A stretch of DNA of 44,351 nucleotides, taken from assembly GCA_027308685.1 (NCBI GenBank), contig DAIDEE010000029.1, positions 1 through 44,351 of the forward strand. The letters are read 5' to 3'. The stretch's first letter is position 1; each line of letters begins with the position of its first letter. Shown here in pieces: positions 1-44,351 of this stretch. Under the pieces are notes generated by a model. It searched no databases, was not told the origin of the DNA, and saw nothing but the letters and a program-made list of their open reading frames with translations. Source of the DNA: Acidocella sp. (GTDB taxonomy: Bacteria > Pseudomonadota > Alphaproteobacteria > Acetobacterales > Acetobacteraceae). The position numbers and the translations under genes are program-made.

Positions 1-140
1 AGCCTATCTTGCCAACGTCATCGATCGCATGGCCAAGGGACATCCCATCAACAGGCTCAGTGAACTTCTTCCTTGGAATTGGAATAAGGCGGAGATCACG
101 CTAGCCGCTTAACTCAGCGCGGTGCTGGGCTTCCGCTTAC
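1..140 (+). mobile_element. IS66-family insertion sequence, right end
   Basis: Only the last 140 bases of the element lie in the window. They hold the transposase C-terminus and, at 134-140, CGCTTAC, which is the reverse complement of the GTAAGCG typical of IS66-family termini. The sequence changes at once to AT-rich acyltransferase code at 141, so 140/141 is the likely junction. IS66 elements make 8-bp target duplications; the copy here would be 141-148, but the left end is outside the window, so this is untested. Confidence 0.8.
2..112 (+). CDS. IS66 family transposase, C-terminal fragment
   Basis: An open frame entering from the left edge encodes 36 residues, then TAA at 110-112. The peptide contains VIDRMAKGHP, NRLSELLPW and NWNK, which match the conserved C-terminal tail of IS66 TnpC transposases (family pattern: Y-L-x-x-V-I-x-R-I-x-x-G-H-P, then I-x-x-L-L-P-W). 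The stop lies 28 bases before the element's end, as expected. The catalytic DDE domain is outside the window, so it is unknown whether the element is intact. Confidence 0.85.
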   Translation, partial: AYLANVIDRMAKGHPINRLSELLPWNWNKAEITLAA

Positions 141-762
141 GAACTTATGGACTATGAACACTGAGTTTTTAGGAAGTATGGTGATCTTTTTCATATTGCT
201 TTGTTATGGAGTCCCTGGACCCATTCGTACAAAAACAATGCTTTCCGTATTCGCTACTTTGTTCTTTATATTTTCGATCCTTCGTCATGCATTGGGGTAT
301 GAAGCGTTCCTTGTAGGAGCATTTTTATCTTATATTGTTGCTACCCACAGTTTCGAGATTAATTTTAATCGTAAGACAACTTTAATGATTACATTATTGT
401 GCGTTATTTTGCTTTCCATGGGTGAAAAGTTTTTAGGATCCGTTCTGGTACTGGTCGTGCTTATTGGTAGCCATGACGTCCAGAATAAGTTATCCGGGAA
501 AATAGGCTATATTCTTGGGCAGTTCTCTTTTCCACTTTATTTAGTACATACTTTGGTTATTCTTACATTATCAAGTCGACTTTATATTTTTTTAGAAAAT
601 GCAGATGTCAATCGGTATTTCGTTATGCTGACTATTCTTGTCTTCACGGTGGTGGTTTCTTCATGCTTTGCATTACCGCTTGTCATTCTTGAGCGGCGAT
701 GGGTTCCCTTTCTTAATAACATTGCTAAAAGATTTACGCAGAAGCTCAGTGTAAATTATTGA
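141..762 (+). pseudogene. Acyltransferase family 3 membrane protein, 5'-truncated by IS66
   Basis: The frame is open from the IS junction to TGA at 762, with the first ATG at 154 (202 residues). It is almost wholly hydrophobic, with about six membrane segments. Around residues 120-135 it has GQFSFPLYLVH, the late-segment signature of Acyl_transf_3 (OafA/YrhL-like) O-acyltransferases. Family members are about 330-400 residues with the catalytic His near the N-terminus; that half is missing here, so the product should be inactive. The code is rich in TTT, ATT and TTA codons, unlike the GC-rich genes that follow, which suggests a laterally acquired surface-polysaccharide or lipid modification gene. 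Family assignment is fairly secure; substrate unknown. Confidence 0.7.
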
Positions 763-829
763 TGCGTGTTTCCGATCCATAAAAGCGAAGGGTAGCATGG
801 GCGGAACAGCACCCGCCTATAACCAACCT

Positions 830-1609
830 TTAAACCTTCACCCCATGCCAAACCGGCCCATGCCCGCTACCAAATCCCGGCGCGTGTTTGATCGCCATTT
901 GTAAATAATCATGCGCCCGCCTTACGGCATCCACCAACCCCATTCCCTGCGCCAGCCCGGTGGCAATCGCCGAGGCCAGAGTGCAGCCGGTGCCGTGGGT
1001 GTTTTTGGTGTGAATCCGTGGGTGTGAAAACACCTCCACACCGCCCTCATAAACCAGCGTGTCGGTGAGCATATCGCCATCGCCATGCCCGCCTTTAATC
1101 AACGCGGCCTTCGCCCCCATCGCCAGCAATGCTTCTCCGGCGGCCAGGTAATCATCCGCCCCACGCAACGCCAGCCCGGTCAGCTTGGCCGCCTCCGGCA
1201 AATTTGGCGTGACAATCGTTGCCAGCGGCATCAGCAGTTTTTTCACACCGGCAATCGCGTCATCGGGCAGCAGTACCGCACCTGATGTTGCCACCATCAC
1301 CGGGTCCAGCACCACCGGCACCCCGCACGGCATACTTGCCGCCACCACCGCGATAATCCCGGCATTTGCCAGCATGCCCAATTTCACCGCGTCCACCCCG
1401 ATATCGGCCAGCACGGTTTGGATTGATAGCCGAACAAATTCCGCCGGCAGCGTATGCACGCCAAACACCCCCAGCGTATTCTGCGCCGTCACCGCCGTGA
1501 TGGCGGTGCATCCATAGCCCCCAAGGGCCGCAATGGTTTTAATATCCGCCTCAATCCCCGCCCCGCCACCGGAGTCAGAGCCCGCAATCGTCAGCACCCG
1601 CTTAATCAT
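830..1609 (-). CDS. thiD: Hydroxymethylpyrimidine/phosphomethylpyrimidine kinase
   Basis: Phosphorylates HMP and HMP-P in the pyrimidine branch of thiamine diphosphate synthesis; cytosolic. The 259-residue product is of normal length. It carries the ribokinase-fold substrate loop [10 protein letters not shown] at 10-19 and the C-terminal anion-hole motif [10 protein letters not shown] at 205-214. The ATG at 1609 is chosen because it overlaps the glmM stop as ATGA, indicating translational coupling; an upstream ATG at 1633 would add eight residues before the family's usual [15 protein letters not shown]-like start. It is the last gene of folP-glmM-thiD. No other thiamine genes are near, so the linkage is of convenience rather than pathway. 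Confidence 0.93.
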
Positions 1610-2964
1610 GCAGCGCGGGCAATCGTCACGCATAATCCTTCAACAATTTCCTGGATCAGCGCGAAATCCTCGCCCTCCGCCATCACCCGGATCAACGGCT
1701 CGGTGCCGGAAGCGCGGATCAGCACCCGCCCGGTCGCCGCCAGCCGCTCGCTCGCCAGCGCAATGGCGCTCTGAATATCCGGCAGCACCAGCGGCGACAC
1801 ACCGGAATAGCGAACATTGCGCAAAAGTTGCGGCAGCGGCGCGAACACCCGGCACGCCTCTGAAGCCTTGCGCCCCGAGCGCACCAGCACCGCCAGCACC
1901 TGCAACGCGGCAATCAGCCCATCGCCGGTGGTGGCAAAATCCGACAGAATCACATGGCCGGATTGCTCGCCGCCCAGGTTGATCCCCTCCGCCCGCATCG
2001 TCTCCGCCACATAGCGGTCACCCACCTTGGTCCGCAGCAATTCAATGCCCAGCCCACCCAAAAACCGCTCCAACCCCAAATTCGACATCACCGTCGCCAC
2101 AATGCCAGGCTTGGCGAGCCGCCCCTGCTGAAACATATCGCGCGCGATCAGCCCGAGAATTTGGTCGCCATCGACAATCTCGCCGCGCTCATCGGCCAAA
2201 ATCACCCGGTCGGCATCACCGTCCAATGCAATGCCAATATCGGCATGGTGCTCGATCACCGCCGCGCAGAGATGGTCCGGCACGGTCGAGCCCACGCCTT
2301 TGTTGATATTATAGCCATCCGGCTCCACCCCGATGGGAATGACCGTCGCACCTAATTCATACAGCGCTGCCGGTGCCACCTTGTAGGCCGCGCCATGGGC
2401 GCAATCCACCACAATGCGCAGACCATCCAGCCGCAAACCCCGCTCCAGGCTGGATTTCGCCGCTTCGATATAGCGCCCCGCCGCATCCACCAGCCGCGAA
2501 GCCCGCCCCAGTTTATCAGGCGGTGCCAGGCGCCCGGAGAGGTCGCTCTCCATCAGCGCCTCGATCTCCATCTCGGTGGCGTCCGAGAGTTTCGCCCCAT
2601 CAGGGCCGAATAACTTAATCCCGTTGTCCTCGTATGGGTTATGGCTGGCCGAAATCACCACGCCCAAATCCAGCCGCAGGCTGCGGGTCAGCATCGCAAT
2701 CGCCGGCGTCGGCAGCGGCCCTGCCAGAGTCACGTTCATCCCGGCCCCGGTGAACCCGGCGGTCAGCGCTGGTTCCAGCATGTAGCCGGAAAGCCTGGTG
2801 TCCTTGCCGATGATGACGCGGTGCCGGTGGTTGCCACGGGTAAACAGCAGCCCGGCGGCCTGCCCCAGCTTGAGCGCCATCTCAGCGGTCATCGGGCTGG
2901 TGTTGGCGGTGCCGCGGATCCCGTCGGTGCCAAAGAGGCGGCGTTTGGTGGGCGAGTGATTCAT
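1606..2964 (-). CDS. glmM: Phosphoglucosamine mutase
   Basis: Converts glucosamine-6-phosphate to glucosamine-1-phosphate for UDP-GlcNAc, peptidoglycan and LPS. The 452-residue protein has the N-terminal FGTDGIRG motif (11-18), the phosphoserine loop SASHNP with the phosphorylated Ser at about 107, the metal loop DGDADR (248-253) and the phosphate-binding [11 protein letters not shown] near 417. The start at 2964 overlaps the folP stop as ATGA and is preceded by a GGAG-rich leader; a longer frame to 3009 adds 15 unconserved residues inside folP. The folP-glmM pairing is widespread in proteobacteria (there often following ftsH). Confidence 0.96.
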
Positions 2965-3809
2965 AGGCTCTTTCCACTCCCGGCGGGCCCGTTCGTCAAT
3001 TGCTGCCACATTTTAACGCCTTGCACGGTCTCGGCCACGTCATGCACCCGCAGAATATGCGCCCCCTGGTTCAGGGCATACAGCCCCGCCGCCAGCGAGC
3101 CGGGGAAGCGCTTATTAGCATCAGCCTCCCCCCCAAATTCCCCAACAAACCGCTTGCGTGACACCCCAATCACCAGCGGGTGCCCCAGCGCCACAAACGC
3201 CCAGGTCTCGCGCAACAATTCCAGGTTCTGCGCCCCCATTTTGGCAAACCCCAACCCAGGGTCGAGCGCGATGTTTGCAGGCTTCACCCCCGCCGCCTGG
3301 GCGGCATCCCTTATCGCCACCAGTTCGGCCATCACATCCCGCGCCACGTCGGCATAATGCGCCTGGCAATTCATCGTCATCGGCGAGCCGCGCATATGCA
3401 TCAGCACCACCGGGCAATTTGCCGCCGCCACCAGCGCCGCCGCCTTCGGGTCATGGCGTAAGCCGGAGACATCATTGATAATGCTGGCCCCCGCCGCCAG
3501 TGCGGCTGCCATGGTGGCGCCATTGCGGGTATCCACCGATATCACCGCCTCGTCCGCCAACGCCTGCAGCACCGGCAATATCCTGGCAATCTCCTCATCG
3601 GCAGAAATGGGCGTGGCACCAGGCCTGGTGCTTTCACCGCCGACATCCAGAATATCCGCCCCCGCCGCCAGCATCTCCCGCCCGCGGGCAATCGCCGCGT
3701 CGGCATCCACAAACCGGCCACCGTCCGAGAAGGAATCCGGGGTGACGTTGAGGATGCCCATCACCTTCGGGGTGTTCAAATCCAGCCCGGCCCATTGTAA
3801 TTTATCCAT
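2961..3809 (-). CDS. folP: Dihydropteroate synthase
   Basis: Condenses p-aminobenzoate with dihydropterin pyrophosphate in folate synthesis; the sulfonamide target. The TIM-barrel signatures are present: [14 protein letters not shown] at about 18-31, GGESTRPGA near 57-65, [27 protein letters not shown] and a C-terminal RVHDV. The start ATG at 3809 gives 282 residues, normal for the family; the frame is open upstream to 3992, but that extension is unconserved and would run into the promoter region shared with the divergent hydrolase at 3919. First gene of folP-glmM-thiD. The 109-base gap upstream must hold its promoter; I see no convincing -35/-10 pair there. Confidence 0.95.
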
Positions 3810-3918
3810 AAACCTGCCGGTAGCGTGGCGGCGCCTGGGTTGCAACAACGTTGCCGATAACGCGGGCGTGATAAAACCCACCCTCCCATACGGCCAATGT
3901 TGCGCTACGTTATAGAGT

Positions 3919-4779
3919 ATGAGCTTTTTGCCTCGCCCCCTCGACCTGATCAACAAGGCCATCGGCACCGCCGGGCTGACCATCACCCGCAATATCAGCT
4001 ACGGTCCCGCCGCGCGCGACAAAATCGACATTTACCGCCCCACCAACGCTACCGGCCCGCTGCCGGTTATCGTGTTTTTCTATGGTGGCTCCTGGCAGTT
4101 TGGCCACCGTGCCGACTATCAGTTTATGGCCGCCTTGCTGGCCAGGCGCGGCTTTGTGGTGGCGGTGCCTGACTACCGGCTCTATCCGCAGGTAAAATTC
4201 CCCGATTTTCTGGCTGACTGCGCCGCTGCCACCGCTTTCGTTATCAACAACGCCGCCCAGCACGGCGGCAACGCGCAGGAGATTTTCCTGATCGGCCATT
4301 CTGCCGGTGCCTATAACGCCGTTATGCTGGCCTTGGCCCCGCAATTCCTGAACGACGCCGGCAGCAGTCCAGACCATCTGGCCGGTGTCGTCGGCATCTC
4401 GGGCCCCTATGATTTCCTGCCGTTGCGCGACCCGATCATCAAGGACATCTTCTCCCCTCCGGCGGATATCGCGCTCACCCAGCCCATCAGTTACGCCCGC
4501 GACTCCGCCCCGCCCTTGCTCTTGCTGCATGGTGGCAAGGACACCACGGTCCTGCCGCGGAACACCACGGCGCTTGGGGCGAAGCTCCGGCATGTTGGCG
4601 GCGTGGTGGAGACCAAAATCTACCCCAAGCTCAGCCACATCGACATCATTCTGACAGTGCTGCCCTTGTTCACATGGCGCGCCCCGGTGTTTCCCGGCAT
4701 CTTCGCCTTCCTTGCCGCCTGCGTGGCTGGGGAATACGCCCGCAACGGTTCCGAGATGACCGCACCCGTGATAGATTAA
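3919..4779 (+). CDS. Alpha/beta hydrolase, BD-FAE/carboxylesterase-like
   Basis: A 286-residue alpha/beta-hydrolase of the esterase/lipase (BD-FAE, HSL-like) type. The oxyanion motif reads FYGGSW (54-59), with Tyr where many relatives have His. The nucleophile elbow is GHSAG with Ser128; the acid is probably Asp208 in GGKDTTV and the base His240 in LSHID. There is no signal peptide, so it should be cytosolic. It is divergent from folP and is followed 39 bases downstream by a GST, probably co-transcribed. Substrate unknown; family members hydrolyse small esters and some N-formylkynurenine. Fold and triad are well supported, function is not. Confidence 0.82.
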   Translation: MSFLPRPLDLINKAIGTAGLTITRNISYGPAARDKIDIYRPTNATGPLPVIVFFYGGSWQFGHRADYQFMAALLARRGFVVAVPDYRLYPQVKFPDFLADCAAATAFVINNAAQHGGNAQEIFLIGHSAGAYNAVMLALAPQFLNDAGSSPDHLAGVVGISGPYDFLPLRDPIIKDIFSPPADIALTQPISYARDSAPPLLLLHGGKDTTVLPRNTTALGAKLRHVGGVVETKIYPKLSHIDIILTVLPLFTWRAPVFPGIFAFLAACVAGEYARNGSEMTAPVID

Positions 4780-4818
4780 CATCCGGAGCGCGCTTGGCGC
4801 TGAAGGGTGAGGTGGTGC

Positions 4819-5475
4819 GTGGCTGATAAATTATACTTAGGAACACGGCGTTATTCCTCCTGGTCGCTGCGCGGCTGGCTGATGGTCAAATTGGCTGGAT
4901 TGCAAGTTGAAGAGGTCGTGATCCCCATCGCTGGGGGCGCCACGGCGGCGGTTAAAGCGGTGTCCCCCAACGGGTTGGTGCCTTACCTCGAACACCAGGG
5001 CGCGAAAATATGGGAAAGCCTGGGCATTGCCGAATATTGCGCCGAGTTTGAACCCGCTCTGTGGCCGGCTGATAAAATCGCCCGCGCCCATGCCCGCTCC
5101 ATCGCCGCTGAAATGCACGCCGGGTTTCGCAGCCTGCGGCAAGCCATGCCGATGGTTCTTGGCCGCGACTATAAGGGGCTTGGCCAGAATGCCGAGAGCC
5201 TCGCCGATATCGCCCGTATCGATGAAATATTCACCCGAACCAAAGCCATTTTTGGCTCTGACGGCCCGTATCTGTTCGGCACTTGCTTTAACGCCGCCGA
5301 TGCCATGTTCGCGCCGGTGGTGGCCCGCTTTATTGCCTATCAGCCGCCGCTCTCGGCCACCGCACAATCTTATGTGCAGGCCGTGCGCGCGCATCCTTTT
5401 GTGGATATGTGGTACCGGCTGGCGATGGACGAGCCTCTCTCGTGGCGGCTTGATAAATATGAAAGCCTCGTCTGA
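4819..5475 (+). CDS. Glutathione S-transferase family protein
   Basis: The N-terminal thioredoxin-like domain contains RRYSSWSLRGW near residues 9-19, where the Ser cluster is the usual glutathione-activating region in YSSWS-type bacterial GSTs, then NGLVPYLEH and E-S-L-G-I-A-E-Y, the cis-Pro and gamma-glutamyl-binding parts. The C-terminal helical domain ends in RLDKYESLV. GTG at 4819 is preferred (218 residues), with GAGG six bases upstream; another GTG at 4807 would add VRWC. The stop overlaps the ATG of the next gene as TGATG, so the two are translationally coupled. Detoxification substrate unknown. Confidence 0.85.
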   Translation: MADKLYLGTRRYSSWSLRGWLMVKLAGLQVEEVVIPIAGGATAAVKAVSPNGLVPYLEHQGAKIWESLGIAEYCAEFEPALWPADKIARAHARSIAAEMHAGFRSLRQAMPMVLGRDYKGLGQNAESLADIARIDEIFTRTKAIFGSDGPYLFGTCFNAADAMFAPVVARFIAYQPPLSATAQSYVQAVRAHPFVDMWYRLAMDEPLSWRLDKYESLV

Positions 5476-5894
5476 TGCTTATTAGCCCGTATTTGGTTTT
5501 GCTCGCCTCAGCGGTCATTTCATTTTCAACATCAGATGGCGCGCTATCCGGCGACATCATCGCCCGCCACGGCACCATCTACCAGACAACGAAGGCCGGC
5601 GACCCGACGCAGGGGTTTTTGCAAATTCACAATATCAGCGACGCTGACGTGTTGACCGGCGCAAATTGCCCGGTGGCCGACACCACCAGTCTGGTCGGCC
5701 CGAATAACCAGCCGATCAGCAATCTGGCGATCCCCGCCAGGCAGGATGTTGCTCTCACCGCCAATGGTCCGCATTTGCTGCTGACCTCAACCCACTTTCC
5801 GGTACAATTCGGCGGCATCATTCCGTGCAGCCTCACCTTCAAAAAAGCCGGCGTGGTCTCGGTATTTTTGTTTGCGGTACTGCCCCCAAAGTAA
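5475..5894 (+). CDS. Degenerate PCu(A)C-like (DUF461) secreted protein
   Basis: A 139-residue protein with an N-terminal hydrophobic segment (3-18) that is a likely signal peptide or anchor. The rest follows the copper chaperone PCu(A)C cupredoxin-like pattern: GFLQIHN, LTGANCPVAD, LAIPARQDVAL, GPHLLL, then IPCSLTFKKAGVVSV. Family members bind Cu(I) through a His/Met set (H-x10-M-x21-H-x-M). Here the first His region reads TTSL, the Met residues are absent, and HxM reads HLL, so only one possible ligand remains. It is coupled to the GST by TGATG and ends two bases before the convergent oxyR stop. I read it as a PCu(A)C paralogue with a lost or changed ligand role. Confidence 0.6.
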   Translation: MLISPYLVLLASAVISFSTSDGALSGDIIARHGTIYQTTKAGDPTQGFLQIHNISDADVLTGANCPVADTTSLVGPNNQPISNLAIPARQDVALTANGPHLLLTSTHFPVQFGGIIPCSLTFKKAGVVSVFLFAVLPPK

Positions 5895-5896
5895 AT

Positions 5897-6814
5897 TTAA
5901 AGCCCGATGACGTCCACCGGTGCTGCGCGCCGCAACAAGGCTGCCAACTGCCGGAATTGCGTCTCGCGCGGGTCGCTGGCCCGCCACACCAGCGCCACGG
6001 TCCGCCCGGCATTGGGCTCGTTCAGGCGGCGGCATTGCACCAGTTCGCTGATCTCAGGCCGCGCTGCCACCGCCAGGGCAGGCAGCAGCGAATAACCTTC
6101 GCCCACCGCAATCATATGCCAGAGAGTCTCCAGGCTCGTGGCGTGCCGCGTGGCCGAAGGTGCGCCGGCGCAAAGAGCCAGCGCCTGGTCGCGCAGGCAA
6201 TGACCTTCCTCCAGCAGCAACAAATCCGCAACCGGTAGAGCATCCAGGGTAATCCGAGGCAGGTGACCCAGCGGGTGCAATTTCGGTGTTGCCAGCACAA
6301 AGGGCTCAAAAAATAAATTGACCGCCACCAGCCCCGGCATTTGCGGGGTCGGCACCATCAGCACCACATCCAGCATACCATGCCGAAGCCGCTCGATGAG
6401 TGTGGCGGTGCGGTTCTCGGTCAATCGCAGGGCCACGTCGGGCACCGCCTCTCGCAGAAGTTTCAGTAGCCCCGGCAGATAATACGGTCCCAATGTTTCT
6501 ATTGCGCCGAGTTGCAACAACCCCGAAAGCCCGGCCTGCCGCTGCCCACCCATCGCAATAAAATGCCGCGCCTCGGCCAGCACCCGCTCGATCTGCGCGA
6601 GCAATACCGCACCTTGTGCCGTTATCGCCACGCGGCGCTGGGTGCGTTCAAAAAACACCACGCCCAGATGCGCCTCCAGCTTCCGAATTTGCTCGGAGAG
6701 CGCTGGCTGGCTTACCCCGCAGCGCTCCGCCGCCCTGCCAAAATGTGCCAGTTCAGCAACAGCCTCCACGTATTCCAGGTCGCGCAGGGATAACCCCGCC
6801 AATGATTTTTGCAT
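5897..6814 (-). CDS. oxyR: LysR-family peroxide sensor OxyR
   Basis: LysR-type activator of peroxide defence. The winged-helix HTH is at about 24-47 (GRAAERCGVSQPALSEQIR). The regulatory domain carries EEGHCLRDQ with Cys206 and, nine residues on, Cys215, the same spacing as the redox pair Cys199/Cys208 of E. coli OxyR, followed by ATSLETLWHMIAVGEGYSLLP. The start at 6814 (305 residues) is chosen over the in-frame ATG at 6832 because the promoter predicts transcription starting near 6837, too close to 6832, and because a G-rich GGTGGGG precedes 6814. No catalase or ahpC gene is adjacent; the regulated genes must lie elsewhere. Confidence 0.92.
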   Translation of the reverse strand: MQKSLAGLSLRDLEYVEAVAELAHFGRAAERCGVSQPALSEQIRKLEAHLGVVFFERTQRRVAITAQGAVLLAQIERVLAEARHFIAMGGQRQAGLSGLLQLGAIETLGPYYLPGLLKLLREAVPDVALRLTENRTATLIERLRHGMLDVVLMVPTPQMPGLVAVNLFFEPFVLATPKLHPLGHLPRITLDALPVADLLLLEEGHCLRDQALALCAGAPSATRHATSLETLWHMIAVGEGYSLLPALAVAARPEISELVQCRRLNEPNAGRTVALVWRASDPRETQFRQLAALLRRAAPVDVIGL

Positions 6815-6843
6815 AACCCCACCCATTGGCATAACCGATGGTG

Positions 6844-6873
6844 ATTATACGAATAAGCAAGCAAACCTATCAA
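6844..6873 (-). promoter_or_regulatory. Sigma-70 promoter of oxyR
   Basis: On the minus strand: TTGATA (6868-6873) as -35, an 18-base spacer, and a perfect TATAAT (6844-6849) as -10. The -35 overlaps GATAG, which resembles an OxyR ATAG half-site, so autoregulation is possible but is inference from one half-site only. The predicted transcript starts near 6837, giving a leader of about 23 bases to the ATG at 6814. Confidence 0.7.
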
Positions 6874-6896
6874 TCATCATTTCGGTAATCATCAAC

Positions 6897-6928
6897 AAAA
6901 ACGGCCCCCAATCGGGGGCCGTTTTTTT
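6897..6928 (-). terminator. Rho-independent terminator of the polyamine operon
   Basis: A perfect 9-bp GC-rich stem (6901-6909 with 6914-6922, four-base loop AATC) flanked by an A run on one side and seven T on the other, so it can act in either direction. It lies two bases past the stop of the minus-strand permease ending at 6931 and separates that operon from oxyR. Confidence 0.93.
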
Positions 6929-6930
6929 AC

Positions 6931-8304
6931 TCACTCAGCCGGCGCCAGGCTGGCTTTGCCATAACCATTTGGCCGATAGAACACGATCCCGACCACCAGC
7001 CCGCCGATACCTACAATCTGGGTGGTCAGGTTGAAGGTGGTAATGGCGTAAATACCCAACACGAACAGCGCCACCGCACTGAGGAGCGGAAAGATCGCAT
7101 AGCCCAGAAAGGTCGCCATCGATTCCTGATAACTGTCGCGGTATGACCAGGCACAAACCAATCCTGCCAAGCCGTAATAATAGCATACTTGCACCGCAAT
7201 GGCGCTTACCGAGTCACCCAAAATCGTGGCGATGGATGGCATGAAGCTCGACACAAAAATCAGGATCAGCCCAAGCGCCAGGAGCAGATACATCGTGCGC
7301 ACTGGGGTTAGGGTTTTTTCCTGCACCACACCAAAGCCTGTTGGCAATGCCCGGTCGCGGCCCATAGCGAACAGGGTGCGCGAGAATTGCAACATGGTGG
7401 TCTCCAACGTTGCCACGCTGGACAGGATCAACGCCAGCGATGCCGCATAGCCACCGGTTTTACCAAGCCCGGCCTGCAGTGCAACGTGATAAATTAAATT
7501 GTCGCTGAACCCGGAAGCGTCCTTCAACGTGAACATCATCAACGCGGCAACGGTGAAGGCTATGAACGAGGCGATGGTAATGAAGATGGATAAAAACCCG
7601 CCATTGCCCGCCGCGTTTGGCGGTGCCCCTTTGGTTTCCTCACTGAGATTACAGGTAACATCCCAACCCCAATAAAGAAACACTACAATCAGAGCCGAGG
7701 CTGCAAACGTGCCTGGTGGATAGTTAAAGCCAAACCAGGACCATGAGAATGGTGTAACCGCACCACCGACACCGGTATGAAAAAATGCCGCGATCGATAT
7801 ACCGAACAGGATCAACAATTCAATCGAGCTCATCACTACCTGAATTTTGCTGGTCAGTTCGATGCCAGTTATCAATACCGCACCGATGGCGATAAACCAT
7901 ACCGCGCCGATGGAGGTTGTCAGCCACACATTGCTGGCTAGATCAGCGTCAAACAAATCGATCGTCGCAGTACCCAAAGGTACGCTGCCGGTGACCATGA
8001 AGACCAGTGCGGCAATCAACAAGGCCCACCCGGAAAAATAGCCAAAGAACTTACCAAAGCCCTGCTTGGTCCATTCATACGCGGCCCCGGCATTGGCCAT
8101 TTTTTTGTTTAAGCCTTTGTAGGCCATAGAAATTCCCAGCATCGGCACTGCAAAAATCAGCAAGGCATTCGGCGATACCGACCCGGCCGCCGCCAGCAAC
8201 CCGGCAATGGCAACCGCAATCGAAAATCCTGGCGCACTGCCTGCAACGCCCATGATAATTGATTCAAAAAACGATAGTGAGTTGGCTTTTAATTCAACAC
8301 TCAT
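6931..8304 (-). CDS. APC-family amino acid/polyamine permease (copy 1)
   Basis: A 457-residue inner-membrane protein with about 12 hydrophobic segments. The first helix carries the helix-break motif GVAGSAPGFS used for substrate binding in the APC superfamily (amino acid-polyamine-organocation), and the central FLYWGWDVTCNLSEET is typical of this branch. It is the last gene of an operon with agmatine and putrescine catabolic enzymes, so agmatine, putrescine or a precursor amino acid is the likely cargo (inference from context). It is a close paralogue of the permease at 8396-9802 along its whole length. The gap to that gene is 91 bases, longer than elsewhere in the operon. On the minus strand AAAGGGG precedes the ATG. 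Confidence 0.88.
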   Translation of the reverse strand: MSVELKANSLSFFESIIMGVAGSAPGFSIAVAIAGLLAAAGSVSPNALLIFAVPMLGISMAYKGLNKKMANAGAAYEWTKQGFGKFFGYFSGWALLIAALVFMVTGSVPLGTATIDLFDADLASNVWLTTSIGAVWFIAIGAVLITGIELTSKIQVVMSSIELLILFGISIAAFFHTGVGGAVTPFSWSWFGFNYPPGTFAASALIVVFLYWGWDVTCNLSEETKGAPPNAAGNGGFLSIFITIASFIAFTVAALMMFTLKDASGFSDNLIYHVALQAGLGKTGGYAASLALILSSVATLETTMLQFSRTLFAMGRDRALPTGFGVVQEKTLTPVRTMYLLLALGLILIFVSSFMPSIATILGDSVSAIAVQVCYYYGLAGLVCAWSYRDSYQESMATFLGYAIFPLLSAVALFVLGIYAITTFNLTTQIVGIGGLVVGIVFYRPNGYGKASLAPAE

Positions 8305-8395
8305 AACTTGGCACCCCTTTGTTTAACATTTTCATATTTTCCCCAGCAACACGATGTTCATTTATAAGAAGCGTACGAATAATCGTTATTATCAT

Positions 8396-9802
8396 TTAAC
8401 GGATTCCACGTAGCCGTAGCATCATACGTTCAAAAAACGGAAATATTTTATCTGTTCCGTATCCTTCAGGATGATAAAATACGATACCGGCTAACAGCCC
8501 GCCAATACCGACAATTTTGGTGGTGATATCAAAAGTCGTGATTGCGTAGAGTCCGAGTACAATCAGCGTAATGCCACTTACCAGCGGAAAGATGCCATAT
8601 ACGACAAATTCACCAAGTGCCTTTTTGAAGCTGGAGCGGTAAGCCCAAAAGCAGACAATGCCGGTCAAGCCGTAATAATAGCAAACCTGTACGGCAATTG
8701 CATTCACTGAGTCGGTGAAAATTTTGCCGAGCGATGGCATGAAGCTGGTGAGGAAGATCAATATCAGACCGAGGATCATCAGCAGAATCATGGCCCGCAC
8801 CGGCGTCGCTGTTTTGTTGTCAACCACGCCAAACGCCGTCGGCAGCGCGCGGTCCCGGCCCATCGCAAACAAGGTACGTGAAAATTGCAGCATCGTGGTT
8901 TCAAGTGTGGCGATGCTCGAGAGGATCAGCGCTAACGAAGCCAGAAGCCCACCCACCGGCCCGAGCCCGGCTTGCAGCGCCACATGATAGATCAGATTAT
9001 CGGAAAATCCGGAGGCATCTTTCAAGCTGAACAATAATAATGCCGCCAGGGTGAATGCCAGAAACGATGCCATGGTGATGAACATCGACAAAAATCCACT
9101 GGTGCCAGCCGCATTAACCGGCTTCTTCATGGTCTCTTCGCTGAGGTTACAGGTCACGTCCCAACCCCAGTATAAAAACACCACCAGCAGGCACGAGGGT
9201 GCAAACGACCCATCAGGATACGCAAACCCGAACCAGTCCCACGAAAACGGTGTCACCGCACCTGTTTTGCCGGCATGAATGAAAGCGGCAATCGCAATGA
9301 CTGCCAAAATAATCAATTCGATCGAACTCATGAAAATCTGGATCTGGCTGGTCAGCTTGATGCCGGTGATCAACACCACCCCAATCACGATAAACCATAC
9401 AGCGCCGATAGAGGTGGTCAGCAGCACATTGGCGGCGTAATCAGGGTTGAACAAATCAATTGTTGCGGTGCCAAGCGGCACACTGCCTGTCACCATAAAC
9501 ACCATCGCCGCGACCAGCAGCGCCCATCCTGAAAAATAGCCAAAGAACTTCCCAAAGGTCTGCTTGGTCCATTCATAAGCTGCCCCGGCGTTTGGCACCC
9601 GTTCGTTCAGTCCTTTATAAGCAATGGAAATACCCAACATTGGTATCGCAAAAATCAGTATGGCGTTGGGCGAAACCGTACCCGCCGTGCCAACCAGCCC
9701 GGCAATTGCCACCGCGATTGAAAACCCTGGCGCACTACCGGCCACCCCCATAATCAGCAGTTCAGAAAACGATAGCGCGTTAGCCTTTAATCGTGCAGCC
9801 AT
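8396..9802 (-). CDS. APC-family amino acid/polyamine permease (copy 2)
   Basis: A 468-residue sister of the permease at 6931-8304. Shared stretches include the N-terminal helix GVAGSAPGFSIAVAIAGL, GAAYEWTKQ, FFGYFSGWALL, GSVPLGTATIDLF, YWGWDVTCNLSEET, LKDASGFSDNLIYHV and TLETTMLQFSRTLFAMGRD. Differences concentrate in loops and at the C-terminus, where this copy ends in a basic tail absent from the other. It starts 24 bases after the aguA stop, so co-transcription is likely. Two paralogues in one operon may take up different substrates (for example agmatine and putrescine) or act at different affinities; the sequence does not say which. Confidence 0.88.
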   Translation of the reverse strand: MAARLKANALSFSELLIMGVAGSAPGFSIAVAIAGLVGTAGTVSPNAILIFAIPMLGISIAYKGLNERVPNAGAAYEWTKQTFGKFFGYFSGWALLVAAMVFMVTGSVPLGTATIDLFNPDYAANVLLTTSIGAVWFIVIGVVLITGIKLTSQIQIFMSSIELIILAVIAIAAFIHAGKTGAVTPFSWDWFGFAYPDGSFAPSCLLVVFLYWGWDVTCNLSEETMKKPVNAAGTSGFLSMFITMASFLAFTLAALLLFSLKDASGFSDNLIYHVALQAGLGPVGGLLASLALILSSIATLETTMLQFSRTLFAMGRDRALPTAFGVVDNKTATPVRAMILLMILGLILIFLTSFMPSLGKIFTDSVNAIAVQVCYYYGLTGIVCFWAYRSSFKKALGEFVVYGIFPLVSGITLIVLGLYAITTFDITTKIVGIGGLLAGIVFYHPEGYGTDKIFPFFERMMLRLRGIR

Positions 9803-9826
9803 ACTTCAGAGCCTCTCAAATGTTGT

Positions 9827-10924
9827 TTAGCTGTTTAACGCTTTTGGCTGCTGCTGGGTGATGCAATGAATATTGCCGCCTCCTAATAAAATCTCTCGCC
9901 CGGGGATCATAATAATCGCACGGTCTGGAAATAGCGCCGCCAAAACTCTTTTCGCTTCGACATCAGTCTCAACGCCAAATTCTGGTGCAATAATCGCGCC
10001 ATTTGCAATATAGAAGTTCACGTATGAGGCTGCCAGTCGCTCCCCGGCGCGGCGGTTCATTCCGTAAGCAGTCTGGTCTATTCCTGCCGCTTCTTCTGCC
10101 TGAAAAAACATCGCTTTTGGCATCGGAATATGCTGCACCTTCAATTTGCGGCCATTGGCATCATGCGCCGCCTGCAATCGCGTCTCGGCTTCGCGCGATA
10201 CGTGGTAATGCGGATCAGCCGGATCATCGCACCAACTCAGCAGCACTTCACCAGGACGCACAAAGCACGCCAGATTATCCACATGCCCGCCCGTCTCATC
10301 GTGCGGTACACCGGCCCCCAACCAGACAACATGGGCGGCACCGAGGTAATCTTTCAAAACCCGTTCCATTTCTGGCCGGGTGATGCCGGGGTTACGGTCT
10401 GCAGCCAGCAGGCAAGCCTCGGTCACTAAAACTGTGCCCTCGCCATCGACATGAATGGCCCCGCCTTCGATAATTTTGGGCGCCCGGTAGCGCGGAGCGC
10501 GCTCAATCTGCAGCATTTTAGCTGCCACCGCGTCATCCATGTCCCAAGGAAAATACAAGCCATTCTGCAAGCCACCCCAGGCATTGAACGGCCAGTCCAC
10601 ACCACGCAATTCACCGGCTTGGTTCACCACAAAGCTGGTGCCTACATCGCGCGCCCAGGCGTCATTGCTGCTTACCTCAACCACCCGCACGCGCGCCGGC
10701 AGCATGGTCCTGGCGGCGTGCCATTGTCGAGCACTCACCATCATCGTCACCGGCTCAAATTGCGCAATCGCGCTGGCCACCGCAGCAAACGCCGCCTGCG
10801 CCGGTTTTGCCCCAAGCCGCCAGTTATCAGTGCGCTCCGGCCAGATCATCCAGCAGCCGTCATGCGGTGCCCATTCGGCTGGCATGTAAAACCCGTCCTC
10901 GCGCGGCGTATTCATAGAACTCAT
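9827..10924 (-). CDS. aguA: Agmatine deiminase
   Basis: Hydrolyses agmatine to N-carbamoylputrescine and ammonia. The 365-residue guanidine-modifying-fold protein has the family motifs YMPAEWAPHDGCWMIWP (13-29), NDAWARDVG with Asp93, EGGAIHVDGEGT (153-163), ETGGHVDN with His214, and the C-terminal GGGNIHCIT with catalytic Cys354. The ATG at 10924 overlaps the aguB stop as ATGA; a second ATG three codons in is also possible. Directly preceded by aguB, whose product acts next in the pathway. Length and motifs are normal, so it should be active. Confidence 0.95.
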   Translation of the reverse strand: MSSMNTPREDGFYMPAEWAPHDGCWMIWPERTDNWRLGAKPAQAAFAAVASAIAQFEPVTMMVSARQWHAARTMLPARVRVVEVSSNDAWARDVGTSFVVNQAGELRGVDWPFNAWGGLQNGLYFPWDMDDAVAAKMLQIERAPRYRAPKIIEGGAIHVDGEGTVLVTEACLLAADRNPGITRPEMERVLKDYLGAAHVVWLGAGVPHDETGGHVDNLACFVRPGEVLLSWCDDPADPHYHVSREAETRLQAAHDANGRKLKVQHIPMPKAMFFQAEEAAGIDQTAYGMNRRAGERLAASYVNFYIANGAIIAPEFGVETDVEAKRVLAALFPDRAIIMIPGREILLGGGNIHCITQQQPKALNS

Positions 10925-11811
10925 ATCCCGCCGCGGTGTTTATGTTGACCGTCGAGCGTCATCAAAGCCCCATATAATTCTGGTCGGCGGTCGCGGAACA
11001 CGCCCCATGAGGCGCGGATATGCGCAATCGCATCCAAATCGAATGTCGCTGTCAGCACGCCCTCATCGGTGCGGTTCGCCTCCGCCACCTTCGCCCCAGT
11101 GTGGTCGGCAATGAAGGACGAACCGTAAAATGTCAGCGCCGTGCCCTGCCGCCCCAGTTCGGTGCCAATTCGATTAGAAGCGATTAATGGTGTTAAATTT
11201 GCGGCCGCATGGCCCTGCATGGTGCGCTGCCAATGGTCACGCGAATCCAAACTCGCATCCTGCGGCTCCGAGCCTATTGCGGTGGGGAACAGCAGCAACT
11301 CCGCCCCCATCAGCGCCATCGCCCGGGCGGTTTCGGGAAACCATTGGTCCCAGCAAATTCCAACGCCAATCCGTCCGAAGCGTGTATCCCACACCTTAAA
11401 GCCGGTATCGCCGGGCGAAAAATAAAATTTCTCGGAATAGCCCGGTCCATCAGGAATATGCGATTTCCGGTAAATCCCCAACTTGCTGCCATCGGCATCA
11501 ATAATCATAATCGAATTGAAAAAACTCTGCCCCGCCCGTTCAAACACTGAAATCGGCAGCACCACGCCAAGCTCCCTGGCAACCTTGGCAAAATGCGCAA
11601 TCGCGGTATTTTCTGCAATCGGCTTGGCCAGACCAAAATATTCGTGAATTTCATCCTGGCAGAAATACGGTGTCTCAAATAATTCCTGAATTAAAATCAC
11701 CTGCGCCCCGGCGGCCGCGGCCTTGCGTATCAACGCCTCGGCCCGGGCAATATTGGCCGCAGGGTCAGCGCCGCACGCCATTTGCGTTGCTGCAACCGTT
11801 ACATGTCTCAT
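10921..11811 (-). CDS. aguB: N-carbamoylputrescine amidase
   Basis: A nitrilase-superfamily amidase converting N-carbamoylputrescine to putrescine, CO2 and ammonia. The catalytic triad is visible: Glu43 in IQELFETPYF, Lys116 in YRKSHIPDGPGY and Cys153 in GICWDQWFPE; the YRKSHIPDGPGY and WFPE contexts are specific for AguB within the superfamily. It has 296 residues, the usual length, with no signal peptide. It overlaps aguA downstream and begins 7 bases after the stop of the glutamine-synthetase-like gene upstream, so it is translated as part of the same operon. Confidence 0.95.
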   Translation of the reverse strand: MRHVTVAATQMACGADPAANIARAEALIRKAAAAGAQVILIQELFETPYFCQDEIHEYFGLAKPIAENTAIAHFAKVARELGVVLPISVFERAGQSFFNSIMIIDADGSKLGIYRKSHIPDGPGYSEKFYFSPGDTGFKVWDTRFGRIGVGICWDQWFPETARAMALMGAELLLFPTAIGSEPQDASLDSRDHWQRTMQGHAAANLTPLIASNRIGTELGRQGTALTFYGSSFIADHTGAKVAEANRTDEGVLTATFDLDAIAHIRASWGVFRDRRPELYGALMTLDGQHKHRGGI

Positions 11812-11818
11812 GCAGTCC

Positions 11819-13174
11819 TCACGCGTTTTTCAAATAGGCATCGTATTCAACATCAGAAATCCGGCGGCGGAACTCGTTAATTTCCTGGCGCTTGCACGCC
11901 GTGAACACCCGCTGGAAATCAGCGCCAAATATCCCGGCGATATGTGGCGAGGCCGCAAACCGGTCCACCGCACCAGACCACGCAATTGGCAGCGGCGGCG
12001 CCAGCGGGCTGCGCTTATCGCCAAACGTCTCAGGGCCGGGGTCGGTTTTATTTTCAATCCCGTCCAGGGCAGACCCTAAAAACGCTGCAAACGCCAGGTA
12101 CGGATTGCAATCGGCTCCGGCCACGCGGTGTTCGATGCGCGACGCCGCCGGGTCGGCGGTAATAACGCGCACCGCAGCCAGGCGGTTATCATGCCCCCAA
12201 TCACCAAAGGTTGGCGCGTGCACGCCAGGTGCAAACCTACGGTACGAATTGGCATGCGGTGCCAAGGTCAGCATGGTGTCGGGCATCGCGGCAATCACAC
12301 CGCCCAGGGCATGATACAACGCATCCGCCGCCCGTGTCGGCGTGCCGACGAATATATTTTTCCCGGCTTTATCCAGGATCGACATGTGCACATGCATCCC
12401 CGACCCTGCCCATTGCCCATAAGGTTTGGCCATGAAGGTGGCGGTTAGGTTATGCTTACGCGCCACATGCTTGATGGTGCGCTTGAATAACGTCGCCGAA
12501 TCAGCCACCCGTAACGCATCGGTGTGGTATTTCAGTGTTACCTCAAACTGCCCTGGCCCACTCTCTGAAACCAGTGTCTCCAGGGTAATTTCCTGCGCCT
12601 TCGCGGTCGCCATCATCTCGCGCAATATCGGCTCGTAATCATGAATTTCGCCGAGCCCCACAGCGTCAATCTGCCAGCCGCGCCAGCCGGATTCATCGGC
12701 CCCGCGCGGCGCAATCGGCTGCCCGCCGGTTTGGCCAGGGTCCACCAGATAAAACTCTAATTCCACGCCCAAGGCGGGCGTTAACCCCGCCGCGTCAAAG
12801 CGCTCCAACACGCGGGCCAATACGCCCCGCGGGTCAAGATAAAAAATACTGCCATCGGTTTCACGCATCGTCAGCAGCGCTTGCGAGGCATTGCCCTCGG
12901 CCCACCCCATTCGCGTGATGGAATGCGGCACTGCCACGCACAACCCATCGGGGTCGCCGGTATCAAAGGCTATACCGCCCTCAACAATATCGCGTCCCCA
13001 AATATCCAGCAAAAACGCCGAGCGCGGAATCGCGATGCCAGTACCAAGCAGCGCCTTGGCCTTATCACGTTGCAACCATTTGCCGCGTGGCACGCCGTTG
13101 ACATCGATGATGAAGGCTTCGATGAACTCACTATCGGCCATCAAAGCCGCTTTGTCGGCCAGCACGGTACTCAA
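11819..13174 (-). CDS. puuA: Glutamine-synthetase-like gamma-glutamylpolyamine ligase
   Basis: A 451-residue member of the glutamine synthetase superfamily. The N-terminal beta-grasp carries DVNGVPRGKW. The catalytic domain has the metal motif GVELEFYLVD, ESGPGQFEVTL, AGSGMHVHMS, YRRFAPGVHAPT and RIEHRVAGADCNPYLAFAA. It lacks the adenylylation-loop Tyr context of true GlnA. In this operon the natural reading is gamma-glutamylputrescine synthetase (PuuA/SpuI type), the first step of the gamma-glutamylated putrescine route, but a related polyamine or monoamine ligase is possible. The start overlaps the transaminase stop as ATGA. Partners puuB, puuC and puuD are not in the window. Confidence 0.82.
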   Translation of the reverse strand: MSTVLADKAALMADSEFIEAFIIDVNGVPRGKWLQRDKAKALLGTGIAIPRSAFLLDIWGRDIVEGGIAFDTGDPDGLCVAVPHSITRMGWAEGNASQALLTMRETDGSIFYLDPRGVLARVLERFDAAGLTPALGVELEFYLVDPGQTGGQPIAPRGADESGWRGWQIDAVGLGEIHDYEPILREMMATAKAQEITLETLVSESGPGQFEVTLKYHTDALRVADSATLFKRTIKHVARKHNLTATFMAKPYGQWAGSGMHVHMSILDKAGKNIFVGTPTRAADALYHALGGVIAAMPDTMLTLAPHANSYRRFAPGVHAPTFGDWGHDNRLAAVRVITADPAASRIEHRVAGADCNPYLAFAAFLGSALDGIENKTDPGPETFGDKRSPLAPPLPIAWSGAVDRFAASPHIAGIFGADFQRVFTACKRQEINEFRRRISDVEYDAYLKNA

Positions 13175-14550
13175 AGTGCCACCTCAGCCTTAACCTGCTC
13201 GTAGGTTTGCGCAATGGCTTGACTCAGCCGCGTTACCAGCAGGTCAATTTCATCCAGCGCAATGGTCAGCGGCGGCGAAAATACCATCGTATCGCGAACC
13301 GCCCGCATCATCAGATCGTTCTCAAAACAATAATCCCGGCAGATCACCCCCACCCGACCACGCTTTTCAAAAAACTTCCTGGAGCGCTTATCAGCGGTCA
13401 GTTCAATCGCACCGATCAACCCCACACCGCGGATTTCCCCCACCATCGGGTGATTATCCAAGGCGGCATGCAGTTTTTGGCGTATGATAACGCCAAGGGC
13501 CTCAGCCCGCTGTACCAGCCCTTCCTGCGCGATAATATCCAAATTCGCCAGCGCCACCGCGCACGCTACTGGATGCCCCGAGTAGGTAAAGCCATGATAA
13601 AACTCACCGGTCTCGTTGATCAGCACATCCGCCACGCGGTCGTGCAGCATCACGGCTGAGAGCGGAATATACCCCGAGGTAATGGCTTTCGCCATCGTCA
13701 TCATATCCGGCTTGATCCCGAATGTATCAGAGCCGAACATTTTGCCGGTGCGGCCAAATCCACAAATCACCTCATCGGCGATCAGCAATATATCATGCTC
13801 TTTGCAAATCCGGTTGATCTCCGGCCAGTAAGTCTCCGGCGGAATAATCACCCCGCCGGCACCCTGCAAAGGCTCTCCGATAAAGGCCGCGATATTTTCC
13901 GCACCCAGTTCTTTGATCTTTGATTCAACCTGCAAGGCCGCATAAATGCCAAACTCGGCTGGCGACATCTGGCCACCATAGCCATACCAGTAAGGCGGCA
14001 TCACCTGCACAAAATTCGGCATGTCTCCAGCCTGGCGGTGCATATCCACCATGCCCCCCGCCGAAGCCCCTAATGTGGTGGAACCATGATAACCATATTC
14101 CCGGCCAATAATGATTTTTTTGTTGGGCTGGCCTAGGGTTTGCCAATACACCCGCGCCATCCTGAGCGCCGTATCCACCGCCTCCGAGCCGGAACAGGCA
14201 AAGAACGCATGGTTCAAACCCTCGGGGGCAATTTGTGCAAGGCGCTGCGCCAGCGCCACGGTGGGCTGCGTGGTGGTTTTGAAAAACGTATTATAATACG
14301 GCAGTTTCGCCATCTGGGTGGTAGCGGCCTCCACCAATTCGCGGCGGCTATAGCCGGTGGCCACACACCAAAGCCCGGCCATGCCATCGAGGATTTTATG
14401 GCCGGCGGCGTCGTGCAAAAACACGCCCTCGGCACTGGTTATCACCCGTACCTTGCTCTCGTGCAGGGATTTATGGTCAGTGAAGGGGTGCAAATGATAC
14501 GCAGCATCCAGCCCCTGCCAGTCCACCGATCCGCCAATTTCGTCCAACAT
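13171..14550 (-). CDS. spuC: Class III aminotransferase, putrescine/polyamine:pyruvate type
   Basis: A 459-residue PLP-dependent omega-transaminase. N-terminal DGMAGLWCVATGYSRREL and YYNTFF, the PLP phosphate motif SGSEAVDTA (120-128), YHGSTTLGAS, Asp259 in IADEVICGFGRTG and the Schiff-base Lys288 in MAKAITSGY are all present and match the putrescine-pyruvate transaminase (SpuC) branch rather than acetylornithine enzymes. It would convert putrescine to 4-aminobutanal. First gene of the six-gene operon; a GGAG eight bases upstream fits its ATG at 14550. It offers a second exit for putrescine beside the glutamylation enzyme, or may act on the glutamylated product. Confidence 0.87.
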   Translation of the reverse strand: MLDEIGGSVDWQGLDAAYHLHPFTDHKSLHESKVRVITSAEGVFLHDAAGHKILDGMAGLWCVATGYSRRELVEAATTQMAKLPYYNTFFKTTTQPTVALAQRLAQIAPEGLNHAFFACSGSEAVDTALRMARVYWQTLGQPNKKIIIGREYGYHGSTTLGASAGGMVDMHRQAGDMPNFVQVMPPYWYGYGGQMSPAEFGIYAALQVESKIKELGAENIAAFIGEPLQGAGGVIIPPETYWPEINRICKEHDILLIADEVICGFGRTGKMFGSDTFGIKPDMMTMAKAITSGYIPLSAVMLHDRVADVLINETGEFYHGFTYSGHPVACAVALANLDIIAQEGLVQRAEALGVIIRQKLHAALDNHPMVGEIRGVGLIGAIELTADKRSRKFFEKRGRVGVICRDYCFENDLMMRAVRDTMVFSPPLTIALDEIDLLVTRLSQAIAQTYEQVKAEVAL

Positions 14551-14584
14551 TTTGTCTCTCCGCTCTGTTTTGAATTCGAACGCA

Positions 14585-14602
14585 CCGCATCATTCGATGC
14601 GG
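14585..14602 (-). promoter_or_regulatory. Short perfect hairpin in the leader of the polyamine operon
   Basis: CCGCATC and GATGCGG form a perfect 7-bp stem with a four-base loop, 35-52 bases before the first start codon. No T run follows, so it is not a terminator. It could be an operator half-site pair or a leader structure. The rest of 14551-14766 shows no convincing promoter. Confidence 0.4.
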
Positions 14603-14766
14603 GTCTCAATCAAAAGTCAGATACGGGGTGGGCTGAAACCAATTCGTGCACATAGAAGCAGCATTTCTGCCTGCAAACTACGCGCAACCGGGTTGGATAT
14701 CTGTAACATGATTAGTTTTGTGGCATGGCCGCAAAACCAGTTCAAGGAAATTCTCTAAAATTATCC

Positions 14767-15048
14767 TTAACCGGCAATATCATCAATCGCTGCCGCCAGC
14801 TTCAAATCCCGTTTGGTCACCCCACTGGCATCGTGGGTGGTCAGGGTAATCTCAACCCTGTTGTAAACATTGGACCATTCCGGATGATGATCCATCGCCT
14901 CCGCCAACAGCGCCACCTGCGACATGAATGCCCAAGCCTGCCGGAAATTTTTAAACCTAAACGAATGACGGATCGCTTTCCCATCCGCCGCCAGCACCCA
15001 CGCGCCGGGCAGGGCGGTTAATTCAGCCGCGCTTAGCCGTTCAACCAT
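14767..15048 (-). CDS. phhB: 4a-hydroxytetrahydrobiopterin dehydratase
   Basis: A 93-residue pterin-4a-carbinolamine dehydratase (PhhB/DCoH). The signature is F-M-S-Q-V-A-x-x-A-E-x-x-D-H-H-P-E-W, then NVYNRVEITLTTHD, GVTKRDLKLA. The two histidines of the DHHPEW motif and the later THD histidine are the dehydratase active-site residues. It recycles the pterin cofactor of phenylalanine hydroxylase; no phhA is in the window. It sits 12 bases downstream of the LysE-type gene and so is the last gene of argD-argF-lysE-phhB. In organisms without phhA this family may serve molybdopterin or folate metabolism. Confidence 0.93.
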   Translation of the reverse strand: MVERLSAAELTALPGAWVLAADGKAIRHSFRFKNFRQAWAFMSQVALLAEAMDHHPEWSNVYNRVEITLTTHDASGVTKRDLKLAAAIDDIAG

Positions 15049-15060
15049 AATCCACCTCCA

Positions 15061-15672
15061 TTATTTTTGCCGGGCGATCGCCAGCCCTAGTCCGGCGCCC
15101 ATCAGCAGGCCACCGCTGATCCGGTTCTGCCAATGACCCCGACCTGATAAAAACCCTCGCGCCCGGTGCGCACTTATCACCCAGATACTATCAATCAGCA
15201 GCGCCACCGCCATGAAACTTACCGAGAGCAACGCAATCTGCCCCGCCATGCCGCTGCCGGGTACAATAAATTGCGGGAAAAACGCGCTGTAGAAAAACAG
15301 CGTTTTCGGGTTGGTCAATGAAACCACAAAGGCCCGCCCAAATGTCGCCGGCGCTGATTTTGGCGGCGTGCCAGCGCCCAGCGCCACCGGCGGCGTGCGC
15401 CACAGCCGCAGTCCTAAATAAATCAGATACAGCACTCCCAGCCAGCGCAGCCAGCCCAGCCACACGCTGGCAACGCCCAGCACCGCCTCCAGCCCCAGCC
15501 CGGTGACGGCCAGTTGCACCACCATCGCCGAGGCGGTTCCGGCTACGGTCACAAACCCATGCCGCATCCCATGCGCGATGCTGTTGGACGTGATCAGCGC
15601 CACATTCGGCCCCGGGATCAGCATCAAAACCACCACCGCCGCCACAAATGCAGCGTACAGGTGTAGGCTCAT
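15061..15672 (-). CDS. LysE/RhtB-family amino acid exporter
   Basis: A 203-residue inner-membrane protein with about six hydrophobic segments. The N-terminal motif MLIPGPNVALITSNSI and GMRHGFVTVAGTA are typical of the LysE/RhtB superfamily, as is SLTNPKTLFFYSAFFPQFI in the middle. Start at 15672 gives the family's usual N-terminus; the frame is open back to 15759 inside argF. It starts four bases after the argF stop, so it is coupled to arginine synthesis genes, and a basic amino acid or homoserine/threonine-type cargo is possible. Cargo cannot be read from the sequence. Confidence 0.88.
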   Translation of the reverse strand: MSLHLYAAFVAAVVVLMLIPGPNVALITSNSIAHGMRHGFVTVAGTASAMVVQLAVTGLGLEAVLGVASVWLGWLRWLGVLYLIYLGLRLWRTPPVALGAGTPPKSAPATFGRAFVVSLTNPKTLFFYSAFFPQFIVPGSGMAGQIALLSVSFMAVALLIDSIWVISAHRARGFLSGRGHWQNRISGGLLMGAGLGLAIARQK

Positions 15673-15676
15673 AGGT

Positions 15677-16612
<936 letters not shown>

Positions 16613-16688
16613 GATGAAGCTCCGACGCACGGCGCTTGGTTGTTATATTTTATGTGGCGCATGGCCGCCCCACCATCCCCTAGCGCGA

Positions 16689-17885
16689 TCATTTGGCGGC
16701 ATCCTGCACCGGCATTGGCATACAGCGCCGCGCGGTGCGCTCCAGCAACGCCAGCGCCTCGTCGCATTCAGCCTGCCGGACGATCAGCGGCGGCACCAGA
16801 CGCAGCACATTATCGCCCGCCGCCACCGTCAGCAGCCCTTCTGCCATCGCGGCAGTCTGCACCTCGCCATTCGGCACCGCGCATTTCAGCCCCACAATCA
16901 ACCCAGCGCCCCGCGCCTCGGTAAACACGGTGGGATATTTCACGCATAAATCCAGCAGCCCGCGCCATAAATACCGCCCGGTGGCGTCCACCTCGTCCAG
17001 GAACCCCGGCGCCAAAATCACATCGAGCACCGCGTTGCCCGCCGCACAGGCCAGCGGGCCGCCGCCAAAGGTGGTGCCATGGCTGCCCGGCACCAGCGAT
17101 TTCGCCACGCGCTCATTGGCCAGCACCGCCGCCATCGGGAAGCCGCCGCCGATGCCCTTCGCGATCGACATGACATCCGGCGCAATCCCGGCCCATTCGT
17201 GGGCAAAGAACTTGCCGGTCCGCCCCATGCCGGTTTGCACCTCGTCCATGCCCAGCAGAATCCCGAACTCATCGCAGGTGGTGCGTAAATCGCGCAAAAA
17301 CTGCAATTGCGCCGGCCTGATCCCGCCTTCGCCCTGCACCGGCTCCACCAAAATGCCAGCGGTCTCGGCGGTAATCGCGGCGCGTACCGCGTTCAAATTA
17401 TTGAACGGCACATGGTCGAACCCATCCACCACCGGGCCGAATCCGGCCTGATATTTCGGATTGCCGGTGGCCGCGATCATCGCCAGCGTGCGGCCATGAA
17501 AGGCACCTTCAAAGCAGATCACCCTATAGCGTTCGGGTTTGCCGGCATCGGCCATGGTCTTGCGCATCGCCTTCACCAAGCCCTCATTGGCCTCGGCGCC
17601 GGAGTTACAAAAAAACACCGAATCCGCAAACGTCGCCTCGACATACCGCGCTGCCAGCCGTTCAGCCTGCGGCACCCGGTACAGGTTCGAGACATGCATC
17701 ACCTTGGCCGCCTGCTTGGCAATCTCGCCAGTTAAATGCGGATGCCCATGCCCGAGCGAGGAGGTGGCAATGCCCGCGCCGAAATCCAGAAAGCGTCGCC
17801 CGGCGGTGTCGAACAGGTAGGCGCCGACGCCATGCTCAAAAGCAAGGTCGGCCCGGGTGTAGTTCGGCATTAGCGCAGAAATCAT
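16689..17885 (-). CDS. argD: Acetylornithine aminotransferase
   Basis: A PLP enzyme of arginine (and possibly lysine, as succinyl-DAP aminotransferase) synthesis. 398 residues from the ATG at 17885, whose N-terminus ALMPNYTRADLAFEHGVGA matches the family; the open frame further upstream to 17984 overlaps the divergent gene and is not used. Motifs: FLDFGAGIATSSLGH, FCNSGAEANEGL (PLP phosphate), FHGRTLA, LVEPVQGEGG, MDEVQTGMGRTG and the Schiff-base Lys243 in SIAKGIGGGFPM. First gene of argD-argF-lysE-phhB. Only about 41 bases separate its start from that of the divergent GT87 gene, so the two promoters must overlap. Confidence 0.95.
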   Translation of the reverse strand: MISALMPNYTRADLAFEHGVGAYLFDTAGRRFLDFGAGIATSSLGHGHPHLTGEIAKQAAKVMHVSNLYRVPQAERLAARYVEATFADSVFFCNSGAEANEGLVKAMRKTMADAGKPERYRVICFEGAFHGRTLAMIAATGNPKYQAGFGPVVDGFDHVPFNNLNAVRAAITAETAGILVEPVQGEGGIRPAQLQFLRDLRTTCDEFGILLGMDEVQTGMGRTGKFFAHEWAGIAPDVMSIAKGIGGGFPMAAVLANERVAKSLVPGSHGTTFGGGPLACAAGNAVLDVILAPGFLDEVDATGRYLWRGLLDLCVKYPTVFTEARGAGLIVGLKCAVPNGEVQTAAMAEGLLTVAAGDNVLRLVPPLIVRQAECDEALALLERTARRCMPMPVQDAAK

Positions 17886-17926
17886 GGATGTGCTTTCAAG
17901 GCGGGAAAGCACGGAATTATGCGGAT

Positions 17927-19072
17927 ATGAGCCTGAAAAGTCAAACAAAGCCAGCCAAAGGGCCGCATATTCTGCTGGCGGCAATCGTTTTGCTCTCGAT
18001 CATCCCGGCGATAGGCGAGGCCGCCGTGCTGGCCTGGGGCATCGCCCGGGGTTATTCCGGCAAAGCGTTGCGTGACGGCGTGGATTTTTGGGCCGGCGGC
18101 TTCCTGGCAAGGCATGGCGAGGTAGCCCTGCTGTTCGACCCGGTGGCGTATCGCGCTTTCCTGAATGGCGCCTTTGGTGCCCTGCCGATTCATATGTGGA
18201 GCTATGCGCCCAATTATCTGTTGATGGTGGCGGGTTTTGCCGGGTTGTCCCCCTGGCACGCCATCCTGCTGTTTGATTTGCTCAGCCTGCTGGGCCTCGC
18301 ACTGGTGCTGCGCCTGGGCGGGAAATCCTGGTGGCTGATCGCTTCGGTGCTGCTTAGCCCGGCGGCGCTGGAAAATTTTCTCTCCGGCCAAAACGCTGCC
18401 TTGGTCACCGCCCTGATCGGCGGTGGGCTGCTATTATTGCCCGCCCGCCCGCGCCTGGGCGGCGTGCTGGTGGGGCTGGCCAGCATCAAGCCGCAATTGG
18501 GTCTGGTGCTGCCGCTGCATCTGGCCCGCCGTGCTCCCATCGCCATGTTATACGCCACGCTGGCGGCGCTGCTGCTGGCGGCGGCTTCGCTTTGGGCGTT
18601 TGGGCCGCAGCCGTGGGTACAATTCTGGCACATCACCCGCCCGACGATGACTTCGGTGCTCACCACCGGCCAACCGGCGGATTTTTTCAACGGCCTGGTC
18701 AGCGTATTCGCTGCCACCCGCCCGCTCGGCGTGGCGGCTGCCTTTACGGCCCAGGGTCTGGTGTCACTGGCAGCGGTCATTTTGGCGGCCTTAGTGAAAA
18801 AACCCGCCCCGGTATTGATACTGGCGGTGCTCGCCAGCCCGTATCTGCATAGTTACGATTTACTCTGCGCCGCCCTGGCGGTGGCCCTGCTGGTACAAGA
18901 CCGCCTCGTCACGGGGTTCGCGCCAGGCGAGAAACCATTGTTTCTGGCCGCCTGGATTGTCCCCGGACTGGTGCTCTGGCTGCCGCCGGTGGCTGTCGCG
19001 GTGCCGGTCATCCTGGCCTTGCTCTTGGCAAGCTCGCTGCGGCGTGGTCCGGTTGCGCCATGCGACTCCTAA
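17927..19072 (+). CDS. GT87 (DUF2029) family membrane glycosyltransferase
   Basis: A 381-residue protein with about nine or ten membrane segments. After the first segment it has FWAGGFLARHGEVALLFDP, then YAPNYLLMVAGFAGL, FLSGQNAALVTALIGGGLLL, LVGLASIKPQLGLVLPL and ASPYLHSYDLL, the pattern of polyprenyl-phosphate-dependent GT87 mannosyltransferases and related DUF2029 proteins. Family chemistry is transfer of a hexose from a lipid-linked donor in the periplasm. The ATG at 17927 is favoured over one at 17888, which would place the start three bases from argD. The last 13 bases overlap aroE. Acceptor unknown. Confidence 0.75.
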   Translation: MSLKSQTKPAKGPHILLAAIVLLSIIPAIGEAAVLAWGIARGYSGKALRDGVDFWAGGFLARHGEVALLFDPVAYRAFLNGAFGALPIHMWSYAPNYLLMVAGFAGLSPWHAILLFDLLSLLGLALVLRLGGKSWWLIASVLLSPAALENFLSGQNAALVTALIGGGLLLLPARPRLGGVLVGLASIKPQLGLVLPLHLARRAPIAMLYATLAALLLAAASLWAFGPQPWVQFWHITRPTMTSVLTTGQPADFFNGLVSVFAATRPLGVAAAFTAQGLVSLAAVILAALVKKPAPVLILAVLASPYLHSYDLLCAALAVALLVQDRLVTGFAPGEKPLFLAAWIVPGLVLWLPPVAVAVPVILALLLASSLRRGPVAPCDS

Positions 19073-19893
19073 CCGGCTCTGCCCGGCTTGCCGGTGTTAT
19101 CGGCTGGCCGGTGGCTCACTCCCGCTCTCCCAGGCTGCACGGCACCTGGCTGGCACGCTATAATATTGACGGCGCTTATGTGCCGTTGGCCGTCGCTCCG
19201 GCAGATTTCCCCGCCGTGGTGCGGGCCTTGGTCCAGGCCGGATTTGCTGGGGCAAACGTCACCATCCCGCACAAGGAAGCCGCGTTCGCGCTGTGCGACG
19301 TGGTGGACCCCAGCGCTGCCCGCGCCGGGGCGGTGAACACTTTGGTTTTCAAGGACGGTAAAATCACCGGGTCGAACACCGACGGCGCCGGTTTCATTGC
19401 CAATTTACGTGCCCACGGCGTTAACCCCGCGGCTGGCCCGGCGCTGATTTTGGGGGCAGGCGGGGCTGCCCGCGCCATCGGTGCGGCCCTGCAGGATGAA
19501 GGTGCCAGCGTCACCATCTGCAACCGCACCTCCGAGCGTGCCGCCGCGCTGGGCCAGGTATTATCCGGCGCTAAAACTCTTGAATGGGCGCAGCGCGAAG
19601 CCGCCTTGGCCGATTATGCATTGCTGGTGAACACCACCTCGCTTGGCATGACCAAACAGCCGCCGCTGGAGATGGATTTATCGACCGCGCCGAAACATTT
19701 AGTGGTGGCGGACATCGTATATGTGCCTCTGCAAACCGCTCTGCTGAACCAAGCGCAATCACTTGGTCTGCCAACCGTCGGCGGGCTGGGCATGCTGTTG
19801 CACCAGGCGGTGCCTGGCTTTGCCGCTTGGTTTGGCGTTACCCCGGATGTTGACGATGAATTGTACCGCATCGCCGCCGGGGATTTGCTTTAA
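19060..19893 (+). CDS. aroE: Shikimate dehydrogenase
   Basis: NADP-dependent reduction of 3-dehydroshikimate in aromatic amino acid synthesis. 277 residues with the shikimate-binding GWPVAHSRSPRLHG (15-28), NVTIPHKEAA with catalytic Lys72, NTDGAGF with Asp108, the Rossmann loop GAGGAARA (132-139), CNRTSERA for NADP, and the C-terminal GGLGMLLHQAVPGFAAWFG. It overlaps the GT87 gene by 13 bases and is followed with no gap by coaE (TAAGTG). The aroE-coaE-dnaQ string is common in alphaproteobacteria. Confidence 0.95.
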   Translation: MRLLTGSARLAGVIGWPVAHSRSPRLHGTWLARYNIDGAYVPLAVAPADFPAVVRALVQAGFAGANVTIPHKEAAFALCDVVDPSAARAGAVNTLVFKDGKITGSNTDGAGFIANLRAHGVNPAAGPALILGAGGAARAIGAALQDEGASVTICNRTSERAAALGQVLSGAKTLEWAQREAALADYALLVNTTSLGMTKQPPLEMDLSTAPKHLVVADIVYVPLQTALLNQAQSLGLPTVGGLGMLLHQAVPGFAAWFGVTPDVDDELYRIAAGDLL

Positions 19894-20481
19894 GTGCTGG
19901 TGCTGGGCCTTACCGGCGGGATCGGCATGGGCAAATCCACGGTCGCCAAAATGTTCGCCAGCCTCGGTGTGCCGTCCTTCAATGCCGACGATGCCGTGCA
20001 TAAATTGCAAGCCCCAGGCGGTAAGGCCATCCCGCTGCTGAACGCGGCGTTTCCCGGCACGGTGGAACATGGCGTCCTCAACCGGGCGGCTTTGCGAGAT
20101 ATTGTGCTGGATGATGATGCCGCCATGCGCCGGCTGGAGCAGATCATGCATCCGCTGGTGCACCGCGAGGAGGCGCTGTTCCGTGCCCAGGCGTTCCGGG
20201 CGGGTGCCAAGGCGGTGTTGCTGGATATTCCTTTGCTATTTGAAACCGGCGCACAACTGCGGGTGAATAAAACAATTGTGGTTTCAGCACCGCTGGATGT
20301 ACAAATCGCCCGTGTGCTGTCGCGAGGGATTATGGATATCGAGCAGATTGCAACTATCATCGCCCGCCAGATGCCCGACAAACAAAAGCGCGCTCTGGCG
20401 GATTATGTCATCCACACCGGGCTTTCAAAATTCAACACGGTGCGTGCTGTGCATCGTGTTTTCAAGGAGCTGGGGCTATGA
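19894..20481 (+). CDS. coaE: Dephospho-CoA kinase
   Basis: Last step of coenzyme A synthesis: phosphorylates the ribose 3'-OH of dephospho-CoA. The P-loop GLTGGIGMGKST is at 5-16, followed by FNADDAVHKL and LLDIPLLFETG, the CoA-binding signature. 195 residues, normal. The start is GTG directly after the aroE TAA; the first residues LVLGLTGGIG fit the family N-terminus, so no better start exists. The stop overlaps dnaQ as ATGA. Confidence 0.95.
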   Translation: MLVLGLTGGIGMGKSTVAKMFASLGVPSFNADDAVHKLQAPGGKAIPLLNAAFPGTVEHGVLNRAALRDIVLDDDAAMRRLEQIMHPLVHREEALFRAQAFRAGAKAVLLDIPLLFETGAQLRVNKTIVVSAPLDVQIARVLSRGIMDIEQIATIIARQMPDKQKRALADYVIHTGLSKFNTVRAVHRVFKELGL

Positions 20482-21149
20482 GCCGTTCGGTATTATTTGA
20501 CACTGAGACCACCGGCCTCGACCCGCTGACCGGCGACCGCGTGATTGAAATTGCCGCGATTGAATTGATCAATGATTTGCCGACGGAAAATCAGTTTCAT
20601 GCGCTGCTGGACCCCGAGCGCGATATCCCCACCGAGAGCACGCGGGTGCACGGCATTACCAATTTCCATGTGGAAGGCAAACCAAAATTTGCTGAGATTG
20701 CAGATAGAATGCTGGAATTCTTTGGTGATTCGAAATTGGTGGCGCATAACGCGCCGTTCGATTTTGGGTTCATCGATGCCGAACTTGCCCGCATCGGCAA
20801 ACCGGCCCTGGGCTATGATCGCATGGTGGATACTCTGGTGCTCGCTAAAAAACGCTTCCCCGGCATGCCCAATAGCCTTGATGCGCTGTGCCGCCGCTTC
20901 GAGATCGACCTCTCGGCCCGCACGACACATAATGCGTTGCTGGATTGCAAGTTGCTGGCGGAAGTTTATGTCGAACTTACCGGCGGCCGCCAGCGCGGGC
21001 TGACATTGGAAACCGAGCAGGCACTGGCCTTCACGCAATATGAGCGCAGCGCCACCCGCACGCCGAGGCCGATTGTGGTGAGCAATGAGGCGTTGCAGAA
21101 GCATGCGGAGTTTGTGAAGCGGCTGAAGGACCCAGTGTGGGAGTCGTAA
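20478..21149 (+). CDS. dnaQ: DNA polymerase III epsilon subunit (3'-5' exonuclease)
   Basis: Proofreading exonuclease of the replicative polymerase. DEDDh motifs are clear: FDTETTGLDP with Asp8 and Glu10 (Exo I), LVAHNAPFDFGFIDAEL (Exo II), and HNALLDCKLLAEVY (Exo III-epsilon with the catalytic His). The 223-residue length includes a C-terminal tail, which in the family binds the alpha subunit. Its ATG overlaps the coaE stop. Downstream 21150-21235 is AT-rich and lies between two convergent genes, with no clear terminator hairpin. Confidence 0.94.
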   Translation: MSRSVLFDTETTGLDPLTGDRVIEIAAIELINDLPTENQFHALLDPERDIPTESTRVHGITNFHVEGKPKFAEIADRMLEFFGDSKLVAHNAPFDFGFIDAELARIGKPALGYDRMVDTLVLAKKRFPGMPNSLDALCRRFEIDLSARTTHNALLDCKLLAEVYVELTGGRQRGLTLETEQALAFTQYERSATRTPRPIVVSNEALQKHAEFVKRLKDPVWES

Positions 21150-21235
21150 AGTTTTTTTGGCGGATTTTGACAAAATAACTTATATTAACATGGCGTTATA
21201 AAACGCAACGCGTCAAATTGTGACACGTGTAACCT

Positions 21236-22264
21236 TCATCCTTGCCGCGAAAAATCCACGAGTGCGGCAAACCCGCTCTCAGTCCCAAGCGCCAGATGCG
21301 AGCCTGAAGCATTCCACGCCAGCGCGGTGATCGCACCGCGCCCTGGCCCGCACACCGGCAGGATTTTTTCCTTTACAATATCCGCCACAATCACCGAGCC
21401 ATCATCAAACCCAGCCGCCACCACTTCAAATTCCGGGTGGCAGGCGATGCGCTTGATGAACGCGCCATCGCTCATGCCTAGTTCCACCGCCGGCTTGCCC
21501 ATCGGCCCGCCGCCGAAAAACGGCCATAACACAATCGCATCGGCACCACCTGTGGCGAGCCATTTGCCGGATTTTGTGAAGCCGAAGCTCTCGGTTTTGC
21601 TCGGGTAGCCGCTCATGCGCATGTGCTTGCCGTCGGGCAAGGTCCAGCCATGCAGGGCGTTTTCCTGCATCGAGGTGACAATCGCCTCGCCGAGCGGATG
21701 AATAGCGATTCCCAAATGGCTGCCTTTCCACTCAAAAAATCGCGGCGTCTCGGAGGTTGAGGCGGTGAACCATAGTGACGCGCCATTGTAATGCGAGGCG
21801 GCGATGCGCTTGCCTTTGGCATCGAACGCAATGCCCGAAACTGTTGATGGGTGGGCCAGGCTGCGCAGCTTGCTACCATCAGCGTTGAACAGATGCACGA
21901 ATTTTCCCACCGAGCAGGCCAGCAGGCCGGATTTCGGGTGCGCGAACGAGGCGATATTGTCGACCCATTTCATGCCAAAGGAGGCAATTTCGGTGAGACT
22001 GCCCTCAATGCTCACGCGCTGCAACTTGCCATCATCGCCGCCGCTGAGAAAACCACTGACCGTGCTATCGGGCGCTAGCGCCAACACCGCGCCCTCGTGC
22101 GCGTTGATGCGACTCCAGCCCTTACCATCGCTGAGCCGCAAGCTGCCATCGCCCAGCGCAAACGCGGCATGGCTGCCTAAACGGTTGAAAACCCCGGTGA
22201 TGATATTGGCACCGAGATTTTCGCTCACCCCGCGGGCGTTCAGCAGCGCATCGAGATCGTTCAT
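21236..22264 (-). CDS. WD40-repeat protein of the CobW neighbourhood
   Basis: 342 residues, no signal peptide. Blocks ending in patterns such as GDGSLRLSDG, GGDDGKLQRVS, GKFVHLFNADGS, GGADAIVLWPF and FDDGSVIVAD recur at about 40-residue steps, fitting a seven-blade WD40-type propeller. It starts at 22264, eight bases after the CobW stop; an open frame continues to 22390 inside cobW but without homology. A WD40 protein beside a CobW GTPase recurs in alphaproteobacteria, suggesting a partner or scaffold for metal insertion (established neighbourhood, role inferred). No catalytic residues expected. Confidence 0.78.
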   Translation of the reverse strand: MNDLDALLNARGVSENLGANIITGVFNRLGSHAAFALGDGSLRLSDGKGWSRINAHEGAVLALAPDSTVSGFLSGGDDGKLQRVSIEGSLTEIASFGMKWVDNIASFAHPKSGLLACSVGKFVHLFNADGSKLRSLAHPSTVSGIAFDAKGKRIAASHYNGASLWFTASTSETPRFFEWKGSHLGIAIHPLGEAIVTSMQENALHGWTLPDGKHMRMSGYPSKTESFGFTKSGKWLATGGADAIVLWPFFGGGPMGKPAVELGMSDGAFIKRIACHPEFEVVAAGFDDGSVIVADIVKEKILPVCGPGRGAITALAWNASGSHLALGTESGFAALVDFSRQG

Positions 22265-22271
22265 GATCAGC

Positions 22272-23231
22272 TCAGGCGGCGCAGGATTCAAAACCACGGC
22301 GCAACTGCGGGCGGTTGAGGTCGCGGCCGATAAACACGATGCGGCTGGTGCGCTTGTCGGTGGCGTTCCAGGGCGCCACAAAATCTCCATCGGCGATCAT
22401 GTGCACGGCTTGAAACGCAAAGCGGCGGTCTTCGTTTTTGTAGGATAATATCCCTTTGGTTCGTAAAATATCCTGCCCCTGGGTTTGCAGAATATGGCCG
22501 ATCCAGATGTTGAATTTCTCAGGGTCAAGCGGGGCATCAAGAGACAGGCTGATCGAGTTCAGATGCTCATTATGGGTGTGGGAATCCTCATCCAGAAAAT
22601 CCGGCACCGATTCCAGCACTCGGCCTAAATCAAACGCATTCAGCCCCAGCAATTTGGTGACATCGACATTGCCGCGGGTGGCGTGATGAATTTCCGCATA
22701 GCGGTTGATGCTGCGGATGCGGGCTTCAACGCTCGCCAATTCCTCCGGCGTCACTAAATCCAGCTTGTTCAGCACGATCACATCAGCAAACGCAATCTGG
22801 TCAGCGGCTTCGGGTGAATCATCCAAACGCGCCAGCAGATGCTTGGCATCCACCACCGTCACAATCGCATCCAGCCGGGTTTTGGCTTTCACATCTTCAT
22901 CGACGAAAAACGTCTGTGCCACCGGGGCCGGGTTGGCGAGGCCGGTAGTCTCGACGATGATGCCATCGAACTTCTGCGCGCGCTTCATCAGCCCGCCGAT
23001 GATACGGATCAAATCGCCGCGCACGGTGCAGCAGATGCAGCCGTTGTTCATCTCGAAAACTTCTTCATCAGAATCCACCACCAGGTCGTTATCAACCCCC
23101 AGTTCACCGAATTCATTGATGATGACGGCGTATTTTTTGCCGTGCTGCTCGGTGAGGATACGGTTGAGAAGCGTGGTTTTGCCGGCGCCGAGATAGCCGG
23201 TGAGGATGGTAACGGGAATCAGGTCAGGCAT
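22272..23231 (-). CDS. CobW/COG0523 metallochaperone GTPase
   Basis: A 319-residue P-loop GTPase of the COG0523 group. Walker A GYLGAGKTT at 12-20, the metal-binding CxCC motif CICC at 65-68 following EMNNG, ETTGLANPAPV, and the guanine-specificity NKLD. A His/acid-rich segment DSHTHNEH lies before the C-terminal CobW_C domain. COG0523 members deliver zinc, cobalt or nitrile-hydratase metal; here no cobalamin gene is near, so a zinc-related role is as likely. The start at 23231 is eight bases inside the upstream gene's end, so the two are coupled; a WD40 partner follows. Confidence 0.9.
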   Translation of the reverse strand: MPDLIPVTILTGYLGAGKTTLLNRILTEQHGKKYAVIINEFGELGVDNDLVVDSDEEVFEMNNGCICCTVRGDLIRIIGGLMKRAQKFDGIIVETTGLANPAPVAQTFFVDEDVKAKTRLDAIVTVVDAKHLLARLDDSPEAADQIAFADVIVLNKLDLVTPEELASVEARIRSINRYAEIHHATRGNVDVTKLLGLNAFDLGRVLESVPDFLDEDSHTHNEHLNSISLSLDAPLDPEKFNIWIGHILQTQGQDILRTKGILSYKNEDRRFAFQAVHMIADGDFVAPWNATDKRTSRIVFIGRDLNRPQLRRGFESCAA

Positions 23232-24525
23232 GTTCAGTCTCTCGTCCGGTTGTGTCGGGCTTGATGTAGGGTAGCGCGAGGCCAAGTCCAAGCATCAAAA
23301 AATACCAGCCAGACATGTAAAGGGCGGGAAATTCATCGGTCGAGGCGAGCGGCCAGATGAAGGTGAGGGCCCCGATGAACAGTGCAACCCGCAGCGTATC
23401 GCGGCCCTGCCAGATGCCCCGCCACAACGCCCACAACCAGGTGAGGTTCAGGATGATGAACAAAATCAGCCCCGGAAACCCAGCATCGACGAAGGCTTCC
23501 ACATAGAAATTATGCGGGTGCAGGTTGCAGGCCCCAAGGCCGATTTGGGTAGGTGGAATATTCAAAGTGGCAATGCCGCCGCCGAACTGGTCCTGCGGGC
23601 AAAATTCGCGGAAGCCGTTGTAGCCCCAGCCATGCCAGGGCGAGGCAAGGCCCATGACGGTGGCTCTGGTATAAAGCTCGCCATAGGGGCTTTGGCTGAA
23701 ATGATGCATGTTGGTGGTGGTTTCACCGACCAGCTTGGCATGGGTGGGTGGCGAGATGATGGGGGTGGCCAGCAATGCCAGCATTGCCACCACAAAAGCC
23801 ACGCCCGCTGCGCGGCGTAACGGCCGCAGCAACAAACCGGCCAGGACGAGGCTGAACAAAGTAAACGCCGACCCCATGCGCTGGCCGATTAAAATTGAGG
23901 TTATCGCGGCCAGTGCAGTCAACGCGATCCCGGCGATCCGCCATATGCGGCCGGGGCGTGACAGCAACACCATCACCGGAACGAGGATGGCCACGATCAT
24001 CACATGGCCATAAACTGCCCCGGCGCGCGGCTTCCAGAACGGGCCGGTTAACGAACCGTCAGCCCAGCGCGGGTCGCCAAAAATATTGTTGCCCGTGAGG
24101 TATTGCTGCCAGCTCTGTAGGCCGATCCAAAATACCGAGAGTGCCAGCACCAGCCAAAGTGTGCGGCGGGCTTTGGGGCTGGTCAGCACCCAGTTTTGCA
24201 AGGCGGCGGCGAATACCAACAACCGGATGATGACAAATGCCTGTGCCACGCCCATCAGCCAGCCGGCCGTGGTGAAGCCCGGCCAAGGAATTGTGCAAAC
24301 GACCAGCCAGCCCCACCAGATCAGTGCGGCGATAAACCAGGGTTGGCGTGCCCATGCGAAACTGCGTGTCTGCCAGCATTGCGCCAGGAACAGACTATCG
24401 GTGATGGCAATACATATTTCCGCCAGCACAAAGGCGTGCAGTAGCCCCAGTGGCACCAGCAGCGTGGCGACCAGGGCGATATTCTGCAATGTTTTGGTGC
24501 CAGGTAGCTTCATGCCGGGGTTCAT
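23224..24525 (-). CDS. O-antigen ligase/polymerase (Wzy_C) family protein
   Basis: 433 residues with about 11-12 membrane segments. The Wzy_C signature is present: GQRMGSAFTL in the centre and, after a large periplasmic loop, HPHNFYVEAFVDAGFPGL, whose HNxxxE pattern is diagnostic for WaaL/Wzy-type enzymes. The long loop (about 255-335) with the Arg- and Trp-rich segment is where the lipid-linked polysaccharide is handled. It overlaps the GT4 stop as ATGA. Probably acts in LPS or exopolysaccharide assembly; ligase and polymerase cannot be told apart from sequence alone. Confidence 0.85.
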   Translation of the reverse strand: MNPGMKLPGTKTLQNIALVATLLVPLGLLHAFVLAEICIAITDSLFLAQCWQTRSFAWARQPWFIAALIWWGWLVVCTIPWPGFTTAGWLMGVAQAFVIIRLLVFAAALQNWVLTSPKARRTLWLVLALSVFWIGLQSWQQYLTGNNIFGDPRWADGSLTGPFWKPRAGAVYGHVMIVAILVPVMVLLSRPGRIWRIAGIALTALAAITSILIGQRMGSAFTLFSLVLAGLLLRPLRRAAGVAFVVAMLALLATPIISPPTHAKLVGETTTNMHHFSQSPYGELYTRATVMGLASPWHGWGYNGFREFCPQDQFGGGIATLNIPPTQIGLGACNLHPHNFYVEAFVDAGFPGLILFIILNLTWLWALWRGIWQGRDTLRVALFIGALTFIWPLASTDEFPALYMSGWYFLMLGLGLALPYIKPDTTGRETEHA

Positions 24526-25571
24526 AACGCCGGGTGGGCATTTCGCAAGTGCATCAGCGCGGCAGCAATAACTGGCGTGTCGAACAATTTGGCCTGGGCG
24601 AAACCAGCAGCCTGTAAACCGCCTCGTAAACCGGCATTTTGCGCCAGTTTCACCATCGCATCGGCCAGCGCATTGGCGTCGTCGGCCGGCACATAAAGGG
24701 CGGCTTCCCCCGCCACTTCAGGCAGGCCGCCCTGGCGGGTGGTGATCAGCGCGGCGCCGTTCGCCAGGGCTTCCAGTGCGGTCAGGCCGAATGGCTCGGC
24801 CCAGCGTGAGGGCACCACGGCAATCTCCGCCGCCGCCATCGCGGCCAGCGTCTGCCGGTGTGGTAACGGCCCGGTGAGATGAATACCCGCCTCGGCGGCC
24901 TGGCCGCGCATGGAGATGACATAAGGGGTCTCGGGGCTATCTGGTCCAAAGCGGTCACCGCCGATCATGCGGGCGGACCAGCCGTGCAAATGCGGTAGTG
25001 CCAGTGCACAGGCGGCGATGAAAATATCCGGGCCTTTGTCGTCAACCATGCGGCCCACGAACAGAATTTCGGGCGTGCGAATGGCGGCGCGGGTTGGCAT
25101 GGCGGCCAGGGTGAGGGGGTTGTGCAGCACTGCGGGGCCGAGACCGCTGAGACCTTGCATGTAACGGCTTTTGAGGTAGCCCGAGACACAGATAACCTGA
25201 TGTACATGCCGCAACATCAAGCGCCGCTCAAAAGGTGACTTCAGGCCCCGCATGGTCAGTGGGTCATTATGCAAAAATAATAACACCCGCATGCTTGGAA
25301 ACAGCTTGGCGATCAGCAGGGCCAGGCGCGGCTTCTGGTGCACCTCTACGATGGCGGGGCGGCAGCGTTTAATCTCCCGCAAAATACTGAGGAGATTGCT
25401 GACCGGCCGAAACGCCACGCCGGGGAAACGCTCACCTTTATGAGGCGGCCCGATGACGATGGCACCCGGGGTCGCCCGCGCCAGCCGCTCAACCACCAGC
25501 GCGATGGCGCCTGCCGCCGTGGTTGAAAATAACTCACGCGGCGGCAGGATCATCACGACAACCGCAGTCAC
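24522..25571 (-). CDS. GT4-family glycosyltransferase
   Basis: A 349-residue GT-B glycosyltransferase. The C-terminal half has LFVGRMVDDKGPDIFI, the start of the donor domain, and EPFGLTALEALANG with the E-x7-E motif, then TRQGGLPEV. Start is GTG at 25571, with GAAGG upstream; an ATG six codons later is an alternative. It lies one base after the phaC stop and overlaps the Wzy_C-type gene, with which it probably builds a surface saccharide. Donor and acceptor unknown. Confidence 0.85.
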   Translation of the reverse strand: MTAVVVMILPPRELFSTTAAGAIALVVERLARATPGAIVIGPPHKGERFPGVAFRPVSNLLSILREIKRCRPAIVEVHQKPRLALLIAKLFPSMRVLLFLHNDPLTMRGLKSPFERRLMLRHVHQVICVSGYLKSRYMQGLSGLGPAVLHNPLTLAAMPTRAAIRTPEILFVGRMVDDKGPDIFIAACALALPHLHGWSARMIGGDRFGPDSPETPYVISMRGQAAEAGIHLTGPLPHRQTLAAMAAAEIAVVPSRWAEPFGLTALEALANGAALITTRQGGLPEVAGEAALYVPADDANALADAMVKLAQNAGLRGGLQAAGFAQAKLFDTPVIAAALMHLRNAHPAL

Positions 25572-25572
25572 T

Positions 25573-27372
25573 TCAGATGCGCACCTTCACGTAGGAACCC
25601 GGCGCTGGTTCGATAGCTTTGAGTTTACCTTTGCCGGGGATGCGGGCGGGGACCAAGGTTTTGTCGAAGCTGGTCACCCAATGCTGCCAGTCCGGCCACC
25701 AGGAGCCGGCAACTTCGGTGGCGCCCTCAAACCAGTCGTCGGGGTTTTCCGGCAGGTTTTGGTTGATGAAATGATTATATTTGCCGCTTTCAGGCGGGTT
25801 CACCACGCCGGCGATATGGCCGGAGGCAGCCAACACGAAACGGTTTTTACCGCCCATGGTCAGTGCGCCCTGATAGGTGCTTTTCCAGGGCGCGATATGG
25901 TCTTCCCGGCAGGACAGGAAGTAGGTGGGGATGTCGATGTCGCGTAAATCGATCGGCACACCCTTCATTGCAATACCGTCAGGTTGAATCAGCAGGTTTT
26001 TCTGGTACATGTTGCGTAAGTAGAAGGAGTGCATTGTGGGCGGCATGCGGGTGGCGTCGGAATTCCAGTATAGCAGGTCGAACGGGAAGGGTTCGTTGCC
26101 GAGCAAATAATTATTGACCACAAAGCTCCAAATTAAATCATTGGCGCGCAGCATGTTGAAGCTGGCGGCCATGTCGCCGCCCTCCAAATAACCTTGCCGG
26201 GTCATTTTTTCTTCGAGCGCGGCGATTTGCGTCTCGTCGATAAACACGGCGAGTTCGCCGGCGTCGGTAAAGTCGGTGAGGGTGACGAAGAAAGTGGCGG
26301 ATTTAATGCGATCGTCGCCCTGATTTTTCATGTAGGCGAGCGAGGAGGCCAGCAGTGTGCCGCCGAGGCAGTAGCCGATGGCGTTGACGTGCCGCTGGCC
26401 GGTGGCTTTCTCGATGGCGGTGAGGGCAGCGAACACGCCGTCGGTCATGTAATCGTCAAAATTTTTCTCGGCATGTGAAGCATCCGGGTTGACCCAGCTT
26501 ACCATGAAAACCGTGTGGCCCTGGCTTATCAGATAACGCACCAGCGAGTTTTTGGGGCGCAGGTCCAGGATGTAGAATTTATTGATCCAGGGCGGGAAAA
26601 TCACCAGCGGGCGGGTGAGTACGGTTTCGGTGGCGGGGCTGTACTGAATGAGCTGCATCAGATCATTCTGGAACACCACTTTGCCCTCGGAGACGGCGAT
26701 GTTGCCTCCCACTTCGAAGGCTTCTGTGTCGGTCATTTTGATGCGCAGGTTGCCGTTGCCGCGCTCCAGGTCGCTTAGCAGGTTATTGAGGCCGCGAATG
26801 AGATTTTCGCCACCGGTCTCGCGGGTTTTGCGCAGCACCTCGGGGTTGGTGAGGACAAAGTTGGAGGGCGACAGGGCGCTGATAAACTGGCGGGCGTAAA
26901 AATCCACCTTCTGGGCGTTTTTCGGGTTTAGCCCTTCGGCCTTGGTGACGACATCGTTGATATAGCGGGCGGATAGGAGATAGGACTGCTTGATGAAGTC
27001 GAAAATCTCATTCTGCTTCCAGGCCTCGTCGGCAAAGCGCTTGTCGCGCGGGTCGCTCTCGATCACCGACGTGGTCGCTTCGCCCATGATTCGTTTGGTG
27101 GTGTGCTGCCAGAGCGTCAGGTAGTCCTGCCACAGATGCAACTGAGCCTCGAATAAGGCACCAGGGTTGGCCATCAGCCGGGCAGTCATTTCCGTGAAGG
27201 CGCCGCCGATGTTCAAGGGGTCGAGCGCCATGCCCTCCTTGGTCTGGCGCTTGATCCAGTCATTCACCAGGCGCTGCGAGCGGCTGGCGACATCGGCCAT
27301 TGAACGGGTGACAAGTGCGGGGTCTGGCAGCATGATATCGCCCGGTTCACCGGGCGTTGGCGACTTGGACAT
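25573..27372 (-). CDS. phaC: Class I poly(3-hydroxyalkanoate) synthase
   Basis: Polymerises 3-hydroxyacyl-CoA to PHA storage polyester. 599 residues, typical of class I. The lipase-like box is GYCLGG with catalytic Cys335; Asp491 in SCREDHIAPW and His519 in SGHIAG complete the triad. The N-terminal domain (about 1-200) has the usual FIKQSYLLSARY. AAGGA lies seven bases before the ATG. No phaA, phaB, phasin or phaR is in the window. First gene of the minus-strand string phaC-GT4-Wzy_C-cobW-WD40; 51 bases separate it from the divergent lipoprotein gene. Confidence 0.95.
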   Translation of the reverse strand: MSKSPTPGEPGDIMLPDPALVTRSMADVASRSQRLVNDWIKRQTKEGMALDPLNIGGAFTEMTARLMANPGALFEAQLHLWQDYLTLWQHTTKRIMGEATTSVIESDPRDKRFADEAWKQNEIFDFIKQSYLLSARYINDVVTKAEGLNPKNAQKVDFYARQFISALSPSNFVLTNPEVLRKTRETGGENLIRGLNNLLSDLERGNGNLRIKMTDTEAFEVGGNIAVSEGKVVFQNDLMQLIQYSPATETVLTRPLVIFPPWINKFYILDLRPKNSLVRYLISQGHTVFMVSWVNPDASHAEKNFDDYMTDGVFAALTAIEKATGQRHVNAIGYCLGGTLLASSLAYMKNQGDDRIKSATFFVTLTDFTDAGELAVFIDETQIAALEEKMTRQGYLEGGDMAASFNMLRANDLIWSFVVNNYLLGNEPFPFDLLYWNSDATRMPPTMHSFYLRNMYQKNLLIQPDGIAMKGVPIDLRDIDIPTYFLSCREDHIAPWKSTYQGALTMGGKNRFVLAASGHIAGVVNPPESGKYNHFINQNLPENPDDWFEGATEVAGSWWPDWQHWVTSFDKTLVPARIPGKGKLKAIEPAPGSYVKVRI

Positions 27373-27423
27373 TAGCGATCCTTTCCGTGGCCGCTGATCT
27401 GAGGCAGATAGGGGGCAAACTGC

Positions 27424-28131
27424 ATGATCGAGGCTTTTTTGTTAAGCAAGATAAGGTTGGTAGGCGGCGTTTCGGTAGTGATGGCACTGACCTTGGGGGG
27501 CTGTAGCACCCCGGTGGGCATTTACCATGACGTTCAGGGTGGCGCGATTGATCAGCCGCGGCAAGCCCCGCCGGGTGCTGATTTGCCTTACCCGAATCTA
27601 GCCTCGGTGCCTGCTGCCCCGGTGCCTTTGAGCCCGGCCCAACAGGCGGCGCTGGCGGCGCGTTTGAATGAAAACAGCCCGATGATTGCCGCAACTGAGC
27701 CGAACCCTGCGGCTTTGGCCGGTTTAGCACTCCCTGTCGCCCCGCCGCCGCCGCCCGCCCTGCCTGGAGTGAGCGTGCCGTCATCATCTGTTGCTGTGCG
27801 GCGGATTCCCTCCCCACCGCCGGTGGCACCGCCCAAACCGCATGATGGCGTGCCGGTGGCGGTAGGGTTTCAGCCCGGCTCGGCGATTCTCAGTACCGCA
27901 ACACTTATGCAAATCAAGCAATTTATCGCCGGCCGGGGTTCAGCCAAAGTGCTGGCTGGCGGGTTTGGCGAGCAAGCCGCCGAGGAGCCAGATGATGGGT
28001 CGCTGGACCTAGCGCTTCGCCGTGCCCGGGCGATTGCCGATGCGCTGACCGCCGATGGCGTACCGCCCGCGACGATTGTTTTGAGCGCCGCTGCCGCCGG
28101 GTCTGGCGGCTTTGTGCAACTGGTTTATTAG
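27424..28131 (+). CDS. Proline-rich lipoprotein with OmpA-like C-terminal domain
   Basis: 235 residues. The signal peptide ends in the lipobox L-G-G-C with Cys27, so it should be a lipoprotein. Residues 40-140 are low-complexity Pro/Ala-rich, including runs such as APPPPPA and PSPPPVAPP, a probable periplasm-spanning linker. The C-terminal 95 residues (VGFQPGSAILS..., LALRRARAIADAL, GVPPATIVLSAA) follow the OmpA C-domain pattern, but the residues that bind diaminopimelate are not evident. AGGGGG is eight bases before the ATG. Divergent from phaC. Not assignable to a named family; an envelope-organising role is a guess. Confidence 0.65.
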   Translation: MIEAFLLSKIRLVGGVSVVMALTLGGCSTPVGIYHDVQGGAIDQPRQAPPGADLPYPNLASVPAAPVPLSPAQQAALAARLNENSPMIAATEPNPAALAGLALPVAPPPPPALPGVSVPSSSVAVRRIPSPPPVAPPKPHDGVPVAVGFQPGSAILSTATLMQIKQFIAGRGSAKVLAGGFGEQAAEEPDDGSLDLALRRARAIADALTADGVPPATIVLSAAAAGSGGFVQLVY

Positions 28132-28163
28132 AGCATGATCGCTCTACGTGCGATCATGCTCTA
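28129..28163 (+). terminator. Long hairpin overlapping the lipoprotein stop codon
   Basis: A perfect 13-bp inverted repeat: 28129-28141 pairs with 28151-28163 around a nine-base loop. The left arm begins with the TAG stop codon of the lipoprotein gene. ATTTTGTTT follows, so it probably works as a rho-independent terminator in the plus direction, though the T run is interrupted and the arm is only moderately GC-rich. Confidence 0.7.
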
Positions 28164-28186
28164 ATTTTGTTTCGGAGGGCGATTCA

Positions 28187-28222
28187 CGTTTCAGGCTCGC
28201 GCAAGGGCGCAAACCTGAAACG
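28187..28222 (+). promoter_or_regulatory. Hairpin in the leader of the aminotransferase-hom operon
   Basis: CGTTTCAGG (28187-28195) pairs with CCTGAAACG (28214-28222); inside, GCGC (28199-28202) pairs with GCGC (28207-28210) around AAGG, leaving a CT-C/AAA internal loop. It ends 46 bases before the start codon at 28269. It does not match riboswitch consensus motifs I know (for example SAM-II). It could be a leader regulatory RNA or a protein-binding stem. Confidence 0.45.
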
Positions 28223-28268
28223 ACCGCACTCTGTGTCTTCGCCTGTTCTAGCCTTGAGAGAGTTTTCC

Positions 28269-29489
28269 ATGACCGAAGAATTCCATCGTATCCGCCGTCT
28301 GCCGCCCTATGTGTTTGCCGAGGTCAATCAGGCCAAGGCCAAGGCGCGCGCGGCCGCCGAGGATATTATTGATTTGGGCATGGGCAACCCCGATAGCCCG
28401 ACGCCTCCGCATATTGTGGCCAAGCTGATCGAGACCGTGGCTGACCCGCGTAGCCATCGCTATTCCACCAGCAAGGGCATCCCCGGCCTGCGGCGCGCGT
28501 TGGCCGGTTATTATGACCGCCGCTTTGGGGTGAAATTGGACCCCGAGACCGAGGTGATCGCGACTTTGGGTTCAAAAGAGGGGCTGGCGAACCTGTCCGC
28601 TGCCATTACCAGTCCAGGCGATACCATTTTGGTGCCGAACCCGTCCTACCCGATCCATCAGTTTGGCTTCATCATCGCGGGCGCTTCGGTGCGCTCGATC
28701 CCGGCGGAACCGGGTGATGAGATGCTGCAGGCGATTGATCGGGCGGTGCGCCATTCGGTGCCTAAGCCGACCGCGCTGATTGTGAACTTCCCCTCGAACC
28801 CGACCGCGCATATGGCCGAGTTGGAGTTCTATAAGGATTTGGTGGCGCTGGCGAAGCGGCATGATTTGTTTATTATTTCCGACCTTGCCTACGCCGAGAT
28901 TTATTTCGACGGCAAGCCGCCGCCATCGGTGCTGCAGGTGCCGGGGGCGAAGGACATTACGGTGGAATTCACCTCGATGTCGAAAACCTATTCGATGCCG
29001 GGCTGGCGGATGGGATTTGCGGCGGGCAATCCGCGGTTGATCTCGGCGTTGGCGCGGATGAAGTCGTATCTCGATTACGGTGCATTCACCCCGATTCAGG
29101 TGGCGGCGACGGCGGCGCTGAATGGCCCGCAGGATTGCGTGGCCGAGGTGCGCGAAATTTATAAGGAGCGCCGCGATATTGTGGTGAAGGGACTGATGAG
29201 CGCCGGCTGGGATTTGCCGATCCCGCAAGGCTCGATGTTCGCCTGGGCGCCGATTCCGCCGCGTTTTGCGCATCTGGGCAGCGTTGGGTTCAGCAAACTA
29301 CTGCTTGAAAAAGCCAAGGTGGCGGTGGCGCCAGGCATCGGGTTTGGCGAGTATGGCGATGGCCATGTGCGGATAGCGTTTGTGGAAAATAATCACCGGC
29401 TGCGCCAAGCGATTCGTAATATCCGGGGCTTCCTGCTCGCCGATAACGGTGGGCCGGTTGATGAGACGCTCGACGGCGCCTCAGTATGA
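28269..29489 (+). CDS. Class I/II aminotransferase, AlaC-like
   Basis: A 406-residue fold-type I PLP aminotransferase. MGNPDSPTPPHI (38-49), YSTSKGIPGLRRAL, PNPSYPIH, NFPSNPTA, SDLAYAEIYFDG and the Schiff-base Lys239 in SMSKTYSMPGWRMGF match the AlaC/alanine-2-oxoglutarate group that sits next to hom in many alphaproteobacteria. The ATG at 28269 follows GAGAG by seven bases; the frame is open upstream into the leader hairpins and that part is not used. The stop overlaps hom as ATGA. Exact substrate uncertain: alanine, aspartate or an LL-diaminopimelate-type reaction. Confidence 0.85.
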   Translation: MTEEFHRIRRLPPYVFAEVNQAKAKARAAAEDIIDLGMGNPDSPTPPHIVAKLIETVADPRSHRYSTSKGIPGLRRALAGYYDRRFGVKLDPETEVIATLGSKEGLANLSAAITSPGDTILVPNPSYPIHQFGFIIAGASVRSIPAEPGDEMLQAIDRAVRHSVPKPTALIVNFPSNPTAHMAELEFYKDLVALAKRHDLFIISDLAYAEIYFDGKPPPSVLQVPGAKDITVEFTSMSKTYSMPGWRMGFAAGNPRLISALARMKSYLDYGAFTPIQVAATAALNGPQDCVAEVREIYKERRDIVVKGLMSAGWDLPIPQGSMFAWAPIPPRFAHLGSVGFSKLLLEKAKVAVAPGIGFGEYGDGHVRIAFVENNHRLRQAIRNIRGFLLADNGGPVDETLDGASV

Positions 29490-30778
29490 AACACAGCTTA
29501 CAAATCGGCATTGCCGGGCTCGGCACGGTGGGCGCGGGCGTGGTCAAACTGCTGCATGATAATGCGGCGTTGATCGAGGCGCGGGCGGGGCGGAAGATTA
29601 CGGTTACTGCTGTGTCGGCGCGTGATAAAACCCGCGACCGGGGCGTCTCGCTGGAAGGGTTTGGCTGGCACAGTGACGCTGTGGGCCTGGCGAATGACCC
29701 GCATGTGGATGTGGTGGTGGAGCTGATCGGTGGCTCTGAAGGCACAGCGCGGGAACTGGCAGAGGCCACCCTGGCGGCGGGCAAGCCGCTGGTGACGGCG
29801 AACAAGGCGCTGCTGGCGGTGCATGGGGCGGCGTTGGGACTGGCGGCGGAAAAAGCCGGGGTGCCGTTGGGGTTTGAATCTGCCGTGGCAGGTGGAATTC
29901 CGGTCATCAAGGCGCTGCGTGAGGGGTTGGCTGGGAATAAAATTTCCCGGGTGGCTGGTATTTTGAACGGCACCTGCAATTACATTCTTACCGTGATGCG
30001 CGAAGAGAAACGTGATTTTCATGATGTGCTGGCCGATGCGCAGAGACTGGGTTACGCGGAAGCCGACCCGTCTTTCGATATCGATGGGATTGATGCCGCG
30101 CATAAGCTCGCAATTTTGGCGGCGCTGGCTTTTGGCCGCTTGGTAGATTTTGACGCCGTGCATATTGAAGGTATCCGCCGTGTGAGCGCGTTGGACATCA
30201 GCTTTGCCGAAGAACTGGGTTACCGGATTAAATTGCTGGGTATCGCGCGGGAAACGCCAGCGGGGGTTTCGGTGCGGGTGCATCCGGCCATGGTGCCGAA
30301 GGAAGCGCTGTTGGCGGCGGTTGATGGCGTGTTCAATGCGGTGCTGGCGGAAGGTGATTTTGTTGGAACGGTATTTTTGCAAGGGCGCGGTGCCGGTGGA
30401 GGACCAACCGCTTCAGCGGTTGTGGCGGATTTGATTGATATAGCGCGTGGCAACAACGTTCCGGTTTGGGGAGCCAAGGCAGCAGCGTTGTCGGCGGCGG
30501 CGGTGGTGCCGATGGCGGCGCATGTTGGGCCGTATTTTATGCGCCTGATGGTGGTGGATCAGCCTGGTGTGCTGGCCGATGTGACGGCAATTTTGCGCGA
30601 CCACGGAATTTCATTGGAATCGATGCTGCAGCACGGCCGCAAGCCAGGCGAGGCGGTGCCGATTGTGCTGGTGACGCATGAGACCAACGAAGCGGCCATC
30701 ATGCAGGCCATTGCCAGGATTTCCCAATTGGACTCGGTTTTGGAAACCCCGGCGCTGATTCGCATTGAAGCCAATTAA
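29486..30778 (+). CDS. hom: Homoserine dehydrogenase
   Basis: NAD(P)-dependent reduction of aspartate semialdehyde to homoserine, the branch to threonine and methionine. 430 residues: Rossmann GLGTVGAGV (11-19), TANKALLA, GTCNYILT, the substrate/catalytic segment EADPSFDIDGIDAAHKLAILA, and a C-terminal ACT domain (about 350-430, starting YFMRLMVVDQPGVLADVT) for feedback control, probably by threonine. It overlaps the aminotransferase upstream and precedes glpX by 17 bases. Confidence 0.96.
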   Translation: MKHSLQIGIAGLGTVGAGVVKLLHDNAALIEARAGRKITVTAVSARDKTRDRGVSLEGFGWHSDAVGLANDPHVDVVVELIGGSEGTARELAEATLAAGKPLVTANKALLAVHGAALGLAAEKAGVPLGFESAVAGGIPVIKALREGLAGNKISRVAGILNGTCNYILTVMREEKRDFHDVLADAQRLGYAEADPSFDIDGIDAAHKLAILAALAFGRLVDFDAVHIEGIRRVSALDISFAEELGYRIKLLGIARETPAGVSVRVHPAMVPKEALLAAVDGVFNAVLAEGDFVGTVFLQGRGAGGGPTASAVVADLIDIARGNNVPVWGAKAAALSAAAVVPMAAHVGPYFMRLMVVDQPGVLADVTAILRDHGISLESMLQHGRKPGEAVPIVLVTHETNEAAIMQAIARISQLDSVLETPALIRIEAN

Positions 30779-30795
30779 CAATAAGGAAACTCAAA

Positions 30796-31782
30796 ATGGG
30801 TAACAGGAAGCCGGAAGATATTTGGGATCGTAACCTGGCACTGGAACTCGTGCGCGTGACCGAGGCGGCAGCTTTGGCGGCGTCGCGCTGGATTGGCCGG
30901 GGCAAAAAGAACGAAGCCGATGGTGCGGCGGTGGAGGCCATGCGCAAGGCGTTCGATACGGTGGCCATTGATGGCACGGTGGTGATCGGCGAAGGTGAGA
31001 TGGACGAAGCGCCGATGCTGTATATCGGCGAGAAAGTCGGCATGGGTGGTCCTGCGATGGATATCGCGGTGGACCCCTTGGAGGGCACGTCCATTACAGC
31101 CAAGGGTGCGCCTAATTCTATTGCGACTGTCGCGCTGGCTGAGCATGGCAATTTTTTACATGCGCCAGATATTTATATGGATAAAATTGCGGTGGGCGGC
31201 GGGCTGCCCGAAGGTGTCGTTTCGCTCGATGCTTCGGTGGGGCAGAATTTGCGTAGCCTGGCGCAGGCTAAAAAATGCGATATTTCGGATTTGATGGTGT
31301 GCATGCTGGAGCGCGAGCGCCATGAGGAGATCATCGCCAAATGCCGGGAAGCCGGGGCGCGGATTGTGTTGATCGGCGATGGCGATGTGGCCGGGGTGAT
31401 TGCGGTGTCGCAGCCCGACACCGGCATTGATATTTATCTTGGCTCGGGTGGCGCCCCAGAGGGCGTGCTGTCGGCGGCTGCTTTGCGTTGTATCGGCGGG
31501 CAGATGCAGGGCCGGTTGCTGTTTGAGGATGAGGGACAGATTGAGCGGGCGCGCGGCATGGGCATTACCGACCCGCACCGGATTTATAATACCGCTGATA
31601 TGGCCAAGGGCGATGTGATGTTTGCCGCCACTGGCGTAACCACCGGCCCGATGCTGCGCGGCGTGCATCGTACTGGCAGCAAGGCGGTGACATATTCGAT
31701 CGTGATGCGCAGTAAATCTGGCACGGTACGCTATGTGGAAGCGCATCATAATTTCGATACTAAAACATGGTCGCCGGACTGA
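30796..31782 (+). CDS. glpX: Class II fructose-1,6-bisphosphatase
   Basis: Gluconeogenic phosphatase of the Li-sensitive GlpX family. 328 residues. Metal-site motifs: IGEGEMDEAPMLYIGEKVG, AVDPLEGTS; then GAPNSIATVAL, IGDGDVAGV, GSGGAPEGVLSAAAL and FAATGVTTGPML, all in family order. AAGGAA lies eight to nine bases before the ATG. It sits in hom-glpX-recJ, an arrangement found repeatedly in alphaproteobacteria with no obvious metabolic logic. Its last 16 bases overlap recJ. Confidence 0.95.
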   Translation: MGNRKPEDIWDRNLALELVRVTEAAALAASRWIGRGKKNEADGAAVEAMRKAFDTVAIDGTVVIGEGEMDEAPMLYIGEKVGMGGPAMDIAVDPLEGTSITAKGAPNSIATVALAEHGNFLHAPDIYMDKIAVGGGLPEGVVSLDASVGQNLRSLAQAKKCDISDLMVCMLERERHEEIIAKCREAGARIVLIGDGDVAGVIAVSQPDTGIDIYLGSGGAPEGVLSAAALRCIGGQMQGRLLFEDEGQIERARGMGITDPHRIYNTADMAKGDVMFAATGVTTGPMLRGVHRTGSKAVTYSIVMRSKSGTVRYVEAHHNFDTKTWSPD

Positions 31783-33548
31783 GTTTTTTGACGGCCTTAG
31801 GCGTTGAAAAAAGCCTGACGGGACGGCGGTGGGTTTGGCGCCCGGTGGAAGAGCGGATTGGTCAGGCGATCGCGCAGCAATTGGGCGTGCCGGAATTGGT
31901 GGGCCGGCTGCTGGCCGGTCGGGGGGTTACGCTCGCACAGGCACCGGATTTTCTCGACCCCACTTTGCGGGCGTTGCTGCCTGACCCTTCACGTTTGCAG
32001 GATATGGATAAAGCGGCGGCGCGTTTGGCGGATGCTGTGCAGGCCGGTGCCTGCGTTGGCGTGTTCGGCGATTACGATGTGGATGGTGCGTGCAGTGCTG
32101 CCCTGATGGTGAGCGTTTTGCGTGGCCTGGGTTGCCAGGTTTTGCACCATGTGCCCGACCGGATTTTGGAAGGCTACGGGCCGAATACCGCGGCGTTGCG
32201 CAGCATGGCCGAACGCGGGGCGCGATTGATTGTTTGCGTGGATTGCGGAACCACCGGCCATGATGCGTTTGCGCCACTGCATAACATCGCTGATGTGGTG
32301 GTGTTTGATCATCATAAATCGGAGGGGTTGCCGCCGCAGATTGCCGCTTTAGTGAACCCCAACCGGCTGGATTGTGAGTCTGGATTAGGCAACATTTGCG
32401 CAACGGCGGTGGCGTTTATGGGATGTATCGCGCTGCTGCGCGTTTTGCGGGGGCGCGGGTTTTTTGCGGGCCGTGCCGAGCCTGATTTGCGCGAGTTGCT
32501 GGATTTGGTGGCGTTGGCGACGATTTGCGATGTGATGCCGCTGACTGGCTTGAATCGGGCGTTTGTGGCGCAAGGCTTGCGGGTGATGGCCAAGCGTAAC
32601 CGCCCCGGCATCGCGGCGTTATTGGACGTGGCAAAGTTGAGCAACGCCCCTACCGCGATGAATTGCGGGTTTGCCCTAGGCCCCCGCATTAACGCATCTG
32701 GCCGCATTGCTGAGCCCGATATGGGCCTTCGGCTGTTGCTGGCGGATGATGTTGGAGAGGCCACTGACTTAGCCAACACCCTCGATACCGTGAACCGGCA
32801 GCGCCAGACCGTTGAAGCCGGCATTTTGCAAACCGCAATGGCGTTGGCCGAGGCGCAGATTGCCGCCGGGCACGCGGTTGTTTTAGTGGCGCAAGCTGAC
32901 TGGCACACTGGCGTGGTTGGCATTGTTGCCGGAAGGATTAAAGAAAAATTCAACCGTCCGGCGCTGGTGGCGGGCATTGCCGATGGTGTTGCCAAGGGCT
33001 CGGGCCGGTCGGTGCCGGGCGTGGATTTAGGAGCGGCCGTGATCGCGGCGCGGCAGTCGGGGCTTTTGAAAACTGGTGGGGGTCATGCGATGGCTGCCGG
33101 ATTTGGGCTGGCGGCGGAAGACGTGCTTGCGTTTCATGCGTTTCTCGATGAACGCCTGGCACAGGCCAGCACCCTGCCGAGCGCCACTGACCTGACCCTG
33201 GAGGCGGTGCTGGCGGTGGCAGGCGCCGATGCCGGACTGGCCGAGATGGTGGGTAAGCTAGGCCCGTTCGGCAACGGTAATGAGGAGCCTTTGTTCGTGC
33301 TGCCCAGAGTGCGCGTGGTGAAGTCTGACCGGATTGGAAAGGATGCCGCGACCATTCGGGTGATGGTTGAAGGTGAGGGCGGAGCCCGGCTGAAAGCGCT
33401 GCTGTTTCGCGCCAAGGAGGATGAACTGGCGAGCGCCCTATCGCGAGTCGGCGGGGCGCCCTTGCATCTGGCCGGCCATTTGCGGGCGGAAAGCTGGAAC
33501 GGCCGGGTCACCGCCGGGTTCTTCATCACCGACGCCGCCCCGGCTTGA
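31767..33548 (+). CDS. recJ: Single-stranded-DNA-specific exonuclease RecJ
   Basis: 5'-3' ssDNA exonuclease in recombination and mismatch repair. 593 residues. DHH-superfamily motifs: GDYDVDG with Asp102 and Asp104, VDCGTTG (159-164), DHHKSE (181-186), ATICDVMPL, then the DHHA1 domain with GPRINASGRI, GVVGIVAGRIKEKF and GGGHAMAAG, and the C-terminal OB fold. The N-terminus LGVEKSLTGRRWVWRP starting at about residue 11 fits relatives. The ATG at 31767 is inside glpX, so translation is coupled; later starts are possible but would cut the conserved N-terminus. Confidence 0.95.
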   Translation: MVAGLSFLTALGVEKSLTGRRWVWRPVEERIGQAIAQQLGVPELVGRLLAGRGVTLAQAPDFLDPTLRALLPDPSRLQDMDKAAARLADAVQAGACVGVFGDYDVDGACSAALMVSVLRGLGCQVLHHVPDRILEGYGPNTAALRSMAERGARLIVCVDCGTTGHDAFAPLHNIADVVVFDHHKSEGLPPQIAALVNPNRLDCESGLGNICATAVAFMGCIALLRVLRGRGFFAGRAEPDLRELLDLVALATICDVMPLTGLNRAFVAQGLRVMAKRNRPGIAALLDVAKLSNAPTAMNCGFALGPRINASGRIAEPDMGLRLLLADDVGEATDLANTLDTVNRQRQTVEAGILQTAMALAEAQIAAGHAVVLVAQADWHTGVVGIVAGRIKEKFNRPALVAGIADGVAKGSGRSVPGVDLGAAVIAARQSGLLKTGGGHAMAAGFGLAAEDVLAFHAFLDERLAQASTLPSATDLTLEAVLAVAGADAGLAEMVGKLGPFGNGNEEPLFVLPRVRVVKSDRIGKDAATIRVMVEGEGGARLKALLFRAKEDELASALSRVGGAPLHLAGHLRAESWNGRVTAGFFITDAAPA

Positions 33549-33584
33549 CCCCTGCCGGGGCTGGGGGTAGGCAGGGCGTGCCTC

Positions 33585-33660
33585 GTCCCGTTCGTCTAGA
33601 GGCCCAGGACGCTGCCCTCTCACGGCGGTAACAGGGGTTCGAATCCCCTACGGGACGCCA
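33585..33660 (+). tRNA. tRNA-Glu (anticodon CUC)
   Basis: Full cloverleaf: acceptor 33585-33591 pairs with 33650-33656, discriminator G and encoded CCA at 33658-33660. D arm begins TCGTCTAGAGGCCCAGGAC; anticodon stem CTGCC/GGCGG encloses the loop CTCTCAC with anticodon CTC at 33619-33621; T arm GGGGTTCGAATCCCC. It starts 36 bases after the recJ stop. No T-rich terminator directly follows. Confidence 0.97.
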
Positions 33661-33800
33661 TCACTTTCAACCCATTGATAGATTGAAGTATTTTGACACC
33701 ACACGCCGGCAGCGTGAGATGGTTTTGTGTCATGACGGGACAGCCTTATGCTCGTGGCATCGTTAGGGGTGGGGCAAGTACTTGATTGAAGGTTGGGGGC

Positions 33801-34925
33801 ATGGCTGAGGGTTCAGTAGCGATTATCGGCGGTGGCTTGGCTGGGCTGTGTGCCGCGCGTTTGTTGATGGCGGCAGAGGTCTCGTTTGTCATGATTGAAG
33901 CGCGCAACCGCCTCGGCGGCCGCATCATCACGGTCGACAAGGATGGGCATCCGAGCGAAGATGGGTTTGACCTCGGCCCTTCCTGGTTTTGGCCGCACAC
34001 CCAGCCGGCAATTGGCGCGTTGGTCGAGGAATTGGGGCTTTCGGCCTTTGGTCAAAGCAGCGATGGTGATGTGATTATCGAGCGCATGTCGCGCGAGACA
34101 TTCCAGCGTTATCGCGGTGCGGGGCAAGATCAGCAGTCCTTGCGCCTGGTAGGCGGCACTGGTGCCCTGGTGCGGGCGCTGGCGCACAGTCTGCCAATTC
34201 AGCATATATGGCTTGAGACGCGCCTCACGGCGATGGCTTTGTCAGGCGATGGCGTGGTGCTCACGCTCAAGCGGGCCGATGGCACGACCGAGATGATAAG
34301 AACCCAGCAGGTGATCGCCGCTTTACCGCCCCGGTTGCTGGAGGCCACGGTTACTTTTACGCCCGGCCAGGCGGCAGCAACCGCGCAGCGCTGGCGTGAT
34401 ACGCCGACCTGGATGGCGCCGCACGCTAAGTTCGTGGCCATTTACGACCGCCCGTTCTGGCGGGAGGCCGGATTATCGGGCACAGCGCAAAGCATGGTGG
34501 GGCCGATGGCTGAAATGCACGATGCCTCAACGGCAGCCGGTGCGGCCGCATTGTTTGGATTTATCGGTGTGGGAGCCGAACACCGGGCGGCGATCGGCGA
34601 AACTTCATTGACCCAAGCCTGCCTCGACCAACTCGCGCGGGTTTTTGGCGCAGAGGCACAGACCCCGCGGGCAACCCTCTTCAAGGACTGGGCGGCTGAC
34701 CCGTTGACGGCAACGCTGGCGGACCGCGCCATGGGCGGGCATCCATCGCCAGGCGATGCATTGTGGGTCACTGGCCCGTGGCGTGAGAAGCTGGCGTTGG
34801 CGGGCAGTGAAACCAGCCCGTCGGAGCCTGGTTATCTCGCCGGCGCTGTGGGTGCCGCGCGGAGAGCCGTGGCAGAAACCCGGGCGAAGTTAGAAGCCAG
34901 CGGCCTTGCGTTCAAGTTTTCCTGA
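33801..34925 (+). CDS. Flavin-containing amine oxidase (FAD/NAD(P)-binding)
   Basis: 374 residues. The N-terminal FAD motif is VAIIGGGLAGLCAARLL, with the ribose-binding Glu in MIEARNRLGGRI, then DLGPSWFWP. The C-terminal FAD-contact motif LALAGSETSPSEPGYLAGAV is of monoamine oxidase type, though shorter than most (450 residues). The ATG at 33801 is preceded by AAGG eight bases upstream; the longer frame begins with a TTG. There is no signal peptide. It stands alone after tRNA-Glu. Substrate unknown; a link to the polyamine operon 20 kb away is only a possibility. Confidence 0.82.
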   Translation: MAEGSVAIIGGGLAGLCAARLLMAAEVSFVMIEARNRLGGRIITVDKDGHPSEDGFDLGPSWFWPHTQPAIGALVEELGLSAFGQSSDGDVIIERMSRETFQRYRGAGQDQQSLRLVGGTGALVRALAHSLPIQHIWLETRLTAMALSGDGVVLTLKRADGTTEMIRTQQVIAALPPRLLEATVTFTPGQAAATAQRWRDTPTWMAPHAKFVAIYDRPFWREAGLSGTAQSMVGPMAEMHDASTAAGAAALFGFIGVGAEHRAAIGETSLTQACLDQLARVFGAEAQTPRATLFKDWAADPLTATLADRAMGGHPSPGDALWVTGPWREKLALAGSETSPSEPGYLAGAVGAARRAVAETRAKLEASGLAFKFS

Positions 34926-34976
34926 CATCAGGTCAAGGCTGTTCATTGGCATGCTGCTGGGGCCGGCCACCTGGGT

Positions 34977-34985
34977 TTATCCACA
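34977..34985 (+). promoter_or_regulatory. Single perfect DnaA box
   Basis: TTATCCACA matches the DnaA box consensus exactly, and AT-rich sequence follows at 35005-35090. No second box was found nearby, so this is a lone site: a possible DnaA-regulated promoter element or chance. Confidence 0.4.
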
Positions 34986-35012
34986 ATCGTGAAAATCCGG
35001 GGCACTAAAAAA

Positions 35013-35039
35013 TTGACATATCTTTGGAAAAGATATTAC
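35013..35039 (+). promoter_or_regulatory. Candidate promoter with an embedded dyad upstream of the RHH gene
   Basis: TTGACA (35013-35018) is a perfect -35; TATTAC (35034-35039) could be the -10 at a short 15-base spacing. Between them lies a 7-bp inverted repeat, ATATCTT/AAGATAT (35018-35024 and 35030-35036, loop of five), placed where a repressor would block RNA polymerase. The gene it would serve, at 35110, encodes a ribbon-helix-helix protein, a family that often binds such short dyads and regulates itself. Confidence 0.45.
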
Positions 35040-35109
35040 GAAAATCATGGAAATACTTACTTAATCACGCAAGAGTTTAATCTCGTAAAAGTGAGCAGGG
35101 AAAAACGCC

Positions 35110-35412
35110 ATGTGCAGAATTTTTCGCCGCCAGGATGCCGCCACATACGCCGCCGAGACACGGGCGGTTCGCCTTAACGGTCACGCGACATCTATCCGGC
35201 TGGAGGCCGCTTTTTGGGAGATCCTTGAAGAAATTGCGAGGCATGAGGGTATGTCTCTCGGCCGCTTTGTTTCAACCCTGCACGACGAGATCCTGTTCGA
35301 TCAGGGCAAAGTTCAAAATTTTGCCTCACTGCTTCGGGTTACCTGCCTGCATTACCGGCAAAACCGGGAGCTGTATCTGGCGGACGTCAGCGCCCGCCGC
35401 TTGGTCGCGTAA
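35110..35412 (+). CDS. Ribbon-helix-helix domain protein
   Basis: 100 residues. The segment from about 25 to 65 (SIRLEAAFWEILEEIARHEGMSLGRFVSTLHDEIL) fits the RHH_4 domain: a short beta strand with SIRLE followed by two helices. The C-terminal part, NFASLLRVTCLHYRQN, is typical of this alphaproteobacterial small-protein group. The start lies after GCAGGGAAAAACGCC, where AGGG gives a usable ribosome site. It is probably a DNA-binding regulator, but several RHH_4 proteins have no known target. It precedes the cytochrome/dehydrogenase cluster by 162 bases with no clear terminator between. Confidence 0.75.
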   Translation: MCRIFRRQDAATYAAETRAVRLNGHATSIRLEAAFWEILEEIARHEGMSLGRFVSTLHDEILFDQGKVQNFASLLRVTCLHYRQNRELYLADVSARRLVA

Positions 35413-35574
35413 GGCGGGAGCACCACAGAGACGAGCCGTAACGGCCGAAATATTCATGAATTTTGCGTTAGATTGAAATCAACAGCTTTGTCTTAACGGA
35501 ATACTACCCAGGGCCGTCTCACCGTTACTACAATCATCCCAATCGTTAAGAACGAAATATTGGGAGAACAGTCC

Positions 35575-35976
35575 ATGTCTTTACGGCTGGTCAGTAAGTG
35601 GCAAATCCCCCTTGTGGTAGCGGTTGTGCTCGTGATGGCGCCGGTCGTCTCACGCGCTGACAGTCCGGCTGATTTGTTCGTCGCACAATGCGCTGTTTGC
35701 CATACGATGAGCGCCAAAGACCCGATGCGCCAAGGCCCAAATTTGGGAAATGTTTACGGACGTAAAGTGGGCAGTGTTGCCGGTTTTGCTTACTCGCCAG
35801 ACTACACAAAGGCTAATTTTATCTGGGATGCAAAGCATCTGGATGCGTATCTGGCGAATCCGGCTAGCGTCTTGCCTGATAGCTATATGGCCTATCAGCA
35901 GCCTGATCCCGCTATTCGTGCTGAAATCATTGATTATCTGAAGCAGCAGGCCCCTCTTTATGTGGACGGAAAATAA
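35575..35976 (+). CDS. Secreted mono-haem class I cytochrome c
   Basis: 133 residues. Signal peptide 1-28 (hydrophobic 11-22, cleavage near SRA). One haem motif, C39-A-V-C-H43; the distal ligand is probably Met105 in DSYMAYQ. The GPNLGNVYGRKVGS and YSPDYTKANFIWD segments are those of cytochrome c2/c552-like carriers. GGGAGAA is seven to eight bases before the ATG at 35575; an ATG five codons earlier is less well placed. It leads a string with a VOC protein, a Tat-exported small subunit and a GMC flavoprotein, so it is the likely electron acceptor of that dehydrogenase. It is a recognisable paralogue of the cytochrome at 43777. Confidence 0.9.
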   Translation: MSLRLVSKWQIPLVVAVVLVMAPVVSRADSPADLFVAQCAVCHTMSAKDPMRQGPNLGNVYGRKVGSVAGFAYSPDYTKANFIWDAKHLDAYLANPASVLPDSYMAYQQPDPAIRAEIIDYLKQQAPLYVDGK

Positions 35977-35977
35977 C

Positions 35978-36370
35978 ATGGCGAAGATGATCCACAGTAT
36001 GATCCGGGTTGCCGATGAAGCGCGGTCAGTTGCATTCTATGAATCTGCCTTTGGGCTTTCAGTTGCAGAAAAAATTGCCTTTGATAGTTTTTCGCTCATT
36101 TATCTTTCGAACGCTGAGCAGGCATTTGAGCTTGAGCTCACGGTTAATCACGGCCATCCACCGTACGACTTAGGCAACGGGTACGGTCATCTTGCCGTTT
36201 CGGTCGAGGATGTAGCCGCAGTGCATGAGCGGATTTCGGCGATGGGTGCCGTCTGCACCCCGGTCAAAGACTTGTCACATGAAGGTAGGTTGATTGGCAC
36301 ATTTTTTTTCGTCACCGACCCTGATGGTTATAAAATCGAAGTTTTAAAAAGAGCTGGACGCTTCAAATAA
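35978..36370 (+). CDS. VOC-family protein, glyoxalase I-like
   Basis: 130 residues with two beta-alpha-beta-beta-beta modules. Candidate metal ligands are in the glyoxalase I positions: His6 (MIHSMIRV), Glu53 (ELELT), His71 (YGHLAVSV) and Glu121 (DGYKIEVL). The motif FFVTDPDGYKIEVLKR is typical of lactoylglutathione lyase (GloA). It lies one base after the cytochrome stop and has no signal peptide, so it would act in the cytoplasm on glutathione hemithioacetals, unlike its exported neighbours. Its place inside a dehydrogenase cluster may mean that the pathway makes a reactive 2-oxoaldehyde (inference). Confidence 0.85.
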   Translation: MAKMIHSMIRVADEARSVAFYESAFGLSVAEKIAFDSFSLIYLSNAEQAFELELTVNHGHPPYDLGNGYGHLAVSVEDVAAVHERISAMGAVCTPVKDLSHEGRLIGTFFFVTDPDGYKIEVLKRAGRFK

Positions 36371-36392
36371 CATCAATGAGAGGAAACGCCGT

Positions 36393-36947
36393 ATGACCAT
36401 GAGAAAAGTTGATGCCCGCGTTAAAGTGACGCGCCGGCAGTTTTTACAGACCAGCGCCACGGTGGCCCCCGCCGCAACACTTCTTGCAGGCGGCGCCACA
36501 CTTGGTTCAGAGGCAGCATGGGCGCAGGCCAGCACACTCTCGCCACATGCGATGGCAACGCTGACCCTGATGGCGCGTGATACATATCCGCATGACCAGC
36601 TTGGTGATTCCTATTACCGGAGTGCTGTTGCCCATTGGGACGATGATGCCGCCGCCGACGTTGCGAAGCGTCAGATAATTGCCGATGGTGTCGTCGGGTT
36701 AGATGCCGAGGCTAATGCGCGCTTCGGTGCGAATTATATTGATGTTGCCTCGGAGGCCGATCGGGTCACAATCCTGCAGGCTGTTGAACCTGGCGCCTTT
36801 TTCAAGGCGGTGCGAGCTGATTTGGTTGTTTCGCTGTACAACCAAAAGAAGCTCTGGCCAAAGTTCGGCTATGAGGGAGCGTCCGCCCAGTATGGGGGCT
36901 ATCTGCATCGCGGCTTCAACGATATCGATTGGCTGCCCTCCACGTAA
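36393..36947 (+). CDS. Tat-exported small subunit, gluconate 2-dehydrogenase subunit 3-like
   Basis: 184 residues. A twin-arginine signal is clear: VTRRQFLQTS at 12-21, a hydrophobic Ala-rich stretch, and a probable cleavage after AAWA near 44. The mature part (SPHAMATLTLMARDTYPHDQLGDSYY..., KLWPKFGYEGASAQYGGYLHRGF) follows the subunit 3/gamma pattern of membrane-bound GMC dehydrogenases (gluconate, sorbitol, FAD-glucose dehydrogenase). In that family the small subunit carries the Tat signal for the signal-less flavoprotein, a hitchhiker mechanism. The GMC gene follows at 37065, fitting this exactly. Confidence 0.82.
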   Translation: MTMRKVDARVKVTRRQFLQTSATVAPAATLLAGGATLGSEAAWAQASTLSPHAMATLTLMARDTYPHDQLGDSYYRSAVAHWDDDAAADVAKRQIIADGVVGLDAEANARFGANYIDVASEADRVTILQAVEPGAFFKAVRADLVVSLYNQKKLWPKFGYEGASAQYGGYLHRGFNDIDWLPST

Positions 36948-37064
36948 AGTATTTTCCGGCCAAGCGCTGAGGTTTTTGCCGGGTTTTACCGAACAGTCTC
37001 AGCTGATCAGACTGGTTAAAGCGAGGCAGTCTATACGGGTATTTATCTAACGGAGACTATCGAA

Positions 37065-38639
37065 ATGACATTAGCAAAATTTGATCAAAGTGATGATTCC
37101 GTTTTCGTTATCATCGGTTCCGGCGCGGGTGGCGGTACGCTTGGCAATGAACTTGCCCAGAAGGGGGTAAAAGTTGTGATGCTTGAAGCCGGCGCACGCT
37201 TTAATATCCCAGATTTCGTCAACGATGAGTGGCCGAGTTTTTCGCAATTAGCTTGGACCGATGCGCGTACGACTTCTGGCTCCTGGCGGGTCGCCAAGGA
37301 TTTCCCTAACCTGCCATCATGGATCGTTAAAGCTGTTGGCGGTACTTCGATCCATTGGGCTGGAGCATCGTTACGCTTTGGTGAGTGGGAGTTTAAAGCC
37401 AAAACTACTTATGGTGATATCGACGGAGCCAATTTGTTGGACTGGCCGATTACGCTCGACGAAATGGTGCCTTACTATGCCAACGCTGAAAACCGTATGG
37501 GGGTAAACGGCACAAACGGTATTCCACATTTGCCCGGCAACAATAATTTTAAGGTCATGCAGGCTGGCGCGCAAAAGCTTGGCTATAAAACAGTGTTTAC
37601 CGGCAACATGGCAATCAACTCGCAGCCGCGCGACGGGCGTGGGTCGTGCGAGCAGATTGGTTTTTGCTTTCAGGGTTGTAAATCCGGCGCCAAATGGTCA
37701 ACCCTCTACACAGAAATCCCGAAAGGTGAGGCCACGGGAAATCTCGAAGTCAGGCCGCTATCGCAGGTGATTCATATCGAACACAACGCCGCAGGTAAGG
37801 TGACTGGCGTGGTCTACGCCGATGCCAAAGGGGTGATGCAGCGTCAGAAGGCGCGCGGTGTTGCAGTTGCCGGGAACTCACTGGAGTCTCCTCGTCTGTT
37901 GCTCAACAGTGCGTCGGGCAAATATCCTGACGGGTTGGCGAACAGTTCGGGTCAGGTGGGGCGCAATTATATGCGTCATACCACCGGCAGCGTGTATGCC
38001 AGTTTTGAAAAGCCCGTGCATATGTATCGTGGCACCACGATGGCCGGGATTATCCGTGATGAGTCGGTGAATAATCCAAAACGGGGCTTCGTGGGCGGCT
38101 ATGAGATGGAAACAATTTCCCTTGGCTTGCCTTTTGCCGCGGCATTTTTTGACCCCGGCGCGTGGGGTCGTAGCTTTACCTCGAAGCTGGATGATTACGC
38201 AAATACTGCTGGAATGTGGATCATCGGTGAGGACATGCCGCAGGAAACAAATCGGGTAACGCTCGATGGTAAGGTCAAGGATAAATTTGGAATGCCGGTT
38301 GCAAGCGTGCATTTTGACGATCATCCCAACGATATTGCCATGCGTAACCATGGGTTCAAACAAGGTGGCGCCGTGTATCGGGCTGTGGGAGCGACCCGGG
38401 TTGCAGAAGTTCCCCCTTATCCGTCTACTCATAATTTGGGGACCAACCGCATGAGTGCAAATGCGCGTGATGGTGTTGTTAACAAATATGGCCAGACTCA
38501 CGACATCAAAAATCTGTTCATTTCGGATGGTTCGCAATTTACCACGGGGGCCGGGGTTAACCCAACGCTCACGATTGTTGCACTGGCTGTGCGGCAAGGG
38601 GATAATATTGCTGGCATGATGTCGCGGGGAGAAATTTAA
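37065..38639 (+). CDS. GMC-family periplasmic FAD dehydrogenase, large subunit
   Basis: 524 residues, no signal peptide, as expected for a subunit exported with a Tat partner. FAD motif IIGSGAGGGTLGNELA at 16-31 with the Glu in MLEAGARF; GGTSIHWAG (92-100); the C-terminal active-site motif HNLGTNRM with His456 and Asn499 in GAGVNPTLTI. A cluster of cysteines, Cys195-x5-Cys201-x3-Cys205 in SCEQIGFCFQGC, resembles the [3Fe-4S] cysteines of FAD-glucose-dehydrogenase-type enzymes. GGAG lies nine bases before the ATG. It probably oxidises a sugar, polyol or sugar acid in the periplasm and passes electrons to cytochrome c; the classic three-haem subunit is missing and mono-haem cytochromes are present instead. 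Confidence 0.87.
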   Translation: MTLAKFDQSDDSVFVIIGSGAGGGTLGNELAQKGVKVVMLEAGARFNIPDFVNDEWPSFSQLAWTDARTTSGSWRVAKDFPNLPSWIVKAVGGTSIHWAGASLRFGEWEFKAKTTYGDIDGANLLDWPITLDEMVPYYANAENRMGVNGTNGIPHLPGNNNFKVMQAGAQKLGYKTVFTGNMAINSQPRDGRGSCEQIGFCFQGCKSGAKWSTLYTEIPKGEATGNLEVRPLSQVIHIEHNAAGKVTGVVYADAKGVMQRQKARGVAVAGNSLESPRLLLNSASGKYPDGLANSSGQVGRNYMRHTTGSVYASFEKPVHMYRGTTMAGIIRDESVNNPKRGFVGGYEMETISLGLPFAAAFFDPGAWGRSFTSKLDDYANTAGMWIIGEDMPQETNRVTLDGKVKDKFGMPVASVHFDDHPNDIAMRNHGFKQGGAVYRAVGATRVAEVPPYPSTHNLGTNRMSANARDGVVNKYGQTHDIKNLFISDGSQFTTGAGVNPTLTIVALAVRQGDNIAGMMSRGEI

Positions 38640-38962
38640 GCGGGATTGCCGGCTCCGATGTCGCCGGCATAGGTCGGGGACATAGGTTTTTGCTCGCGAT
38701 ACAAAGCGGATGGGCCGAGAGACCGCGGTAAAAAGCGGTTGTCTCGGCCCTGTTGCTTCTGCCATATCAGGGCGACCAAAATTTTCAGGCCATTACCGCT
38801 AAAATTGACATAAATCTGTCACACTTCAAAGCCGTTGGCTGCTGTAGCAGCGGGTTGGGTATTGGTGGGAGCTGTTGTGTCATATCGCGCGGGTGAAATT
38901 GGGGGGAGGGCCAGACCCCTGCCGACGATTCATGGGCCTGCGCGCAATGAAGGAATGAGCCA
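38640..38962. other. Intergenic region between the GMC gene and the two-component system
   Basis: 323 bases without a gene. It begins with a 7-bp hairpin (TGCCGGC 38647-38653 with GCCGGCA 38663-38669), followed by a longer one at 38712-38750. TTGACA at 38805-38810 is a possible -35, with no good -10 at the right distance. TGTCACA at 38817-38823 and TTGTGTCA at 38875-38882 resemble motifs found upstream of the TonB-dependent receptor. AAGGA at 38950-38954 serves the next gene. Confidence 0.6.
38712..38750 (+). terminator. Large GC-rich hairpin downstream of the GMC gene
   Basis: GGGCCGAGA (38712-38720) pairs with TCTCGGCCC (38742-38750), and ACCGC (38722-38726) with GCGGT (38735-38739), with a small bulge between the two stems and a loop of GGTAAAAA. 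No T run follows (TGTTGCTTCT), so it is a weak intrinsic terminator or an RNA-stability/rho-related structure. Confidence 0.5.
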
Positions 38963-39637
38963 TTGCGGATTCTGCTGATCGAGGATGATGTTAAAATGGC
39001 AGATTATCTCTGCCGTGCCCTCGGCGTGTATCAATACGAGGTTACGGTGGCGGCCGATGGCCATGTGGGATTACTCATGGCGGCCGATCAGGTTTTTGAC
39101 GTTATGATCATCGATCGGATGCTGCCTGGGATAGATGGCCTGACGCTGCTTCGTACATTGCGTATGGCCAAGATAAACTACCCGGCCTTATTCCTGACCG
39201 CTCTCGACAGTATAAATGACCGCGTGATGGGGCTGCGAGCAGGCGGTGATGATTACCTGGTGAAGCCTTTTGTGCTGGCCGAGCTTGAGGCGCGCCTTGG
39301 GGCGCTGGTACGCCGGCAGCCGGGTAACCGGCAAAAGATGCATTTCAAGGTCGGCGATCTCGAACTTGACCGGCTAACGCGCGAGGTAAAGCGCGGCGAC
39401 CGTATTGTCGATCTGACGCCAAAGGAATTTCAGCTTCTTGCATTTCTCATGCTGTACGAGGGGCAAGCCGTTACCCGCAAGTTGTTGCTTGAGAAAGTAT
39501 GGAACTATCATTTTGTTCCTGGCACCAAGATTGTGGAGTCGCATATCAGCCGATTACGCGATAAGATCGATAGCGGCAATTGTGATGCCTTGATCCATAC
39601 TTGCCAAAGGGGCTATCGCATCGAAGCTCATGCCTAA
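38963..39637 (+). CDS. OmpR-family response regulator
   Basis: 224 residues. Receiver domain: acidic pair Asp8-Asp9, phospho-acceptor Asp51 in MIIDRMLPG, Thr79 region LFLTALD, and Lys101 in YLVKPF. The winged-helix output domain (about 128-222) has LTPKEFQLLAFLM and VESHISRLRDKID, then QRGYRIEA. The start is TTG at 38963; AAGGA eight bases upstream and the standard N-terminus RILLIEDD support it over any ATG. It overlaps the kinase by eight bases. Likely targets are the adjacent TonB receptor genes and perhaps the GMC cluster (inference). Confidence 0.93.
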   Translation: MRILLIEDDVKMADYLCRALGVYQYEVTVAADGHVGLLMAADQVFDVMIIDRMLPGIDGLTLLRTLRMAKINYPALFLTALDSINDRVMGLRAGGDDYLVKPFVLAELEARLGALVRRQPGNRQKMHFKVGDLELDRLTREVKRGDRIVDLTPKEFQLLAFLMLYEGQAVTRKLLLEKVWNYHFVPGTKIVESHISRLRDKIDSGNCDALIHTCQRGYRIEAHA

Positions 39638-41000
39638 GTTGATGATCCTGCGTGCGTTTCAAAGCAAGGCATTTCAGCTTGCTTTACAAACGACCATTAT
39701 TTCCGGTCTGGGCGCGGTCGTTATCTCGGCTGTAATCTATTATGCGGCGGAGACGACCATCAAGGGGCAGCTTGATAGCGCGGTCAAAAGTGAGCAGGCC
39801 GAGATAATGGCTGATTCCAGTGGCGCGGAGCCAGATATCGAGGCGAGTATACGTGATGAACTGAAAGATTCCTCGGGATTATTTTATGCACTTCTGCAAC
39901 CGTCTGGCAAGACCCTGGTTGGCAATGTTGCTGTTCCAGCCAGCCTGATAAAGAACTTAAATGTCTACAAGACACTGATCGCTCGGGACGGTTTAAACTT
40001 GCCGTCGCATGTGTTGGCAATTCGTGGCATGGCGATAAAACTGGGAAATGGAGATGTTTTATATATCGCCGAAAAAGCCAACGAATTAGTCGCTCTTAAC
40101 GATTTCTACTCATATTCATTTCTGGTCCTGGTGGGCGGTATTCTGGCCATCGGTATGGCGGGGGGGTTTTTCACTGCACGCAGTGCGTTGCGCCGGGTCG
40201 AGGCGATCACCTCGGCCAGCCATGAAATCATGGCTGGTAATCTCGCGCGGCGGATTGATGAAGATGGTAGTGGTGATGAATTCGACCGTCTCATTATCAG
40301 CTTGAACCTGATGCTGGATCGTATCCAAGTACTCATGCAAAATGTTCAGCAGGTCAGTAATGATATTTCACATGATCTACGTTCGCCATTGGTGCGATTA
40401 CGCGATAACCTGGAGCTTTCGCGGACGATGACGCATGATCCCTCAATCGACACTTGCTTTGACGAGGCGATCGAACAGGTTGACGCCGTACTGGGTATTT
40501 TCTCTGCAATGTTGAGACTAGCCGAAGTTGAAACCCATTCAATGCGGACACATTTCGTGCCGATTGATATGACATCGTTACTTGAGGATATGGTTGAGAC
40601 ATTCAAGGTCGTCGCTGCAGCAGACCATAAAATGGTTCACGCCGAGATTGACGTGCAACTTTGCATGACGGGAGACCAGGAGTTGTTGGAGCAAATGTTC
40701 GTCAATGTCATTGAAAATGCTATTCTGTATTCGCCCTCTGGGGAGAATATATTGGTTAAGGCTTGGCGTAACACAGCTGGCGGCGTGGCCGTAGAAATTG
40801 CCGATCGGGGACCTGGCATACCCGCTAGCGAGCACAAACGTGTTCTGCAGCGCTTCGTAAGGCTTGATGCGTCGCGCCATAATCCGGGTACTGGTCTTGG
40901 GTTGGCGTTAGTCAAGGCTATCGTAGATATGCATGGTGGAACAATCTCATTCGCCGAAAATCATCCCGGTCTGAAGGTGTTGATTCAGATTCCAAACTAA
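39630..41000 (+). CDS. Membrane sensor histidine kinase
   Basis: 456 residues. Two membrane segments (about 18-39 and 162-182) bracket a periplasmic domain of about 120 residues without a recognised ligand motif. HAMP follows (183-236). The dimerisation helix has NDISHDLRSPL with phospho-acceptor His248; the ATPase domain has an N box NVIENAILYS, G1 DRGPGIP and G2 GTGLGLALVK. EnvZ/QseC-like architecture. Paired with the response regulator upstream; the operon may continue no further, because 358 bases separate it from the receptor gene. The sensed signal is unknown; being next to a TonB receptor, the transported compound or a product of its oxidation is a candidate. Confidence 0.93.
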   Translation: MPKLMILRAFQSKAFQLALQTTIISGLGAVVISAVIYYAAETTIKGQLDSAVKSEQAEIMADSSGAEPDIEASIRDELKDSSGLFYALLQPSGKTLVGNVAVPASLIKNLNVYKTLIARDGLNLPSHVLAIRGMAIKLGNGDVLYIAEKANELVALNDFYSYSFLVLVGGILAIGMAGGFFTARSALRRVEAITSASHEIMAGNLARRIDEDGSGDEFDRLIISLNLMLDRIQVLMQNVQQVSNDISHDLRSPLVRLRDNLELSRTMTHDPSIDTCFDEAIEQVDAVLGIFSAMLRLAEVETHSMRTHFVPIDMTSLLEDMVETFKVVAAADHKMVHAEIDVQLCMTGDQELLEQMFVNVIENAILYSPSGENILVKAWRNTAGGVAVEIADRGPGIPASEHKRVLQRFVRLDASRHNPGTGLGLALVKAIVDMHGGTISFAENHPGLKVLIQIPN

Positions 41001-41358
41001 ACCGCAGTATCACCCAGTACCGCGTGCAGCGGTTGAATGACACCGCTGTGACAAAATTCCAAGATCAGTTTATCATTTGGTAATGTTGGGCCAGGTGTTG
41101 TGACATCAGCATCTTCACATAAAAAGCCCGGTTTCCCGCAGAAAACCACACCGTTTCCGCGGCGTGGCGGTGTCGCGCTAAAATGGTGCCATTGATTATC
41201 GGCGCTTGGGACCTGAAGTGCTGGCCGTTTAACCGATTTGCCACAGGTCTGACGCAAAACTGAAATTGTCGTCGTGGCGCGCCTTCGTTACCAGACGCAC
41301 CCAAGCTGAATACTTCGGAATTTCGGCGACAATATTTGTGTGAACAGGGGCTATTAGA
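41001..41358. other. Intergenic region upstream of the TonB-dependent receptor
   Basis: 358 bases with no credible gene. TGTGACA occurs twice in direct orientation (41047-41053 and 41099-41105), and its inverse occurs upstream of the response regulator gene. ACACCG and CGGTGT at about 41147-41172 form a weak stem with a long loop. AGGGG at 41346-41350 lies eight bases before the receptor ATG. No clear sigma-70 promoter is seen; an activator-dependent promoter is likely. Confidence 0.55.
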
Positions 41359-43767
41359 ATGACGGGACCTTCGATGATGCGTGGGATGACGAAGCGCGAG
41401 ATGACGATACGTGCAATGTTGACATGTGCGTGCTCCTTACGAGCTCTGAGAGTGGCATTACCGCCGCTATTAATGTCTGGTTTGGCGTTGACATATATTT
41501 CGCCAGCGACAGCGCAAACCGTTGATGCCGGTACCGTTAGTGCGACGGCGACCACGGTAAATGCGACCGATACTGGTTTTGCAAGCAAGGTGATGGATAA
41601 AAAAACAATTCAGCATCAGAGCCAGGCAGTAACCACGATTAGCAAAGATAAAACTGATTTATTCACGCCGCAAACCTCGGGGTTGCAAACCTTGACGGCA
41701 ACGCCGGAAGTGACAATCAGCGGTTATAATTCTACCAGTGGTACCGCCCGTTCGACGGTTTCAATGCGTGGTGTGAAGGTTGGTTGGAATTCGGTGCCAG
41801 GTGATTTGGAGACTAATGGCATTACCGTGCTGCTTGATGGCATTCCGTTAAATAGTTTGATTCAAGGTACGGGCTGGCATTCGACCGAAATTCCGATGGG
41901 CACACTGCTCTCGGGAACTAATGTAATTTTCGGCCCTGGCAATCCAACTGATCGTTGGTATGATAGTCTGGGTGGCACGATCAACTTTATTCCAGTTCAG
42001 CCTTCTGAAAAACCGGAAGCTAAAATAACGGCTTCGTATGGTAGTAATAATCAGCAAAATATTTCACTCTATGCCTCCAGTGGCGTGTATGATGGTTGGT
42101 CATCCGTTGTTGGTTATGCTCATGGGTTTGGTAATACATTCCGCACTGGCGGCTACACCGACCCCGCTCAAGGTAGCCAGTTGTTTGCCAAGGTACGTAA
42201 GAATTTTAACGGAGGGCACATCAGCGTTGGTGGCTATTGGCAGCATAGCATTGAGCAGCGCCCAAACGATATTCCCGTAAATCCGATTGCCGGTGTGACA
42301 ACCGCCGGATTGAACGTGGTAGGTGCCCCGTTATATAGCCAACAGACGTCTGGATTCTATTCCGATTTAAATGCAAATGTCTGGTTTAAAAGAAACCAAA
42401 TTCAAAATTACATTGGTTATATAAAGTTTTTTGATCAGCTTGATAATAATACGAGTGTGAGTAACCTAACTTGGTATCGGCATGGCCAAGTGATTCATTA
42501 TCGCGTCAACCCAGGTTTCCAGGCGGCTAGTGCGAATGATAGTGAATATTACAATCCGTATTCCGATACCATCGGCGATAAATTGAGTTTCGAAACCAAG
42601 CTGCCTTATAACACCATTAGCTATGGCGGTTACGTTATTTATTCGCATACGGTAGATTCGTATCGCGGTTATCAAACGCTGAGTTACCAGGGTTCGACAC
42701 CGAGCACGCAGCAGATGCCATTTCAGGCTACGCAGAGTATTTATGACAATCTGTTCGCCGCAGCGTTCCTGCAAGATGATATATCGCCAATCCCGAATTT
42801 ACATATTGTGCCGGGCATTCAATTGGTTAATTATGGTACCAGCTTTTACAATAATAATGCCAGCTATGCATTGCAATATCCACCGCAACAAGCGGGTAAC
42901 ACCAACCCGAGCGTGACCAAAGATTTTCAGCGCCCAGAGCCTTCCATCGGGATTACCTATGATATTCTTCCGTGGTTGACGCCGTATGCTAACTTTGCGA
43001 TTACATACCAAAATCCGACGGGTGGTAATTTCAATAATCAACAGACTAATTTGCCGGCATTGAAGCCGGTGAAGAGTACCGATTATGAAATTGGAATTCG
43101 CATGCTGCAGGATAATTTCATGGGCTTTGATGAAATGTCCGGTTCGGTTGGGTATTTCCATGATACATTGTCCGACCAGACCATCCCGATCAGTCTCGCC
43201 AGCGCACCGAATGTGACAACTTTTGGTTATGCATCAGCCATTTTGCAAGGCATTAACGCCGAATTCGACGGTAAATTGAATTTCAACTGGGATTTCTTTG
43301 CCAATCTTGGCTATTTTGATGGTCATTATGTTTCATATATGTCGCCGGCGCAGGTTCAGTATTCCAATGTACCGGTTTCCAACACGCCAACGCTACGCAC
43401 CAATATCGGCATCACATACAAGCGCTTCTTTGGCTCGGATTTGTTCAAGGCCAGTGTTATCGACCAATATTTTGGTCATAGCTATATGTTTAATAATTCC
43501 ATTGGCGCTCCAACCACGCAGAAGATTCAGGCTTATAACTTGGTGAATTTCAATATTACCTGGACCACGCCGTTCTTCAACCGCTTTGTGCCAAAACTAG
43601 GCGAAGTGACATTTGGGCTCAGCGGGTCAAACATTCTCGACCGGCATTATAACTCCACTGAATATGTGTCCTCAGGAGGTTATTTTGGCGGCTTAGGGGC
43701 TGGTTCAGTGATTGCAAACCCAGGCCAGGGCCGCGCACTATATGGTTCTGTCAGTCTGACTTTTTGA
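41359..43767 (+). CDS. TonB-dependent outer-membrane receptor
   Basis: 802 residues. A long N-terminus with a signal peptide whose hydrophobic core is at about 30-47 and a cleavage near ATAQ (53). QTVDAGTVSATAT after it may hold the TonB box. A plug domain follows (about 85-215; SMRGVK, VLLDGIPLN, GTNVIFGPGNPTDRWYDSLGGTINF), then a beta-barrel rich in aromatic alternation and Asn/Tyr/Ser, ending LYGSVSLTF with the terminal Phe required for insertion. The plug is similar to siderophore- or metal-type receptors but no ligand can be named. Codons are AT-richer than in the housekeeping genes. It is followed closely by a cytochrome c and a TonB-like gene. Confidence 0.92.
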   Translation: MTGPSMMRGMTKREMTIRAMLTCACSLRALRVALPPLLMSGLALTYISPATAQTVDAGTVSATATTVNATDTGFASKVMDKKTIQHQSQAVTTISKDKTDLFTPQTSGLQTLTATPEVTISGYNSTSGTARSTVSMRGVKVGWNSVPGDLETNGITVLLDGIPLNSLIQGTGWHSTEIPMGTLLSGTNVIFGPGNPTDRWYDSLGGTINFIPVQPSEKPEAKITASYGSNNQQNISLYASSGVYDGWSSVVGYAHGFGNTFRTGGYTDPAQGSQLFAKVRKNFNGGHISVGGYWQHSIEQRPNDIPVNPIAGVTTAGLNVVGAPLYSQQTSGFYSDLNANVWFKRNQIQNYIGYIKFFDQLDNNTSVSNLTWYRHGQVIHYRVNPGFQAASANDSEYYNPYSDTIGDKLSFETKLPYNTISYGGYVIYSHTVDSYRGYQTLSYQGSTPSTQQMPFQATQSIYDNLFAAAFLQDDISPIPNLHIVPGIQLVNYGTSFYNNNASYALQYPPQQAGNTNPSVTKDFQRPEPSIGITYDILPWLTPYANFAITYQNPTGGNFNNQQTNLPALKPVKSTDYEIGIRMLQDNFMGFDEMSGSVGYFHDTLSDQTIPISLASAPNVTTFGYASAILQGINAEFDGKLNFNWDFFANLGYFDGHYVSYMSPAQVQYSNVPVSNTPTLRTNIGITYKRFFGSDLFKASVIDQYFGHSYMFNNSIGAPTTQKIQAYNLVNFNITWTTPFFNRFVPKLGEVTFGLSGSNILDRHYNSTEYVSSGGYFGGLGAGSVIANPGQGRALYGSVSLTF

Positions 43768-43776
43768 GGTAAAGTA

Positions 43777-44178
43777 ATGAACGGTTTCTATTCAATCGCC
43801 GTCGCTCTGACGATGTCCATCGCTACGATGGGCATCGCCACGGCGCAGACCTTGGTCAGCGGCGGCAATGTGGCCGCTGGTAAAATTGTCTATCTGCATC
43901 AATGCTCCGGCTGCCACAGCAACCAGCCGCATGTGGACCGTTTTGGCCCAACATTGGCAGGGGTTTATGGCCGGATGTCAGGTACTGCACCGCTGCATCA
44001 TTATTCGGCGGCCATGAAGGCGGCTCATATTTTGTGGGGCGCGGACACGCTGGATGATTTTTTAGAAAATCCACGGCAGGATATTCATGGCACTACAATG
44101 CCCTACAGCGGCTTGGCGAGTGCCACGGCGCGGGCGGATATCATTGCCTACCTCAAATCAATTTCTCCTCAGCCTTAA
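43777..44178 (+). CDS. Secreted mono-haem cytochrome c (receptor-linked)
   Basis: 133 residues. Signal peptide 1-23 (cleavage after ATA-Q). One haem site, C-S-G-C-H at about 43-47, and a likely distal Met in GTTMPYSG. It shares with the cytochrome at 35575: CxxCH, then R-x-G-P-x-L-x-x-V-Y-G-R, YS, a Trp before a Leu-Asp pair, N-P, and a final A-x-I-I-x-Y-L-K. The SD GAGGT overlaps the receptor stop (43766-43770), so translation is tied to the receptor's. A cytochrome in this position is not a usual part of TonB systems. Confidence 0.9.
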   Translation: MNGFYSIAVALTMSIATMGIATAQTLVSGGNVAAGKIVYLHQCSGCHSNQPHVDRFGPTLAGVYGRMSGTAPLHHYSAAMKAAHILWGADTLDDFLENPRQDIHGTTMPYSGLASATARADIIAYLKSISPQP

Positions 44179-44181
44179 ATC

Positions 44182-44351
44182 ATGATGTCTCCTTCAAGTA
44201 GTAATCCAGCCATCTCCTTCGGTGGGGATGGACCCGATAAATTCTGGCGGGCCTTTCTCATCGCAGCAGTGATTGAGGTGGTCTGTGTGCTGGCGATTGT
44301 CAAAATTTCGGCAACGGTTGGCGTCAAGCATCACGCCACCCAACCCACTAT
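44182..44351 (+). CDS. TonB-like energy transducer, N-terminal fragment
   Basis: The frame opens at ATG 44182 (a second ATG follows directly) and runs off the window edge after 56 codons. It begins with a short polar cytoplasmic stretch and then FWRAFLIAAVIEVVCVLAIV, one membrane anchor, followed by a basic/His segment and Pro. This is the TonB N-terminal layout, and context (receptor, cytochrome) supports it. No Pro-rich linker or TonB C-domain can be seen. No good ribosome site precedes it. It could instead be another single-anchor protein. Confidence 0.55.
   Translation, partial: MMSPSSSNPAISFGGDGPDKFWRAFLIAAVIEVVCVLAIVKISATVGVKHHATQPT

Follow-up and report, generated by a model that had tools for sequence, protein, structure and literature searches.

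Do the TonB-dependent receptor and the GMC dehydrogenase encoded at positions 35110-44351 of the window (the whole stretch of DNA analysed, 44351 bases) belong to a single system for uptake and oxidation, as a first-pass annotation had guessed? Comparison with relatives turns the guessed module into two testable systems. Judged by gene order across genomes, 35110-44351 holds two neighbouring gene sets and not one conserved module, and the adjacency of the halves appears to be local to the lineage of the window. We consider it fairly likely that the left operon encodes a periplasmic, cytochrome-linked acetol dehydrogenase of the Methylocella type, and that the genes to its right form a separate receptor operon with a predicted self-controlling sensor pair, a dedicated TonB and a cytochrome c. 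The left operon belongs to a known type, and a probable function can be given for it; the cytochrome partner of the right operon is unusual.

Gene Content of the Locus

The window spans an entire contig (G000:C21), so position 44351 is the contig end. Open reading frame and domain searches found all of the genes named in the first-pass annotation, on the plus strand and in relatively AT-rich DNA, with the TonB-like gene cut at the contig end. The GC content is 0.505 at 35001-44351, compared to 0.589 at 1-35000 and 0.603 at 25001-35000. The features are:

35110..35412, plus strand: RHH_4 ribbon-helix-helix (RHH) protein that probably regulates the left operon (Pfam RHH_4, E 8.6e-26)
35575..35976, plus strand: monohaem cytochrome c 1, probably the acceptor of the electrons (Pfam Cytochrom_C, E 1.4e-4)
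35978..36370, plus strand: VOC protein, glyoxalase-I-like (Pfam Glyoxalase, E 1.2e-16; 35978 is the best start)
36393..36947, plus strand: Tat-signal small subunit, TatS (RR motif)
37065..38639, plus strand: GMC dehydrogenase, putative acetol-dehydrogenase type (Pfam GMC_oxred_N and GMC_oxred_C)
38712..38750, plus strand: stable RNA hairpin in the gap between the operons; candidate terminator (-36.3 kcal/mol, z -6.06)
38806..38823, plus strand: candidate response-regulator box upstream of the regulator gene (similar block in relatives, by eye)
38963..39637, plus strand: OmpR-type response regulator (Response_reg and Trans_reg_C)
39630..41000, plus strand: sensor histidine kinase (HAMP and HATPase_c above cut-offs, HisKA below)
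41237..41387, plus strand: conserved receptor promoter and gene start (80-83% DNA identity to genomes G022 and G011)
41239-41256, plus strand: second candidate response-regulator box, inside the conserved receptor promoter block
41359..43767, plus strand: TonB-dependent receptor, mosaic gene (plug and barrel domains above Pfam cut-offs)
43777..44178, plus strand: monohaem cytochrome c 2 (Pfam Cytochrom_C, E 7.5e-7)
44182..44351, plus strand: start of a TonB gene, truncated by the contig end (reading frame still open at 44351)

The TonB-like frame starting at 44182 is 55% identical over 47 aa to a 237-residue open reading frame of genome G011 (L069:12783-13496), which carries a TonB_C domain. 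TonB_C was found in all four full-length homologues scanned, three of which occupy the equivalent position in other receptor operons, the fourth adjoining a further receptor. The two cytochromes, earlier described as related, do fall into the same broad family but are only 36% identical over 97 aa. Since the gene order recurs in other genomes, the grouping is not due to chance.

Conservation of the Two Halves

The GMC protein was detected at E <= 1e-100 in 5 of 38 genomes of the genus. Among six GMC-bearing genomes of the genus, the receptor operon lies beside the GMC gene only in the window and in G027, the nearest relative seen, where a 93-residue GMC piece that is 96% identical sits on a 3341-base contig. 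In G011 both halves are present but apart: VOC-TatS-GMC lies on contig C43, regulator-kinase-receptor-cytochrome-TonB on C116; on the latter, other sequence fills 7.4 kb upstream of the regulator and 3 kb downstream of TonB. The left half is present in G028 without the receptor nearby (RHH, VOC, TatS and GMC, with a D-lactate dehydrogenase gene downstream), G006 and G023 have TatS-GMC without an adjoining VOC or cytochrome gene, and the receptor operons of G009, G022, G020 and G021 have no left-half gene nearby. Of the 31 receptor loci read from other genomes, 30 have no left-half gene, the exception being locus L067 of G027. The proposed link between an uptake half and an oxidation half was thus not borne out, as relatives carry the two apart, an outcome that the first-pass annotation had itself named as refuting. 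The two-component system, the receptor, the second cytochrome and TonB do form one set, which recurs together in other genomes.

To describe the left half more widely, named genomes were scanned with five GMC proteins, resulting in at least 564 confirmed stretches, and the 80 best were used. Being the closest relatives, they make the sample lean toward conservation. Neighbouring genes up to 4.5 kb away from GMC were scored with tblastn; some loci end at contig ends and the counts are therefore lower bounds. In these best 80 of at least 564 loci, the TatS-GMC pair is always present (80/80), a VOC gene in at least 74 (one of them a distant copy downstream of GMC), an RHH gene near the GMC gene in at least 57, on either side and either strand, and a cytochrome c 1 homologue in at least 49. 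Two-component genes were found at three of the 80 and are distant (regulator 2, kinase 2; 26-42% identical), a second cytochrome was found at two, and a receptor of the window type at none. A cruder search of open reading frames gave one 24%-identical receptor, located 2.8 kb upstream of the GMC gene in Sphingobium (L129). On this distribution, 35110-38639 (RHH, cytochrome c, VOC, TatS and GMC) is best described as a widespread operon, and the conserved set suggests a probable function for genes that are annotated only as 'GMC family oxidoreductase' in many bacteria.

The gap of 323 bases between the GMC and regulator genes contains the hairpin at 38712-38750. It lacks a U run and was not found at the equivalent place in G027 (z -0.45), which has the same adjacency, and it is therefore only a candidate terminator.

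These data bear on the possibility of a single module, in which the receptor would import a compound that the GMC enzyme would oxidise in the periplasm, both under the control of the two-component system. The location of the halves on one strand with only the short gap between them, their shared AT-richness, the same arrangement in G027 and the lack of conservation of the hairpin are all in keeping with it. Nevertheless, we regard it as very improbable, given that none of the best 80 GMC loci has the window-type receptor family within 4.5 kb, that nearly all receptor loci of other genomes lack the left-half genes, that G011 carries the halves separately and that a search of the left half for the candidate regulator box, allowing up to 3 mismatches, gave no hit. 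Furthermore, acetol and other small molecules should be able to cross porins without a TonB receptor.

Probable Substrate and Product of the Left Operon

The GMC protein of the window is 74.7% identical to that of Methylocella tundrae. There, propane-monooxygenase genes and a sigma-54 regulator are followed by RHH, cytochrome c, VOC, a 'gluconate 2-dehydrogenase subunit 3 family' gene and GMC, so that the order RHH-cytochrome c-VOC-TatS-GMC of Methylocella, together with a close GMC homologue, is matched in the window (with M. tundrae as stand-in). In Methylocella silvestris, deletion of the propane-induced GMC oxidoreductase gene Msil_1641 was reported to lead to acetol accumulation and to loss of growth on 2-propanol and acetone; the same study lists Msil_1643 as a putative lactoylglutathione lyase and Msil_1649-1651 as propane monooxygenase (Bordel et al., 2020; PMC7364539). 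Based on gene order and locus numbers, with the sister species M. tundrae taking the place of M. silvestris, the left-half GMC protein probably corresponds to Msil_1641.

In contrast to the Methylocella cluster, known here from the sister species, the window has no adjoining propane monooxygenase or sigma-54 regulator. A propane monooxygenase is not among the window genes read, and its alpha subunit was not found in the window's own genome with a protein query for which controls were positive in 2/2 records. Propane-monooxygenase-type genes occur at nine of the best 80 GMC loci (of at least 564), with none in the DNA covered at the other 71; they adjoin cytochrome-VOC-TatS-GMC on the plasmids of Azospirillum B510 and Bradyrhizobium CB82. 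Their absence from the DNA covered at 71 of the 80 relatives suggests that a propane monooxygenase may not necessarily define an operon of the Msil_1641 type. Apart from the operon itself, overlapping open reading frames and a shared Bradyrhizobium block, the clusters of neighbouring frames are mainly monooxygenase genes (5-6 groups) and D-lactate dehydrogenase (3 taxa).

A cluster described for C3 compounds in Methylacidiphilum likewise combines a GMC enzyme with glyoxalase I and lactate dehydrogenase (Awala et al., PMC8630023; SolV study, PMC12235487). Compared by description, it resembles the left operon in its large and small GMC subunits, its glyoxalase I and the proposed Tat export, and it differs in that a quinone is drawn as the acceptor and a particulate monooxygenase belongs to the cluster (PMC8630023; PMC12235487). 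Since Awala et al. (PMC8630023) propose Tat export for the Methylacidiphilum GMC enzyme, the idea that such an enzyme works in the periplasm has already been published for that phylum.

Predictions of substrate, export, electron route and regulation can be built on the gene content, conservation, cofactor residues and protein family observed. No Tat signal was seen in the GMC protein itself, which would be exported together with TatS and would oxidise acetol to methylglyoxal in the periplasm, with electrons passing from FAD via an iron-sulphur cluster to cytochrome c 1. Methylglyoxal would enter the cytoplasm, where the VOC protein, which shows no signal peptide, and a glyoxalase II encoded elsewhere would convert it to D-lactate; the RHH protein would regulate the operon. 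One glyoxalase II scores above the curated cut-off in the window's own genome. No full-length homologue of the D-lactate dehydrogenase of G028 was found in this genome, and its two FAD-oxidase_C dehydrogenases might serve as substitutes.

The VOC protein scores 126.8 bits against the NCBIfam model for GloA, below the cut-off of 165. The four glyoxalase-type metal ligands H12, E59, H77 and E127, presumably equivalent to those of E. coli GloA, are conserved in 79/79 homologues.

The first-pass annotation had suggested growth and dye-reduction assays on sugars, polyols and sugar acids; acetol seems the likelier substrate of the GMC protein. That the operon works as described on a different main substrate, for example 2-propanol, 1,2-propanediol, another hydroxyketone or a sugar, is in our view unlikely. 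It would agree with the oxidation of fructose and glucose by the closest solved relatives and with the 71 of 80 loci (best 80 of at least 564) at which the DNA covered holds no propane-monooxygenase-type genes, and according to Awala et al. (PMC8630023) the verrucomicrobial GMC enzyme may oxidise 2-propanol too. However, such a dual function was deemed unlikely by the authors of the SolV study (PMC12235487), acetol is the compound that accumulated upon deletion of Msil_1641 (PMC7364539), and the glyoxalase-I-like gene at 74 of the best 80 of at least 564 loci fits a 2-oxoaldehyde product.

In a tree of GMC proteins (72 rows, with Bradyrhizobium rows thinned) the window protein groups with an Acidisoma protein (support 85/26). 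One 8-bp inverted repeat lies upstream of the RHH gene of the window; no common inverted repeat was seen upstream of the RHH genes at other loci, and this operator candidate was dropped. The clustering of neighbouring frames also gave a few small clusters. A literature search for joint mention of three or more of five terms found no paper on the left-half gene set.

Cofactors and Predicted Electron Path

Among solved proteins, fructose dehydrogenase and FAD glucose dehydrogenase come closest to the GMC protein (E about 1e-47 to 1e-45). In the alignment, C195, C201 and C205 fall on cysteines in the large subunit of fructose dehydrogenase and presumably hold the cluster. Three cysteines of this iron-sulphur type are present in 85 of 87 GMC proteins, the exceptions being those of G006 and G023, and H456 and N499 are conserved in all 87. 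The CxxCH motif and Met105 of cytochrome c 1 are retained in 55/55 homologues, and the RR pair is found in 83 of the 84 TatS proteins that reach this position. The conserved cysteines and haem ligands argue for transfer from FAD via Fe-S to cytochrome c and against NAD. Together with the conserved gene set, they support the earlier proposal that a periplasmic GMC enzyme with a Tat-exported partner donates electrons to a cytochrome c. The published metabolic model assumes NADH as the product (Bordel et al., PMC7364539); the conserved set argues that the electrons of acetol go to cytochrome c instead, which would change the energy yield.

Fructose dehydrogenase and FAD glucose dehydrogenase complexes have a multihaem cytochrome subunit. 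The left operon resembles them in its homologous large subunit, the aligned cysteines, a small partner predicted to be exported and a cytochrome gene, but its cytochrome c 1 of 133 residues has a single CxxCH and is monohaem, and its small subunit lacks a sequence or fold match in the PDB: no PDB sequence matched TatS, and its AlphaFold2 model (mean pLDDT 79.9) had no PDB match at E <= 0.001. Among 36 TatS homologues, 22 match Gluconate_2-dh3 and four FAD-SLDH at E <= 0.05; TatS of the window itself matches Gluconate_2-dh3 with E 0.011, which is below the curated cut-off.

Predicted Regulation and Possible Cargo of the Receptor Operon

Receptors at E <= 1e-60 were found in 22 of 299 genomes of the order. 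The regulator and kinase genes lie immediately upstream of the receptor in seven genomes (the window, G027, G011, G022, G036, G020 and G021). The two-component system of 38963-44351 and beyond probably controls both itself and the TonB receptor. A block similar to the candidate box upstream of the regulator gene was seen by eye in G027, G011, G022 and G036. The 18-base pattern was built from the two sites of the window, so that these two are hits by construction; two more hits with 3 mismatches (948 and 12850) lie outside the stretch, with 0.84 hits expected by chance. As a sequence signal the box is weak evidence by itself, and the conserved promoter block at 41237-41387 is the stronger one.

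A tentative and somewhat unlikely reading links the receptor operon to metals: a CopRS/CzcRS-like pair would sense the metal, the receptor would import a metal chelate and the cytochrome would help to reduce and release the metal. In NCBIfam, regulator and kinase do match heavy-metal models best, yet they reach only 193.3 of 279.2 bits (TIGR01387) and 165.1 of 292.55 bits (TIGR01386), and, unlike CopRS/CzcRS, the pair of the window precedes a TonB receptor. The best PDB profile match of the receptor is the haem receptor PhuR (E 1.9e-9), followed by CntO, a metal-pseudopaline receptor; both are weak, and the receptor scores 53.9 of 316.85 bits against the NCBIfam haem receptor model TIGR01785; every NCBIfam match stays below its curated cut-off. 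Paralogous two-component pairs (40-51% identical) have an RND-type pump gene nearby at 10 of 12 loci, one of these matches being weak (27%); other compounds are also exported by RND pumps. Pfam domains were checked in L227, two of the 12 loci end close by, and in G013 and G015 the pair also has another TonB receptor next to it. Assignment of a cargo from the NCBIfam and PDB profiles was dropped because the matches are weak.

Probable Exchange within the Receptor Gene

Between the window and G011, the regulators are 79%, the kinases 73% and the receptors 41% identical; the corresponding values for G011 and G036 are 64%, 56% and 62%. The receptor of the window is 79% identical to that of G009. 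At the DNA level, 38946-40996 and 43862-44279 match G011 and G022 at 71-73% and 41237-41387 matches them at 80-83%, compared to about 71-72% for the two-component genes, and 41611-44168 matches G009 at 72.5%. The change falls near the start of the protein, where residues 16-63 follow G011 (32/48, compared to 22/48 for G009) and residues 64-110 follow G009 (31/47, compared to 9/47 for G011). These alignments are most simply read as an exchange of the receptor body that left promoter and start in place; unequal rates would be a weaker explanation for the pattern of identities. A few short matches (<120 bases) to G011 and G022 were also seen inside the receptor gene.

The Cytochrome beside the Receptor

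The cytochrome set comprised 31 receptors, with the window in place of L067 (G027). A cytochrome c gene adjoins nine of these related receptors, downstream in eight cases and upstream in one, always on the same strand. The profile used to search for such genes was built from these cytochromes, and position, not score, therefore counts as evidence. As far as the genomes compared here reach, the mosaic receptor gene and the cytochrome c adjoining 9 of 31 related receptors are new; a literature search on receptors combined with a cytochrome listed four papers. The right operon suggests that some TonB receptors have a cytochrome as travelling companion and that receptor bodies are exchanged behind a kept promoter. 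We think it distinctly unlikely, on present evidence, that this reflects a class of TonB uptake systems whose receptor works with a periplasmic c-type cytochrome, for example one that reduces an imported complex, and whose barrel is swapped as a cassette while sensor pair, promoter and receptor start, cytochrome and TonB are kept. In favour of such a class are the cytochrome c genes beside nine of the 31 receptors, always on the same strand, and two further findings. No further cytochromes of the same profile were found in the receptor stretches except the left-hand one of the window, and three of the nine receptor-adjacent cytochromes, in G020, G021 and G247, are of a clearly different kind, being 26-31% identical to that of the window.

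The TonB receptor gene and paralogous two-component pairs

In its sequence, the TonB receptor gene (window 41237-43767) is a mosaic. Protein and DNA identity comparisons showed that the receptor promoter and gene start resemble those of the genomes G011 and G022 and that the gene body resembles that of genome G009; 3' of the receptor, the cytochrome gene and the start of the TonB gene are again nearer to G011/G022. Paralogues of the response regulator and histidine kinase pair adjoin RND-type pump genes in the loci L227, L229 and L231-L238, and in L231 and L233 a further TonB receptor adjoins the same paralogous pair.

GMC homologues in other genomes and on plasmids

GMC homologues from two of the compared genomes have lost all three Fe-S-type cysteines:

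L061:8447-10006, GMC homologue of G006, ~55%
L062:8926-10497, GMC homologue of G023, ~55%

Both are adjoined by an FmdA_AmdA-family gene (checked with Pfam for L061 only), and no VOC or cytochrome gene was found beside them. They are perhaps a variant with a different electron route.

The record for L092 bears the title Frankia sp. RB7, and its GMC gene falls within Bradyrhizobium in the tree; this record is probably a mislabelled or mixed assembly.

Searching a plasmid collection yielded GMC homologues at E <= 1e-100 in 69 records, including Paracoccus (n=17) and, unexpectedly, Arthrobacter (n=5).

A further gene cluster in the window

6931-14550, minus strand, gene cluster

Agmatine deiminase and N-carbamoylputrescine amidase are encoded here, both scoring above curated cut-offs. 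The cluster also holds genes for an aminotransferase and for a protein resembling glutamine synthetase, as well as a pair of similar ORFs that look transporter-like. The cluster probably serves agmatine/putrescine breakdown.
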